A DNA stretch of 48,523 nucleotides from a virus. Shown piece after piece: positions 1 to 48,523 of the stretch. Position 1 is the stretch's first letter; each line of letters begins with the position of its first letter. The stretch is from positions 1 to 48,523 of the IMG/VR virus record IMGVR_UViG_3300009175_000009, one strand, 5' to 3'. The notes beneath the pieces are model-generated. The model saw only the letters and a list, made by a program, of their open reading frames with translations, was not told the DNA's origin and made no database searches. A program made the translations under genes and the position numbers.

Positions 1-2
1 AT

Positions 3-1169
3 CGAGCCCTCGACGACATCAAAAAATCACACTTCGACAAGGCCACCGAGGCGAAGGCCATTGCCAAGATTGGCGAGGAGTATTTCCACGTCAAGGACGC
101 CGTGCTGGAATATCAGAAGGCCAGCGACGCCATCAACCGATCTAACATGTCCTCGGACGAGAAGGCCAAGGCGAACCGAGCCCACGTATCCAGCACTTTC
201 GGCATCAAGGAAGAAGGCCAGGACTTCCTACAGCGTAAGAAGGAACTGGAAACAATGCTCGCGGGCGCACCGAGTTTGCTGGATCGGGCCATGCAGGAAG
301 CCCGCAAGAAGGCGTTCGGCGAAGGATCCCTCACAGCTACCGATAAGGACACGGAGAAATGGCGTCGCATCGATGAGCTTCAGTTCGCGGGAGCGTTCGG
401 TAACAAGCCGGGTACGGGCGTTGGTGATATGACCGGCGAGCAGAAGGCGGCCATGCTGGAGATGGGTGGCTACAAGGAAGCTGCTGAAATGGCCCGCGGC
501 GGCAAAGCTGGTGTGATGCAGTTTGAACTGGCTTCTCTGGAACTGCACAGGGAGGCTATGACCGCCGTGGGCTACCGCAAGGAGCAGGTCGCCATCATGA
601 ACAAGCTCGCCAAGGAGGCCGGTGCGAGCGACGTGCGGTCGCCTAGCGAGGTGCTGAACGAAACGTCGGCTCATATCCGTGAGGCGTTTGACGCCGGTAT
701 ATTTGGCAACGGTCCGCAGGTGGCGGCATTGCGTCGTAAGCTGGAACACCAGGCCGATGAGAAGTGGTCGCAAGCTATGGGTCTCAGCGGCGAGGGTATG
801 AAGGCAAGCAGAGGTGGAGTCCCAGGTGAGTTGGCTGATGCCTTGCGGAACCTCACCGAGAACCGGGCGGAGCTAATTGCTAAATTCGGAACAGCCGGCT
901 ACGGGGCCGAGGTTAAGTCGAAGATGGACATGTTCGCCCCCGAGAAGCAGCGTTCGGTGCAGCTTGAGGGAGCATCGGCGACTTACGACCGCATCGCCAA
1001 GTCAGCGTTCTCGCGTTCGACGCAGGATCCCGCACTTCGTATTCAGCAGCGTATTCACGATGTTATGGTGGCCCAGCAGAAAGCCCAGCAGGAGCAGATT
1101 GCGTACTCGAAGACCAGCGACCAGGCTTTGCAGTTGCTGACTAAGGGTATTACGGCCCGCGTGGGCTAG
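3..1169 (+). CDS. C-terminal part of a helical structural protein (5' truncated)
   Basis: The frame is open from the first bases of the window, so the true start lies upstream; 388 residues are visible. The protein is strongly alpha-helical, rich in Ala, Glu, Lys and Gln, with coiled-coil-like stretches and no transmembrane segment or recognisable catalytic motif. It stops 9 nt before the next gene, which has its own AGGAGG site, so the two are probably co-transcribed. Position before other probable virion genes and the composition suggest the C-terminal region of a tail tape-measure or similar structural protein. That is inference; no family motif was recognised. Confidence 0.6.
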   Translation, partial: RALDDIKKSHFDKATEAKAIAKIGEEYFHVKDAVLEYQKASDAINRSNMSSDEKAKANRAHVSSTFGIKEEGQDFLQRKKELETMLAGAPSLLDRAMQEARKKAFGEGSLTATDKDTEKWRRIDELQFAGAFGNKPGTGVGDMTGEQKAAMLEMGGYKEAAEMARGGKAGVMQFELASLELHREAMTAVGYRKEQVAIMNKLAKEAGASDVRSPSEVLNETSAHIREAFDAGIFGNGPQVAALRRKLEHQADEKWSQAMGLSGEGMKASRGGVPGELADALRNLTENRAELIAKFGTAGYGAEVKSKMDMFAPEKQRSVQLEGASATYDRIAKSAFSRSTQDPALRIQQRIHDVMVAQQKAQQEQIAYSKTSDQALQLLTKGITARVG

Positions 1170-1178
1170 GAGGAATAA

Positions 1179-2585
1179 GTGTCATATTCATCGACGATAT
1201 GGTGTGAGGAGATGCTGGGATCGCCCCAGGAATCTGGCAGTAACGATAAGGGCGGTTCGTTCCAGGCCACGGTGAATCTCAAGTGTGCGTGGAGTAAGCG
1301 TTACGATCTTCTTGCCGATATCATCGGCAACCAGAACCTGTATCCGCGTCTAAAGAAAAGCGGGGCTCGTGCCGTCAGTGGCACAGCCAAACCGCATCCG
1401 GGTGCTGTCAGGAACATGACGAACCCGACAGATTACGGCGGTGCCGACTACGACTTCGCCCAGGTGGATATCACCTATAAGGTGCAGGCCGAGACGAAAG
1501 ATCTGATCAGCGAGACACTCACGCCCACTCTGGAAATCATGACGTTGGATTACCGGAGGTTCCGCTGGGCCACGGATACAAGCTCTGCTGTCATTCCCGA
1601 TGGTCGCTATCAGCTAATGAAGTCCGCCCTCACACAGGGATTCGGAAAGATTAACTGGGGGCGATCAGTTGATGAGGTTTTCAACGATACCGTAACCATC
1701 ATCATGAACGCGTGCAAGACGAAGCCCTGCACCATTGCGATTAACACAAGCGGTGGATGCTATGCAGCGTCGGGAACCGGGCACGGACCGTACTTCAAGG
1801 ACTCGGTCGCTGCCGTTCAGCCGTTGATGAACGCCGTGAGCGCAGCCCGAGACTTGGCCATCAAACCGCCACCGCGGAACGCGAAGGAGGCGAAGGCCGC
1901 TCCGACGAGCATGGATCAGTTCACGAACATGCTCAAGACCAGCCCCATCGTCAATGCACGCGGTGTTAACGTAGCAGGCCCGCCCAACGCAAACACGCCG
2001 GTCAATGTCCAGGGCAAGGCGGCGGATATCCAGAAGGCAGTTAATAACTTTCTGGGCGGCATGACGCCACGATTCCAAAAGCTGGGTACACCGATCAATG
2101 AGAACGAAGCTCCGGGTCGGCGTATGCTGGGTCTGGACTACGGCCTGACGTTTTACAAGGTGAAAGACTTGCCGTGGTGGCTTACGTGCTACCTGGGATG
2201 CGTCAACGACGACGTTGTTATAGCCAAACTGCTGGGCCTGTCATTCGCTCCCGGCACGCTGCTGTTCGATACGCCCAATGTCAGTCGCAAATGGAATTTC
2301 GTCGACGATCCGTACTGGCAGGTGGAGTACAAACTCAAGTTCAAGCCGCAGGGCTGGAACGTTTTTCCACGTTCCGACATCAATAGCTGGATTCAGGATT
2401 CCAAGGGGAACAAGTATCTATCGTGCGGAGCGTTCGACTCTATGATCGTTAACTCCGGAACCGACGCAGCACCGCGGTGGGGGCCGTTCTTCCAGTATCC
2501 ACCCGCTGACTTCGGCCAGATCTGGGGTATGAGTGGTGGCGGTAGCGGTACGTTCTCCACAGCATGGCCCACAGGAGGTCCGTGA
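1179..2585 (+). CDS. Hypothetical virion-associated protein (468 aa)
   Basis: Starts at GTG 1179, preceded by AGGAGG with good spacing. The 468-residue product has mixed alpha/beta composition, several Cys and Trp residues and a low-complexity Pro/Ala/Asn/Val segment around residues 225-290 that looks like a linker. No signal peptide or membrane segment. The stop overlaps the next start (TGATG), indicating translational coupling. Its place between a long helical protein and a fibre-like protein suggests a tail or baseplate component, but I do not recognise the family. Confidence 0.55.
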   Translation: MSYSSTIWCEEMLGSPQESGSNDKGGSFQATVNLKCAWSKRYDLLADIIGNQNLYPRLKKSGARAVSGTAKPHPGAVRNMTNPTDYGGADYDFAQVDITYKVQAETKDLISETLTPTLEIMTLDYRRFRWATDTSSAVIPDGRYQLMKSALTQGFGKINWGRSVDEVFNDTVTIIMNACKTKPCTIAINTSGGCYAASGTGHGPYFKDSVAAVQPLMNAVSAARDLAIKPPPRNAKEAKAAPTSMDQFTNMLKTSPIVNARGVNVAGPPNANTPVNVQGKAADIQKAVNNFLGGMTPRFQKLGTPINENEAPGRRMLGLDYGLTFYKVKDLPWWLTCYLGCVNDDVVIAKLLGLSFAPGTLLFDTPNVSRKWNFVDDPYWQVEYKLKFKPQGWNVFPRSDINSWIQDSKGNKYLSCGAFDSMIVNSGTDAAPRWGPFFQYPPADFGQIWGMSGGGSGTFSTAWPTGGP

Positions 2586-4243
2586 TGGCGGGTGAACGAT
2601 TACGCGTTCTGAGTGCGGGCGATCCCATACTGGCATCGCAGTGGAACGAGATTGTCCGCAACCTCCAGAGATCCAACACCGAAGCGGAGGGCGTGACTGA
2701 AGACAACGGTTCGGCTCGCCGCATAAAGGCTATGCCCGCCCCGTGGATGCAGGTCAAGGTACACAACCTGCCTAATACCACCAGCGACGACAGCAGCAGC
2801 GGCGGTATAAGCTGTGGCGCAGCCGTGGCCGTTCCCTGGCCGATGCAGTCCCCAACCGGCGACGAGGACACGCCCGACCACGACGGGATGAACGAGCTTC
2901 TCTCCCGCCCGCTGGATATGATGGGCGTACTGCCGCATCTGGAGACTTCACCACCCAATAACGGACCGACGTCGTTCGGTAAGTTCGCGGTGACGGTCGC
3001 CGACGCCGACGAACACGATAACGCCGAGGGCGTCATGAGCGGTCCTGTGGTGGCCTGGGTCAATATCGACGAGGGCCATGAATGGTACGGATTCGCGGAT
3101 GTTGTGGACGGTAACAATCATCTGCAGGCGTATCCAATTGGTAGTGCTCAGATCATCTGGCAGCCGGTCGAAGATGACGGTGTTCCCAAGTCGGGGGCAC
3201 AATTATGCGTCGTGCGTGTAGGAAACGCCCACGCGTGTACGATGCCGTTTGAGCTGCACACCAGGCTGGAGCCAAACGGAACATGCCAGGGCACGCCCAT
3301 GTTCTGGGATGGTCAATCATACACCGCACAGAAGGCTGTCGACAATGGATGGCAGGAAACGCTGCACGATGATGTCAGCAAGCACAGCGACGCGTTAGTT
3401 GGTAGTGTCGTGTGGGCTCGCTGGGAGATGGGCGACGGAGGTTGCGGAAGCGGTCGCTGGGAGGTGATCTCGCATACGCCGAAGATTCGTCGCGTGCGGC
3501 TGCTCGATGATTTATATGAATGCGGTACAGCCAACGCCGTGGTGCTACGCACTATTAACGGTCAAGTGCAACCTGATCCTGATAATCCAGATATCATAGG
3601 AATCTGTGACCCGTTGGATACTGTACTGGCGAGTTTGCTTGCGATAGAGGCTACGGGTGGGTTGTTCTACGTTCCAGCGGGAACGTGTGCTTATGTTACG
3701 ATCAGCGACAACCCACGGCCCGTGAGCAGCATGGGTAGCGACGTTGAGACAAGTTCATTTGCAAGCGTTCCTGATGCGAGTTCCTATAACTCGGATGCAT
3801 GGTGGGAACCAATATCATTCGGGTTATGCTGCATGGAGACCAGCGGCAGCGAACAATCCGAGGGCAGTGAGGGCAGTGAGCATAGCGAACATAGCGAGGG
3901 CTCAGAAGTGTCTGGTGTGTCGGAAACCAGCATTCACGGCTGCGATTGCTGGATCGGTCTCGACGGTTGTCACCTGACACCGCAGGTATCGCGGCAAATT
4001 CCAGACTGCAGTAAGGCATGGGTTGCCGGTCCGAACGGCGGAGGTCTGTGCGGACCATCGGGATACTCAGCACTGGTGTTTGACGACGCTGGTCACTATA
4101 TGGGTTATTGGGATTGCGGTTCACACAGATACGGATATCCAGATGTTACACCAGCATGGCATTCTCCGTGGGGCCTGCCCGCACCGAAGGGATCATGGTC
4201 GTGGAACGGAACGACGTATGGTTGGGATTGGACACCGGGATAA
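2585..4243 (+). CDS. Putative tail fibre or spike protein with Ser/Glu repeat (552 aa)
   Basis: ATG 2585 overlaps the preceding stop and has GGAGG upstream; an in-frame ATG at 2564 lies inside the previous gene and is not preferred. The first 400 residues are beta-like. Residues about 419-448 form a Ser-Glu-Gly/His repeat (SEGSEGSEHSEHSEG). The C-terminal 100 residues are rich in Cys, Trp, Tyr and Gly, as in exposed adhesive or carbohydrate-binding modules. The next three genes are glycosyltransferases, so this protein or the virion surface may be glycosylated; the Ser-rich stretch would be a plausible acceptor. Role inferred from composition and neighbours only. Confidence 0.5.
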   Translation: MAGERLRVLSAGDPILASQWNEIVRNLQRSNTEAEGVTEDNGSARRIKAMPAPWMQVKVHNLPNTTSDDSSSGGISCGAAVAVPWPMQSPTGDEDTPDHDGMNELLSRPLDMMGVLPHLETSPPNNGPTSFGKFAVTVADADEHDNAEGVMSGPVVAWVNIDEGHEWYGFADVVDGNNHLQAYPIGSAQIIWQPVEDDGVPKSGAQLCVVRVGNAHACTMPFELHTRLEPNGTCQGTPMFWDGQSYTAQKAVDNGWQETLHDDVSKHSDALVGSVVWARWEMGDGGCGSGRWEVISHTPKIRRVRLLDDLYECGTANAVVLRTINGQVQPDPDNPDIIGICDPLDTVLASLLAIEATGGLFYVPAGTCAYVTISDNPRPVSSMGSDVETSSFASVPDASSYNSDAWWEPISFGLCCMETSGSEQSEGSEGSEHSEHSEGSEVSGVSETSIHGCDCWIGLDGCHLTPQVSRQIPDCSKAWVAGPNGGGLCGPSGYSALVFDDAGHYMGYWDCGSHRYGYPDVTPAWHSPWGLPAPKGSWSWNGTTYGWDWTPG

Positions 4244-4246
4244 ATC

Positions 4247-4813
4247 ATGACAGCGATGGCTTCATTACAGGTGATCGTGATGTCGAACGGCACGCCACCG
4301 TGCAAAGAGTTGGCATTATGGCTGTCCGATAACTGCCCCGGATGGAAGTACGGGAGTGAGGACTACGGAATTGATAACGCCCGCAACCAAAACTGTGAGC
4401 GTTTTCTCGCTGATGATGTCGGTAAGTCGCATTTGATGATGATCGACCACGATATGGTTCCGGTGACCAGCACCAGTGCCATATTCACGGCGACGGAGGA
4501 ACTGGTCTACTGTGGCTATGCTGATCGCTACGGGTCGAAGGGTCATTACGGCGACGGCGACTTTGGTGCTGCCTGCTTTAAGGTATCTCGCGATCTGTTA
4601 ATTACAATGGGCATGCCGTGGTTTGCCACCAGATCGATTCATAGTCATCGGCAGAATTGTGAATGTAACTTCTTTCGCGTTAAAGCGGCCACGTTCGGAA
4701 TCATCCCGCGCATGGTTGGCGTCGTAGGTCATCAGCAGCGGTGTATACTGTTGCCTGATCCGAAGCCTCCGGGATGGCGTATCGCTTGGCCCGGAGACAT
4801 CAAACGGATATGA
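4247..4813 (+). CDS. Small glycosyltransferase-like protein with D-H-D motif
   Basis: 188 residues; a nearby in-frame ATG at 4256 is an alternative start. The N-terminal strand, the acidic motif D67-H68-D69 after a hydrophobic stretch (MMIDHD), and later Gly/Asp-rich loops resemble compact GT-A (family 2-like) glycosyltransferases in which a DxD-type motif holds the metal and sugar nucleotide. It is shorter than typical family members, so it may be a minimal enzyme. It leads a three-gene glycosyltransferase unit, joined to the next gene by an ATGA overlap. Confidence 0.55.
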   Translation: MTAMASLQVIVMSNGTPPCKELALWLSDNCPGWKYGSEDYGIDNARNQNCERFLADDVGKSHLMMIDHDMVPVTSTSAIFTATEELVYCGYADRYGSKGHYGDGDFGAACFKVSRDLLITMGMPWFATRSIHSHRQNCECNFFRVKAATFGIIPRMVGVVGHQQRCILLPDPKPPGWRIAWPGDIKRI

Positions 4814-6219
4814 ACTGCGATTTCGAGACAACGCTTGAAACCGGCACACAAAATTACTGGCATGTTTGCCGCGTGTGTGCTCGCACGCGATGCACGCTAG
4901 AATCTACGCTAGTGATGCAATGTCCAGGATCATCGGTTCTGCACGGGCCACCAGTACAGGACTACTTGCCACCACAGCAGGAACGTGCGCCCATCGATGA
5001 GGCTGTGCAGCGTCTGGCGATCTGCCGAACTTGCGAACACCACCGGCGCGACGACATGAAGTACTGGTGCGATAAGTTTGATGACAATCATTCGAGTAAC
5101 TACAACTGCTCGCGCTCGAAGTACGCTCGATGTACTGTGCGATTGTTGCGTCGCATGTCGACGTGCGATGAATGGTCGCGGAAACTGATCCCGCACGAGG
5201 ACTCGACGATTGAAACTGCGTTTGCTCCCATGTCATCGTTGTGCCACGTATGTACGATTGATATGGGACCGATCACGACAATTCACGAAGTTCATCGAGC
5301 CGTAGGTGAAATCATTCACAGCGATCTACAACCGCCAGCGACATTCAAACTGCCGCGATGTATTGTCACCGCTGGTGAGGGTATGTACGAAGACGGCATT
5401 GTAATCATGGTACGGCTGCTGCGTGATAACGTGAAATGTGGTATCCCGATCAAAATATTTCATAAAGGCCCGTGGCGTACTGACCTAAGCAACTATGAGA
5501 ATGTTGAGCTGATTGATACGCGTGCCATGCAGCCCGCACACCCGGCCAAGGAGTACGGTGGGTGGGCTGCCAAGACGTATGCCGTAATGCATGCCGATGC
5601 TGAGCGTGTGATGTGGCTGGACGCGGATGCCTACCCGGTTCGTGATCCGACGCCGTTGTTCAATTTGCTAGATAATCATCGGTATATTTTATGGGCCGAC
5701 TACGGGCCGGGCGAGGCGTGCGACGAGATGCCGAACCCCGTCAGGCATCATCAGAACGGTGGCGAGTATCTAGTGAACATGCGCACGTACTGGCGTGAGA
5801 TGATGGCGACGCGGTTCCTCGATAACCATTCCCGCATCTACTGGAGCACTCGCAAGAACGGGCAGTCGTATCGCAGCATCGGTGACGAGTGCAGCACGCG
5901 GTTGGTGCGCAGCCTGATTTCCGATAAGGGCGTGTTGACTGCCGACTGGGTTAGGCGTACACGTGGCGTCGGTATTCTGTGTTGCTGGCGTAACCATCCG
6001 TATGTAGCTCACCGCATGCGGAGGGAATCGAAGTTAATTCTAGGTCGTGTTCCGGTGAGCAATCCAAAGTGGCCATACGAGAAAGAGGTGATGCGGTACT
6101 TCGCTGAGGTATCGCCAGGATTCCCGATTCTACGCCCGGAGCATCTTGGTGATACGCGTGACGAGATGATCAAGAACCGTGAGCGACGTTTAGCCGCCGC
6201 GGGGAGAAAGTCACGATGA
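4810..6219 (+). CDS. Glycosyltransferase with N-terminal cysteine-rich zinc region
   Basis: Starts at ATG 4810 in an ATGA overlap with the previous stop. About 469 residues. The first 120 carry many Cys (C3, C20, C23, C28 and CRTC/WCDKF further on), probably zinc sites. Residues about 190-400 form a GT-A-like domain: a strand with free-amino-style loop, K-T-Y-A-V before W-L-D-A-D-A (Asp271 region), followed by P-V-R-D-P and then a G-G-E-Y segment. This order matches metal-dependent retaining transferases of the GT8/MNN1-like group. Substrate unknown; context suggests modification of virion proteins or host surface glycan. Confidence 0.65.
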   Translation: MNCDFETTLETGTQNYWHVCRVCARTRCTLESTLVMQCPGSSVLHGPPVQDYLPPQQERAPIDEAVQRLAICRTCEHHRRDDMKYWCDKFDDNHSSNYNCSRSKYARCTVRLLRRMSTCDEWSRKLIPHEDSTIETAFAPMSSLCHVCTIDMGPITTIHEVHRAVGEIIHSDLQPPATFKLPRCIVTAGEGMYEDGIVIMVRLLRDNVKCGIPIKIFHKGPWRTDLSNYENVELIDTRAMQPAHPAKEYGGWAAKTYAVMHADAERVMWLDADAYPVRDPTPLFNLLDNHRYILWADYGPGEACDEMPNPVRHHQNGGEYLVNMRTYWREMMATRFLDNHSRIYWSTRKNGQSYRSIGDECSTRLVRSLISDKGVLTADWVRRTRGVGILCCWRNHPYVAHRMRRESKLILGRVPVSNPKWPYEKEVMRYFAEVSPGFPILRPEHLGDTRDEMIKNRERRLAAAGRKSR

Positions 6220-6974
6220 GGTTTTTTACATACTCGTCACTACCCCTTCAAGATAATAGAAATCTGAGCCGCAACCGACAGCCGTGGATGATGGTGGAAT
6301 CAACACAGTACTACGAGATACCGCTGGAGGTTTTGTTATGGCCCGCTGACTGGTCGGGACGAACGCACATAGCAAGAATGATTGATGTATGCCGCAGCGT
6401 TCCGAGAAACGAAATCATATTATTTAGCGACGGATGGGATGTGTTCTACAACGCCGGCCCGCAGGAAATTCTAGACAAGTTTCTGGCCGCAGATACGCCG
6501 GTGTTGTTGCATGCAGAGCGTCAGTACTGGTCTGGGTGCGAGGATCCAAATTTCCCGCATCCCAGGTCGCCGACGAGCTTCGGTCACGTTAACGGAGGTG
6601 GTGTTGTAGCCTACGCGGGTGCGTTCGCCGACATACTGTCAGCTCCGGACTTCTGGCCCGCTGCCGCAGGCAATAACCAGATGGCACTGGAGCATTGGTA
6701 CGATCATCACCCAGATACATGCAAGCTCGATCATTACTGCCATGTATTTCAGTGGTACTATTCAGGAGTTGCTGTCGACGTGGTGGGCGACCGCGTGGTG
6801 AACTTCGAGACGAATTCAAAGCCATCGATAATTCACGGATGCGGAGGGCACGCGTTTTGGGCATCCGAAATGTGGCGTAGGGTGCGTCAACTGTTGCCGA
6901 ACCGGAACCCGCCGTTAGATCGTGTCACGCGTGCTCGCAACGACCGCCGTCGCGTTATTGCACGCCGGCGGTGA
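6216..6974 (+). CDS. PLOD-type (collagen glucosyltransferase-like) glycosyltransferase
   Basis: 252 residues, ATGA-coupled to the preceding gene. The blocks occur in the order seen in the glycosyltransferase domain of PLOD/procollagen transferases: I-I-L-F-S-D-G-W-D-V (Asp72/Asp75 as DxxD metal site), L-L-H-A-E near residue 100, N-G-G-G near 127 and a late D-H-Y-C-H-V-F-Q segment. It should transfer a hexose from a nucleotide sugar to a protein or glycan acceptor. The Arg-rich tail is unusual. It ends directly against the oppositely oriented phosphatase gene with no intergenic space. Confidence 0.7.
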   Translation: MRFFTYSSLPLQDNRNLSRNRQPWMMVESTQYYEIPLEVLLWPADWSGRTHIARMIDVCRSVPRNEIILFSDGWDVFYNAGPQEILDKFLAADTPVLLHAERQYWSGCEDPNFPHPRSPTSFGHVNGGGVVAYAGAFADILSAPDFWPAAAGNNQMALEHWYDHHPDTCKLDHYCHVFQWYYSGVAVDVVGDRVVNFETNSKPSIIHGCGGHAFWASEMWRRVRQLLPNRNPPLDRVTRARNDRRRVIARRR

Positions 6975-7640
6975 TCAGGACGCCTGGTTCTGCAACGCCT
7001 CCTCGCGGGCAAGCTGCCGGTGCAGGCCCATGATGATATCATAGACATGTTTGTTGGGGCGGAACCGCCCGTGGCAGCCGCCGTTCACGAACTCGCCGTC
7101 GTCGCCGAAGTAGATGTTCGATAGGGCCGCAGCCGTGCCTGCTGATCGCGAGATACCGGCTTGGCAGTGAACCACAAGCACGTCGATCTTGGGCCACACC
7201 TTGGCCGCGAATTCCAGAACCTGACGGCCCTGGTCCACCGAGAACAGCTTATCGCCGGGGCGAAGCCAGGGTGACGTCGGCGTGGCATCGTGAAACTTCA
7301 ACCGCAGGATATCGACGCGGTGGGCATCGTTCAAGTCGGCGTCGCGTGAGATCGGGCTGGTGATGCTGATGCAGGCCCACGGGCAGTGGTAGGCCGACAG
7401 GGCTTCGGCTTCCTCCTGCGACTGCACGATGATATGAGGCTTGCGGTGGGCTTTGTATTCGGCCTTGCCAACGTAATAAGTGCCGGGTCGAACGTCGATC
7501 AAGCCAGCCTCGTTCCGGGTGAAGTGCAGGCGGCGGAAGTTCTCCAAGGCCCGAGCCTGCCCACGAACCGTACCCCAGTCAAACGGGAATGTCTGGTTCT
7601 TGCGGATATAGCGTTCGATCTGGAAGGTAGCAGTAGGCAT
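6975..7640 (-). CDS. Dual-specificity/tyrosine phosphatase family protein
   Basis: 221 residues. The P-loop H-C-x5-R-S is present: H158, catalytic Cys159 and Arg165 in VHCQAGISRSAG, with an Asp-containing loop (PTSPW) upstream that could supply the general acid. This is the signature of cysteine-based dual-specificity phosphatases. Phage members of the family are known and usually lack assigned substrates. It is the last gene of the minus-strand operon that starts near 10703, 1 nt after the preceding reading frame. It could remove phosphate from host regulators or from RNA 5' ends; neither is shown by sequence. Confidence 0.8.
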   Translation of the reverse strand: MPTATFQIERYIRKNQTFPFDWGTVRGQARALENFRRLHFTRNEAGLIDVRPGTYYVGKAEYKAHRKPHIIVQSQEEAEALSAYHCPWACISITSPISRDADLNDAHRVDILRLKFHDATPTSPWLRPGDKLFSVDQGRQVLEFAAKVWPKIDVLVVHCQAGISRSAGTAAALSNIYFGDDGEFVNGGCHGRFRPNKHVYDIIMGLHRQLAREEALQNQAS

Positions 7641-7641
7641 A

Positions 7642-7917
7642 TCAGGATTCCTTAACGTGAGCCGCTACGCGGCGAGACAGTTCGATGATGGTTTGCAACA
7701 TGCCAGGACCGATGCTGGTACATGCTGGGTTCAGCTTGTCGATCTCGTCGGTCAGGCGGCGAGCGTCCACGACAAGGGCTGCGAGATCATACATCATGCC
7801 CGAAGCCAGCCAGGCCATGCGTTCTTCATTCACCAGTTCGCAGCCGGGCGTGGCCTCGCGGCCTCGCAGCCAAGCGTCGCACAGGCGTCGTAGTTCGTTG
7901 AGTTGTTCGGTGGTCAT
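7642..7917 (-). CDS. Hypothetical protein (91 aa)
   Basis: A mainly helical 91-residue protein with regular Leu/Arg spacing; no motif recognised. It sits in a compact minus-strand operon with only a few bases on either side and a start preceded by a purine-rich site, so it is very probably real. No membrane segment or zinc ligands. Confidence 0.6.
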   Translation of the reverse strand: MTTEQLNELRRLCDAWLRGREATPGCELVNEERMAWLASGMMYDLAALVVDARRLTDEIDKLNPACTSIGPGMLQTIIELSRRVAAHVKES

Positions 7918-7920
7918 GAC

Positions 7921-8142
7921 TTAGCTCTTTTGGTACACGGGGCAATTCGCACCGTGCGAAATCACGATGACGTACTTGGTGTCGGGGTTGGCCGGGTTCA
8001 AGCTCCAGATCACGGTCTGGCCCCATGTCTCGACGGATCCCGATGCTGAGCTGTTGATGACTTCAGCTAAGGCCGCTGACGCGTTGGGGTTCAGTTTGTC
8101 CCGCAGGAACGCAAGCATATCAGATTTGAGTACAAGACGCAT
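7921..8142 (-). CDS. Hypothetical protein (73 aa)
   Basis: The start at 8142 is chosen because GAAAGG lies just upstream; longer in-frame extensions overlap the neighbouring gene. 73 residues, N-terminal helix followed by strands. Operon position supports expression; function unknown. Confidence 0.6.
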   Translation of the reverse strand: MRLVLKSDMLAFLRDKLNPNASAALAEVINSSASGSVETWGQTVIWSLNPANPDTKYVIVISHGANCPVYQKS

Positions 8143-8152
8143 GTTGGGCTTT

Positions 8153-8329
8153 CTAATACCTTTCACCGCCCGAGGCGACCACGGGTGGTTCGCGTCCTTC
8201 GCGGAGGGCCGCCTTGGTTTCATGGCGAAACTTGCGGGCGACCTTTTTCGTCGTAACCTTGACCGCGGGCAGGTGTTGAATGCACTTGCTCCAGGGTTCG
8301 CGGCAGAGTTTGATGGGGTTGATCTTCAT
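8153..8329 (-). CDS. Small basic protein (58 aa)
   Basis: The ATG at 8329 overlaps the stop of the upstream small membrane protein gene (ATGA), giving a clear start. 58 residues, rich in Lys and Arg, two Cys near the N-terminus. Probably nucleic-acid associated, but no family recognised. Confidence 0.6.
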   Translation of the reverse strand: MKINPIKLCREPWSKCIQHLPAVKVTTKKVARKFRHETKAALREGREPPVVASGGERY

Positions 8330-8496
8330 ATCGATGTCCTGTAATCGGTGTACGCCAGTATCGCAGCACCAATGATCATGGAAACTACACATCCCAGGGC
8401 GGGACTCCAGAACTGGGTTACCTCGGTTGTGTAGTAATGCGTGCATCCGCAAATACCGGAACCGAAAATCGTGTAGCCTACAAATCTGGTGAACAC
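8326..8496 (-). CDS. Small membrane protein with GTG start (56 aa)
   Basis: A short gene supported by three signs: AAGGAG about 8 nt before GTG 8496, a TAGTG overlap with the preceding gene, and an ATGA overlap with the next. The protein has an N-terminal hydrophobic region with Cys residues (GSGICGC) and a transmembrane-like segment near the C-terminus (GCVVSMIIGAAILAY). It could be a small inner-membrane protein, for example superinfection exclusion or holin-like, but nothing in the sequence fixes a function. Confidence 0.6.
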   Translation of the reverse strand: MFTRFVGYTIFGSGICGCTHYYTTEVTQFWSPALGCVVSMIIGAAILAYTDYRTSI

Positions 8497-8708
8497 TATT
8501 CGATCTCCTTCTTGAGTCGGCGTGCGGCAAGGGCTTTGTCGACACGCTTCAGGTAGCGGCGAGACTCCGCTTTGTGCTTGGGGGACTGGTTGCTGCGAGC
8601 CTTGCCACCGCGGACGCGGAGGTTCACAGCCGAAGCCTTGCGGCCTTCCAGCTTGCCGTCCGCGACGTCGGGGCAGGGGTCGAGCTTGATGTGCTGATAT
8701 GGTTTCAT
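8496..8708 (-). CDS. Small basic protein (70 aa)
   Basis: Start ATG 8708 has AAAGGAAAG upstream. 70 residues, net strongly positive, with a C-terminal Lys/Arg helix. First gene after the structured leader that follows the sigma-54 promoter at 8922-8943, so that promoter probably serves this gene and those after it. Confidence 0.6.
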   Translation of the reverse strand: MKPYQHIKLDPCPDVADGKLEGRKASAVNLRVRGGKARSNQSPKHKAESRRYLKRVDKALAARRLKKEIE

Positions 8709-8719
8709 GGTTCTTTCCT

Positions 8720-8910
8720 TTCGCAGGGACGCCCGCGCGCCGCCCTTCCTACTGCTCCCAAGCACGTATGCGTCCACCGTCTACTTGGCTTCAGTCGGGC
8801 GGAAAGCGGTCGTCCCCGCGTTACGCTGACTTCGCCTGCACCAAGTTTACCCAAGGCACGCGTATCCTTGGGAAGCTCCCTCGATGCAGGCGGGGTCAGC
8901 GTTCTACCTT
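8720..8910 (-). promoter_or_regulatory. Structured 5' leader after sigma-54 promoter
   Basis: About 190 nt without a gene between the promoter and ATG 8708. Nested inverted repeats: ACGCTGAC (8823-8830) with GTCAGCGT (8895-8902), CGCCTGCA (8833-8840) with TGCAGGCG (8885-8892), and inside them CCCAAGG (8850-8856) with CCTTGGG (8866-8872). Together they form one long three-tier hairpin in the transcript. Its role (stability, riboregulation or small RNA) is unknown. Confidence 0.55.
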
Positions 8911-9099
8911 TCTAGGTTCAGTATCATGCGAACCGCGTGCCGAAACACGCAAAACCTGAATTTCATCACCAAGCTCCTCGTCGGGAGCGAAGCCGTACCG
9001 TTCCTCAAATGCTGCGAGGGCTTCGCGTTCGGCGGTCTTCAGGCTTTCGGAGGTGATCACGACTGCCCGCCCGTTGCTGCGGCATAGGTATCGGGGCAT
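8896..9099 (-). CDS. Hypothetical protein (67 aa) overlapping a promoter
   Basis: 67 residues beginning M-P-R-Y-L-C-R; helix-rich centre. Its 3' third contains the sigma-54 promoter 8922-8943, read in frame as S-A-R-G-S-H-D-T. The same frame relation (S-A-Y-D-S-H-D-T) occurs in the gene ending at 19137. No family recognised. Confidence 0.55.
   Translation of the reverse strand: MPRYLCRSNGRAVVITSESLKTAEREALAAFEERYGFAPDEELGDEIQVLRVSARGSHDTEPRKVER
8922..8943 (-). promoter_or_regulatory. Sigma-54-type promoter
   Basis: On the minus strand CGGCACG-CGG-TTCGCATGATA: the invariant GG and GC are separated by 10 nt, as sigma-54 requires. It lies inside the preceding coding sequence and points toward the genes from 8708 downward. 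Confidence 0.75.
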
Positions 9100-9102
9100 G
9101 GT

Positions 9103-9477
9103 TCATTCTCCGCACGGGCACATCGGGCCGCAAAGGTGGTCGGGGCCGCTGGTGTTCGCCTGCGGCAGGTCATACTCAGTGTTGCGGGATCCGTCCGCGT
9201 TCCAGGCGGTCGCCTCCTGCATGGCCAAGGCCCGGTCGCTGCATACGGCGGCCAAGGCGTGCCAGCCGCAGTCGTTGCTGCGGGCCATTTCATCCAGAGC
9301 CTGGAAGTTCGCCCCGATCACCGGCAGTTCATCGGTCTGCACGCACAGGCACTGGGCGATGCGGGCGATGGCAATTCGCAGCCGTATCGCGCTGTCCTCG
9401 GCGTTATTCACCGCCACTTCGGCCAAATTGCCGCGGGCCAGTTCACGCATACTTCTGCCTTGGGGAAATATGGACAC
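9103..9477 (-). CDS. Hypothetical protein with C-terminal CxxxCxC (124 aa)
   Basis: GTG 9477 is preferred because GGAG lies 6 nt upstream; ATG 9450 is an alternative. 124 residues; the central part is helical and the C-terminus ends C-G-P-M-C-P-C-G-E, a possible metal site. Several dispersed Cys residues. Function unknown. Confidence 0.6.
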   Translation of the reverse strand: MSIFPQGRSMRELARGNLAEVAVNNAEDSAIRLRIAIARIAQCLCVQTDELPVIGANFQALDEMARSNDCGWHALAAVCSDRALAMQEATAWNADGSRNTEYDLPQANTSGPDHLCGPMCPCGE

Positions 9478-9486
9478 GGTAGTCTC

Positions 9487-9663
9487 CTAATGAGTTCGGT
9501 GGTTGACGGTCAGCTTTCGTCGCGGGGCTTTCCGTTTTGGTTCATCGTAATGGCTTGGAGCGATATCGAAAAGCGTCCGCTGCACGGGGGTGTCGTCGAG
9601 GCACGCTCCGATCTCACGATCAAAGCGTTCGACGCTTTCTTTCGGTGGCCAGGGCTTATTCAT
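9487..9663 (-). CDS. Hypothetical protein (58 aa)
   Basis: A short gene whose ATG (9663) lies 8 nt inside the end of the preceding gene. It encodes MNKPWPPKESVERFDREIG and ends with a basic stretch (KRKAPRRKL). The tight overlap and operon position support it; no motif recognised. Confidence 0.5.
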   Translation of the reverse strand: MNKPWPPKESVERFDREIGACLDDTPVQRTLFDIAPSHYDEPKRKAPRRKLTVNHRTH

Positions 9664-10141
9664 CTTTGGGCTCCTCGGTTTTGCCGTAGTACTGATCCTG
9701 CTCGGCCTCGGTCATATCATGAACGTGGATGGGCGTGGCCGAGGTGATATCCCACGTCCAGTCGCCGCTGCCGACAACCTTCAGTTGGCATGGTCCGTCA
9801 CGGTGTAGGGTCTCGTGGCCGGCAATATCGGCTTCGTCTCCGTCCGTGGGCACAACGTCGGGGCCTGTGGGCTGCGGGGCAACGGTGGGCGTCCACTTGA
9901 AGCTATCGTAGAACGGGGCCAGCGTGCCCGGAACACGGCGATACACGCCGATCAGCCGCCCGCCGTCCTCAAAGCTCTCGACATACTCGTGCAGTTCGGT
10001 AGCGGCTTCAGGACCATCGCAGTAGAACAGCCGCACGTCGCCGATGATCAAAGCCAGGCCGATCCATTCGCAGTTGGGATCGAAGTCGTAGCTGATGCCT
10101 TTGTATGTGCGGTCTTGACCGCGAACATGAATGCTTCTCAT
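9656..10141 (-). CDS. Hypothetical protein (161 aa)
   Basis: Start ATG 10141 follows GAGAGGAAA; the upstream extension of the frame lies in the previous gene and is discounted. 161 residues, beta-rich first half (IGLALIIGDVRLFYC) and acidic C-terminus. No family recognised. Confidence 0.6.
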   Translation of the reverse strand: MRSIHVRGQDRTYKGISYDFDPNCEWIGLALIIGDVRLFYCDGPEAATELHEYVESFEDGGRLIGVYRRVPGTLAPFYDSFKWTPTVAPQPTGPDVVPTDGDEADIAGHETLHRDGPCQLKVVGSGDWTWDITSATPIHVHDMTEAEQDQYYGKTEEPKDE

Positions 10142-10142
10142 A

Positions 10143-10532
10143 TCAGTCGATTTCCTCTCCGGTAAAGTGCTTAGTGCAGTACGGGCACGTCCAGTCCGCA
10201 CCGAGGGGCCGGTTGACGAACGGGTCGCCTTCCATCGGGCAGCAGAACTCGCAGCCCGAGTATGCTGCGGGACGACCGTGGCAGACACTGGCTTCAGCAC
10301 CGTGGCGGACACCGGCTTCAGCACCGTGAGCAAACGCCACCAGTGTATGAATCCAGTCGCGGCTAATCGGCCTGCCAGTGTTGCGAACGGCAGTGATATC
10401 GATACCGTTGCCGCCGTTACGTGCGACCTTAGCGAACGTCATATCGGTATATGTACGCCGCAGGGCGTTCAGGGTGGATTCGGTGACGGCGTCGTTGCCG
10501 CCGTTGTAAATAGTGATCGGGGGTCGCGGCAT
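10143..10532 (-). CDS. Hypothetical zinc-binding protein with internal repeat
   Basis: 129 residues. Residues about 69-85 contain a short duplication (HGAEAGVR then HGAEASVC), visible as a tandem DNA repeat near 10285-10328. The C-terminus has C-x2-C pairs (CEFCC, CPYC), suggesting a small zinc ribbon. Function unknown. Confidence 0.6.
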   Translation of the reverse strand: MPRPPITIYNGGNDAVTESTLNALRRTYTDMTFAKVARNGGNGIDITAVRNTGRPISRDWIHTLVAFAHGAEAGVRHGAEASVCHGRPAAYSGCEFCCPMEGDPFVNRPLGADWTCPYCTKHFTGEEID

Positions 10533-10535
10533 GGT

Positions 10536-10703
10536 TTATCCTTTCAGGTATCCGAGATCGTCCTTGGGCCAGTCGTGGCGGGCATACAGGGCTTGCCACC
10601 AAGCCGCCGCCTCCTTCTCGTCGGCGGGCTTGGGCTTCCAGCACTTGTCGCACGAACAATTCACCGCAGCGTGGCGTTCGGGCTTCTGTTTGTTCTTGGG
10701 CAT
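10536..10703 (-). CDS. Small Cys-containing protein (55 aa)
   Basis: ATG 10703 follows AAAGGA and lies only about 12 nt beyond the predicted transcription start of the promoter at 10727-10748. The protein is basic at the N-terminus, then C-S-C-D-K-C and Trp-rich. The start region is part of an inverted repeat (10701-10710 with 10724-10733) that could hide the ribosome site. First gene of the minus-strand operon. Confidence 0.65.
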   Translation of the reverse strand: MPKNKQKPERHAAVNCSCDKCWKPKPADEKEAAAWWQALYARHDWPKDDLGYLKG

Positions 10704-10726
10704 GATACGGTTCCTTTCGGTATCCG

Positions 10727-10748
10727 TATCATGCAATCGCCGTGCCCG
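10727..10748 (-). promoter_or_regulatory. Sigma-54-type promoter
   Basis: Minus-strand GGGCACGGCGATTGCATGATA with GG-N10-GC and the shared CATGATA. It begins 6 nt after the stop of the HNH/ligase chimera and drives the operon starting at 10703. Confidence 0.8.
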
Positions 10749-10753
10749 TCGAA

Positions 10754-11584
10754 TCAAACCTCGTCGCGGATTCGCAGGTAGGTCGGGAACCGAGGCACTC
10801 CGTCGTCGGTCAGTTCTTGGTAGCGGAAGGTGATCACGGTGCCGACCGGGAATCGGGACTCTTCGCGTTGTACGTCGTCGAACCCGCTGCCGACCGAGAA
10901 CTCTTTACCGTTCGTCGCCCGGCATCGCAGGGCACCGAGGCGTCCGCGATGGCGGCCCTTGCCCGCGACGTAGCCGATTACCGTAGCCTCGGCGTCGTGG
11001 GTTAGCCATGTTCTACCGTGTAGGACGTGCTGCACCGCACCCTTGCTCACGTCAAGTTCTGTTGCGATTTCTCGAATCAACCACCCGATTCCGCGTAGTC
11101 TCCATACTTCATGAATATCGTCTTCTGTCAGTTTTGACCGGCAGTGCTGCTCGCCCCTGGGCATTCGACCTTTGGAAACAGCATCTCGAATATTGTCTTC
11201 TTGTGATCCTAAAAACAGGTGGTCGGGACGGCAGCACCCACGGTTATCACAATGATGACAGACACTCTGGCCTTCCGGTATAGGACCGTGGGTTATGATC
11301 CATGCCGCCACATGCGGTCCGTACCCCGCGAACTTGCAACTCTCCATAGCCCGTGCTTCCGTGACCACCGAGCCATTCCCAGCAGCTAGTGGCATCGTCT
11401 ACTTTTGCAACGCGAGACCATAGACGGTCTGCGAGACTAGCCTCCCGATCTCCGATCAAAATCGCTAGCGGGTCACCGTGTGTTTTCCATCGCAGGTAGT
11501 GCTTTCGGCACCAACCGCGAGCTAGATGCACGTTCGGTTCGCTTGACCCAGTGTCTGACGTTCGCTAGATTTACGTTTAGCCAT
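10754..11584 (-). pseudogene. Broken HNH endonuclease fused to a DNA-ligase OB domain
   Basis: ATG 11584 opens M-A-K-R-K-S-S, then the frame breaks near 11525-11531; a second frame continues with CRKHYLRWKTHGDP and CWEWLGGHGSTGYGE. It breaks again near 11300-11310, after which the third frame (open to 10754) carries the HNH core (VCHHCDNRGCCRPDHLFLG) and an HTH-like region. The final 75 residues, from H-D-A-E-A-T-V-I-G, are a ligase OB domain closely matching the end of the intact ligase next door. So a homing-type HNH gene with two frameshifts is joined in frame to the 3' end of a second ligase gene. Two sequencing errors are an alternative cause of the breaks. Confidence 0.7.
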
Positions 11585-11649
11585 GACTGCACTTCTACTG
11601 CATGTTGTGGATAGAACAGCCTGGAGGTTGGCCCCTCCAGGCTGTTTGT

Positions 11650-11678
11650 ATTCTAGCCCAACTTGCGGAAAGCGTCAA
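11650..11678 (-). promoter_or_regulatory. Sigma-70-like promoter and 5' hairpin for the HNH pseudogene
   Basis: Minus strand TTGACG, 17 nt, TAGAAT. The start region of the transcript then folds into a hairpin of about 13 bp (AACAGCCTGGAGG pairing with CCTCCAGGCTGTT, 11628-11646 area). Confidence 0.7.
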
Positions 11679-12697
11679 GCTTGGTTTTCCGCCATTCGTA
11701 AGAACGTAGGAAAGCGTGGAACTCCTCGGTCGGTCAACTCTTGATAGCTGTAAGTGATGCGGCTGCCGATAGTCGGTGGGTTCGACCGCTGTTCGTCTGA
11801 AAAACCAGACCCGACCGAAAACGTCTGGCCGTCTGGCATCTCGCAAATCACTGCACCCATCACGCCTCGGTGCCTGCCCTTGCCCTGGGTGATACCGACG
11901 ACTCTGGCTTCCATATCATGTCGGGTCTTCACCTTCAGGAGGGTCGTGCTGCGGCGGGCTTCGTACTTCGACTTGGGCTTGCGAAGCATCAAACCTTCCG
12001 CACCCTGAGCTTCGACCGAGGCGAGGTGCTGCCGCAGGTGTTCTTCGCCCTTGCAGCGAACCTGTCGAACCACCTGGGCCGGTCCTTCGCCTTGGACGAC
12101 CTCGCGGAGGTATTCGTACCGTTCCTCAAACTCGCCGCCGTGCTTGGGGGCGTCGAAGACCATGTACTTGATCTGATGCCATTCCTCGCCGGGGTTCAGG
12201 CGACGGACGATGCTCATGGTTTCCTGAAACCGCTTGCGTCCGAGCCAAAGTTCGCCGTCCAGACAGACGTTCTTGGGCATCGCGTCTTTGAACCACTGCG
12301 GGGCGTGGAATTCGTTGCCCAGGCGGCTTATGAACTTCTTGCCGTCCCACCAAGCCCGAACCCCGTCGAGCTTCTCGCTCATGTGCCATCCAGTCGGATC
12401 TTGGACACCGTCCCACTTTTCGGCCAACAGTACGGGCGGGGCTTCGACCGTTGGTTTTTCGATAGCAGGCCGTAACGTAGTACTTGCGATTGATGCAGTA
12501 GCCAAACCAAGACGTTCGTTTTCGGAAGCTTCACCTCGGAATTTCTTCAGGTGCTTGCACGTCCTCTGGTCTGGATGCAGATGTTGGTTTCTCCAGGACG
12601 GACAGGAGCAACTGTAGGCCCCGTTCGTGTTCTTAAGGATGTACGGGTTTTTACCCGATCCTTGCATGGTAGTTGATTCGCCGTTTTTCAAGTTCAT
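11675..12697 (-). CDS. ATP-dependent DNA ligase with N-terminal SWIM zinc domain
   Basis: 340 residues; ATG 12697 follows AAGGA. Residues 28-52 form a SWIM motif (C30-x-C32 ... C47-x-H49), a zinc fold for DNA or protein contact. The adenylation domain follows: motif I E-K-L-D-G-V-R with nucleophile Lys109, motif III L-D-G-E near 147-150, motif IV E-G-L-M-L-R-K and motif V L-L-K-V-K. The OB domain ends the protein (VGSGF...GVPRFPTFLR). It seals nicks using ATP during replication or repair. The SWIM-ligase fusion is unusual. Transcribed from the sigma-54 promoter at 12732-12755. Confidence 0.9.
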   Translation of the reverse strand: MNLKNGESTTMQGSGKNPYILKNTNGAYSCSCPSWRNQHLHPDQRTCKHLKKFRGEASENERLGLATASIASTTLRPAIEKPTVEAPPVLLAEKWDGVQDPTGWHMSEKLDGVRAWWDGKKFISRLGNEFHAPQWFKDAMPKNVCLDGELWLGRKRFQETMSIVRRLNPGEEWHQIKYMVFDAPKHGGEFEERYEYLREVVQGEGPAQVVRQVRCKGEEHLRQHLASVEAQGAEGLMLRKPKSKYEARRSTTLLKVKTRHDMEARVVGITQGKGRHRGVMGAVICEMPDGQTFSVGSGFSDEQRSNPPTIGSRITYSYQELTDRGVPRFPTFLRMAENQA

Positions 12698-12731
12698 GGT
12701 TAAGTTCCTTGGAGTTTGTGTTTCCGTAGGC

Positions 12732-12755
12732 TACATCATGCATCTTACGTGCCAA
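12732..12755 (-). promoter_or_regulatory. Sigma-54-type promoter of the ligase gene
   Basis: Minus strand TTGGCACG-TAAG-ATGCATGATG: GG-N10-GC kept, -12 box ATGC. Preceded by GAATTC. It overlaps the last codons and stop of the HNH gene 12745-13395, where GGC-ACG-TAA encodes Gly-Thr-stop. Confidence 0.75.
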
Positions 12756-13395
12756 TATTTTGAATTCGACGGCGTATCAGAAGCGGCTTGCGGCCTGAAC
12801 TCATTTTGGGCATGGATAGGGCAATTTCGACTCCGTGTTTTTGAATACGTTCACGAAGCGTTCCCCAGGAAATTCCTATGCGTCGTGCCCATTCCGTTAG
12901 ACTGGCTGTTTGACCATTGTAAGTTAGCGGGGCTTTCCGAATTTCAGTGCGAAAGGCACGATGTGGGTCAACGTGCAGGCGGATATTCACAGCTTCCTTT
13001 GTAATGCCAAGACGACGTGCCCAGCCAGGAGCCGATAAGGTAATTCCGTCGTAAGTGTACATGGCCTTACGACGGTTGCCCTGCTGTTCCAGCCATGTGG
13101 CCCAGCGGCAGTTTTCTGGACAGTAGTTGCCGTCGTTATCGGGGTAGCGATCAATACTATGGCCGGGCGACGGGCGAGGCCCTATGTCGGCTAGGAAATT
13201 ATCGAATGACTCGATCCAACGATCACAGACGCGAATTCCTCGACCACCGTAGTTTGCGTATTCACGGCGGTTCGAGTTGTAGCATCTCTGTAGCATGCCA
13301 GTCCAAATACTGTATTCAGTTGGATACTGAGATCGTCGTGTAGATCGCCTGTATTTTCTTCGGACGTTTTCAACGCTAGAATGGCTTTTAGCCAT
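12745..13395 (-). CDS. HNH-type endonuclease with HTH repeats
   Basis: 216 residues. The N-terminal half has the phage HNH pattern W-x2-M-x2-R-C, NYGGRGIRVCDRW, S-I-D-R-Y-P-D-N-D-G and C-R-W-A-T...Q-x-N-R-R; this group is related to HNH/AP2 homing nucleases. The C-terminal half has two similar segments (LSAPGWARRLGITKEAVNIR and LTEWARRIGISWGTLRERI), probably HTH repeats for target recognition. It should cut DNA at a specific site and act as a free-standing mobile gene. The last residues (R-R-R-I-Q-N-I-G-T) are encoded by the sigma-54 promoter region. Confidence 0.8.
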   Translation of the reverse strand: MAKSHSSVENVRRKYRRSTRRSQYPTEYSIWTGMLQRCYNSNRREYANYGGRGIRVCDRWIESFDNFLADIGPRPSPGHSIDRYPDNDGNYCPENCRWATWLEQQGNRRKAMYTYDGITLSAPGWARRLGITKEAVNIRLHVDPHRAFRTEIRKAPLTYNGQTASLTEWARRIGISWGTLRERIQKHGVEIALSMPKMSSGRKPLLIRRRIQNIGT

Positions 13396-13457
13396 GACAG
13401 CCTCTGTAATAGGTTGTAGTGGTGAACGGTCAAGGTATAGGCACCTTGACCGTTCTT

Positions 13458-13486
13458 ATTCTAGCACGACCCCGTCTAACTTTCAA
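13458..13486 (-). promoter_or_regulatory. Sigma-70-like promoter and 5' hairpin for HNH gene
   Basis: Minus strand TTGAAA, 17 nt, TAGAAT. Immediately downstream GAACGGTCAAGG pairs with CCTTGACCGTTC (within 13424-13455), a 12-bp hairpin at the transcript 5' end. Confidence 0.65.
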
Positions 13487-13490
13487 GTGC

Positions 13491-13883
13491 TCACAATTCC
13501 CAACTTGGTCGTTCGATATCGGGCGTCCATTTCTCGGCCAGCAGGCAGGGCAGGTCGCCTGCAACCCCGACCGCTACGGGGGCCGCTGAGCGGCTCACGC
13601 GGGCTACCGAGCGTCGTGCGGCTGAAACTGCGACCGGGGCTGCTACGGCGGCGGGTGCTACCTGTACGGCGACCTGCTGGCCCAGGCGGGCCAGTTCTGC
13701 GGCGACTCCGCGAAGGGCCTTGATATGCTTGCAGGTTCGCATATCGGGGTGCAGGTGTTGGTTCCGCCACGCGGGGCAAGAACAGCTATACACGCCGTGA
13801 ACGTTCTTGATCTGGTAGGGCTCGCGGGCCGAACCCTGAACATAGGCGACTTCGCCGTCTGCGAGGTTTCGGAAGGCTGGCAT
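13491..13883 (-). CDS. SWIM-domain protein, remnant of a second DNA ligase
   Basis: 130 residues; ATG 13883 follows AAGGAAAG. The first 55 residues closely match the ligase N-terminus, including SWIM ligands C34, C36, C51 and H53. After an Ala/Val-rich linker it reaches L-L-A-E-K-W, where the ligase would enter its adenylation domain, but instead ends T-P-D-I-E-R-P-S-W-E-L. The matching OB domain of a second ligase sits at 10754-10990. This is therefore either a truncated paralogue or an independent SWIM protein that gained the recurrent W-E-L tail. Driven by the promoter at 13950-13970. Confidence 0.75.
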   Translation of the reverse strand: MPAFRNLADGEVAYVQGSAREPYQIKNVHGVYSCSCPAWRNQHLHPDMRTCKHIKALRGVAAELARLGQQVAVQVAPAAVAAPVAVSAARRSVARVSRSAAPVAVGVAGDLPCLLAEKWTPDIERPSWEL

Positions 13884-13949
13884 GGTACTTTCCTTCGGTT
13901 GGGTGGCCGGGCCGCGTGGGGCCGGCAGGGTGTATTTTTCTACCGACCA

Positions 13950-13970
13950 TATCATGCGAACGCCGTGCCA
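13950..13970 (-). promoter_or_regulatory. Sigma-54-type promoter (divergent pair, left)
   Basis: Minus strand TGGCACGGCGTTCGCATGATA; GG-N10-GC. Serves the SWIM gene at 13883. It is back to back with the promoter at 14066, leaving about 95 bp that would hold any shared activator site. Confidence 0.85.
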
Positions 13971-14065
13971 GGCCGCATTAAAACCAGACACGTAATATGG
14001 TGGGCCGGGCGGAGCGGAAACGGGCAAAACGGGCCGGATTTAGGCCAATACGAATTCTGATTCAC

Positions 14066-14086
14066 TGGCACGCCGTTCGCATGATA
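14066..14086 (+). promoter_or_regulatory. Sigma-54-type promoter (divergent pair, right)
   Basis: TGGCACGCCGTTCGCATGATA, GG-N10-GC, preceded by GAATTC. Serves the gene starting at 14157. Confidence 0.85.
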
Positions 14087-14156
14087 TGCCCCGTAGAAAA
14101 CACGAACCCGCCGAGGCAGGCACCCCGCCCGCCGAGGCCCAACCAAGGAAAAAGCC

Positions 14157-14852
14157 ATGCCCGCTACGATTAGAAGCTTTCTGGACACGCAGTTACACGC
14201 CGGCTGCAACATCATCAGCCTTGCCTACATCAGCAAGAAGACAGCAGGCGACGGCCTTTTGCAAAAGAGCCGAGCGACCGGCCAGCCGACCTCCGAGGTT
14301 TATCTGATGGGGGTGCAGCGTGAGGCCCAAGGTCGGTTTTTCCTGGGGTTCGACTACGCCAAGAACGTCGACGCCCAGCGGGAACGCGAGGGCAAAGCCG
14401 GCGACCCCTACGTGGTCGAGGGCCTGTGGTGCGACAAGGACGGCAACGCCAAGGGCCGCCACTTTGCCGACTACCCCAGCTTGGTTTTCCACGTTGACCG
14501 GCCCGCCAGCGAGTACCTTTACACGCGACCGTACCAGGACAAACAGGGGAGGATTCAGAAAGAGTACAGCGTGTGGCGGGATATCGCTACCCAGCGGATC
14601 CTGACCGCCGAAGAGGTGGCCGACCTCAAGGCCAACTACCTGCCCAAGGTCAGCCCGAGCAAGAAGCAGGATTTGGCGAAGGAAATCCCGGTGCGGGTTT
14701 TCAAACTGGAAACCATGTTCGCCCTCAAGGTCAAGGGCAAGGGCGAGTGGGTTTACCTTACCGAAGACCGCCCGAGCCGAGCCGAGCGAGTTGTGGCCCG
14801 CCGCCGCATGCAAACCGCCAACGCCGAACTTCGGCCCACCTGGGAAATCTGA
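14157..14852 (+). CDS. Hypothetical protein with R-P-T-W-E-I tail (231 aa)
   Basis: 231 residues; AAGGAAAAAGCC precedes the ATG. Mixed alpha/beta composition with many aromatic and charged residues; no membrane segment. The C-terminus R-P-T-W-E-I belongs to the recurrent tail family of this genome. No domain recognised. Confidence 0.65.
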   Translation: MPATIRSFLDTQLHAGCNIISLAYISKKTAGDGLLQKSRATGQPTSEVYLMGVQREAQGRFFLGFDYAKNVDAQREREGKAGDPYVVEGLWCDKDGNAKGRHFADYPSLVFHVDRPASEYLYTRPYQDKQGRIQKEYSVWRDIATQRILTAEEVADLKANYLPKVSPSKKQDLAKEIPVRVFKLETMFALKVKGKGEWVYLTEDRPSRAERVVARRRMQTANAELRPTWEI

Positions 14853-14854
14853 GG

Positions 14855-14881
14855 TTGACCTCGGGCTAGACAAACTATAAT
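14855..14881 (+). promoter_or_regulatory. Sigma-70-like promoter of the endonuclease VII gene
   Basis: TTGACC, 15 nt, TATAAT; the spacing is short for sigma-70 unless the -35 is read one base earlier. It directly precedes the interleaved stem leader 14886-14972. Confidence 0.6.
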
Positions 14882-14885
14882 ACTA

Positions 14886-14972
14886 GTGTTGTCAGCACAT
14901 ACCCCAAACACCCCCGTCCCGCAGAGGCTCTGCATCTTCTAGATGCTGTGCTGACAACACCTGCGGGGCGGG
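14886..14972 (+). promoter_or_regulatory. Interleaved-stem leader (copy 3) before endonuclease VII-like gene
   Basis: Stem b GTGTTGTCAGCACA (14886-14899) pairs with b' (14947-14960), 14 bp. Stem d CCCGTCCCGCAG (14913-14924) pairs with d' CTGCGGGGCGGG (14961-14972), 12 bp, followed by CTTTTAATT. Order b-d-b'-d' with no gap between b' and d' makes the full stems mutually exclusive, as in attenuators: d:d' plus the T-run looks like a terminator and b:b' like an antiterminator. GCATCT/AGATGC forms a small inner hairpin. Confidence 0.65.
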
Positions 14973-14989
14973 CTTTTAATTCAACGATC

Positions 14990-15664
14990 ATGCCGTACAA
15001 AAACCCTGCCGACAAAAAGGCGAATGACGCACGACGTGCGGCGGCTATCCTTGCTGACCCTGTTCAACGGGAGAGACGCAATGCACGGCATTGTAAGAAC
15101 TATGCCCGCCTCAAAAAGAACTCATCTTGGTGTAGGAAACGAGCCGAGGATTCGCACCGCCGCAACCAAACCAAATACTACGCTGATGTGGCGGCATCCC
15201 GCAAGCTCGTGCGGGAGCGGTTATCGCAAATGCGGGTGGCCAACACAGGCAATATCAACGGAAAAACCAAGGCGTATCGCCAACAGCACCGGAAGCAAAT
15301 CAACGCCAGTACCAAGGCATGGCTGGTGGCCCATCCTGAACGGGCCAAAGCGTACCGGCGGGCGGCACATCTTCAGGCAAAATATAAGATGACCCACAAA
15401 ACATACGAGGAGATGTTTAACGCTCAGGGTGGCGTATGTGCTGCGTGCGGTCAGCCTGAAACAAGTAAACGGCTAGGAGTGATTCGGCACATGCACGTCG
15501 ATCACGACCACGCCACCGGCAAGGTGCGAGCCCTATTGTGCCACAGATGTAATTCCGCCCTTGGACTTCTCAAGGACGACCGAACACTGGTGGCTAACCT
15601 GCTACTCTACATCAGCAAGTACCAACCCGTCACCCGCCGAAGAATTCAAACTGTTGGCACATGA
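14990..15664 (+). CDS. Endonuclease VII-like HNH nuclease
   Basis: 224 residues from ATG 14990 (M-P-Y-K-N-P-A-D). The C-terminal half has the recombination endonuclease VII pattern: C-A-A-C-G zinc pair, V-D-H-D-H-A-T-G catalytic core, then L-L-C-H-R-C-N zinc pair. The N-terminal half is basic and helical, probably DNA binding. In phages this fold either resolves branched DNA or acts as a homing nuclease; the isolated position, own promoter and leader favour a mobile gene. The end (R-R-R-I-Q-T-V-G-T) is encoded by the sigma-54 promoter region. Confidence 0.85.
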   Translation: MPYKNPADKKANDARRAAAILADPVQRERRNARHCKNYARLKKNSSWCRKRAEDSHRRNQTKYYADVAASRKLVRERLSQMRVANTGNINGKTKAYRQQHRKQINASTKAWLVAHPERAKAYRRAAHLQAKYKMTHKTYEEMFNAQGGVCAACGQPETSKRLGVIRHMHVDHDHATGKVRALLCHRCNSALGLLKDDRTLVANLLLYISKYQPVTRRRIQTVGT

Positions 15665-15675
15665 CGTGCATGATA
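15655..15675 (+). promoter_or_regulatory. Sigma-54-type promoter
   Basis: TGGCACATGACGTGCATGATA, GG-N10-GC, preceded by GAATTC. The nuclease stop (TGA) lies inside it. Drives the two genes from 15699. Confidence 0.8.
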
Positions 15676-15698
15676 CGACCAGCGAAAGGAACTGAATT

Positions 15699-15893
15699 AT
15701 GAGAATTAGAAGACCAGCAGTCGAATGCCCAAACTGGTGCCCGTACAAGACCTATACGTGGACGACCAAACAACTGGCCGCGTGGTATCTCAAGTATGGC
15801 GAATGGTGCCAGTACGATGGCCGTGTGTGGGTGCCCGTGACGAAACGTCTCGGTGGCGGAGTAGTGAGTGTCAGATTCAAGGAGAAGGTGTAG
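15699..15893 (+). CDS. Hypothetical protein (64 aa)
   Basis: GAAAGGAACTGAATT precedes the ATG. 64 residues, Trp/Tyr-rich and basic, with C-P-N-W-C. Possibly a small beta protein. First gene after the promoter at 15655. Confidence 0.6.
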   Translation: MRIRRPAVECPNWCPYKTYTWTTKQLAAWYLKYGEWCQYDGRVWVPVTKRLGGGVVSVRFKEKV

Positions 15894-15896
15894 GCT

Positions 15897-16151
15897 ATGA
15901 ACGTCGGTGACATATTCTACAACACGCAGGACGAGCCATCACTGCCCGGCGTTCCGCCGTTCAAGAAGGGATTCTACAAGGTCATCAGCATCCGCGACAG
16001 CCTGCTCCTGCGACACCTGAAACCGCACCAGCGGCGGATGTACGAAATCCGCCGTTGCACCAAGAACGGTGGCAAACTGATGAAGTACCACAACGACTGG
16101 TGCTGTACGAAGCTCGACGCGTGGTTGGCGTCCGGTCGGCTACAGCAATAA
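15897..16151 (+). CDS. Hypothetical protein (84 aa)
   Basis: Begins 4 nt after the previous stop. 84 residues, beta-rich with a basic centre (RRMYEIRRCTK). Ends just before the promoter at 16159. Function unknown. Confidence 0.6.
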   Translation: MNVGDIFYNTQDEPSLPGVPPFKKGFYKVISIRDSLLLRHLKPHQRRMYEIRRCTKNGGKLMKYHNDWCCTKLDAWLASGRLQQ

Positions 16152-16158
16152 ATACGAA

Positions 16159-16179
16159 CGGCACGCCGGTTGCATGATA
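16159..16179 (+). promoter_or_regulatory. Sigma-54-type promoter
   Basis: CGGCACGCCGGTTGCATGATA, GG-N10-GC. No gene follows for about 280 nt; the first product would be the hairpin-rich RNA at 16185-16305. Confidence 0.8.
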
Positions 16180-16184
16180 AGACC

Positions 16185-16305
16185 GGCATACGAAACAACA
16201 GCCGCTCAATAAGCGGAATGCGGGTGCAGGTCTCGTAGACCTGCACCCTGCGGATACAAGAGGCGACGGTCGGCGGGCGGTGAAGTCCTCACCGCCTGGG
16301 CCACC
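16185..16305 (+). ncRNA. Candidate structured RNA from the promoter at 16159
   Basis: No coding sequence here. Three consecutive hairpins: CCGCT/AGCGG (16203 area), GGGTGCAGGTCT with AGACCTGCACCC separated by only CGT (perfect 12 bp, about 16219-16245), and GGCGGTGA/TCACCGCC (about 16278-16298). This looks like a small structured RNA or leader placed between the sigma-54 promoter and the HNH gene's own promoter. Confidence 0.5.
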
Positions 16306-16309
16306 ACGG

Positions 16310-16337
16310 TTGACGTAGCGAGTAGATCAGCTAGACT
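16310..16337 (+). promoter_or_regulatory. Sigma-70-like promoter of HNH/AP2 gene
   Basis: TTGACG, 16 nt, TAGACT. The same arrangement occurs before the related module at 26361-26388. Confidence 0.7.
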
Positions 16338-16344
16338 AACGTTA

Positions 16345-16437
16345 GTCGGTTGACCTTGCACTTGGCCGACGAGCTTTGATTCATTTACGCCCAACCCGTC
16401 TCACGTCACTCGCAAGGTCAAACGTGGGGCGGGTTGG
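16345..16437 (+). promoter_or_regulatory. Interleaved-stem leader (copy 1) before HNH/AP2 gene
   Basis: b TTGACCTTGC (16350-16359) pairs with b' GCAAGGTCAA (16412-16421). d CCAACCCGTCTCACGT (16391-16406) pairs with d' ACGTGGGGCGGGTTGG (16422-16437), 16 bp. Order b-d-b'-d', so the complete stems compete. Compared with copy 2 at 26401-26486, b and b' differ by paired changes (CTTGC/GCAAG against CTCAC/GTGAG), which is covariation evidence for b:b'. Confidence 0.7.
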
Positions 16438-16455
16438 TGTCGTTAGGATCATATC

Positions 16456-16977
16456 ATGCCGGAAAGACGCAGAATAACGAGCGTGCGGTTCATACCGCTG
16501 ACGCAGGGCCGGTTTGCTATCGTGGATGCAGCCGATTACGAATGGCTGACGCGATTCAGCAAGTGGTGCTACAACGGAACCAAAGGCTATGCCGTCAGCA
16601 GCCTAGTTCGCCGGTTGTCTCGGGCCGGCGAATCGTATCAGATGCACCAGATCATTATGCGGGCTCCTCCCGGCGTAAGCCCAGACCATAAGAATGGCAA
16701 CAAGCTCGATAACCGCCGCAGCAATCTGCGGCTGGCCAACGGTACGCAGAATATGGCCAACCGCGATCTACAGAGCAACAACACGACCGGCTACAAAGGT
16801 GTAGTTAGGCATCGTGGTAAATTCCGAGCCCGCATCGGCGATGGACTTCGCAAGGGTGGTCGGCATCTTGGCATATTCTTGACCGTTGAAGAAGCAGCTT
16901 TGGCCTACAACACGGCGGCTGTTGAAATGTACGGTGAGTTCGCTTGTTTGAATTCGGTTGGCACGCGATTCGCATGA
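16456..16977 (+). CDS. HNH endonuclease with AP2 DNA-binding domain
   Basis: 173 residues. HNH_3-type core (YQMHQIIM, P-D-H-K-N-G-N-K-L-D-N-R-R-S-N-L-R) at residues about 58-95, followed by an AP2 domain (GYKGVVRHRGKFRARIG ... HLGIFLTVEEAALAYNTAA). AP2 domains bind DNA and are typical of free-standing phage homing nucleases. It has its own promoter and a competing-stem leader. The last codons G-T-R-F-A-stop are encoded by the sigma-54 promoter. Confidence 0.85.
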   Translation: MPERRRITSVRFIPLTQGRFAIVDAADYEWLTRFSKWCYNGTKGYAVSSLVRRLSRAGESYQMHQIIMRAPPGVSPDHKNGNKLDNRRSNLRLANGTQNMANRDLQSNNTTGYKGVVRHRGKFRARIGDGLRKGGRHLGIFLTVEEAALAYNTAAVEMYGEFACLNSVGTRFA

Positions 16978-16979
16978 TA
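16959..16979 (+). promoter_or_regulatory. Sigma-54-type promoter
   Basis: TGGCACGCGATTCGCATGATA, GG-N10-GC, preceded by GAATTC and overlapping the nuclease stop. Drives the leader at 16993 and genes from 17104. Confidence 0.85.
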
Positions 16980-16992
16980 CTTCCATCGTAAA

Positions 16993-17072
16993 CGGTCAGC
17001 GTAAATCCTGCGGGCTCCCAAGCCTTCGGGCAGCAAAACAAGGTGGGCATACCCCACCGAATACGCTGACCG
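16993..17072 (+). promoter_or_regulatory. Structured multibranch leader RNA
   Basis: CGGTCAGCGTA (16993-17003) pairs perfectly with TACGCTGACCG (17062-17072), enclosing GGCT/AGCC and GGTGGG/CCCACC hairpins: a closed multi-branch structure just after the predicted transcription start and 30 nt before the first gene. The closing sequence GTCAGCGT/ACGCTGAC recurs in the leader at 8823-8902. Riboswitch-like form, ligand unknown. Confidence 0.55.
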
Positions 17073-17103
17073 CCGCTCAAACCAGCAGCGAAGGAATGCT
17101 AGA

Positions 17104-17322
17104 ATGTCTGAACGAGAAAAAAACGCCTGGAACGAGATCGACGAACAAGCCGCCCGCGAGGGTTCGGCCCGCCGCCGCGAGTTTCACCACCACTTCACCG
17201 CCGCCGCGACGTCGCGGGGCATTGGTGTCCACAGTACTTCAATGGGCAAGAGCCGAGGCATGGCCAGCCGACCCGCTTCGGGCCGATTCGACCGCCTCGT
17301 CCAGCACACCCGAGCAGCCTGA
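17104..17322 (+). CDS. Hypothetical protein (72 aa)
   Basis: GAAGGA precedes the ATG. 72 residues, Arg-rich with an H-H-H stretch; helical first half. No family recognised. First gene after the structured leader. Confidence 0.55.
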   Translation: MSEREKNAWNEIDEQAAREGSARRREFHHHFTAAATSRGIGVHSTSMGKSRGMASRPASGRFDRLVQHTRAA

Positions 17323-17340
17323 ACCGAAAGGTAACCAACC

Positions 17341-17529
17341 ATGAAGAACCGACCCACAGTAATGACCGACAGCGGCGTATCCGTTGTTCTGGTTCCCTTG
17401 CCACACGGCCAGTTCGCGGTGAACCGCGTCTACAAGGGCAAGACCGACCGTATCGGCTACGTCGCCGTGCAGGGAAACAGCCCGTGCTGGCCCTGCGGCG
17501 AGACCTTGTGCCGCCCACGTCGCCGGTAG
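17341..17529 (+). CDS. Hypothetical protein (62 aa)
   Basis: GAAAGGTAACCAACC precedes the ATG. 62 residues, mostly beta-like, with C-W-P-C-G and a C-terminal R-P-R-R-R. Function unknown. Confidence 0.55.
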   Translation: MKNRPTVMTDSGVSVVLVPLPHGQFAVNRVYKGKTDRIGYVAVQGNSPCWPCGETLCRPRRR

Positions 17530-17549
17530 CCCGCCTCGCTGTCGAGGCA

Positions 17550-17636
17550 ATGTCGCAGCGATTCAGCGAGCCACCTCCCCGCGAGTTGCACGGCCCCGAA
17601 AACGGCCCCGAAGATGATGGAGACGCACCGTGCTAA
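17550..17636 (+). CDS. Possible very small protein (28 aa)
   Basis: ATG 17550 with GAGG only 3 nt upstream opens 28 codons (MSQRFSEPPPRELHG and so on), ending over the GTG of the next gene. Pro/Glu-rich. It may be a real leader peptide or chance; it fills an otherwise gene-free 100 nt. Confidence 0.3.
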   Translation: MSQRFSEPPPRELHGPENGPEDDGDAPC

Positions 17637-17893
17637 CCGTCGAACTCAAACACGAACGAGCGAAGGGCCGAACCGCCGAGGTCGCCACCCTCCGCGAAGC
17701 ATCCGAGACCGTTCGCCTATACATCAGCTACTTTAGCCTTGGGAACGGCAACTGGCAGGGCGGGCTGGTACGCCAGAACGGCAAGCGGAAGTACATGATC
17801 TCTTACAATGGTCGTGTCTGGAAGTATGAGCCGAAAGGCTGGACGAACACGACGCCTGAAATCACTGGTGAAGAACTGGACAAACCATTATGA
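17630..17893 (+). CDS. Hypothetical protein (87 aa)
   Basis: GTG 17630 with TGGAG upstream. 87 residues, beta-rich, several Trp and Tyr. Overlaps the next start by ATGA. Unknown function. Confidence 0.6.
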   Translation: MLTVELKHERAKGRTAEVATLREASETVRLYISYFSLGNGNWQGGLVRQNGKRKYMISYNGRVWKYEPKGWTNTTPEITGEELDKPL

Positions 17894-18243
17894 CCACAGC
17901 GACGCAACCGACCCTCGACGCCCGCGGCTGGTTTGACTTCGTCAGCGAGATTCACGAGCAGGTGAAAAAGGCGGGCCGCATCTACACGACCGGCCAGATC
18001 GCTCGCCGCATCCGGGTCAAAGTCCTGAAGCAGTACCGCGATCAGGGCGACGACGAGATGACCGCCGAACGCGTGCGGCATGGCCTCGACCGTGTTGGCC
18101 CAGGCGGGCTTACCGGAATGATACTGCGATATGTAGAGGGCACCCTGGCCGTGCGAACGCGGGCGGGCGTGATCGATCAGCGGAACTACCACAACCGCGA
18201 CGCATTCCTTGCGGCCATCCGAAACCTGAATCCAAGGGCATAG
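17890..18243 (+). CDS. Hypothetical protein (117 aa)
   Basis: ATGA-coupled to the previous gene. 117 residues, helical, with an HTH-like centre (YTTGQIARRIRVKVLKQYRDQG). May bind nucleic acid; family not recognised. Confidence 0.6.
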   Translation: MTTATQPTLDARGWFDFVSEIHEQVKKAGRIYTTGQIARRIRVKVLKQYRDQGDDEMTAERVRHGLDRVGPGGLTGMILRYVEGTLAVRTRAGVIDQRNYHNRDAFLAAIRNLNPRA

Positions 18244-18245
18244 TC

Positions 18246-18401
18246 ATGGACGAAGATATCGACGAACTCGATTACGAGTGCCCGCCGGTGTGCAGCGAGT
18301 GTGGCGAGAATCTTTGCGATTCGTGCGGCTGCTGCGGCAACCCGCACTGCGAAGCGTGCTGCTGCCCGCTTGTGGAACGCGAGGACGACGCGGGAGAATG
18401 A
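18246..18401 (+). CDS. Cysteine-rich mini-protein (51 aa)
   Basis: AAGGG precedes the ATG. 51 residues containing about eleven Cys arranged as C-S-E-C, C-D-S-C-G-C-C, H-C-E-A-C-C-C, framed by acidic ends. The spacing resembles a compact two-zinc finger (RING/FYVE-like treble clef). Such small phage zinc proteins often bind host protein; target unknown. Confidence 0.6.
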   Translation: MDEDIDELDYECPPVCSECGENLCDSCGCCGNPHCEACCCPLVEREDDAGE

Positions 18402-18449
18402 GCCATGAACGAATATGAAAAGTAATTCGCCTCGTTATCCCTAGCGGAG

Positions 18450-18803
18450 GTGATGGAGCTTCGGAAGATCAAGACGAAGCTGACCGATCAGTACCTGCAT
18501 GAGGAACTGCCCACGGTGCAGGGCTGGTGTAACAAGTGCGATGCCTGCGGGGCGGTCGGATACCAAGACCCGCCCGTGATGTACACCGATCCCGAGTCTG
18601 GATCAGTGATCACGTTGCAGGGCCGTATTTACAACAAGACGATGTTTCGCGCGATCGGCGAGATTTTATGCGAGAAGTGTTTCGTCCGGGAGTATTACAA
18701 CGGACCGACCAACGACGTGCCCAAGCGGGGCAACCCACACCTGACGACACCGCACTCGCAGTGGAGTTACGACGGTGGTAGATTTGGAAGCGGAGAATGG
18801 TGA
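18450..18803 (+). CDS. Hypothetical zinc-ribbon protein; start region damaged
   Basis: About 117 residues with C-N-K-C-D-A-C-G and a later C-E-K-C pair, so probably a zinc ribbon. GTG 18450 and ATG 18453 lie too close to GGAG for a normal start. The same frame continues upstream to ATG 18405, which has a well-spaced GGAG, but TAA interrupts it at 18423 (M-N-E-Y-E-K-stop-F-A-S-L-S-L-A-E-V-M). A nonsense mutation with restart downstream is the simplest reading. Confidence 0.55.
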   Translation: MMELRKIKTKLTDQYLHEELPTVQGWCNKCDACGAVGYQDPPVMYTDPESGSVITLQGRIYNKTMFRAIGEILCEKCFVREYYNGPTNDVPKRGNPHLTTPHSQWSYDGGRFGSGEW

Positions 18804-18804
18804 T

Positions 18805-19137
18805 ATGAACCACGAAGAATTCCTCAAGTTTCTTGGCAGCGAGGCCCGACCCAAGTGTGGCCGGTGCTGGTGGCGGGAGGGCCGCAAGTGCTACAACGAG
18901 AACCTCGGTGCAGTACCGGGCGAGGGTCAGGACATCACCGCTGAACTGTGGGCTACCTGCTCTGCCACACCCGCGTACCAGAACAGTCGGGCGACCCTGG
19001 CTCAGGCCCTGCCGAACATCTTGCTGGCCGTCGCGGCACAGACGCAGCCCGCTGAAAAGGTTGTCCAGTGCTGCGAAGCTGTCGAGTCGGCATACGATTC
19101 GCATGATACCGCTGGTCAGAAAGGAACTGAATCATGA
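18805..19137 (+). CDS. Hypothetical Cys-containing protein (110 aa)
   Basis: ATG 18805 follows GGAG. 110 residues, with K-C-G-R-C-W and further Cys, possibly metal binding. Its 3' end contains the promoter 19088-19108 in frame (S-A-Y-D-S-H-D-T), and overlaps the next gene by ATGA. Confidence 0.6.
   Translation: MNHEEFLKFLGSEARPKCGRCWWREGRKCYNENLGAVPGEGQDITAELWATCSATPAYQNSRATLAQALPNILLAVAAQTQPAEKVVQCCEAVESAYDSHDTAGQKGTES
19088..19108 (+). promoter_or_regulatory. Sigma-54-type promoter, weaker -24 box
   Basis: CGGCATACGATTCGCATGATA: GG-N10-GC and CATGATA kept, -24 box GGCAT. Drives the gene at 19134; GAAAGGAACTGAATC follows. Confidence 0.65.
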
Positions 19138-19592
19138 CTATCGGAACCCCAAGTGTCTGCGAGTGGATTCGCAGCCTGCCGAATACTAGCAACGTTCGCC
19201 CGTGCCGAGTCACCATCAAGGGCCAAACCTGGGAGGGTGCTTATTACGAGGAGGAACGCGAGTGGCAGCAGGGCATGGACGGCGTGCAGCGAGGTGAACA
19301 CAAGGCGGGCGATAAGTACGTCATCCGCCGCATCTACCTGCTCGGCGACCGGCCTGTGTTCAACCGTGAACGTGTCTGCTTCCCGTCGTATGAGGGCCTG
19401 GACTGGTACGTTTCGGGCTACTGCGTCACCTTCAAGCCCGAGCAGAAAAAGTATCATCCCTTCGGCAAGAGCTTTCAGATCATGCCGTGGGAGATCGAGG
19501 GCAAGCCCGACTGCAAGATCGACAGTCACGAACTGCACCCGTACCTGCGGGTGCCGATGACGGTCGAGTTCATCGAGGAGACCGCGTCATGA
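19134..19592 (+). CDS. Hypothetical protein (152 aa)
   Basis: 152 residues, beta-rich, acidic and aromatic, with no recognised motif. Starts in an ATGA overlap and ends in another, so it belongs to the operon leading into the deoxyribosyltransferase-like gene. Confidence 0.6.
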   Translation: MTIGTPSVCEWIRSLPNTSNVRPCRVTIKGQTWEGAYYEEEREWQQGMDGVQRGEHKAGDKYVIRRIYLLGDRPVFNRERVCFPSYEGLDWYVSGYCVTFKPEQKKYHPFGKSFQIMPWEIEGKPDCKIDSHELHPYLRVPMTVEFIEETAS

Positions 19593-19927
19593 CATGCCCC
19601 AACAAGCACCCCGAAGGCCCGGTTTGTCCGACCTGCGGCGGATCCTGTGCTCCGTCCGGAGTCGACAGAGGATCGTGGGTTCACTTCCCTGTGACGGCCA
19701 GCGGTCGCGTGATCGATAGACTGGCCATCGAAGGTCATGGTGCGATTCAGGTGGACGAGTCTCCCGACCGCGAGCCGCCCATCATCGTCCTCGCCGGCCC
19801 GATCAAGTTCTGGTGGCAGGAAGGTCAGTGGGATAGCCTGCGGCATCAGGAATACGTGCAGTGGCGGGACGCAGTGCGGGTGGCCTTGGTGAAGGCCGGA
19901 TTCGCCGTCTATTCGCCACAGGTCTAG
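19589..19927 (+). CDS. N-terminal half of a split nucleoside 2-deoxyribosyltransferase-like protein
   Basis: 112 residues, ATGA-coupled. A Cys-rich N-terminus (CPNKHPEGPVCPTCGG) is followed by P-I-I-V-L-A-G-P-I and V-A-L-V-K-A-G-F-A-V-Y-S-P, the first Rossmann-like half of the nucleoside deoxyribosyltransferase/related fold. It stops just after Y-S-P, where the domain should continue; the continuation begins at 20413 after an HNH gene. So the enzyme appears split by a homing-type insertion. It would act on nucleoside or nucleotide N-glycosidic bonds if the halves assemble. Confidence 0.65.
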   Translation: MTCPNKHPEGPVCPTCGGSCAPSGVDRGSWVHFPVTASGRVIDRLAIEGHGAIQVDESPDREPPIIVLAGPIKFWWQEGQWDSLRHQEYVQWRDAVRVALVKAGFAVYSPQV

Positions 19928-19953
19928 ACATTATGCCCTGTATAGCCTATACT
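19925..19953 (+). promoter_or_regulatory. Sigma-70-like promoter of the splitting HNH gene
   Basis: TAGACA, 17 nt, TATACT, starting at the stop of the N-terminal half gene and 20 nt before the HNH start. The -10 is good, the -35 imperfect. Confidence 0.5.
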
Positions 19954-19972
19954 ATGTTTGGAGGGCGTAAGT

Positions 19973-20416
19973 ATGCTATGCAGAGTATGCAACGAGCGAG
20001 AGGTTCCTGAAGGCCACAAACGGAACAGGAATTACATTTGTAGCCAGTGCCACTACGGACGATACAAGGAAAAGGCACAAATCCTAAATCGAAGGAACGG
20101 TAAACGTTACCGCAAGGAGTTGCGGGAACGTATGTTTGATGCTTACGGCAGGGAGTGTGTTTACTGCCACAGCACGACGAATTTGCAGTTCGATCATACT
20201 AACGGTGACGGTTGCCGCAAAACGCGGGGATATGATACGCGGCAGTGGTTTCTGATGCTTATTGCCGCAGGATTCCCGCCTAGCTGCCAAGTGGTGTGCG
20301 GGCAGTGTAACGTAGCAAAACAGAATATGACCGATGCTCAGTTCCGAGCCTGGATCAAGATGGTATATCACGCTATTCACGGCGTGGAACGGCGACGCAT
20401 ACGGAGTACTACATGA
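19973..20416 (+). CDS. HNH endonuclease inserted in a metabolic gene
   Basis: ATG 19973 with GGAGGG upstream; 147 residues. Zinc pairs C-R-V-C and C-S-Q-C at the N-terminus, then C-V-Y-C, the HNH-like L-Q-F-D-H-T-N-G-D-G and V-V-C-G-Q-C-N. Free-standing HNH nuclease, probably homing. Its ends abut the two halves of a deoxyribosyltransferase-like gene. The 510-nt insert is almost all coding, leaving no room for a group I intron core. Confidence 0.8.
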   Translation: MLCRVCNEREVPEGHKRNRNYICSQCHYGRYKEKAQILNRRNGKRYRKELRERMFDAYGRECVYCHSTTNLQFDHTNGDGCRKTRGYDTRQWFLMLIAAGFPPSCQVVCGQCNVAKQNMTDAQFRAWIKMVYHAIHGVERRRIRSTT

Positions 20417-20655
20417 TCCTTCAACACCGAGCGATCCAGGGCCGCTGGAACGAAGGGCTTCAGCGGATTAACGATGCCGCGATCATGAACGCCGACGTCA
20501 TCGTGGTGCTGACGCCGCGGGACGTGCCCGCCGAAGGAACAGCACGCGAGGTCAAATTGGCGAAGCGGTTCAACATACCAGTCATTACCGCCCCACCAGG
20601 CAGCGATAGAAATCTCAGCACGCTCGTTGAAAGCTGCCTTGAGGAGGCTCGATGA
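20413..20655 (+). CDS. C-terminal half of the split deoxyribosyltransferase-like protein
   Basis: 80 residues starting in an ATGA overlap with the HNH stop. H-R-A-I-Q-G-R-W resumes where the first half left off, followed by A-D-V-I-V-V-L-T-P, G-T-A-R-E-V-K-L-A and I-P-V-I, the ligand-binding second half of the fold (Gly-Thr-x-x-Glu is the usual catalytic region). Likely functions together with 19589-19927. Confidence 0.65.
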   Translation: MILQHRAIQGRWNEGLQRINDAAIMNADVIVVLTPRDVPAEGTAREVKLAKRFNIPVITAPPGSDRNLSTLVESCLEEAR

Positions 20656-21560
20656 ACTTCCACGAGTTCCCACTGTTCTACGTTTCGGCCAAACGCCTGG
20701 GCATGGTTCCCAGAGGCGTCTCATCTGCGGTGTTCTACGCGAACCACTTTCGTGATATGCATTGCATCGGAACATCCGCCGAGGCTGAAGTGCTGGGCGT
20801 TCACCTGTTCATGGAAGGCTGGTGGGCGGAGCATAACCGGCCCTTCTATAACGTGTGGCCTAAGATCATCCCGATGCTGACCCGCCTCGACCTGTCACAG
20901 ATCACGGGCAAGATGCTGAAGTCTCCCAAGCAGGTCATGTGTCTGCGGTTCCCGCAGGAAGGAAACCCGTTGACCCGCGACGGCGTGACTCTGCGGTCGA
21001 TGCTGGTTGGTCCGGTCAGCACAACCGCAGGTCACCCGGCCTATTTCACGGCACAGGACTACGGAGAAACGATAAGCGGCCTGCCCGTGGTATCAACGAA
21101 CTGGGTGCCGCTGCGGCCCGACCAGCCGCTGCTGGAGACCTTCGGCGGTTGCAAGAAGCGGGAATCCGCGATGGACGGCATCCAGATTCCCGAGGAACTA
21201 ATGCTAGATGTGTGGCGTCTGGTGTTCACCTTGTCCCTACTGGATGATGATCCCGAATTGATCGAACGCATCGTCCTCGCCGCCGACCGGAACGACTATG
21301 ATCGCAGCGGTGACCAGAAGTACGTTGCCAAGGCGGAACGTCGCGGCGTGTTGGGTTGGGATATCGGCAAACGTGTCGAGGTGATGCCGCACTATCGCCG
21401 CCCGCACCTGGGCCTGCGGTGGACGGGCGAGGGCCGTACCGTGGCCAAGATCGTGCCGATCAAGGGAGCAATCATTCACCGCGAGGCTGTTCTTCAACAG
21501 CCGACCGGCGAGGAAGGGCCGGTGGACGTGTCTAATGATCAACAAGGAGACAAGCCATGA
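20652..21560 (+). CDS. Hypothetical protein (302 aa)
   Basis: ATGA-coupled to the preceding half gene. 302 residues. The C-terminal region has Y-R-R-P-H-L-G-L-R-W-T-G-E-G-R followed by beta strands, a pattern I have seen in phage and plasmid proteins of unknown role. No membrane segment. Function not assigned. Confidence 0.6.
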   Translation: MNFHEFPLFYVSAKRLGMVPRGVSSAVFYANHFRDMHCIGTSAEAEVLGVHLFMEGWWAEHNRPFYNVWPKIIPMLTRLDLSQITGKMLKSPKQVMCLRFPQEGNPLTRDGVTLRSMLVGPVSTTAGHPAYFTAQDYGETISGLPVVSTNWVPLRPDQPLLETFGGCKKRESAMDGIQIPEELMLDVWRLVFTLSLLDDDPELIERIVLAADRNDYDRSGDQKYVAKAERRGVLGWDIGKRVEVMPHYRRPHLGLRWTGEGRTVAKIVPIKGAIIHREAVLQQPTGEEGPVDVSNDQQGDKP

Positions 21561-21994
21561 ACGACAGCGACGTTAAGTATGTAGCTGTACCCCGCACCAA
21601 TCCTGAGATGTACCAGGAAATTCGTGCGAAGTACTATTCCCGCAAATGGTGGATGGCTATTGGATTTGATGGCGAGGACGCGATGTCGGTCATGGAGGCT
21701 ATCGGTGCAGCCGTCGATCTTACCGGAGACGTCGATGGATCCGTGCTGTATGAGTGCCCCGTGGGGATTTACGGAGATGACGGTGTACCAGAGAAAGATA
21801 TATTCTGCATCCTGTTCATTCACAAACGGGTTGACTGGAATGCAATATTCCGAGCGTGTCGTCAAAATCGCCTGGATGCGTTTCCAGAGCAGCCGCCCCA
21901 GCAGGACGTTTTGATTCTTAGCACGAGTCTGCATAAAACAGCCATGACTACCTACGATAATGTTCTGAGCTGTTACTCGCATCTGGACAACTAG
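21557..21994 (+). CDS. Hypothetical protein (145 aa)
   Basis: ATGA-coupled. 145 residues, alternating helices and strands, acidic. No motif recognised. Confidence 0.6.
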   Translation: MNDSDVKYVAVPRTNPEMYQEIRAKYYSRKWWMAIGFDGEDAMSVMEAIGAAVDLTGDVDGSVLYECPVGIYGDDGVPEKDIFCILFIHKRVDWNAIFRACRQNRLDAFPEQPPQQDVLILSTSLHKTAMTTYDNVLSCYSHLDN

Positions 21995-22027
21995 CGTGAA
22001 ACGAAACGAGTAGACCAGATTGAGGAT

Positions 22028-22219
22028 ATGATGCGATACATAGTAATTGAGCACAACAGCCGTGACCCGCAGAACCCGAAGGTGAAGGTGTTCTCAGGAT
22101 CGAGTGCGAAGAGTAACGCACTGTTATTCGATGACGTATCATCGAACACATGCCAGATTTACTTTGTGAAGGGCGACCTGACCCTCCAACCCGTAGAACG
22201 AAACGGAAAGTCATCTTGA
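22028..22219 (+). CDS. Hypothetical protein (63 aa)
   Basis: Either ATG 22028 or 22031, after TTGAGGAT. 63 residues, mostly beta strands. Unknown. Confidence 0.5.
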   Translation: MMRYIVIEHNSRDPQNPKVKVFSGSSAKSNALLFDDVSSNTCQIYFVKGDLTLQPVERNGKSS

Positions 22220-22231
22220 TCGGAAGTACCT

Positions 22232-22534
22232 ATGAAATCCAAAGACTGGGCTAATCCGCTGCGGAAACACCTGAAGGCCAAAGGCTGGGCGAGGCAGGAC
22301 AGGGGCGGTGTCGAGCTATGGCGGGATCCGATTCGCCGCGACACGCTGGGCCACTCCTTCTTTATGACGTTCGCCGGGGCGGTCAAAGTGCAGAAGAGCC
22401 GCGATGACGGCAGCGACAAGATCACCTGCCAGGCCAACATCGTCGATCACGATTTATTCGGCATTCGCAAGTGCAGTCGCAAGCCAAAGGCGAACGGGTA
22501 CTGCCACCAGCACAGGAAGCAAGCACAATCATGA
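22232..22534 (+). CDS. Hypothetical protein with C-terminal zinc-knuckle pattern (100 aa)
   Basis: 100 residues. The C-terminus has C-x-A-N-I-V-D-H, R-K-C-S-R, then G-Y-C-H-Q-H-R, ligands typical of short treble-clef fingers found near phage HNH genes. ATGA overlap with the next gene. Confidence 0.6.
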   Translation: MKSKDWANPLRKHLKAKGWARQDRGGVELWRDPIRRDTLGHSFFMTFAGAVKVQKSRDDGSDKITCQANIVDHDLFGIRKCSRKPKANGYCHQHRKQAQS

Positions 22535-22908
22535 AGATCACCATCGTAGACCAGATCGTGCGGCCCAAGGTTGAGGGCGGATGTGAGTGGGGCAATTTTC
22601 GCAAGGTGCTGGTCAGGCTCGTGCGGGGCGGAAAGCCCGTGAAGGAACTGTGGTGGATGCCGGGCTTCACGGGTTGGGCCGGCAGGGGATGTACCGACTA
22701 CTATCATTCTCAGCTTATGACCGATGCTGAAGACGGCAGCGGACGCCCGCTGGGCGGGGCCAACAGTGAGTGGAAAACACTGCACGAGGGCGGCAGGCTC
22801 AGCGTGAAACTTATTGCAAAATACGCGAAGCAAATCGACGCGTTCTTCGGTGATTCGGTGTCTGGTCTTATCAGGAATACCAGAAAAACCATGATCATCG
22901 AGGACTAG
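22531..22908 (+). CDS. Hypothetical protein (125 aa)
   Basis: Start ATG 22531 overlaps the previous stop. 125 residues; Trp/Gly-rich first half, helical second half. No family recognised. Confidence 0.6.
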   Translation: MKITIVDQIVRPKVEGGCEWGNFRKVLVRLVRGGKPVKELWWMPGFTGWAGRGCTDYYHSQLMTDAEDGSGRPLGGANSEWKTLHEGGRLSVKLIAKYAKQIDAFFGDSVSGLIRNTRKTMIIED

Positions 22909-22921
22909 TCAATTGCCCCAC

Positions 22922-23707
22922 ATGCGAGTCTTCATCCGAGTTAGGCTGAGCGAGGCCGGTCGCCGTGCCGACGTGACCGCCGGCGGCAATGGGGCAGCCG
23001 AGTTTGATATCGAGGTGTTCCGGGCAACGACCGCACCGGATGATTGGGCCGCCGTCGTCGATCAGGCCGACCTCGACCGCGACGAAGCTGTCCTCGATAT
23101 GCGAGGCGGTATCACACGCGACGGCATCACTGTACCCATCGCGGACTTCTCGTGGGTTCCCGACGTCAGGCAGGCCCTAGTTGTCTATCGGGACGCTGTA
23201 CGAGAATGGGTACGAATGCGATGGGAGGAGGACACTCGCCGAGCAAATCTGGGCCTGCGGCCTGGTGATTTTGATTTCCCGATGTGCCGCGACGTGCTAC
23301 TGCGGGTGCCGGTCTATGAGAAGACGCCCGGCAGCAGGAACTGGATGGCGTCTGTGCGGCTTGCCCCGAACGCACCGGGAGGCCTGGATCGAGCGTGGAT
23401 GATGCGGGTGCGCGACGGCGACGACGGTTACTACAGGCTGCGACCGTTGCAAATAGGTGACGTGGTTGAGTTCGGGGCTGACCTGCTGACCGACCGCAGT
23501 AAGAGGTTCAAAAACCGCTGGTACGGATACGTGGTGCGACGTACCGATGATATGCTCGTCTTGCACAAGACCAACACCGCCGAGGTGGCATTCCGCGAGG
23601 GGGCGGTTTACGCAGCCAGCGTTGCCCCGCCGCCCGTCGTGCCCAAGCCCCGCCGACGCCGAATTGGTGGCCATATCGAGGAAGAACGCCCGACGTGGGA
23701 GCTGTGA
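22922..23707 (+). CDS. Hypothetical protein with R-P-T-W-E-L tail (261 aa)
   Basis: Start uncertain: ATG 22922, or TTG 22913 which is better spaced from GAGGA. 261 residues; mostly beta, charged, with a basic patch before the C-terminus (PKPRRRRIGG). The tail E-E-R-P-T-W-E-L matches those of two other unrelated proteins here. Function unknown. Confidence 0.6.
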   Translation: MRVFIRVRLSEAGRRADVTAGGNGAAEFDIEVFRATTAPDDWAAVVDQADLDRDEAVLDMRGGITRDGITVPIADFSWVPDVRQALVVYRDAVREWVRMRWEEDTRRANLGLRPGDFDFPMCRDVLLRVPVYEKTPGSRNWMASVRLAPNAPGGLDRAWMMRVRDGDDGYYRLRPLQIGDVVEFGADLLTDRSKRFKNRWYGYVVRRTDDMLVLHKTNTAEVAFREGAVYAASVAPPPVVPKPRRRRIGGHIEEERPTWEL

Positions 23708-23786
23708 GGCGACTTTATGCCGCGTGCGGGCCACTGTAGGCCAGACGTGGCGAGGTGTTCCCGACTGCGGCTACCGGGCCACCCGA

Positions 23787-23820
23787 GCCGCCTGCCGCAC
23801 AGCGGGCCTATACAGGCGGC
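23787..23820 (+). terminator. Hairpin between convergent genes
   Basis: GCCGCCTG (23787-23794) pairs with CAGGCGGC (23813-23820), directly at the stop of the minus-strand gene. No long T-run, so it may be a weak or factor-assisted terminator. The remaining 23708-23786 holds no gene. Confidence 0.45.
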
Positions 23821-24339
23821 TTACACGGGCGGAGCTTCCACAGTCTGATTCCGAAATAGCACCTCGTCTTCGGGCGACCTGAAGGCATAGAGTATCATGT
23901 CTCCGGTGACAAGGGCTAAAACGTCACACTTACCGTTCTGGAACTGGCGGTTTTTGCAGTGCTGAACAAGACTCGTGGTCTTGTACATTTTGCCAGTCGA
24001 TACCTGTACGGTGAGCAGGCGGTCGCCGATACCCACAACGAGATCATGCCCACACCCCGCCGAGATCGCACGGTAAACGTCCCACCCACGTCGAAGCATA
24101 TCGACAGAAACGATTAGCTCATGGGCCGCACCCGTATCGCTGTTGCACTTGCAGCTTGACGTTGCGGATGTGGTTCGGAGGAATCGTGTGCCAGAACAAT
24201 CCCAGATATGATCGGCAGTAGCGATGCGTCGCCGCACTGATCGCCTAGCCGCGTTTGATGCACAAGATCGAGAGCAGAACATCTGGTTGGCGTTGCCGCT
24301 GTACCGCCCTCCGCAGAAATCACAGTAGCCTAACATCAT
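23821..24339 (-). CDS. Zinc-finger PD-(D/E)XK endonuclease-like protein
   Basis: ATG 24339 follows GGAG; 172 residues. N-terminal zinc finger (CDFCGG ... CSRSC), basic linker, then H-E-L-I-V-S-V-D-M-L-R-R-G-W-D-V, G-H-D-L-V-V-G-I-G and L-L-T-V-Q-V-S-T-G-K. The Glu, Asp and Q-V-x-T pattern matches PD-(D/E)XK nucleases of the phage/intron-associated group; the usual Lys after Q-V is Ser here, with Lys two residues later. A possible mobile nuclease, supported by an interleaved-stem leader like those of the HNH genes. Confidence 0.65.
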   Translation of the reverse strand: MMLGYCDFCGGRYSGNANQMFCSRSCASNAARRSVRRRIATADHIWDCSGTRFLRTTSATSSCKCNSDTGAAHELIVSVDMLRRGWDVYRAISAGCGHDLVVGIGDRLLTVQVSTGKMYKTTSLVQHCKNRQFQNGKCDVLALVTGDMILYAFRSPEDEVLFRNQTVEAPPV

Positions 24340-24347
24340 TAGACTCC

Positions 24348-24425
24348 ACCCGCCCGCCGTGCATGGCCATACCACTGGAGACGCACAGCGGGACGGGTAG
24401 GTTTGGTTTGTTAGGTGGTATGGCC
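24348..24425 (-). promoter_or_regulatory. Interleaved-stem leader (copy 4) before PD-(D/E)XK gene
   Basis: Reading the minus strand: b GGCCATACCAC (24425-24415), d ACCCGTCC (24398-24391), b' GTGGTATGGCC (24375-24365), d' GGGCGGGT (24355-24348), with d' touching the GGAG ribosome site. Same b-d-b'-d' order and similar d/d' sequence as the HNH leaders, but different b sequence and a different nuclease family. Confidence 0.6.
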
Positions 24426-24436
24426 GAACAGCAGTC

Positions 24437-24465
24437 ATAATAGCACAAACCAGCCCTGTGACCAA
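24437..24465 (-). promoter_or_regulatory. Sigma-70-like promoter of PD-(D/E)XK gene
   Basis: Minus strand TTGGTC, 17 nt, TATTAT, just before stem b of the leader. Between here and 24529 nothing else is seen. Confidence 0.55.
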
Positions 24466-24528
24466 CCTGGCCCTTCGGCAGTCGCCAGTGACCAACCTCG
24501 GTGACCAAGTTCCGGTATTTGATTCAAT

Positions 24529-24549
24529 TGGCACAGCGTTCGCATGATA
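24529..24549 (+). promoter_or_regulatory. Sigma-54-type promoter
   Basis: TGGCACAGCGTTCGCATGATA, GG-N10-GC. Drives the gene at 24606. Confidence 0.85.
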
Positions 24550-24605
24550 TGCCTCCTAGAAATACAACCTCGCGGGCCAACGCCCGCCCAAGCAAGGAAA
24601 CGAAC

Positions 24606-24911
24606 ATGACCGCCACAACGATTCAACTGTCCGCCCTGGCTGACGTGATCCAAGTTTACAGCGGCAGGGCGAACGCCTGCTGCTGCGGATGCAGCGGCAA
24701 GCATACCGTAGCCTCGGCCCACCGAGCCGAAGCGGCCCGACGCTGCGGATACGCGGTGGCTGACGAGGACGTCAGCGACCGCACGGTCAAGCTGATCTAC
24801 AACAAGGTCGCAAAAGCCGCCGAGGCCGGTGTCGAGTTCATTTGCACGGGCGAGTCGAACTGCTGGTCGGTCGATGTCGGCAGCCGCACGTATTGCCTGT
24901 ACATAGCATAA
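24606..24911 (+). CDS. Hypothetical protein with C-C-C-G-C-S motif (101 aa)
   Basis: AAGGAAACGAAC precedes ATG 24606. 101 residues with an N-terminal C-C-C-G-C-S-G-K-H and two later Cys. The pattern A-C-C-C-G-C-S-G-x-H is seen in small phage proteins of unknown role. Monocistronic between two sigma-54 promoters. Confidence 0.65.
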   Translation: MTATTIQLSALADVIQVYSGRANACCCGCSGKHTVASAHRAEAARRCGYAVADEDVSDRTVKLIYNKVAKAAEAGVEFICTGESNCWSVDVGSRTYCLYIA

Positions 24912-24923
24912 AGCAGATTCGGC

Positions 24924-24944
24924 TGGCACGCCATTCGCATGATA
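24924..24944 (+). promoter_or_regulatory. Sigma-54-type promoter
   Basis: TGGCACGCCATTCGCATGATA, GG-N10-GC. Followed by a 230-nt structured leader. Confidence 0.85.
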
Positions 24945-24954
24945 TGCCAGCCGA

Positions 24955-25175
24955 TAGCACCCTGCCGGTAAGCCCGCAAAGAATCGTCGCGGGCCTTGGT
25001 GCAACCCACCGACCGCCGTTAAGCCAGCACCTAGCAGGACTCGTCGCTGGCCGGTCGGAAACCGCTGAACCCACGGCGGTAAGCCCTAGCGAGGCTTTGT
25101 GGGGTCTTTTCTTCGGACGGGTTAGGTGGGCGAGGGCTCGTAGCTCCTCGCCCACCAACCTCCTAAGCATAGCAG
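24955..25175 (+). ncRNA. Long structured leader or small RNA
   Basis: No convincing gene in about 235 nt. Stems visible: GCACC ... GGTGC enclosing GCCCGC/GCGGGC; CCGACCG ... CGGTCGG enclosing GCCAGC/GCTGGC; and GGCGAGG ... CCTCGCC near 25121-25152 just before the small gene at 25183. A multi-domain RNA transcribed from the promoter at 24924. Confidence 0.5.
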
Positions 25176-25182
25176 GTGAACC

Positions 25183-25296
25183 ATGAACGGTAAACGAGCC
25201 ATCAAAAAGAGCAGCAGGAACAACCCAGTGAAGAAGTCGCTGCGGTTGGTGAAGGCCAAGGTTCGCAAGCTGCATCTCAAAGAGCATAAGAACTAA
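25183..25296 (+). CDS. Very small basic protein (37 aa)
   Basis: AGCAGGTGAACC precedes the ATG. 37 residues, over one third Lys/Arg (MNGKRAIKKSSRNN start). Followed closely by AAGGA for the next gene. Probably real from spacing; role unknown, perhaps RNA or DNA binding. Confidence 0.45.
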   Translation: MNGKRAIKKSSRNNPVKKSLRLVKAKVRKLHLKEHKN

Positions 25297-25307
25297 GGAA
25301 CCTGAAC

Positions 25308-25571
25308 GTGATACAGGCACTGAAAGATCTGGTCGCCGCCGACCAAACCGAGGTCGCGGCCATCAAACGGCAGTTGCGTCAGCACCGCAAGGAGCGATAC
25401 GAGCAACTGGCTCTGACTCTGATGGCCGAGTTCAACCTGCCCCGCGACCGTGTGGATTGCCACATCGCAGAGGGCCGACTGCGTAATACCGACTTCGTTG
25501 AAGTTTGCCGTATTGCCGAGCGTCAGAGCATCGCTTCGCGGAGACAACTTGATCAAGGAGTTCGACGATGA
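25308..25571 (+). CDS. Hypothetical helical protein (87 aa)
   Basis: GTG 25308 with AAGGA upstream. 87 residues, Arg/Gln-rich helices. ATGA overlap with the next gene. No motif recognised. Confidence 0.55.
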   Translation: MIQALKDLVAADQTEVAAIKRQLRQHRKERYEQLALTLMAEFNLPRDRVDCHIAEGRLRNTDFVEVCRIAERQSIASRRQLDQGVRR

Positions 25572-25924
25572 ACGCAAACGAACCAACAATTCTCAGCAGC
25601 GAAGAAGCTGGCGTGAGGATCACCCTCACGCCCGACAAAAAGGAATGGCTGGAGCAGGGCCTGAAGATCGAGTGCCTGAAGGTGGACTGCGGACGCGAGT
25701 TTGAAGTGGGCCACATCCTCGATCCCTATGGCCCCGCGCCAGCCCTGCGTCTCGACGCTCCGCTGGGCGTCCGCACCGTAGCCCTAATCCTGAAGGCTTT
25801 GGAACTGCGACTTGTATGTATTCCTCCTGGGCCAGCCAATGGGCCTACAACGGGCTACCAGGCTGAAACAGGGGCCGAACGGTCGCATCGGGCCGCGACC
25901 CAATGGCCAGATTTCACCCAATGA
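25568..25924 (+). CDS. Hypothetical protein (118 aa)
   Basis: ATGA-coupled. 118 residues; the last 35 (after R-L-V-C-I-P-P-G) are low-complexity and unlike the rest, so the 3' end may have been altered by recombination near the promoter at 25952. Confidence 0.55.
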   Translation: MNANEPTILSSEEAGVRITLTPDKKEWLEQGLKIECLKVDCGREFEVGHILDPYGPAPALRLDAPLGVRTVALILKALELRLVCIPPGPANGPTTGYQAETGAERSHRAATQWPDFTQ

Positions 25925-25951
25925 GACGTAGACCGTCGAATTCGGATTTAT

Positions 25952-25972
25952 TGGCACGGCATTCGCATGATA
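25952..25972 (+). promoter_or_regulatory. Sigma-54-type promoter of a structured RNA
   Basis: TGGCACGGCATTCGCATGATA, GG-N10-GC, preceded by GAATTC. The next 280 nt contain no plausible gene. Confidence 0.85.
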
Positions 25973-25974
25973 TG

Positions 25975-26255
25975 CTTACCGTTCCTGCGGCCCTTGCCTG
26001 AGTGAGGTGAAGGCCCGACAAGCGAGGTGCGAAGTACAAGCAATACCGGCTCCGTCCCCCGACGCCAAGATCGAGGGCACGAGGCCGCAGGAGCGAACGG
26101 TCCTTAGAACGCGGGGTAAAACCTGCGGGTCAGGTCTTACGGGAGTAAGACCGCAGCGGTTCGATTCCGCAGGGATCACCTCAGAAACCGAACTGGCTCG
26201 AAAATCATGGCTGGGCAACACTCGCGCGTGAGCCCACGGGTTCCTGCGGCCCCAA
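25975..26255 (+). ncRNA. Candidate structured non-coding RNA
   Basis: Lies between two sigma-54 promoters and has no plausible coding frame. TGAGGTGA (26003-26010) pairs with TCACCTCA (26176-26183). Inside are GGTCTTAC/GTAAGACC (26133-26152) and a tRNA T-arm-like GCGG-TTCGATT-CCGC (26156-26170). GTTCCTGCGGCCC occurs twice (25981-25993 and 26240-26252); both copies can pair with GGCCGCAG at 26083-26090, implying alternative folds. I could not fit a tRNA, RNase P, 6S or SRP RNA. Confidence 0.6.
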
Positions 26256-26281
26256 GAGCAGTTCGGTGGATTCACAGCGAA

Positions 26282-26302
26282 TGGCACAGCCTTCGCATGA
26301 TA
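26282..26302 (+). promoter_or_regulatory. Sigma-54-type promoter
   Basis: TGGCACAGCCTTCGCATGATA, GG-N10-GC. Followed by a GCGGCGTC/GACGCCGC hairpin (26350-26370) and then the HNH module. Confidence 0.85.
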
Positions 26303-26360
26303 GGGTAGGCAGAAAGCAAACACGACCGAGTCGGGTGACGGCCCAAAGTGCGGCGTCCCG

Positions 26361-26388
26361 TTGACGCCGCAGGTAAACCGACTAGAAT
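26361..26388 (+). promoter_or_regulatory. Sigma-70-like promoter of HNH/AP2 gene (copy 2)
   Basis: TTGACG, 16 nt, TAGAAT; the -35 box overlaps the 3' arm of a GC-rich hairpin. Same geometry as 16310-16337. Confidence 0.7.
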
Positions 26389-26400
26389 AAGGGCAGTCGG

Positions 26401-26486
26401 TTGACCTCACAACTTGGCCGACAAACGAATCATGACTAACCAACCCGTCCTGCGTGACTTGTGAGGTCAAACGTGGGGCGGGTTGG
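26401..26486 (+). promoter_or_regulatory. Interleaved-stem leader (copy 2)
   Basis: b TTGACCTCACAA (26401-26412) pairs with b' TTGTGAGGTCAA (26459-26470), 12 bp. d CCAACCCGTCCTGCGT (26440-26455) pairs with d' ACGTGGGGCGGGTTGG (26471-26486), 16 bp with G-U pairs. b' and d' are contiguous, so both full stems cannot coexist easily. Compensatory differences from copy 1 support the b:b' pairing. Confidence 0.7.
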
Positions 26487-26506
26487 CGTCATTTCGGAGT
26501 TATATT

Positions 26507-27004
26507 ATGTCGCGTAATCCAGTTGGTACGGCGTGGCGGGACATGAAGTACCGCTGTTTTAATTCAAGCCACCAAGCCTATTTTAACTATGGTGGTCGTG
26601 GAATTACGGTCTGCTTGGGTTTACAAGATTTTACTAAGTTCACCCAGGTTCTAGGCCCACGACCAGAAGGCTACACTCTTGACCGCGAAGATAACGAGGG
26701 TAGCTACACCTGTGGTGAATGCGACCAGTGCCGGGAGAATGAGTGGGTGAAGAACGTAAGGTGGGCTACGCGAAGTGATCAGCAGCTTAACCGAAGGACA
26801 ACGAATCATACCGTACTGTACAGGGGTGTAAGTCTCCATCTTGGAAAGTACTACTTAGCCCAAATTCGCTGTAACGGGTTACTACAATACGTGGGGTGTT
26901 TTCCTACGGCAAGGGAAGCCGCCATCGCGTACAACCAGGCGGCTACAGCCATTCGAGGGGCGAACGCTAAGATAAACCGAATTCGGATTCAGACCGGCAC
27001 GTGA
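26507..27004 (+). CDS. HNH-type endonuclease with AP2 domain
   Basis: ATG 26507 with CGGAG upstream; 165 residues. N-terminal half has W-R-D-M-K-Y-R-C, NYGGRGITVC, T-L-D-R-E-D-N-E-G-S-Y, V-R-W-A-T and Q-L-N-R-R, as in the 12745 protein; the C-terminal half is an AP2 domain (YRGVSLHLGKYYLAQI ... FPTAREAAIAYNQAA). Homing-type nuclease with its own promoter and competing-stem leader. The end (R-I-Q-T-G-T) is encoded by the next sigma-54 promoter. Confidence 0.85.
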   Translation: MSRNPVGTAWRDMKYRCFNSSHQAYFNYGGRGITVCLGLQDFTKFTQVLGPRPEGYTLDREDNEGSYTCGECDQCRENEWVKNVRWATRSDQQLNRRTTNHTVLYRGVSLHLGKYYLAQIRCNGLLQYVGCFPTAREAAIAYNQAATAIRGANAKINRIRIQTGT

Positions 27005-27015
27005 TTCGCATGTTA
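26995..27015 (+). promoter_or_regulatory. Sigma-54-type promoter
   Basis: CGGCACGTGATTCGCATGTTA, GG-N10-GC, preceded by GAATTC; nuclease stop TGA inside. Drives 27107 and 27737. Confidence 0.75.
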
Positions 27016-27106
27016 ATTCTTCTGAAATAGGTAGGCTAACCGATAGTAATAAACGCTTACGGTTCACCCGCCTCGGTTCTATAAACCACAAACCCCTGAA
27101 ACGACC

Positions 27107-27733
27107 ATGCTAGACAAAACATTCATCCTCGGCGGCAAGGCCATCTTCACCCTTGAGGTTTCGCCGGCCTTCCAAGCAGCCAACGCGAGTGCCAAGCCGC
27201 ACTATACCTACAAGGTCACGCACAAGGCCCCGACCCCGCAGTACCCAAACGAGAAGTGGTTCGTGGCCCTGCTGACCGGCCCTGATAACACCAACGACTA
27301 TCAGTACCAGGGGATGCTCGACGCCGCGACCGGAATTTTCATTCGCGGCAAGAAGGCCCTGCCCGAGACCTGCCACCCCCTGCGGCTGTTCGCCCGAACC
27401 ATGAAGGCGATTTGGGAAGGCCGCAGCGAGCAGATCGAAGCGGCTGGTTTCAGCCTGCACCACGAAGGACGGTGCGGCTGCTGCGGTCGCCGCCTGACCA
27501 CCCCGGCCAGCATCGAGCTGGGCATCGGGCCTGAGTGTGCCGCGAAGCGAGGCTTGGGCCTTGCGGTCGCCGCCGTACACGCGGCTGACGAGGATATCGA
27601 CCTTACGGCAGAGCAGCGGGGCGTGCTGAACGCTCTGGGTGTAGAACCTACAGCCGCTGCCCAAAAAGCCCTTGTGCGGGCGGGCATTCCGACCTACAAC
27701 ACGCCCAACGTACAGCTTTCCCTTTTGAGCTAA
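27107..27733 (+). CDS. DUF6011-like zinc protein (208 aa)
   Basis: 208 residues. Residues about 122-148 have G-R-C-G-C-C-G-R-R-L-T-T-P-A-S-I-E-L-G-I-G-P-E-C, the short zinc-binding signature of the DUF6011-type domain found in many phage proteins. The N-terminal 110 residues form a beta-rich region; the C-terminus is helical. Role unknown; the domain often accompanies DNA-processing proteins. Recognised by motif only. Confidence 0.65.
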   Translation: MLDKTFILGGKAIFTLEVSPAFQAANASAKPHYTYKVTHKAPTPQYPNEKWFVALLTGPDNTNDYQYQGMLDAATGIFIRGKKALPETCHPLRLFARTMKAIWEGRSEQIEAAGFSLHHEGRCGCCGRRLTTPASIELGIGPECAAKRGLGLAVAAVHAADEDIDLTAEQRGVLNALGVEPTAAAQKALVRAGIPTYNTPNVQLSLLS

Positions 27734-27736
27734 ACT

Positions 27737-27925
27737 ATGGATGACCTAACCAGAAAGCTGATCAGCAAGTGTTCGTACCAGCAAGACTTCGCGGCAGCCC
27801 TGAAATTTGCCGCCGACGTCTTGGCGATTCTGAACAAGCACGATGCCGATCAGCCGACCATCCTGATGTCATCCATCGAGTTGTACGAAACTGAAAAAGT
27901 AGTAAACGGCACGTCAAGTGCATGA
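27737..27925 (+). CDS. Hypothetical protein ending in a promoter (62 aa)
   Basis: 62 residues, helical. Its last codons N-G-T-S-S-A-stop are encoded by the sigma-54 promoter at 27906, in the same frame as the HNH gene ends. No motif recognised. Confidence 0.5.
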   Translation: MDDLTRKLISKCSYQQDFAAALKFAADVLAILNKHDADQPTILMSSIELYETEKVVNGTSSA

Positions 27926-27926
27926 T
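27906..27926 (+). promoter_or_regulatory. Sigma-54-type promoter
   Basis: CGGCACGTCAAGTGCATGATA, GG-N10-GC. Leader includes CCGCC-AACGC-GGCGG. Drives 28009. Confidence 0.8.
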
Positions 27927-28008
27927 ATGCCCAACGGAAAAACAACCGCCAACGCGGCGGTCACCGTGTCCAGTATGATAGCAACCTGAAGAACTAAGGA
28001 GTTCCACC

Positions 28009-28611
28009 ATGCCCGAAAACCGACCTATGCCCGCCCCGACCGAACTGGTCAACGAGTCCATCGAGTTCAGCCAAGACCTCTTGGAGGCCGCTCAGAACTT
28101 CGCCCGCAGCAAGCCGTGGAAGGGCGACCTCGACCTGCGTATCGCCAAGTTCCGCGAGTTTCACGACGCCATTTGCGGCGGCAGCGGCCCGGCCCTGATG
28201 ATCGACATCGACGATGTCGAGACCAACAGTGGGGAGAGCCGCTTCAACCCGGAAATGAACGCCATCGAGATCAATGGTAAGCTCTCGGTGGTGACGTATC
28301 TGTTCCTGTACTTCATGAGCGTGGCCTTTGAGGACGTACAGCGAGGCACGTTCGACGGAGTCGAGCCGATGGTCAAGGCCATGACCTTGTTCAAGAAGGT
28401 CTTCCCCCGCAGCTTCGCCCGCCTTCGCGGCGAGAACGGTATTTTTGTCGCGGGTGGCCTGCACCGCGACCACAACCTTCCCGTCGCCGCCCCGAGCCAA
28501 GCACCGGCCCTGGGTACGGAGAGCGACCCGCAGGTGTTGCCTCCCGCCCCGCAGGTGATCGACATCACCAGCAAGCCGACCCGCACCGACGAGGAGGTCG
28601 GCGAACTGTAA
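28009..28611 (+). CDS. Hypothetical protein with G-E-L tail (200 aa)
   Basis: AAGGAG precedes the ATG. 200 residues: helical N-terminus, then strands and a hydrophobic helix (LSVVTYLFLYFMSVAFEDV), K-K-V-F-P-R-S-F-A-R, and a Pro-rich tail ending E-E-V-G-E-L. The layout recalls phage zincin-like proteins, where the hydrophobic helix would carry H-E-x-x-H; here that motif is absent, so any enzymatic role is doubtful. Confidence 0.6.
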   Translation: MPENRPMPAPTELVNESIEFSQDLLEAAQNFARSKPWKGDLDLRIAKFREFHDAICGGSGPALMIDIDDVETNSGESRFNPEMNAIEINGKLSVVTYLFLYFMSVAFEDVQRGTFDGVEPMVKAMTLFKKVFPRSFARLRGENGIFVAGGLHRDHNLPVAAPSQAPALGTESDPQVLPPAPQVIDITSKPTRTDEEVGEL

Positions 28612-28715
28612 TCCTGAACGGTGGGCTCAGCATCCGAGCGTAATCGGGTCAAACCGAGTTGACGGTGCTGAGCCTGCCGACCAAGCAACGCACGGCCCGC
28701 CTGGGTCTACGATAT

Positions 28716-29156
28716 ATGAACACAAAACTACGCACGAAGATCGACGAATTCCTTCAGCACCGGCGGAAGAGTGAGGCTGGAGGCTGGGCCAAGATCACGA
28801 ACGACGACGTCACGAAGCTGGAGGAGATCATCCGACTGCTGATCGAAGCCAAGTGCAAGCCCGACTCCGAGGGCGAGCGACCCATCGAGTTCATGCTCAT
28901 CAACCGTCGCACGCACCACAGCATGAACTACTGCGCCCTGCCCTACGACGCGTGGATCCGTCACGACGATGCTGATCTTCCGCCGCCAGCGACCGCCGAC
29001 GAAATCATGGACCTGGCAATGCTGAACCTGGGCCTCGCCAGCGGCGACGTGACCCAGCAGTATCGCCAGCAGCGGCACGACCGCACCGAAGCCGCACAGC
29101 GGGCCAAGAGCGAGCCCAAGCCGCGGGCTGACGATATCGAAGACGAGGATAACTGA
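28716..29156 (+). CDS. Hypothetical protein (146 aa)
   Basis: ATG 28716 has no clear ribosome site; TTG 28659 in frame is an alternative but overlaps a 9-bp inverted repeat (GGCTCAGCA/TGCTGAGCC, 28624-28676) that may be a terminator for the previous gene. 146 residues, helical, acidic C-terminus (IEDEDN). Function unknown. Confidence 0.55.
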   Translation: MNTKLRTKIDEFLQHRRKSEAGGWAKITNDDVTKLEEIIRLLIEAKCKPDSEGERPIEFMLINRRTHHSMNYCALPYDAWIRHDDADLPPPATADEIMDLAMLNLGLASGDVTQQYRQQRHDRTEAAQRAKSEPKPRADDIEDEDN

Positions 29157-29169
29157 CGAAGGGTCATCG

Positions 29170-29198
29170 TTGACACAAGGCCCAACGTGTACTATGCT
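29170..29198 (+). promoter_or_regulatory. Strong sigma-70-like promoter of the tRNA/tmRNA unit
   Basis: TTGACA, 17 nt, TATGCT: close to consensus. The spacer and -10 lie in the left arm of a perfect 15-bp inverted repeat (29180-29194 with 29217-29231), which could be an operator or a transcript hairpin. A second 13-bp hairpin (29292-29322) follows before the tRNA. Confidence 0.75.
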
Positions 29199-29344
29199 GC
29201 GGTTCAGCCGCGTGCTTAGTACACGTTGGGCTTCAAATAATAGGGACGGGAGCATCACCGAGGGATGTTACCGAGGTGGTGGATAGAAACGCGGGAGTGG
29301 AGGTGATGAACCTCCACTCCCGTGCCCGAGTCTGGTAAGTATGA

Positions 29345-29418
29345 CGCGGAGTGGAGCAGTCCGGTAGCTCATGAGATTCATAATCTCAAGGTCGCAGGTT
29401 CAAATCCTGTCTCCGCCA
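29345..29418 (+). tRNA. tRNA with CAT anticodon (Met or Ile2)
   Basis: Cloverleaf: acceptor CGCGGAG/CTCCGCC with a C1 x C72 mismatch, D-arm GAGC/GCTC, anticodon stem TGAGA/TCTCA with loop TTCATAA, T-arm GCAGG-TTCAAAT-CCTGT. The 1-72 mismatch recalls initiators, but the anticodon stem lacks the three G-C pairs of initiator tRNA, so elongator Met or lysidine-modified Ile is as likely. CCA is not encoded. Confidence 0.75.
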
Positions 29419-29496
29419 CTCGTAGCCATCAGGCTAGGTTAGGTCGCCCGCACGAACGCCGACAGCGTGCGGGACGGCAGCAGATTGTCGGCAACC

Positions 29497-29872
29497 GGGG
29501 GCGAATTGGATTCGACCGGGCAGCTAGAAGATTGAGTTGCGTGTCGTGGTTGGTCAGCAGGCCACGTTAATAGCCGACCAAAAACTTACTTGCCAAAAAC
29601 AAGTTCGAGAAGGCTCCGGCCTTCGCCCTCGTGGCCTAATAACCACGAGCCGACTGCGAACCCATCCGAGAGGTTCAAAAGCCGGCTGTAAACTCGGATC
29701 GTTCACGGTCGCTGCTGGTCACGCCGTGGATTAAAAATGCTACCGGCTGGTCGAACGACAACCCTGTTGATCCGGGGATCGCGAGACGACAGCTTGCAAA
29801 TAGGATCGACTACACACGTAGACGCTTGATCGGAAATGTCGCGGGACGCGGGTTCGATCCCCGCCGCCTCCA
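29497..29872 (+). ncRNA. ssrA: tmRNA (transfer-messenger RNA)
   Basis: 5' end GGGGGCG-AATTGGATTCGACC and 3' end GGGTTCGATCC-CCGCCGCCTCC-A are the conserved tmRNA termini; GGGGGCG pairs with CGCCTCC as the acceptor stem. The tag frame begins at GCC 29592 and reads A-K-N-K-F-E-K-A-P-A-F-A-L-V-A followed by two TAA codons at 29637-29642, a normal hydrophobic degradation tag. It rescues stalled ribosomes and marks incomplete proteins. Phage-borne tmRNA is rare but known. Confidence 0.93.
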
Positions 29873-29945
29873 CTAGGCCGACTGCACGCCGGGACTACAT
29901 CTACCATGAACGAAGATGTCTCGGCAAACACCTCGTCGGCCTTTT

Positions 29946-30887
29946 CTACTTCCAGATGGTAGCCGCCTCGGCGGCGTTCATCTCGCCGGGATCCTTGCGG
30001 TGTTCCGGAACCAGAGCCGTGCGGTTCTCGTGGATAAGCTGACCGGCCAGGACCAGAGCCTGCTCCTCCGCCGCCTGGTCGAGGAGAATCACCACCTCAT
30101 CGAAACGCTCCGACAGCTTGTTGAGGATGACCTTCTGCTGCGGCGTGATCGATGTGGTTTGCACCGATACCGCGTAGCATCCGCGAGGAGCGTAGACGTT
30201 CAGGTTCAGGGCATCGAACGGGCCTTCGTTCACGATGAGCTTTCGTCCGCCGTGTTTGGCCTGCGGCAGTCCGAAGATGCCCCACTTTGGCTGCGGGCCG
30301 GCGGGCTCGGCTTTGTACCGCAGTCGGGACTTGGTGATCGCCCTGCCGTAGAACGCGATCATGTTTCCGGCCCAGTCGTGAATCGGGAACAGGATGCGAT
30401 TGGCATGTTTGCCGGTTACGGCACACTTCAGGTCATACTCGTCGCAGGCCCAGGCGATATCGCGGTTGGGTATCTTGCGGTCATAACGCATGTAATCCCA
30501 ATAGTCCCGCGTGACGCCTTCAGGGTGTATTATGCGGGCTTCCTGCGGCCAATTGATCACCTTGACCGATTTCTTTACGGGATGCTCCTTGGCCATGAAC
30601 GCGGCGACCGCGGCTTCGTAACCTTCCAGCGGCGGACCTTCATCTTCGCCGATACTGCGGGCCGCCTCGTGGCCGGCGAGCAGTGAGATGATCCGTTGGA
30701 AACTCATGCCGTGGTTTTTGTTACGCCAGCAGAAGTAACCGCCGTCACGCAAACTGATATTACCGTGTTCGCTGCGGTCGGCTTCGCCACACATCGGGCA
30801 GTGGATGCTTACGCAGCCTCGCTTCGTGTTCTTGCCGTCCGTGACGTACTTAATACGGAAGCGGTCGAGGATTTCTTTAACGTTCAT
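29946..30887 (-). CDS. DNA primase with CHC2 zinc finger and Toprim domain
   Basis: ATG 30887 follows GAGG with good spacing. 313 residues. Zinc finger C30-P-M-C33 ... C53, H59-region; Toprim core with V-N-E-G-P-F-D-A-L (Glu near 221) and V-I-L-L-D-Q-A; the second Toprim acidic motif reads D-Q-A rather than D-x-D. It would make RNA primers at the fork, together with the DnaB-like helicase encoded on the other strand. No helicase domain of its own. Confidence 0.85.
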   Translation of the reverse strand: MNVKEILDRFRIKYVTDGKNTKRGCVSIHCPMCGEADRSEHGNISLRDGGYFCWRNKNHGMSFQRIISLLAGHEAARSIGEDEGPPLEGYEAAVAAFMAKEHPVKKSVKVINWPQEARIIHPEGVTRDYWDYMRYDRKIPNRDIAWACDEYDLKCAVTGKHANRILFPIHDWAGNMIAFYGRAITKSRLRYKAEPAGPQPKWGIFGLPQAKHGGRKLIVNEGPFDALNLNVYAPRGCYAVSVQTTSITPQQKVILNKLSERFDEVVILLDQAAEEQALVLAGQLIHENRTALVPEHRKDPGEMNAAEAATIWK

Positions 30888-30895
30888 GATCACCT

Positions 30896-31190
30896 CATGT
30901 GGAGCATACGGGGATCGAACCCGCAGGCGAATGGCTACGCTGCGAGTCGGTCGCCTCCATTGCGCGGTAGCGACCGCCGCCCTGCGTAACTATTCAGCAT
31001 CCGCGCCGCGTGCGGCATGCCCCGTACCACAAATAGACACGGCAAAGCTCATCGTGTCTAGTCGTTAGCTCGGCCTGCGGTGGCCAGTAATAGTGCCAGG
31101 GGCGGATCTTCGGATCCGACGCCACACCGCGGCGGCGACGCCCGCCCATAGCGGACGTGGGCAGCCGCGGGCCGGGCGTTTGATAACCTC
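30896..31190 (-). other. Gene-free region with tRNA T-arm-like end
   Basis: No gene seen. On the minus strand GCGGG-TTCGATC-CCCGT followed by ATGCTCC (30901-30925) looks exactly like a tRNA T-arm and 3' acceptor arm. A matching 5' arm GGGGCAT occurs only about 120 nt upstream (near 31018-31024), too far for a normal tRNA. It may be a decayed or interrupted tRNA. Confidence 0.35.
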
Positions 31191-31193
31191 GCG

Positions 31194-31222
31194 TTGACGG
31201 GAGGTGGCAACCTCGCTATGTT
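31194..31222 (+). promoter_or_regulatory. Sigma-70-like promoter of the replication block
   Basis: TTGACG, 17 nt, TATGTT. Followed by a 12-bp hairpin GAACAGGCGACC/GGTCGCCTGTTC (31256-31285 area) before GTG 31312. Confidence 0.7.
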
Positions 31223-31311
31223 GGGAAGTTGCTAACGAAATACCGATAAACGAGGAACAGGCGACCCGCGACGGTCGCCTGTTCATGGCTTGCAGCAATC
31301 GGAGGTTGCTA

Positions 31312-31710
31312 GTGCCTACTCCTCATCCTAACACGATCATACAGGACGGTCAAGGGCCACATCGTACTATCTCGGAATCTACACGACGGCTTATTCTAGC
31401 CATCGATCAGCAGCTACTCGACGATCTTAGCAAGCGTGACCTTCTGCTCATGCTGGAGTGCTTTTATCACACGGACAAAGATACGTGCCGGTTCCCGATG
31501 CGTAATCGGGACGTCATGCAGCGGTTTCGATGGAGCCACCAGGAGACTCTACACCACATCTGGGAGCTTGAGCGTCGCTTTATCATCATGTGTAGAACAG
31601 GGTGTCGGTGGGAGTTCCTACCCGACCGTGAATACTACAGCGAACTGGTAGTCGAATTAAATAAAACACGGAAACGCGTCAGTCCGCGTTCTCGCAACGG
31701 GGAATTGTAG
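31312..31710 (+). CDS. Winged-helix protein with G-E-L tail (132 aa)
   Basis: GTG 31312 is chosen because CGGAGG lies 6 nt upstream; longer in-frame starts lack a site. 132 residues with a winged-helix-like segment (LECFYHTDKD ... NRDVMQRFRWSHQETLHHIWELERRFII). Its fold resembles the N-terminus of the next protein. Probably a DNA-binding replication or regulatory protein. Ends R-N-G-E-L. Confidence 0.6.
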   Translation: MPTPHPNTIIQDGQGPHRTISESTRRLILAIDQQLLDDLSKRDLLLMLECFYHTDKDTCRFPMRNRDVMQRFRWSHQETLHHIWELERRFIIMCRTGCRWEFLPDREYYSELVVELNKTRKRVSPRSRNGEL

Positions 31711-31712
31711 GC

Positions 31713-32786
31713 ATGGCTAGATTACACGAATCAGAATACCGAAGCCGTGAGGCTACCCGCCTCCGCCGCCTGGATCATATCAGCAAGCGTGGCATGCTGC
31801 TGTACGAGTTTTGCAGGCAGCGGGCACACTGGAAATCATGCCGGTTCTATATGAGCCCAGGCGAAACCGCCGAGACCCTTGGTTGGTGTGCGAGGGAGGA
31901 ATATCGCCGCCGCAGGGAACTGATCGATGCCGGTATCATCAAGATCATCAAGGGGCGACGATACGAGTTTCTCCCGTGGTTGGAAACCGCAGAAACCAAT
32001 GCAGTCACAGAAGATACCGCTGCTGTTGATGATACACGTCCCGCAGATCATACAGCAGATCATACAGCCGGTTGTGACGAAGTGAATCGGACAACTCTTG
32101 TCCGGTTAATCGGACAAAAGCTGTCCGACCATGAAACAGAACACCTAAACAGAAGCAACGAGTACGTTGCCGCCGCAAAGCGGCGACGACAGCAGCCGCC
32201 AGTTGTTGGCAGGGAAGACACCAATAGATCATCCACCCCTGGATCATCAACGCGACGCTTCCAGCGAAGACGTCCAATACGGCCTGTCGAGGATGAGACA
32301 ACCGTCCTGCAAGATCATGAAAATATCGTAACCCAGCACAGTACACCAGAAGGAGATCATACAGTGCCAAGTCGACAAGTACCTGCTCGCCCTGTGCGAC
32401 CAATATCATATAACAACCGAACCAGCAACAGTCGTCTCTCAGCAATCATGGCAGACGAGATCAGCAACGCCCTGCATCCGTCGCGTAGCGACTGGCAGCG
32501 TATCAGCGAAATGACGTCCATCGGCCTGCGTGGGGCACGCAGCCATTACTTCAGGTTGGGATCAGCCACCTGTGTCCGTATGCTGCAGCGACTTCAGGAC
32601 GAACGTCGCCGGATGGAAGACGTGGAAATGCGAACCGAAGACTACATCGCATCCCGCCTGCTCGTAATGATCAAGCGTTACGTTGCCCATCCCGTGGAGA
32701 TCACGTTTGATATGGAAGAAGCACCCGAAGAGGAATCTTGGGCCGACGTGCGATGCAACCGGCCCAAACCGGACGGAGTCATTTAA
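31713..32786 (+). CDS. Putative replication initiator or helicase loader
   Basis: 357 residues, starting 2 nt after the previous stop. Residues about 20-85 form a winged helix (GETAETLGWCAREEYRRRRELIDAGII); 95-245 is a low-complexity linker rich in Asp, His, Thr and Arg; 250-357 is a folded helical domain. This N-wHTH, linker, C-domain plan and the position before a DnaB-like helicase match lambdoid O-type initiators and loaders. The linker DNA carries GATCATACAG repeats that may be the origin. Function inferred. Confidence 0.6.
   Translation: MARLHESEYRSREATRLRRLDHISKRGMLLYEFCRQRAHWKSCRFYMSPGETAETLGWCAREEYRRRRELIDAGIIKIIKGRRYEFLPWLETAETNAVTEDTAAVDDTRPADHTADHTAGCDEVNRTTLVRLIGQKLSDHETEHLNRSNEYVAAAKRRRQQPPVVGREDTNRSSTPGSSTRRFQRRRPIRPVEDETTVLQDHENIVTQHSTPEGDHTVPSRQVPARPVRPISYNNRTSNSRLSAIMADEISNALHPSRSDWQRISEMTSIGLRGARSHYFRLGSATCVRMLQRLQDERRRMEDVEMRTEDYIASRLLVMIKRYVAHPVEITFDMEEAPEEESWADVRCNRPKPDGVI
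32026..32364 (+). repeat. GATCATACAG iterons, candidate replication origin
   Basis: A perfect 12-bp tandem repeat CAGATCATACAG at 32044-32055 and 32056-32067, a third GATCATACAG at 32355-32364, and variants GATGATACAC (32029), GATCATCCA (32227) and GATCATCAA (32242). All lie inside the initiator-like gene, as origin iterons do in lambda O. Confidence 0.5.
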
Positions 32787-32794
32787 TTGTGAGC

Positions 32795-34345
32795 ATGAAT
32801 TACCTTGAGCAGATAGACCTGCTCACCATTTGCTGTTACCGCGACCGCGGCGGCAAAACAATCTCAGCTATCTGTCCCACGACCCTGTACGAACCCGCCG
32901 AGGTACGCAACCTCGCCGATAAGCTGTACGCCTATATCGACGAGCATCACTGCCCGCCCAAAGATCTGTTCATCAACATGATCGAGGAACTGCGGGAACG
33001 CTACCCCGACGACGAGGATACTTACGATCACATTCAGCGGTCGATTCTCGACGCCAAGACGACCGTCAACGAGGACTACACCGTCCCCAAGCTGCGGCGG
33101 TTCATGCGAACGCAGAACATGAGCCTGGCACTGCGAAGGATCATCGAACTGCACAACGCCGGCGATGACGAGGCCGCGATGCACGCGATGGTGAAGGCCG
33201 CCGACGAACGTGACGCAGCCCTTGACCCTGGCCTCGACCTGAATCTTCTGGGTAAGTTCGTTGGCCCGCAGCACCGCGAGCAGAACGACAGCTTCGAGAC
33301 CGGCATCGAAATCCTCGACAAGCATCGCGTGACGCCCGCCCGCAAAGAGATGCTGATGTTCGTCGCCCCAGCGAAGCACGGCAAGACCTTTGCGATGGTA
33401 CAGTTTGGCAAGCGGGCCATGCTCCAGCGCAAGAAGGTCTGCCACGTGACCTTGGAGATGTCGCAAGAGGAGATCATGTATCGCTATGTGCGAACCATGA
33501 CGACGATGGGCGACGCAGATACGATCACCAGGCCGTGGATTCAAAAGGACGAGGAAGGCAAGTTCCTCGACTGCGGCACCACGGAGGTTCCCAACCCAGC
33601 CCGGTTCGGCACCGACGAGGGCGACCGAGTCATCAACAAGTTCCTGCGGAAGTTCAAGGGCAGGCTACCCCTGAAGATTAAGGAGTTCCCCAGCGGCCAG
33701 CTTTCGGTGATGGCCCTGCGGAAGTGGCTGCGGGCCTTGGAAAGCGTGCATAACTACGTCCCCGACCTGCTCCTGGTTGATTATCCCGACCTGATGAAGG
33801 AAGACCAGTCCAGCAACCGCGACTATCGTATTCAGCTAGACAAAATTCTGGTCGGGCTTCGCGGCATCGCCAGTGAGATGGCGTGTGCCGTGGTGGTGGC
33901 CAGCCAGACGAACCGCGACGGGGCTCACAAGAAGAACGTGCGGGCTCACGACGTTGCTGAATCGTTCGGCAAGGTGATGACGTTTGACAAGGGCATCTTC
34001 TACAGCCAGACCGACGACGAGAAGAAGGCCAACCTCGCCCGCCTGTTCGTGCTGGGCCGCAACGTCAAGAGCAGCTTCGAGTTTCTCATCAGCCAGTGCT
34101 ACGATACGAATACGTTCGCCGTGGACTGTGCTTACATCGACAAGGATTGTTACCCGCCGCGTGGATCGCCGGATCGCGATTCTAATACCGCGCGAAGTGG
34201 GCGGCAACGAGTGCCTGAACGGGAAGCGGAGGACGACGGAGAGACTGCCGTCGCTCCGCCGCGAGGTCGGGCTCAGGGAAGAGCCCGACCGGACCCGGTT
34301 CTTGCGGCATATAGCGGAAGTGCTAATGCAAGTGGCCACGTTTGA
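32795..34345 (+). CDS. DnaB-like replicative helicase
   Basis: ATG 32795, or GTG 32789 which is nearer to GGAG. About 516 residues. RecA-like core with Walker A A-P-A-K-H-G-K-T (Lys197 region), Walker B-like D-L-L-L-V-D-Y-P-D, and A-S-Q-T-N-R before a basic H-K-K-N-V-R loop. This is the phage DnaB/gp4-type ATPase that unwinds the fork. The last about 60 codons have poor third-position GC while an overlapping frame is strongly coding-like (see 34160-34382), so the true C-terminus may differ. Confidence 0.85.
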   Translation: MNYLEQIDLLTICCYRDRGGKTISAICPTTLYEPAEVRNLADKLYAYIDEHHCPPKDLFINMIEELRERYPDDEDTYDHIQRSILDAKTTVNEDYTVPKLRRFMRTQNMSLALRRIIELHNAGDDEAAMHAMVKAADERDAALDPGLDLNLLGKFVGPQHREQNDSFETGIEILDKHRVTPARKEMLMFVAPAKHGKTFAMVQFGKRAMLQRKKVCHVTLEMSQEEIMYRYVRTMTTMGDADTITRPWIQKDEEGKFLDCGTTEVPNPARFGTDEGDRVINKFLRKFKGRLPLKIKEFPSGQLSVMALRKWLRALESVHNYVPDLLLVDYPDLMKEDQSSNRDYRIQLDKILVGLRGIASEMACAVVVASQTNRDGAHKKNVRAHDVAESFGKVMTFDKGIFYSQTDDEKKANLARLFVLGRNVKSSFEFLISQCYDTNTFAVDCAYIDKDCYPPRGSPDRDSNTARSGRQRVPEREAEDDGETAVAPPRGRAQGRARPDPVLAAYSGSANASGHV

Positions 34346-34382
34346 TAGAACCTGTCATAATGAGGCGTGTCTGGTTCGCTAG
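34160..34382 (+). CDS. Overlapping small gene or shifted helicase C-terminus
   Basis: Frame from GTG 34160 to TAG 34382, 73 residues (begins with D-R-R-I-A-I-L-I-P-R-E-V-G-G). In this region most codons of this frame end in G or C, while those of the helicase frame are about half and half. Either the helicase reading shifts near 34150-34165 or a separate small gene overlaps. No strong ribosome site is visible. Confidence 0.45.
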
Positions 34383-34392
34383 GAGAAATAAC

Positions 34393-35313
34393 ATGCTCAC
34401 ATCCGTGGCCCGCAGACCCATTGACGCTGTTCGTCACCGCCTGATTGTTCGGGTGCGTGAGCTGGACTTGGTTTATATTCCGAACATATCATTTAGCCGC
34501 GTCAAATCCCGACAGGAGGCACGCATCCTTGCGGATCGCCCGGTAGGACCGCCCGTGAAGGCCGTGAAACCCACACCGGGCCTGCCTCCGTACCTGCGGG
34601 CACTGTACGATACGCCCCTGCTGACGCGGGAACAGGAGGCTCACCTGTTCCGCAAGATGAACTACTTGAAATACAAGACGTCCCGCCTGCGAGATGATCT
34701 TGATTCGCACCGGCCATCCGTGCGGGCCATGCATGAGATTCTGCAATTAGCCGACCAGGCTATGGCCGTCCGCAACGAGATCATCACGGCCAACTTGCGA
34801 CTGGTGGTGAACATCGCCCGCCGGTATGCACACAGCAGCGATGAACTGTTCGACCTGATTAGCGACGGCAATATCTCCCTGATGCGGGCTGTGGACAGGT
34901 TCGATTACGACCGCGGCTTCAGGTTTTCAACCTATGCGACCTGGGCATTGATCAAGAACTATTCACGCAGCATCGCTGTGGAGATTCGGCAACTGGCACG
35001 TTTCCGCACGGGCGAGGAGAACCCGCTGGATAACGTGGAAAGCCCGTTAAGCGACCTTCCGCATCGTGTTGACGTGATGCAGGCCCGGCAGCATGGAATC
35101 GCCAAGATGCTTCAGCACCTTGACGAACGCGAGCATTTCATCATTGTCAGCCGATTCGGACTTGATCGCGACGCGATGACTCTTACGGACGTCGGCAAGG
35201 CCCTTGGCGTCGGCAAAGAACGCATTCGGCAGTTGGAGGCCCGAGCGATGGATAAGCTGATGCGGGCCGCCGTAACGGAACGCATCGATCCATTCAGTAT
35301 GATCCAAGTTTGA
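34393..35313 (+). CDS. Sigma-70-family RNA polymerase sigma factor (planctomycete type)
   Basis: AGGAG precedes ATG 34393; 306 residues. Region 1.2-like L-P-P-Y-L-R-A-L-Y-D-T-P-L-L-T-R-E-Q-E-A-H-L-F, region 2 (NLRLVVNIARRY, D-L-I-S-D-G-N, F-D-Y-D-R-G-F-R-F-S-T-Y-A-T-W) and region 4 HTH (LTDVGKALGVGKERIRQLEARA) are all present. It directs RNA polymerase to a promoter class, perhaps the TTGACG/TAGAAT sites of this phage. The N-terminal block is one I associate with planctomycete sigma factors, pointing to the host. Confidence 0.9.
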   Translation: MLTSVARRPIDAVRHRLIVRVRELDLVYIPNISFSRVKSRQEARILADRPVGPPVKAVKPTPGLPPYLRALYDTPLLTREQEAHLFRKMNYLKYKTSRLRDDLDSHRPSVRAMHEILQLADQAMAVRNEIITANLRLVVNIARRYAHSSDELFDLISDGNISLMRAVDRFDYDRGFRFSTYATWALIKNYSRSIAVEIRQLARFRTGEENPLDNVESPLSDLPHRVDVMQARQHGIAKMLQHLDEREHFIIVSRFGLDRDAMTLTDVGKALGVGKERIRQLEARAMDKLMRAAVTERIDPFSMIQV

Positions 35314-35390
35314 CGGTGTCTGGTCTTGTTGCCAGTCGACGTGGATGGTATCCTCGTTGCGTATAGCACCAACAATCGGACCCAAATATT

Positions 35391-35963
35391 ATGCCAACAA
35401 CCTATGAGGTCGCCGACGATTCGGTGAAGGAATTCGTCAACAGCGTCATGCGGTTATACCACGGTGGGCTATCGGCCCTGGAGACCACGGTCGATATTCT
35501 GATGGCTATGCCGCCTCGCGACCAGAACGGCGACCCGACTGGCCCGGCCCTTAAATTTCACGGGCACAAAGCCTACGCCATTATCCGCCAGACAAAGCCC
35601 GACGAACGAGCCTTGGGCCAAGCGGACACCCACCTGAAGATCGACAGGGAGGCGTGGGAGGAGATGGACTCCGAGGAACGCACGGCTCTGATCGACCACG
35701 AACTGTCGCACCTCGTGCCGAAGTTGGCCAGCGACGGTTCGGTGAAGCGGGATGACTATGAACGCCCGTTGTTCTGCGGCAAGCACCACGACTACGAGGT
35801 GGGCTGGTTCTTCTCGGTCGCCCACCGGCACGGTAGGAAGAGCATTGAGTGCCGTCAGCTTCAGGACTTGATGGACAGCGAGAGCTATCAGCGGTGCATG
35901 CAGCCATCGATCACGGTGACGCCGCCCGTGCGTCGCCGCATGGCCAGCACAGGCGAGATATGA
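35391..35963 (+). CDS. Putative phage metallopeptidase with G-E-I tail
   Basis: 190 residues. H103-E104-L-S-H107 in A-L-I-D-H-E-L-S-H-L is a zincin H-E-x-x-H motif, and the preceding A-D-T-H-L-K-I-D ... W-E-E segment matches the phage metallopeptidase family (PF18894-like). It could cleave host or phage protein. ATGA-coupled to the SNF2 helicase gene. The C-terminus reads A-S-T-G-E-I. No clear promoter in 35314-35390. Confidence 0.75.
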   Translation: MPTTYEVADDSVKEFVNSVMRLYHGGLSALETTVDILMAMPPRDQNGDPTGPALKFHGHKAYAIIRQTKPDERALGQADTHLKIDREAWEEMDSEERTALIDHELSHLVPKLASDGSVKRDDYERPLFCGKHHDYEVGWFFSVAHRHGRKSIECRQLQDLMDSESYQRCMQPSITVTPPVRRRMASTGEI

Positions 35964-37510
35964 TTGCAAAGACCGCAATTCTCGATTGGTTAGACCGACC
36001 GCTGCGGAGCGTGTCGCGTCTGAAGCTCATCCCGCCGGCGGAAGTCGATAGACGCATCGCCGCCCTGGATCCGTCGCCCGTGTTTCATACGCCGCCCCGC
36101 CACCACCAGAAGGTGGCCTTTCTGGCGGCGGCCAAATACGACGCGTTGATGCTAATGTTCGGCCTGGGGCTGGGCAAGACATATACAAGCTACATGATTA
36201 TCTGCGATAAGCTGTCGTGTGGCGTGGCGAAGAAGGCTCTAGTGCTTGTGCCGACCGTCACCGTCTGTGGCGTGTGGGAGGATGAGGCCCGCCTGCACGC
36301 CCCGCACCTGCGGGTGCAGGTGATCGATGCAGAAGGACGCGAGGCCCGCATCGAGCAGGCCACACGGCCCGACGTGGACGTCGTGGTGGTAACGTACCAG
36401 GGGTTCCTGGCTATGTGCAGCAAGACCGAACGCAACACCAAGAAGCCGGGCAAGAACAAGTGGGTGATCGGCAGGCACGCCGACAAAATCATCAAACAGT
36501 TCGATATCCTGGTTTGCGACGAAAGTACCAGTATCAAGTCACAGGACAGCCTGTACTTCCGTCTGTGCCGCAAGATTGGAACGCACGCCCGATTCCGGTA
36601 TTGCTTGACCGGCACACCATTCGGCAGCGATCCGCAAGACCTGTGGTCGCAGTACTATGTCATTGATTACGGTGAAAGCCTGGGCGAAAGCCTGGGCCTT
36701 CTGCGTGAGGCGTGTTTCTCGGGCAAGCAGGGATACTTCGGCGGCACGGAGTGGACGCTGAAGAAAAGCCACCAGAAGGACATCCGCCGATTCCTCGACC
36801 ACAGTACGCTGCGATACGACGAGAAGGAGTGCATGGATCTGCCTGCGCAGATATTCCAGACCATCCATGTGCCGGCCCCTGCCGATTTGCTGACCCATTA
36901 CGAACGCGTGGTTCACGATTTCCGCGAGGCCACCGGCGATATCACGGTGATGCAGAATGTGTTCGTGTTGATGCGGCAGCTTACCTCTGGGTTCATGACG
37001 GGCCGCAACGAGACCGGCGATAAGGTGTATTCGGACTTCAGGCCGAATCCAAAGCTCGACGCCGCACAGGAACTACTGGAGCTTCTGCCGCCCAACAAGA
37101 AGATGGTGATATTCCACAGCTACGTCCATACGGGCGAGATTCTGGAAGGGCTTGTGGGATTCATCCTTGGCATGAACTATGAGCGGGTGTGGGGCGGGGC
37201 GAACAACAAGACGAAACGCATCGACAGGTTCCGGACGGATCCCGACTGCCGCGTGCTGATCCTCAACGACCAGGCCGGTGCGTTGGGCCTGAACCTCCAG
37301 GCCGCGAACTACTGCGTATTCTACGAGTGTCCCGTGAGCCCCATCGTCAGGCAGCAGGCTGAGAAACGCTGCCACCGGGCCGGGCAGACCGAGAGCGTTC
37401 ACTATTACGATCTCGTGATGCGAAACACCATCGACGTGAAGATACTGGCGGCAGTTCGAGCCGGCAAGAACCTGATGGAGGAACTTCTTGGCGGGCGAGC
37501 GAAGATATGA
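35960..37510 (+). CDS. SNF2/SWI2-family helicase
   Basis: ATG 35960 in an ATGA overlap; 516 residues. Motif I G-L-G-L-G-K-T (Lys73), Ia L-V-L-V-P-T, II C-D-E-S, III L-T-G-T-P, then C-terminal motifs V (NLQAANYCVFYECPVSP) and VI Q-x-E-K-R-C-H-R-A-G-Q-T. A double-stranded DNA translocase that may remodel protein-DNA or recombination intermediates during replication. Standard length for the phage group. Confidence 0.88.
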   Translation: MIAKTAILDWLDRPLRSVSRLKLIPPAEVDRRIAALDPSPVFHTPPRHHQKVAFLAAAKYDALMLMFGLGLGKTYTSYMIICDKLSCGVAKKALVLVPTVTVCGVWEDEARLHAPHLRVQVIDAEGREARIEQATRPDVDVVVVTYQGFLAMCSKTERNTKKPGKNKWVIGRHADKIIKQFDILVCDESTSIKSQDSLYFRLCRKIGTHARFRYCLTGTPFGSDPQDLWSQYYVIDYGESLGESLGLLREACFSGKQGYFGGTEWTLKKSHQKDIRRFLDHSTLRYDEKECMDLPAQIFQTIHVPAPADLLTHYERVVHDFREATGDITVMQNVFVLMRQLTSGFMTGRNETGDKVYSDFRPNPKLDAAQELLELLPPNKKMVIFHSYVHTGEILEGLVGFILGMNYERVWGGANNKTKRIDRFRTDPDCRVLILNDQAGALGLNLQAANYCVFYECPVSPIVRQQAEKRCHRAGQTESVHYYDLVMRNTIDVKILAAVRAGKNLMEELLGGRAKI

Positions 37511-37544
37511 TGTGTTCAGTGATGTAGAAAGAAGGTAATACAAC

Positions 37545-37757
37545 ATGCCCGCACTACAAGCTAAAGCAGTCACCTCCCGTGCTCGTGAGTTATTTTGCCG
37601 CGATCCCGACCTGACCGTCGACGACGTTATGCGAATGCTGGAAGACGAGGGCTACGAGCCGAAACGTCCAGCCATTTCATTTGGCCGAAGTTACGTGCGC
37701 AATACTATCCGCGAATTGCGTAGTATCGGATGGCGGAATATAGGACGCAGCGAGTAA
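37545..37757 (+). CDS. Small HTH-like protein (70 aa)
   Basis: AGAAGG precedes the ATG. 70 residues with a helix-turn-helix-like order (LTVDDVMRMLEDEGYEPK ... GRSYVRNTIRELRSIG). Possible DNA-binding regulator. Converges on the CsrA gene. Confidence 0.55.
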   Translation: MPALQAKAVTSRARELFCRDPDLTVDDVMRMLEDEGYEPKRPAISFGRSYVRNTIRELRSIGWRNIGRSE

Positions 37758-37763
37758 CGCCGT

Positions 37764-37988
37764 CTAACGTGCGACGAGTTCTAGCGGTTTGTTCATGTAT
37801 GCAGGCCGCGGGCGGGTTTCGATGTGGATGGAGTCCCACATTTCCTTACGCTGCACGTCTATGCAGTCGAAACCCAGCGTCACGGTTCCGTTGTTGATGG
37901 CCACCACGTGAACGCTGATCCGGCGGCTGATGCCATCGTTGCCGCCAATGATAACTGATTCGTTAGGCTTGCGGTTCATAACTCGCAT
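37764..37988 (-). CDS. csrA: CsrA/RsmA-family RNA-binding regulator
   Basis: 74 residues from M-R-V-M-N-R-K-P-N-E-S-V-I-I-G-G, aligning with the CsrA start (M-L-V-L-x-R-K-x-G-E-S-I-x-I-G), followed by I-S-V-H-V-V-A-I and T-L-G-F-D-C-I-D-V-Q-R-K-E-M, the later strands. CsrA dimers bind GGA in mRNA leaders and usually block translation. Many phage leaders here have AGGA in hairpins, so it could act on phage or host mRNA. GAAGG precedes the start. Confidence 0.75.
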   Translation of the reverse strand: MRVMNRKPNESVIIGGNDGISRRISVHVVAINNGTVTLGFDCIDVQRKEMWDSIHIETRPRPAYMNKPLELVAR

Positions 37989-38020
37989 CATGATACGCCT
38001 TCGGCTAGAGGAAACGAAAA

Positions 38021-38056
38021 AAGCCGACGTGACCGCTGGTAGTGGTCGCGTCGGCT
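38021..38056 (-). terminator. Intrinsic terminator on the minus strand
   Basis: Minus strand: AGCCGACGCGACC, loop, GGTCACGTCGGCT, then TTTTTT. A classical terminator for the transcript starting near 38228. Confidence 0.75.
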
Positions 38057-38227
38057 TACTATCTAACTAATCCCACCATGATGATCTGGCGGTATTTTTT
38101 ATCCAGTCTTCCAACTATGGAAGTGTAGGTCAAGCACAGCCTCGGGGGCAAGTCCTCAAAGTAAAGAAGCCGGTCGGTGACCGTAATGATCACCGCCGGC
38201 GTCAGAAAGGATCGCTTGCCTCGCGTC
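38021..38227 (-). ncRNA. Candidate sRNA or tiny CsrA-like gene
   Basis: Bounded by the promoter at 38234-38262 and the terminator at 38021-38056, giving a transcript of about 200 nt. It contains GGTGA/TCACC and several GGA triplets, so a CsrA-binding sRNA is possible. A frame without a good ribosome site reads I-L-V-L-T-R-G-K-R-S ... I-I-T-V-T-D, faintly CsrA-like, so a decayed second CsrA gene is the alternative. Confidence 0.45.
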
Positions 38228-38233
38228 AGTACC

Positions 38234-38262
38234 AAGATAGACTCGGCGACTTGGCTAGTCAA
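38234..38262 (-). promoter_or_regulatory. Sigma-70-like promoter of the candidate sRNA
   Basis: Minus strand TTGACT, 17 nt, TATCTT. Confidence 0.65.
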
Positions 38263-38336
38263 GGATGATTTTAGTTATCGGTGATGATGGTGTCTGGATG
38301 AAATGACCGATTTGCCAGAATACGGATTCCAAGGGC

Positions 38337-38364
38337 TTGACGGTAGCATAGAATTAACTAGAGT
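38337..38364 (+). promoter_or_regulatory. Sigma-70-like promoter and 5' hairpin
   Basis: TTGACG, 16 nt, TAGAGT, followed by GGGCCGA-CGT-TCGGCCC at about 38378-38394. Drives 38448. Confidence 0.7.
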
Positions 38365-38447
38365 GTATTTAGATATGGGCCGACGTTCGGCCCGAACCCA
38401 TCGCCCCTGCTGATTTGCCGACAGGGACGACCAACCGAGGAGATGTC

Positions 38448-38846
38448 ATGGCAAAAGCAAAAGCATCGAAGAGCGAAGACACCGAGGGCGGAACTGCCAC
38501 GGCTGCTCCTGCACGGCGGCGGGCGCAGACAACTGAGGCGGCGAAGCCAGCCAAGGCCGAGAAGCCAAAGGCCGCAGCGGAGTCGAACGGTAAGGCCGAG
38601 AAGCCCATGTCGGGCACGGCAGCGGCGGTGAAGGTTCTCCGCCGGCGTAAGAACAAGGAGATGTCCGCGAACGATCTGTTGACTGCGTGCCAGGAGGCGG
38701 GCTGGAAGCCGGAAGGCAAGACGCCCAAGCAGACCCTGGTCGCCGCAATCCAAAACGAGATCAAGCGTAAGGGTGACAAGGCCCGTTTCGCCAAAGGCGG
38801 CGAGCCCGGCACCTGGAAGCTATCGGAAGTCGGATTGACCGGCTGA
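38448..38846 (+). CDS. HARE-HTH domain protein with Lys/Ala-rich N-terminus
   Basis: GAGGAG precedes ATG 38448; 132 residues. Residues 1-62 are a disordered Lys/Ala/Glu/Pro tail. Residues about 65-128 match the HARE-HTH (HB1/ASXL) winged helix: S-G-T-A-A-A-V-K-V-L-R ... M-S-A-N-D-L-L ... G-K-T-P-K-Q-T-L-V-A-A-I-Q-N-E-I ... R-F-A-K. Histone-like tail plus HTH suggests a chromatin or transcription factor. Such proteins are frequent in planctomycetes. Confidence 0.75.
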   Translation: MAKAKASKSEDTEGGTATAAPARRRAQTTEAAKPAKAEKPKAAAESNGKAEKPMSGTAAAVKVLRRRKNKEMSANDLLTACQEAGWKPEGKTPKQTLVAAIQNEIKRKGDKARFAKGGEPGTWKLSEVGLTG

Positions 38847-38873
38847 TCGATACGCCAACGATTTAGGTTGGTG

Positions 38874-38907
38874 CAGGCTGGACAGAATCATCTTTCTGCC
38901 CAGCCTG
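38874..38907 (+). terminator. Terminator-like hairpin
   Basis: CAGGCTGG (38874-38881) pairs with CCAGCCTG (38900-38907), extended by ACAGAA/TTTCTG, followed by TAGTTGTTTG. Confidence 0.6.
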
Positions 38908-38971
38908 TAGTTGTTTGTGCATGTGTCTAGTGACACGAGGTATTAGAACTTGCAACCACAGGAGAAGTACG

Positions 38972-39673
38972 ATGCCCTTCCGACGACCTAAACGAGAAAG
39001 CGGCTCGGATGTAGTCGCCCGCTGGCTGATCAACAACCCCGATGCGACTCACCGGATGGTTGAAGATCACTTTGAGGTTGATAACCCCGATGCCAATCCA
39101 CCCCGCATTTACCCCAACGGCAAGATGTTTCTGGTCGACGGTAAGATGATCAGAATCACCCTGGGCCATGTTCGCGGAGGACGCAGGAAGCTGATGTCCG
39201 ACCCGTACAAGACCGCAACCCACGTCGGAGCGTCTTCAGCCAAGGCTGTGGTAGCGTCTGACTCGCTGCGAGCCCAGTCATCGGAGAGGAAGGCGTTTGA
39301 TTCCAACGCGAAGTGCCGGGCTAACGCGGGCAAGGCTGGTGTGGGCGTGACCGAGGATACCCGCGCGCTCACGAACGGTACGCCGAAGCCGAGGCCAAAG
39401 CGCAAACGCCGCAAAGACGCCGGGTACGTCAAAGTCGAGGACAGTCCGCTGTTGTCGGCCAAGCCCCCGGTTGCTGCCCCGCCGCCTCGGCAGTTGACGG
39501 TGGCCCCCGACGCCCAGGCTAACGACCTGTCCGAGGTGTTCATCGCCAGCATGAAGGCCCAGATCGCGGCGAAGAATCCGCCTGTGGACGAGGGGGATGA
39601 GATACTGAACCAGGCCACCTTTGATGAACTCGTCGCCCGCCACCGCAGCCGGAATGCGACACGAGGCGTCTGA
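38972..39673 (+). CDS. Hypothetical protein (233 aa)
   Basis: AGGAG precedes ATG 38972. 233 residues; a folded N-terminal 80 residues, then Lys/Arg/Pro-rich low-complexity sequence (PKPRPKRKRRKD) and a helical C-terminus. Probably nucleic-acid associated; no family recognised. Confidence 0.6.
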   Translation: MPFRRPKRESGSDVVARWLINNPDATHRMVEDHFEVDNPDANPPRIYPNGKMFLVDGKMIRITLGHVRGGRRKLMSDPYKTATHVGASSAKAVVASDSLRAQSSERKAFDSNAKCRANAGKAGVGVTEDTRALTNGTPKPRPKRKRRKDAGYVKVEDSPLLSAKPPVAAPPPRQLTVAPDAQANDLSEVFIASMKAQIAAKNPPVDEGDEILNQATFDELVARHRSRNATRGV

Positions 39674-39674
39674 T

Positions 39675-39923
39675 ATGATCACGCCTATTATCAGCGGCCT
39701 GCCGGCAACGCCATGCGATGATCCGAACTGCTATGTCAAGGCCCTTGGCATGGGAGATGCATTCAGCGAATGGATTTGTCCGCACTGTGGGGCTCATTTG
39801 GGAAGCGGTAATATCTGTTTGAACCTGTGCGGACTGAGTTACCCCGCCGCCCGACGTTTCAACGACATCCTGGCTGAGGCTGTTGCCGCAGTTAATAGCC
39901 GTCGCCTGGAAAATCCAGGCTAA
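39675..39923 (+). CDS. Small zinc-ribbon protein (82 aa)
   Basis: GAGG precedes ATG 39675. 82 residues; C-D-D-P-N-C, then I-C-P-H-C-G-A-H, ligands of a zinc ribbon, followed by a helix. Starts 1 nt after the previous stop. Confidence 0.6.
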   Translation: MITPIISGLPATPCDDPNCYVKALGMGDAFSEWICPHCGAHLGSGNICLNLCGLSYPAARRFNDILAEAVAAVNSRRLENPG

Positions 39924-39965
39924 GGATGTATGATCGCGTGTCTGGTTGGGAAAGGAGGATTTCCC

Positions 39966-40373
39966 ATGAAGGCAAAACGCTTCGTCGCCCTGGTTCGGAT
40001 TTGGCGGTTTGTGCCGCCTTGTATCGATCAAGGGACAAACGAGATCGAACACGAAGGTACGATGGTCGTGAACCGGGCGACCACAGTCTGGCCGGTTTGG
40101 CGTGGCTGTACCCGCCAGCCGCTACGATCCCGCGAATACTTCTGGATCACCTATCGCGGGAAACGGTATCCTGTAGACAGGGCCGAGGACGGTGAGGGTG
40201 TGGCGTATGAGGTGCGATTGGCATCCGACGACAACCCATTGACGGCAACACAGCTTGACCGTAAGACGATCACCCGCGAGACGGCCCGCGAAACCGCACT
40301 GGCCCGTGAACTTCTACACCGCGGCCTGGTTGCCAAAGCCAAAACCGGGCGGCAGAAAGGAGGCCGCCGATGA
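39966..40373 (+). CDS. Hypothetical protein (135 aa)
   Basis: AAAGGAGG precedes ATG 39966. 135 residues; beta-rich Trp-containing first half, helical Arg-rich second half. ATGA overlap with the next gene. Confidence 0.6.
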   Translation: MKAKRFVALVRIWRFVPPCIDQGTNEIEHEGTMVVNRATTVWPVWRGCTRQPLRSREYFWITYRGKRYPVDRAEDGEGVAYEVRLASDDNPLTATQLDRKTITRETARETALARELLHRGLVAKAKTGRQKGGRR

Positions 40374-40981
40374 TGCACGTCACAGCACTATTCAAGACAC
40401 CAAAGGATACGACCTGGAGGCCGGTCAGCTACGGCACTGGAAGCAACCTGCGATGGGCGGCACATAGCTGCTTCGTTGCGACAGCAGGCACCGGCATTAC
40501 CTATGAAGAGGTGAAGATCGAGGGCAAGCCCAAGGGCGAGTATGATATGGAGGCCCACGTCACCCGCAAGAACCCTGACGGGAGCGTGGCCGCCGAATGG
40601 CGGATCGTACCATCGCCGGGTTCTCGCCCCGACCCCGATGCCCCCAAGTTCGTACCGCAGCCGCCCCGACCGTCTGTGGCCGATACGCGGGCCAATAGCA
40701 AGGCCCACAAGCCCGCCGTGGCCGCACAGGCGGCCCGCCGTGGCGTGGCAGTGGGTACGGTGGTAGAACGGGCCAAGACGCCCGAACCCGCCGAACTGCC
40801 CCCAATACCGTCGCACGCGTCGGCAGGTTTGGTTCGGCGACCTATCGCCCGCCGCCCCCTGACCCGCAAGTCCCTCGACAACGCCCCGCCAGCCCCGACC
40901 GTTCGCGGTCCATTGCCCCGCCGCAGGCTAACGGTCAGCGGGCAGGCCCAGGCTGGCAGGACTATCGTGGAATACGACTGA
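40370..40981 (+). CDS. Hypothetical protein with Pro/Arg-rich C-terminus (203 aa)
   Basis: ATGA-coupled. 203 residues; beta-like first 80, then long Pro/Ala/Arg-rich sequence with repeated R-R-P-x-x-R-K and L-P-R-R-R-L-T-V motifs. No family recognised. Confidence 0.6.
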   Translation: MMHVTALFKTPKDTTWRPVSYGTGSNLRWAAHSCFVATAGTGITYEEVKIEGKPKGEYDMEAHVTRKNPDGSVAAEWRIVPSPGSRPDPDAPKFVPQPPRPSVADTRANSKAHKPAVAAQAARRGVAVGTVVERAKTPEPAELPPIPSHASAGLVRRPIARRPLTRKSLDNAPPAPTVRGPLPRRRLTVSGQAQAGRTIVEYD

Positions 40982-41007
40982 AATCCGCGAATTCAAATTT
41001 TGGCAAT

Positions 41008-41028
41008 TGGCACGGCGGTTGCATGATA
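41008..41028 (+). promoter_or_regulatory. Sigma-54-type promoter (best match)
   Basis: TGGCACG-GCGG-TTGCATGATA, identical to the -24/-12 consensus, preceded by GAATTC. The 200-nt leader to 41227 has only short hairpins (CACTTC/GAAGTG) and no gene. Confidence 0.88.
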
Positions 41029-41226
41029 CTACCCACAGAGCCGCGAGGCTAAACAACCCGACAACCCAGATGTTTTCCTGCTCCTTCAAATGCGGTGCCG
41101 CGAGGCTGCCTACAATCGGGGATAGTATGGCCCCAACCGCACAACTCGGCGAGGGTTGCACTTCTGAAACGAAGTGGGGAGCAGAAAGACCTCTGGGTAA
41201 ACCCTGAAAGCAGAAGGAAGAATACC

Positions 41227-41556
41227 ATGCCCTGGCGCGAAGTGATCACCGACGAGGATACGCCTGAGTACGCCTTGTTCCTGGCCTTGGACAACCAAGC
41301 CTTTATGTTCCGCAGCGTCGATGCCCTTGTGGCGAAGACTTGCCGTCCCGCCGAGTGGATCCGCGAAGTGGTCGCGGCCCACCCCGATTTGGTTCGCCGT
41401 AGCAACGGCCAGCGTGAAACCTACGGGTTGGTCGAGCGAATCGGCAACCTGGAGCCCGCCCCCGTCTCGGCCCATTACGAGCAGCCGATGGTGAACGACA
41501 ACCTCGGCGAGGTCGAGGACGAGGTCACCCCGCCCGACGCAGACGGCGAACTGTAG
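41227..41556 (+). CDS. Hypothetical protein with G-E-L tail (109 aa)
   Basis: AGGAAG precedes ATG 41227. 109 residues; central HTH-like helices (RPAEWIREVVAAHPDLVRRSNG) and acidic C-terminus ending D-A-D-G-E-L. Monocistronic between two sigma-54 promoters. Confidence 0.65.
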   Translation: MPWREVITDEDTPEYALFLALDNQAFMFRSVDALVAKTCRPAEWIREVVAAHPDLVRRSNGQRETYGLVERIGNLEPAPVSAHYEQPMVNDNLGEVEDEVTPPDADGEL

Positions 41557-41569
41557 AATTGAATGCGAC

Positions 41570-41590
41570 TGGCACGGCGGTTGCATGATA
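41570..41590 (+). promoter_or_regulatory. Sigma-54-type promoter of the amidoligase gene
   Basis: TGGCACG-GCGG-TTGCATGATA, consensus match. Confidence 0.88.
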
Positions 41591-41659
41591 CTACGGTAGA
41601 AACCAAACCCGCCCGCCCGCGAGACCCAAACGCGGGCGGGCCTAACCGAGAGCAGAAAC

Positions 41660-42535
41660 ATGAACGCGAATGAGCTGACCTTTGGTGTTGAGATCGAGAC
41701 CCTTGCGGGCCAAGACGCCCGCAACGCTGGCCTGCGGGTCGGAGCTTACGGGTCGCCAGTTCAGGTTCCCTACCTGCCGCACGGATGGCGGTGCAAGGGG
41801 GACGGCAGCATTAGCTGCAACAACAGCAACCAGAACGCCTGCGAGGTGATCAGCCCGATTCTTCGCGGTGCGGCGGGGATGGCCCAAGTGGTCGCCGCCT
41901 GCCAAGCCCTGCGGGAAAAAGGTCATATCGTCAACACGACCTGCGGCGTCCACGTCCATATCGGATGGGACCAGAGCCGCAGCGAGGTGAACGCGGAAAG
42001 CCTGAAACGTCTCATCACGATAGTGGCATACCTTGAGAAGGGACTGTACGCGATCACGGGCACGAAGGCTCGCGAGCGAGGACGCTACAGCAAGCCGGTG
42101 CGGCAGTACCTGCGACCAACGCAGGTGCAGCGTCACGCTACCTCCGACCGCTACCACGCTTTGAACCTCGCCAACATTCGGCCCGGTGGCAAGCAGACGG
42201 TCGAGTTCCGAATCTTCAGCGGCAGCATTTCTGCCACGAAGATAGTCGGGTGGATTCAGGTTTGCCTGGGCATCGTCGAGCGAGCCCAAAACGGCAAGCG
42301 ATGCCCAGCTTGGTCGCCCAAGCCCCTGCAAGGTGGCTGGCGGAAGAAGGGCGAGGGCGCGGGTGAGTGCGAGCGTCTCCTCGGCTACCTTGCCTGGGCT
42401 GAAGCCTATGCACGGCGGCACGGCGGAAACAAGTACGGCTTGATCGCCCCCGACCTGATTCCTGCCGACACGATCATGGCCGAGTTTCGCCGCCTTGCCA
42501 AACGCTACGATAGCGAGGCCCGCGACGAGTTGTAA
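41660..42535 (+). CDS. Putative amidoligase
   Basis: 291 residues. F-G-V-E-I-E at the N-terminus, D-G-S-I near 50, E-V-I-S-P-I-L near 63 and C-G-V-H-V-H-I-G near 96 match the amidoligase (PF12224, glutamine-synthetase/GCS2-like) fold, with V-E-F-R-I-F later in the core. These enzymes use ATP to form amide bonds between amino acids or to protein carboxylates. A glutamine amidotransferase two genes on could supply ammonia. Ends R-D-E-L, close to the G-E-L tail family. Confidence 0.8.
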   Translation: MNANELTFGVEIETLAGQDARNAGLRVGAYGSPVQVPYLPHGWRCKGDGSISCNNSNQNACEVISPILRGAAGMAQVVAACQALREKGHIVNTTCGVHVHIGWDQSRSEVNAESLKRLITIVAYLEKGLYAITGTKARERGRYSKPVRQYLRPTQVQRHATSDRYHALNLANIRPGGKQTVEFRIFSGSISATKIVGWIQVCLGIVERAQNGKRCPAWSPKPLQGGWRKKGEGAGECERLLGYLAWAEAYARRHGGNKYGLIAPDLIPADTIMAEFRRLAKRYDSEARDEL

Positions 42536-42540
42536 ACCAA

Positions 42541-42561
42541 AGGCACACCAGATGCATGGTA
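42541..42561 (+). promoter_or_regulatory. Sigma-54-type promoter, diverged
   Basis: AGGCACACCAGATGCATGGTA: GG-N10-GC kept, downstream element CATGGTA. Drives 42633. Confidence 0.65.
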
Positions 42562-42632
42562 GTGTCTAGAGAAGCCCGCCCGCACCCACGGGCCTTACCG
42601 AACCAAACCCATAGAGCAGAAGGACGAGTATC

Positions 42633-42839
42633 ATGTGTGAAGAACAGGAAATTCGCAGTTACGATGAGGGTCTGGAAGTTAGCGTGATGTCAGTCGAAGA
42701 CTATTCGGACGAAGTTTCGGACGAATATGCTGATCGACTGGTTGTCGTAATAACCAACGCGGACTGCGTGACGCATTCCGCCGATCTGCAAGACCTGATC
42801 GACTGGGTAAAGCAGAATCGCCCAGATATGCTGAAGTAA
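42633..42839 (+). CDS. Small acidic protein (68 aa)
   Basis: AGAAGGACGAGTATC precedes the ATG. 68 residues, net strongly negative; alternating strands and a C-terminal helix. Acidic small phage proteins often bind host enzymes; no family recognised. Confidence 0.55.
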   Translation: MCEEQEIRSYDEGLEVSVMSVEDYSDEVSDEYADRLVVVITNADCVTHSADLQDLIDWVKQNRPDMLK

Positions 42840-42858
42840 GTGTGCCCGTGATGGCTAG

Positions 42859-42887
42859 TTGACTAATCGCGGACACCCGTCTAGAAT
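42859..42887 (+). promoter_or_regulatory. Sigma-70-like promoter of HNH gene
   Basis: TTGACT, 17 nt, TAGAAT, 17 nt before the start codon at 42905. The promoter region overlaps an imperfect hairpin (GTGCCCGTGAT with ATCGCGGACAC). Confidence 0.7.
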
Positions 42888-42904
42888 AGCTGTAGGAGGA
42901 CGTT

Positions 42905-43519
42905 ATGAAACGCCGAACGCAGCCAGACGAATGTATGACTGAGGGATGCCGCTGCAAAGCCCTGTCGCGGGGCCTGTGCCCGCCGTGTTACGCGAGAGTG
43001 AGCAGGCTGGTACAACTAGGCCAGACGACCTGGAACGTCGAGGTGTCCGCAGGGCGGGCTATACCGGCCCGCGACAACCACGGAGAAAGCGGGACAAGGC
43101 TGCACGATATTTGGGAAGGGATACGAGGCCGCTGCTACAACCGTAACAGTACCAGCTATCGGCACTACGGAGCCCAAGGGATACGGATGTGCCGATCATG
43201 GCACCGCTACCTGAACTTCAGGGATTGGGCACTGGCGAACGGCTACCGCGACGGGCTGGTATGCGACCGCAAGGACGGAAGGAAGAATTATACTCCCGGC
43301 AACTGCCGGTGGGTTACGCAGGCTGAGAATGTCCGCAACAATTTGAACGTGGAGTGGTTCACGGCCTGGGGCGAAACGAAAACGGTGGGTCAGTGGTTTC
43401 AGGACGCACGGTGCGTGTTGGATAATGAAAGTACGCTGCGAATGCGGATTGCTCACGGATGGGATGTGGAAAAATCGATTACAAAACCGGCCAGGGCTTA
43501 TGGCACGCGAAGTGCATGA
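42905..43519 (+). CDS. HNH-type endonuclease
   Basis: AGGAGG precedes the ATG; 204 residues. N-terminal zinc finger (CMTEGCRCKALSRGLCPPC), then the family core W-E-G-I-R-G-R-C-Y-N, H-Y-G-A-Q-G-I-R-M-C-R-S-W, V-C-D-R-K-D-G-R-K-N-Y and C-R-W-V-T...N-V-R-N-N, and a C-terminal helical region. Free-standing homing-type nuclease; its end G-T-R-S-A-stop is encoded by the sigma-54 promoter at 43501. Confidence 0.8.
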   Translation: MKRRTQPDECMTEGCRCKALSRGLCPPCYARVSRLVQLGQTTWNVEVSAGRAIPARDNHGESGTRLHDIWEGIRGRCYNRNSTSYRHYGAQGIRMCRSWHRYLNFRDWALANGYRDGLVCDRKDGRKNYTPGNCRWVTQAENVRNNLNVEWFTAWGETKTVGQWFQDARCVLDNESTLRMRIAHGWDVEKSITKPARAYGTRSA

Positions 43520-43521
43520 TA
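43501..43521 (+). promoter_or_regulatory. Sigma-54-type promoter of the amidotransferase gene
   Basis: TGGCACGCGAAGTGCATGATA, GG-N10-GC. Confidence 0.82.
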
Positions 43522-43567
43522 TAGCCAGCAGGAAAGAACAATACACCATATTGAAAGGAAGATTACT

Positions 43568-44248
43568 GTGTGCGGAATCAGTGGCTTTATCAGTCAAGAC
43601 GGGCGCGGCCCGCACATCGAAACCCTGAAGAAGATCATTCTCGCGTGCGAAGCACGCCGTGGCGGTCACGCCGCAGGGCTGGCCTGGATCGATCAGCAGG
43701 GTGAGCTTCACGCCTGGAAGCGACCGGGCGAATTCGCCAGCAACAACGGTGCGGACGTCGATCAGGTTGACGGGGCACTGGCGGTTGTAGCCCATGCTCG
43801 GTGGGCGACGCACGGTAACGTCCAGATTAACGAGAACAACCATCCGCACAAAGCGGGTCGCGGCTGGCTCGTCCACAACGGTGTGGTGCATAACTACCGC
43901 GAACTGGCGGCACAGTACAAGCTGGAATTGCAGACCGAGTGCGATAGCGAAGTCCTCGGCAAGCTCATCCAGCACTGGCCTGGAAGCCTCGCCGACCGAG
44001 CCAAGTGGGCTGCGGAGCAAACGACCGGCCCGCTGGCGGTGATGGGCCTTTGGGCCAACCCGGTGCGGCTGCTCTTGGTGAAGTCGGGCAACCCGCTAGT
44101 CTTCTCGCGAGTCAAGCGAGGGTACTACATCAGCAGCGTCACGGACGGGATTCCGGGCGTAGTCAAAACGGTTCCCGACGACTTCGTTGACGTTCTGCGG
44201 TTTCCCACCATCAAAAGCGAGGCCGCGACCGCCGCAGTTACGCTGTAA
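43568..44248 (+). CDS. Class II glutamine amidotransferase
   Basis: GTG 43568 after GAAAGGAAG; the start is fixed by M-C-G-I-S-G, where Cys2 becomes the N-terminal nucleophile. R-G-G-H-A-A-G, A-R-W-A-T-H-G, N-N-H-P-H and L-V-H-N-G-V-V-H-N-Y are the core Ntn-hydrolase motifs, and D-S-E-V follows. 226 residues, glutaminase domain only: it would release ammonia from glutamine, possibly for the amidoligase encoded at 41660. No synthetase domain. Confidence 0.88.
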   Translation: MCGISGFISQDGRGPHIETLKKIILACEARRGGHAAGLAWIDQQGELHAWKRPGEFASNNGADVDQVDGALAVVAHARWATHGNVQINENNHPHKAGRGWLVHNGVVHNYRELAAQYKLELQTECDSEVLGKLIQHWPGSLADRAKWAAEQTTGPLAVMGLWANPVRLLLVKSGNPLVFSRVKRGYYISSVTDGIPGVVKTVPDDFVDVLRFPTIKSEAATAAVTL

Positions 44249-44307
44249 GTCTTGGCACGATTTAACGTACTACATTTACTCTAATTGCGAATCTGTAAGG
44301 AGAAGTT

Positions 44308-44547
44308 ATGAATATCGAGACTGAACTTTTGCAGGCAACTGGACAACACCCACGTGGTGCGGAAGAGACCGAGCAGGTCTACTTGAATCGAATCGCATGG
44401 GCTGTCGATGACATGCCCGAGTCGGTGTGGGATGCCTTGTCACAGGATGCCAAGGACTGGTTCAATTCAGCGTCCGATGTTTACGATGAGTGTAAGCAGA
44501 TTCCGGCGGGTGCCGTTCTGCCGACGTTCGACGCGGTTGGATCATGA
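44308..44547 (+). CDS. Small protein, paralogue of 45075-45482 (79 aa)
   Basis: AAGGAG precedes the ATG. 79 residues: I-E-T-E-L-L-Q-A-T-G ... Y-L-N-R-I-A ... W-D-A-L-S-Q-D-A-K-D-W-F-N. Similar to the N-terminal half of 45075-45482, so the pair arose by duplication. The pattern occurs as a short helical module in phage proteins; role unknown. A degenerate TGGCACG without the -12 GC lies upstream at 44253. Confidence 0.6.
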   Translation: MNIETELLQATGQHPRGAEETEQVYLNRIAWAVDDMPESVWDALSQDAKDWFNSASDVYDECKQIPAGAVLPTFDAVGS

Positions 44548-44589
44548 TTTGGGCGAATTCTTCGGCAGCAAGATAAATGGAGCAAGATC

Positions 44590-45078
44590 ATGAGCAAGTT
44601 CAAGTTGTGGCCAGGGCGGGTGCAGACGGTGGTTGGGGTGGTGTTCTACCTCTATCTGATGTTCGTCTGCATTCGCGGCCCGTGGTGGTCGAAGCTGGTT
44701 GCTGTGATCTTCGCCCTGTACGCAGTCAATGTGGTTGCGAGTCTGGCCCTGCACCGCACGGCGTGGTATACGAAGTCCACGAGCAGGGGTTGGTGGTATC
44801 GGTGGGCCTTCCGCCGCCTTCGTTTTAAGATGAAGCAGATCTTACCCGACCATGCCTTGTTGTCTTACCCTTGGGCTATTTTTGTTGAGCTAGAAATACC
44901 TGCGATCTTCGAGCAAGGCGGCCTGCCGGCAGTACGCGAGGCCATCGATGGATGGGGTGAGAAGCAGGAGAAGGCGTTCGACGCGATGATCCACAAGGTA
45001 TGCGAGAAGCATTTCGCAACCGAGTCTATACTCGATGACGACTTCGTGCTGACGCCCGACGAGGATGAATCACCATGA
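44590..45078 (+). CDS. Membrane protein with two N-terminal TM segments (162 aa)
   Basis: 162 residues; residues about 12-32 and 34-54 are hydrophobic and separated by a short W-W-S-K loop, followed by a basic juxtamembrane stretch and a helical cytoplasmic domain ending in an acidic tail (DDDFVLTPDEDE). Inner-membrane protein, topology probably N-in/C-in. Possible exclusion or lysis-control function, not shown. ATGA overlap with the next gene. Confidence 0.65.
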   Translation: MSKFKLWPGRVQTVVGVVFYLYLMFVCIRGPWWSKLVAVIFALYAVNVVASLALHRTAWYTKSTSRGWWYRWAFRRLRFKMKQILPDHALLSYPWAIFVELEIPAIFEQGGLPAVREAIDGWGEKQEKAFDAMIHKVCEKHFATESILDDDFVLTPDEDESP

Positions 45079-45482
45079 GCGTCGAAAGTGAAATCCTGGC
45101 CGCGACAAACCAGGTTGGTCGCCGCCCGACCGAGGACGAGCAAGATTACCTGAAGCGAATCAGCCAAGCCACGTTCGATCTGTCACCGACAGTATGGAAC
45201 CGCATGTCGGAACAGGCTCGCAGGTGGTCTTACGATTCGGTTGTGGCTCAGGACGGAAACGGCGTGTTACCGCCGATGCCCGTCACGCCGAAGAGCAAGT
45301 TTGGCGAGGCCCACATCGAAATGCTTCAGGAGGCCATCCAGCAGGCACTAGACCGCGTGGCCATCGAGTTTTTGACCAGTAGCGACCGCTTCCGCAACCT
45401 CGACCTGAACTTCGACGTGGGTGTAGGTATCACCAGCGGTGAACGCAGCGTGACCTTCAAGGTCGAAGCAACAACCCCGTAA
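45075..45482 (+). CDS. Hypothetical protein, paralogue of 44308-44547 (135 aa)
   Basis: ATGA-coupled. 135 residues: the first 70 (V-E-S-E-I-L-A-A-T-N ... W-N-R-M-S-E-Q-A) repeat the 44308 protein, the rest is a beta-like extension. The following 45490-45575 is gene-free and holds an 11-bp inverted repeat (CCCGTGCCGAG/CTCGGCACGGG), probably a terminator or leader hairpin. Confidence 0.6.
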   Translation: MSVESEILAATNQVGRRPTEDEQDYLKRISQATFDLSPTVWNRMSEQARRWSYDSVVAQDGNGVLPPMPVTPKSKFGEAHIEMLQEAIQQALDRVAIEFLTSSDRFRNLDLNFDVGVGITSGERSVTFKVEATTP

Positions 45483-45584
45483 CCAACGAACTTCTGCTCC
45501 CCGTGCCGAGATGCCTTGGGCGGCATACGGTTGGCGAAAGCCAGCCGACCTCGGCACGGGTATTTAAACAATGGAGACCGTATC

Positions 45585-45986
45585 ATGCCCCGCACAGCCG
45601 ACCTCGCTCCCATGCCCGACGATTGGGCACCCTGGTGTACTGACTACGACCGCCGCCGAGCCTGGGAGCAGCACCTGAAGCTGACCGCCGCCATGCAACG
45701 CGAGAACGAGCAACTGCGGAAGCACGCCGCGAAGCTGCCCCGTCGCCAGTATATGGCATCAGCGACGACCGGCGAACGCAGCCTGCTGAACGCTGCGGTG
45801 GAGACGTTCACCGATTTCGGCGAGGAGGGCCGCAAGACCAGAATTGGCCAGCACCTGACCATCGCTACGGCCTTAACGCAGTACGCCCGCCTGTGGAATA
45901 CCTATGGGCGGCTTCACGGCTTCCGGGTCTGGCAGGAGGAGACCGAACTGGGCAAACAGCAGCGTCTGGCCCGCCGCCGAAAATGA
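45585..45986 (+). CDS. Hypothetical helical protein (133 aa)
   Basis: GGAG precedes ATG 45585. 133 residues, Arg/Gln/Leu-rich helices, probable coiled coil between residues 25 and 50. No family recognised. Confidence 0.6.
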   Translation: MPRTADLAPMPDDWAPWCTDYDRRRAWEQHLKLTAAMQRENEQLRKHAAKLPRRQYMASATTGERSLLNAAVETFTDFGEEGRKTRIGQHLTIATALTQYARLWNTYGRLHGFRVWQEETELGKQQRLARRRK

Positions 45987-45993
45987 ATCCGAA

Positions 45994-46014
45994 CGGCACA
46001 CGGGTTGCATGATA
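45994..46014 (+). promoter_or_regulatory. Sigma-54-type promoter
   Basis: CGGCACACGGGTTGCATGATA, GG-N10-GC. Drives the operon from 46072 to 47973. Confidence 0.82.
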
Positions 46015-46071
46015 TGACCTGCGATAGCGAGGCCGACCGGCCCGCGACGAAACACCGCAAGGAAAGCTACC

Positions 46072-46533
46072 ATGTACACGAAGGCTACCGTCAAGGCGAC
46101 CCGCGACCAACTTCAAGCCAAGCTGAACGGCATCGCCGCCGAACTTGGCCTGACCCTGAAGCTCGGCAACGCCAGTTTCATGGCCAACTCGATCACCTTC
46201 AAGTTGGATGTGGTCAACACAGCAAACGGGGCGAATCCTGGACAAGACGAATTCAACCGCTGCTGCTGCCAGTTCGGTCTGGAGACCGAGGACTTCGGCA
46301 AGACATTCACGAAGGGTGGCAAGACCTTCACCATTTGCGGATGCAACCCCCGCGCCCGCAAGATGCCCATCCACGCCAAGTTGGCGAACGGTCAGACCTA
46401 CAAGTTCGACGAGGGGGTGGTGAACCTCCTGCATCCTGGCCGTATGACCCGCACACCCTTTGGCTGGATGCGGAGCGAGACCATGTCCGCTCACCGAGCA
46501 GCCGCCAACGTCGGCGTGAACGGTGAACTGTAA
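46072..46533 (+). CDS. Hypothetical phage protein with G-E-L tail (153 aa)
   Basis: 153 residues. The F-G-K-T-F-T-K-G-G-K-T-F-T-I-C-G-C-N-P-R-A-R-K segment is one I have seen in many uncharacterised phage proteins. Ends G-V-N-G-E-L. First gene of the last sigma-54 operon. Confidence 0.65.
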   Translation: MYTKATVKATRDQLQAKLNGIAAELGLTLKLGNASFMANSITFKLDVVNTANGANPGQDEFNRCCCQFGLETEDFGKTFTKGGKTFTICGCNPRARKMPIHAKLANGQTYKFDEGVVNLLHPGRMTRTPFGWMRSETMSAHRAAANVGVNGEL

Positions 46534-46548
46534 ACCGAAAGGAATATC

Positions 46549-46863
46549 ATGAGGAAGATCAGGGTTTCCTACGACTACTGTTCGGGCGGTTACTACATTA
46601 GGGTCGGAAGATTCAGTCGATGGGTTCCGTATTCGGACTGGACGTCCACAGGCAACACGCCTCGTATCACTTCTAGCTTGCCCAACGCGTATGAGCAGGG
46701 TGATACTCCTGCGGCCAGCCTGAAGATACTGAAGCAGATGCGGGACGAGATCGACATCTTCCTGCGGGTGGCCAGCAAGCCGGTCATCCTGACCTGCAAG
46801 GAAGGGCAACCCGGAATTAGTTGCCCGAAACAGCCGCAACAAATGAAAGGCACGAAGTCATGA
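46549..46863 (+). CDS. Hypothetical protein (104 aa)
   Basis: AAAGGA precedes the ATG. 104 residues; aromatic beta-rich N-terminus, helical middle. ATGA overlap with the next gene. Confidence 0.6.
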   Translation: MRKIRVSYDYCSGGYYIRVGRFSRWVPYSDWTSTGNTPRITSSLPNAYEQGDTPAASLKILKQMRDEIDIFLRVASKPVILTCKEGQPGISCPKQPQQMKGTKS

Positions 46864-47423
46864 GCACTGAGCTATTAACCGCCGCCGCCCGAACGCTCCG
46901 CAACGCCCAGGCAACATTCGACGACCGCTGGCAGGCGTGGTTCGATAACCTTCCTTCTCTCGGCCAGAACACATTCTGGAGTATGATCGAAGACCTGCGG
47001 GAGGCCATTCGGACGTACAAGATCAGGCTGGAACGCAGCAATGGCGTGGAACTGGGCTGCGAGGAATTCATGCGGAAGGCCATGACCGGCGAGGTGAGCT
47101 ACTCTTTGCTGGAGGCCATCCAGTTCGCTCGTACCTACACGGCGACCGTCGAACGTCTGCGAGCCCGCTACGGTGGTGGATGCGATAGCCGCAACGACCT
47201 GCTCGATAGTATGACCTTGTGCGGCAGGCTGTGTCTGACATTCCGCAAGGGCGATCTCCGTAGCCAAGTCGACTTGGTGTTCCAAGACGACGGGCCTATG
47301 GCTCGTCTGATCGCATTCGGTGAGAACTATATCGCCATGCGTATCTGCGACGCCGCGAAGAAATACTGGCTGGTCGATGCGACCCGCCGCGAGCGTGAGC
47401 TAATCGAGGAGGTAGCATTATGA
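46860..47423 (+). CDS. Hypothetical protein (187 aa)
   Basis: Starts in the ATGA overlap. 187 residues, helical; residues 1-120 regular amphipathic helices, C-terminus acidic. No motif recognised. Confidence 0.6.
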   Translation: MSTELLTAAARTLRNAQATFDDRWQAWFDNLPSLGQNTFWSMIEDLREAIRTYKIRLERSNGVELGCEEFMRKAMTGEVSYSLLEAIQFARTYTATVERLRARYGGGCDSRNDLLDSMTLCGRLCLTFRKGDLRSQVDLVFQDDGPMARLIAFGENYIAMRICDAAKKYWLVDATRRERELIEEVAL

Positions 47424-47797
47424 AGACGTTCACCAAGAAGAACCCGAACCCCGCCAAGTCGGCGAAGGCCAAGAAGCCCAAGAAGCCGCGAGGCAAACCA
47501 CAGGCGTGGATCTTCAGGCTGGTCAGCAGTCGCGGCAGCGACCACGTGCAGTGCGTTATCCTGCCCGCCGGCACGACGCCGAAGCTGGCCCGCGAGTTCT
47601 CCGAGACGTGGGCCTATAACATAATTCGTGGATCCGCTATCGAAAGCTGCACCGTGAGCTACAAGCGGGTGCGGCTGGCCCCCAGGGCACAACTGCTGAA
47701 GCAGTGGGACGCAGTCTGCAAGTGGTACGCCAACGCGAAGCTGGCGAAGGAAGAGCAGGCCGCCAAGCTGAACCCGCACGATTGGACGCACCGATGA
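47420..47797 (+). CDS. Hypothetical basic protein (125 aa)
   Basis: ATGA-coupled. 125 residues with a Lys/Pro-rich N-terminal tail (KKPKKPRGKP) and a compact alpha/beta remainder; probably nucleic-acid binding. Confidence 0.6.
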   Translation: MKTFTKKNPNPAKSAKAKKPKKPRGKPQAWIFRLVSSRGSDHVQCVILPAGTTPKLAREFSETWAYNIIRGSAIESCTVSYKRVRLAPRAQLLKQWDAVCKWYANAKLAKEEQAAKLNPHDWTHR

Positions 47798-47973
47798 CCA
47801 TTCGCAGTACCGCAGACTGTGCTCGCCAGATGGTTCAACGCGACGCTGACCAGGCTGCCCGCGAAGGGCGAACACCAGAATATGATATGAAACGGAGGGC
47901 TACTAAGGCCCGCCAGCGGAGCGTGAATGCACCGCCAAACAGCGGCCCAAAACAGCCGCGAATCCTACCCTGA
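47794..47973 (+). CDS. Hypothetical protein (59 aa)
   Basis: ATGA-coupled, 59 residues, Arg/Gln-rich, disordered C-terminus. Last gene of this operon. Confidence 0.5.
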   Translation: MTIRSTADCARQMVQRDADQAAREGRTPEYDMKRRATKARQRSVNAPPNSGPKQPRILP

Positions 47974-48003
47974 AAAAATCCGATAACGAATCCGAAACCG
48001 GCC

Positions 48004-48031
48004 TTGACGCGGATCGGCTTCGGGGTAAGAT
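48004..48031 (+). promoter_or_regulatory. Sigma-70-like promoter of the terminal sigma factor
   Basis: TTGACG, 16 nt, TAAGAT; AGAAAGGA follows before ATG 48077. Confidence 0.65.
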
Positions 48032-48076
48032 GTACGATGCCTCGCTAATTCACTGTTTGTCAGAAAGGATAGCTCT

Positions 48077-48523
48077 ATGAGGGAGTACCGTCGATGGTTG
48101 GGTGAAATTGCTGGTTACGCCCAACGAAAGTGTGCTGCGTATGCCCGTCAACTGGCCGGGCAATATGATGTGGACGACCTTATGCAAGAGGCGTTCCTGG
48201 TGTTCGACAAGGCCGTGGCTAAGTACGGCGAACTCGTCAAAAGCGAACGCCATTTCATGGGCATCTACAAGAGGTGCTTGTTCAACCGCTTCTGGTCGCT
48301 GGAACGCGATATGAAGTCGGCAGCCCGCCGCGGATGCGGTGGGTTCTGGCTCGGCGAACATGATCGAGAAGTTCTGGACAAACATCACGACGAGGTGTGT
48401 CTGGATGATGAGCCAGAGGTGATACGGTGGTTGAAGGCCCGCATTGGCGTGGACGGCAACCAGTGGTATCGCGGGCGGCGTTTCATAGCGATTCGCCAGA
48501 AGCGAAACGAACCGCCTTTGAAT
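48077..48523 (+). CDS. ECF-like sigma factor, 3' truncated by window end
   Basis: AAAGGA precedes ATG 48077; 149 codons are visible and the frame is open at the end. D-V-D-D-L-M-Q-E-A-F-L-V-F-D-K-A-V-A-K-Y is sigma region 2 (core binding and -10 recognition), followed by F-M-G-I-Y-K-R-C-L-F-N-R-F as in short phage and ECF sigma factors. Region 4 would lie partly outside the window. It could act in a later transcription stage than the 34393 sigma factor. Confidence 0.7.
   Translation, partial: MREYRRWLGEIAGYAQRKCAAYARQLAGQYDVDDLMQEAFLVFDKAVAKYGELVKSERHFMGIYKRCLFNRFWSLERDMKSAARRGCGGFWLGEHDREVLDKHHDEVCLDDEPEVIRWLKARIGVDGNQWYRGRRFIAIRQKRNEPPLN

Follow-up and report, generated by a model that had tools for sequence, protein, structure and literature searches.

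Two HNH nuclease genes in a 48,523-nt stretch of viral DNA (the window; positions 1 to 48,523 of IMG/VR record IMGVR_UViG_3300009175_000009) are preceded by leaders in which two long inverted repeats are interleaved in the order b-d-b′-d′. This raises the question of what such an arrangement does in front of a homing nuclease, and whether its two stems are alternatives in a regulatory switch, as was originally predicted, or parts of one structure. The phage is represented by metagenome records only, and its hosts are probably planctomycetes.

Interleaved and covarying stems upstream of two HNH genes

Both leaders were found to contain the predicted b-d-b′-d′ arrangement at matching coordinates, with d/d′ stems of 16 bp, b/b′ stems of 10 and 12 bp, and b′ and d′ contiguous as proposed. 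A third stem (stem a, GTCGG/CCGAC, up to 9 bp in the minimum-energy fold and identical in both leaders) had been missed; it surrounds b and takes up the first 4 bases of b, which is the only true overlap between stems and is restricted to these two leaders. The elements are:

16345..16370, + strand: leader 1 stem a, GTCGGTTGA (16345-16353) with TTGGCCGAC (16362-16370), minimum-energy fold, rest of b in the loop
16350-16359 with 16412-16421, + strand: leader 1 helix b/b′, 10 bp, b being TTGACCTTGC
16391-16406 with 16422-16437, + strand: leader 1 helix d/d′, 16 bp
26396..26422, + strand: leader 2 stem a, GTCGGTTGA (26396-26404) with TTGGCCGAC (26414-26422), minimum-energy fold
26401-26412 with 26459-26470, + strand: leader 2 helix b/b′, 12 bp
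26440-26455 with 26471-26486, + strand: leader 2 helix d/d′, 16 bp

Comparison of leader 1 with leader 2 showed 7 stem substitutions over 26 aligned pairs with no pair broken, for which the probability under a random-substitution null was 0.0019. The reported covariation of b and b′ (CTTGC/GCAAG versus CTCAC/GTGAG) was borne out as two compensatory changes of both bases in a pair (T-A to C-G and G-C to A-T), and three further substitutions in d maintain pairing (G-C, G·U or A-U) on the coding strand only. The start codon is less close than had been claimed, as d′ does not lie beside it and ends 18 and 20 nt 5′ of the ATG codons at 16456 and 26507.

Promoter-like boxes and three further leaders

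The following sequences resembling σ70-type promoters lie directly 5′ of the leaders, including two further leaders of the window described below:

16310..16337, + strand: leader 1, TTGACG-N16-TAGACT, pattern match
26361..26388, + strand: leader 2, TTGACG-N16-TAGAAT, pattern match
14855..14881, + strand: leader 3, TTGACC-N15-TATAAT
24437..24465, − strand: leader 5, TTGGTC-N17-TATTAT, recognised by eye

The box pattern of leaders 1 and 2 has four matches in the window versus 0.04 expected, and the distance from the −10 box to b is 4–16 nt in all five leaders of this phage, which would place b close to the 5′ end of an RNA with the predicted start. Interleaved inverted repeats look the same on either strand and could act as DNA, for instance as a protein site or an end used in mobility, and a comparable repeat pair lies between two genes on the unrelated contig L103. 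We nevertheless consider a DNA element very unlikely, as the three single changes that separate leader 1 from leader 2 are neutral on the coding strand only, and every one of the five leaders lies downstream of promoter-like boxes on the nuclease coding strand.

The 112.5-kb record was scanned for adjacent b-d-b′-d′ arrangements by stacking energy, with 40 dinucleotide shuffles as control and both strands included. Leaders 1 and 2 scored −51.4 and −53.9, and the best of the 40 shuffles reached −48.0. Five sites scored −49.5 or better in each of the records G000 and G001 of this phage, with the next at −44.0, bringing the total to five leaders, three more than first noted; all five exceeded the best shuffle, leader 5 by a narrow margin. 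By stacking energy alone, such sites are not exceptional in phage DNA rich in G+C: 141 other loci (1.12 Mb) contained 27 of them at −49 or better, and a tighter window gave 17 sites in 195 loci (1.29 Mb), of which five were compact and located on contigs of 65–73% G+C, versus approximately 58% for this phage. The additional leaders start at 14886 and 24425 in the window and at position 87357 of G000, outside the window:

14886-14899 with 14947-14960, + strand (span 14886..14960): leader 3 helix b/b′, 14 bp
14913-14924 with 14961-14972, + strand (span 14913..14972): leader 3 helix d/d′, 12 bp, followed by CTTTT
G000:87357, + strand: leader 4, found by the scan
24425-24415 with 24375-24365, − strand: leader 5 helix b/b′, 11 bp
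24392-24381 with 24364-24353, − strand: leader 5 helix d/d′, 12 bp, extended by ACCCG/CGGGT beyond a bulged T

Pairing in leaders 3–5 does not constitute independent evidence, because the scan that found them requires it. The sequence GGGCGGG, which was no criterion of the scan, is present inside d′ or directly after it in all five leaders, and CCCGTC within d is common to four. Across the set, b/b′ measures 10–14 bp and d/d′ 12–17 bp, the gap between b′ and d′ is 0, 0, 0, 2 and 0 nt, and the linker from d to b′ is 5, 3, 22, 7 and 5 nt (leaders 1–5). The CTTTT following d′ of leader 3 is what an intrinsic terminator would show, and d/d′ could thus form a transcription attenuator modulated by b/b′ or by a factor, but a T run after d′ is absent from leaders 1, 2, 4 and 5, and attenuation appears highly improbable.

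An endonuclease gene follows each of the five leaders, with 13–21 nt between leader end and start codon. These genes are putative homing-type endonucleases as judged from their sequences, and represent HNH (two genes), endonuclease VII, zinc-type HNH and PD-(D/E)XK-like families (one gene each). The four genes in the window are:

16456..16977, + strand: nuclease gene 1, HNH_3 (PF13392, 5.5e-8; phrog_99, 2.1e-36), with an AP2-like tail (AP2 below cut-off)
26507..27004, + strand: nuclease gene 2, HNH by PHROG (phrog_374, 4e-29), with an AP2-like tail below the Pfam cut-off (AP2, 0.046)
14990..15664, + strand: nuclease gene 3, endonuclease VII-like (PF02945, 4.6e-21), 224 aa from its ATG
23821..24339, − strand: nuclease gene 5, PD-(D/E)XK-like (PDDEXK_5, 1.6e-4; 22.1 bits versus a cut-off of 26.1)

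The protein encoded by nuclease gene 5 is weakly related to proteins of six phage records, one of which is annotated as an endonuclease. The assignment of the leaders to HNH genes is therefore correct for leaders 1 and 2 and fails as a rule, since nucleases of several families follow. The pairings, their position between promoter-like boxes and start codon, and their tie to nuclease genes are supported by the sequence. The pseudoknot-type arrangement is absent at no fewer than six further endonuclease-like genes of this phage. Plain 5′ hairpins are present at the start of other genes of the phage, including two of HNH type and one further gene.

The two helices may coexist in a pseudoknot

The original prediction held that the two stems compete, so that a signal would select either b/b′ or d/d′. 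The stems are indeed interleaved and abutting, and stem a and b overlap by the four bases mentioned in leaders 1 and 2; b/b′ and d/d′ themselves have no nucleotide in common, and modelled A-form distances permit both helices together, with the loss of 1–3 end pairs in some leaders (the full geometry of leader 2 costs at least one end pair in the distance model). When treated as alternative states, d/d′ was favoured over b/b′ by about 18, 21, 2, 16 and 22 kcal/mol in leaders 1–5, and a gap of 16–22 kcal/mol in four leaders provides weak ground for a two-state switch, leader 3 perhaps excepted. Given also that no Rfam sensor was matched, we regard such a switch as quite improbable: the notion of a covarying, structured leader in front of a homing-type nuclease is supported, that of mutual exclusion is not. 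The abutting b′ and d′ and the short linkers from d to b′ would instead suit two stacked helices in a single pseudoknot.

Predicted exposure of the Shine-Dalgarno sequence was 0.22, 0.58, 0.30 and 0.03 with d/d′ formed (leaders 1, 2, 4 and 5) and 0.55, 0.87, 0.53 and 0.37 with b/b′ alone. The d helix is predicted to extend into the Shine-Dalgarno sequence in leaders 4 and 5, and in leaders 1–3 the predicted structure is 5′ of the ribosome binding site and not over it. Leader 3 has no clear Shine-Dalgarno sequence and its start region is predicted to be open in both states, while the start codon of leader 2 is predicted to pair with the coding sequence in both.

Proposed function of the leaders

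We tentatively favour the reading that the leaders form 5′-terminal H-type pseudoknots, located beside or partly over the ribosome binding site, which damp translation of the nuclease. Each leader would be the untranslated 5′ part of the mRNA of a homing-type endonuclease gene that is free-standing and has its own host-type (σ70-like) promoter, and the RNA would fold into the pseudoknot while emerging. Helix b/b′ (10–14 bp) would seal the RNA 5′ end and helix d/d′ (12–17 bp) would adjoin or partly cover the ribosome binding site, and since b′ and d′ are parts of a single uninterrupted strand, both helices could coexist and stack. The extra 5′ hairpin of leaders 1 and 2 contains most of b in its loop, and b/b′ may therefore start as a loop-loop contact. 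The chief effect would be lowered translation of the nuclease, and sealing of the 5′ end may in addition delay decay of the mRNA.

Two other readings share the pseudoknot or its 5′-terminal position. It could be the specific site of a putative phage protein, either the encoded nuclease or a shared regulator, which then blocks translation, as in the case of gp32 and its own mRNA in T4; gene 32 is an earlier example of a pseudoknot in a phage leader (as presented in PMC3014915), and the d/d′ sequence common to four leaders would fit a single binder, but autoregulation by five nucleases of differing families would require different sites, and we consider an operator rather unlikely. The structure could also serve mostly to guard the mRNA against decay initiated at the 5′ end and hardly affect translation. 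The closeness of b to the −10 box in all five leaders and the plain 5′ hairpins of other genes would agree with this, but a simple hairpin would suffice for such a purpose, and stabilisation leaves unexplained why the interlocked form was found before nucleases only, with d′ 13–21 nt from the start; it is an unlikely explanation.

Searches for homologues and known RNA families

Motif, relative, blastn and covariance-model searches detected no leader homologues beyond three near-identical records of this phage. Exact motifs matched 1, 14 and 3 stretches in IMG/VR, of which three were this phage, with the other 11 of the 14 lacking the remaining leader. A looser motif matched at least 120 stretches, and among the 139 pattern places listed (own repeats included) only copies from this phage scored above −42.2. 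Nuclease 1 has relatives in 22 viral and 27 genomic loci, and upstream regions were scanned for 48 of these 49 (one begins too close to its end); the best score besides the phage's own copy was −42.4, with a 64-nt linker. Ten other relatives of nucleases 1 and 2 gave a best upstream score of −37.5, and for nucleases 2, 4 and 5 the upstream regions of ten relatives from isolated phages (out of 756, 350 and 6 matching records) reached −28.1 at best; the relative L236 was scanned from the start of its match instead of the annotated start. With blastn against a phage collection, four of the five leaders gave no match and one gave 37 nt at E 0.1, and a search for related phages through their helicase recovered nothing beyond the two near-identical records.

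The original prediction had suggested a covariance-model search for covarying homologues, which did not yield any. A model of the d hairpin of leaders 1, 2, 3 and 5 (R1, which misses leader 4) matched 0 of 8 genomes and, in a run with stricter filters, 8 of 397 genomes belonging to the same class as a Phycisphaerae genome (E ≤0.5 per genome), which is approximately chance level; in none of these eight did a long b/b′ abut the matched hairpin. In agreement with the earlier view that no known riboswitch or intron is represented, no Rfam family (riboswitches, ribozymes, introns, HEARO and others) reached its gathering score in the window or in any individual leader, with weak matches at E up to 5 far under the gathering scores (best 21.7 bits versus 96). 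A group I intron, a HEARO-type guide RNA and a self-cleaving ribozyme were dropped for want of an Rfam match, and the leaders are unlike these in size and context.

Relation to described leader RNAs of phages

T4-type homing endonucleases are repressed through leader RNA, with hairpins over the ribosome binding site described for I-TevI, I-TevII, I-TevIII, T4 segB and Aeh1 mobE (PMC2988022). The leaders share with these a stable RNA structure where a phage homing endonuclease gene begins; the T4-type hairpins, as outlined in that source, are plain, form on read-through RNA and are absent from transcripts that start at the late promoter of the gene itself, whereas here the stems are an interlocked pair. 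With boxes 4–16 nt before b, RNA from the own promoter (predicted starts) would contain nearly the whole structure, unlike the T4-type hairpins. Leaders 1–3 further resemble seg43(25) of Aeromonas phage 25, where a very stable structure lies just 5′ of an uncovered ribosome binding site; this is one plain hairpin at one gene, and the account in PMC2988022 describes no second interlocked stem there.

Gene 32 of T4, T2 and RB69 likewise has a pseudoknot with stacked helices in its mRNA leader that bears on translation, but gene 32 does not encode a nuclease, and its pseudoknot is located 67 nt 5′ of the start, where it nucleates gp32 on an A+U-rich tract (according to PMC3014915). In the leaders described here, helices of 10–17 bp end 13–21 nt from the start, and the downstream genes encode nucleases and not a single-strand-binding protein. 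By analogy, we infer that the leaders act like the T4 homing-endonuclease hairpins and resemble the gene 32 pseudoknot, yet miss defining features of each.

The gene 32 pseudoknot is possibly the only viral pseudoknot in translational autoregulation, according to a 2010 review (PMC3014915), and the RNA control of phage homing endonucleases set out in PMC2988022 consists of plain hairpins. It is conceivable, if doubtful, that the leaders constitute a dedicated class of cis-regulatory pseudoknot RNA, in which a promoter-plus-leader module moves among unrelated homing endonuclease genes and brings the HNH, endonuclease VII and PD-(D/E)XK nucleases of one phage under common RNA control, the d/d′ core being shared and b/b′ drifting while remaining paired. 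The presence of five such leaders upstream of several nuclease families in a single phage would then show control of selfish genes as a reusable RNA part, and the pseudoknot leader could provide a structural signature for locating homing nucleases.

Paired leaders ahead of two HNH genes

The original prediction placed two long stems, interlocked in the order b-d-b'-d', at 16350-16437 and 26401-26486, each ahead of a homing-type nuclease gene, and both the stems and the genes (homing type by sequence) are present. The strands of leader 1 are b TTGACCTTGC, d CCAACCCGTCTCACGT, b' GCAAGGTCAA and d' ACGTGGGGCGGGTTGG, and in leader 2 b/b' forms 12 bp (TTGACCTCACAA/TTGTGAGGTCAA), d is CCAACCCGTCCTGCGT and d' is identical to that of leader 1, with start codons 18 nt (leader 1) and 20 nt (leader 2) past the end of d'. 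A further stem a (GTCGGTTGA/TTGGCCGAC), of the same sequence in both, encloses b. Seven substitutions separate the leaders across 26 aligned pairs and none breaks a pair (P = 0.0019 of keeping all pairs under a transition-biased random null); the proposed joint change of b and b' was borne out by two double compensatory changes, and three single changes in d are accommodated via G·U, which holds for the coding strand alone. The similarity begins at promoter-like boxes (TTGACG-N16-TAGACT or TAGAAT), continues through the leader and is weaker in the coding region, and the best PHROG families of the two HNH proteins differ (phrog_99 for nuclease 1, phrog_374 for nuclease 2), so that promoter and leader seem more conserved than the downstream genes.

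Five leaders in one phage

We scanned the 112.5-kb phage record holding the window (G000) on both strands for b-d-b'-d' arrangements with b' at most 3 nt from d', scored by stacking energy, with a weaker-stem limit of -14 in the stricter scan. Five sites stand out, the sixth-ranked scoring -44.0 in the stricter scan; a site at 67487 reached -47.6 in the looser scan only, its weaker stem (-11.8) failing the -14 limit. In 40 dinucleotide shuffles the best score was -48.0, with 12 sites at -45 or lower and none at -50.

Leaders in order of scan score, with the nuclease gene directly downstream
Leader 4, G000:87357 (+), outside the window: -57.3; HNH with zinc-ribbon-like start (phrog_2255 1.7e-22; Pfam HNH only 0.2); boxes TTGTAC/TATACT
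Leader 3, 14886 (+): -56.5; endonuclease VII (PF02945 4.6e-21); boxes TTGACC/TATAAT
Leader 2, 26401 (+): -53.9; HNH (phrog_374 4e-29, no HNH Pfam match), AP2-like tail below cut-off
Leader 1, 16350 (+): -51.4; HNH_3 (PF13392 5.5e-8), AP2-like tail below cut-off
Leader 5, 24425 (-): -49.5; PD-(D/E)XK-like (PDDEXK_5 22.1 bits, cut-off 26.1); boxes TTGGTC/TATTAT, read by eye

The nuclease start codon lies 13-21 nt past the leader end in all five. In leaders 1 to 5, b begins 12, 12, 4, 16 and 11 nt past the -10 box and is therefore at or near the predicted RNA 5' end. Two motifs that were not scan criteria recur: CCCGTC in d of leaders 1, 2, 3 and 5 (absent from leader 4), and GGGCGGG within or just past d' in 5/5. 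Across leaders 1, 2, 3 and 5, 93.7% of d-helix cells are paired and sliding the helix gives 50.0% or less, with leaders 3 and 5 preselected for pairing and rows hand-aligned with N padding. A 192-kb record (G001) contains the same five leaders and no other site better than -44.0, and a third (G002) holds leaders 2, 4 and 5, with leaders 1 and 3 past its end by coordinates; identity among the three records is 99.98% or higher across long matches, so that they were counted as one phage. The RNA architecture is real and recurs, extending beyond the two copies first noticed. A stretch of about 390 bp at 17188-17578 is found in G000 and not in G001, and the junction shares 13 bp.

Pseudoknot or switch

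The stems had been proposed to be mutually exclusive, which was not supported: b/b' and d/d' share no base and can fit together in an A-form model. The b'-to-d' gap is 0, 0, 0, 2 and 0 nt and the d-to-b' linker 5, 3, 22, 7 and 5 nt (leaders 1 to 5), that of leader 3 holding an internal hairpin. For the deep-groove crossing, chosen by analogy with ordinary H-type pseudoknots, the modelled distances are 20.7, 28.6, 33.6, 28.6 and 25.0 Å, all within reach except in leader 2, which would need to lose an end pair or two; the less favourable crossing would cost one pair in leaders 1 and 5, and two or three in leader 2. The b-to-d linker (31, 27, 13, 17 and 22 nt) spans the modelled 65-81 Å in all five. 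Since the linkers span these distances at the cost of few end pairs, both stems can coexist in all five modelled leaders. As strict alternatives, d/d' would be favoured by a computed ~18, 21, 2, 16 and 22 kcal/mol. In leaders 1 and 2, stem a takes up the four leading bases of b, and this single overlap may set the order of folding. Of the two readings, the pseudoknot is the probable one.

Likely function and known systems

Once d/d' forms, the Shine-Dalgarno has a predicted exposure of 0.22 in leader 1, 0.58 in leader 2, 0.30 in leader 4 and 0.03 in leader 5; leader 3 has no clear Shine-Dalgarno and its start region is predicted to stay open, and the leader 2 start codon is predicted to pair with coding sequence in either state. 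Damped nuclease translation fits best, and the mRNA 5' end is perhaps also protected. Leader hairpins hold down T4-type homing endonucleases, and a stable hairpin lies just upstream of the ribosome-binding site of seg43(25) (PMC2988022); the known phage pseudoknot is that of the gene 32 leader (PMC3014915). Unlike the T4 hairpins as described there, the structure here is carried by leader RNA from its own predicted promoter, and the downstream genes are not gene 32; the leaders are therefore assigned to neither family. Among the open-access papers listed on leader structures of homing endonucleases, we saw none reporting a pseudoknot, and we found no leader homologues outside this phage among the matches listed or sampled (IMG/VR motifs, nuclease relatives, phage blastn, covariance model). 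Genomic relatives of nuclease 1 are mostly Phycisphaerae and Sedimentisphaerales, hinting at a planctomycete host. On L103, an unrelated, G+C-rich phage contig, 15-bp and 10-bp stems interlock likewise between two genes (~540-620), ending just before the second gene's start.

Nuclease genes without the pseudoknot

At least six other endonuclease-like genes of the phage lack the pseudoknot, as judged by three G001 profile searches and reading. One has a 12-bp hairpin right after its promoter (13424-13455, -), a broken HNH-like gene (10754-11678, -) keeps TTGACG/TAGAAT boxes plus a 5' hairpin of 13 bp (11615-11646), a G001 gene at 38945 (-) with a weak family match has a shorter hairpin by eye, the gene at 42905 is nearly leaderless, and reading showed no hairpin at two more. 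The HNH-like gene at 10754-11678 contains stops and is apparently split between frames, with boxes and hairpin kept. A hairpin also opens the gene behind the promoter at 38337, which is not nuclease-looking. Stable 5' RNA is common in this phage, since plain hairpins also open genes without the pseudoknot; the interlocked form was seen only at nuclease genes.

Sigma-54-like sites and other features

The window carries TGGCACG-N4-TTGCATGATA-type sites with the GG-N10-GC spacing of the sigma-54 consensus, for example at 14066-14086, 16159-16179, 16959-16979, 24529-24549, 26282-26302 and 41008-41028 (+), and 8922-8942, 10727-10747 and 13950-13970 (-). Allowing up to 1 mismatch, G000 has 16, every one of them within the window (control 0), and G001 has 20 under a looser pattern. 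At five nuclease genes such a site overlaps the stop or final codons (15640-15680, 16955-16980 and 26980-27015, and where the HNH genes 12745-13395 (-) and 42905-43519 (+) end), an arrangement that would put each nuclease immediately upstream of the promoter for the gene that follows. Of interest beside these sites is a phage sigma70-type factor at 34342-35313 (+; Sigma70_r2 5.3e-16, Sigma70_r4 1.6e-12). At 29345-29873 (+) lie genes for tRNA-Met and for a tmRNA whose tag is AKNKFEKAPAFALVA.
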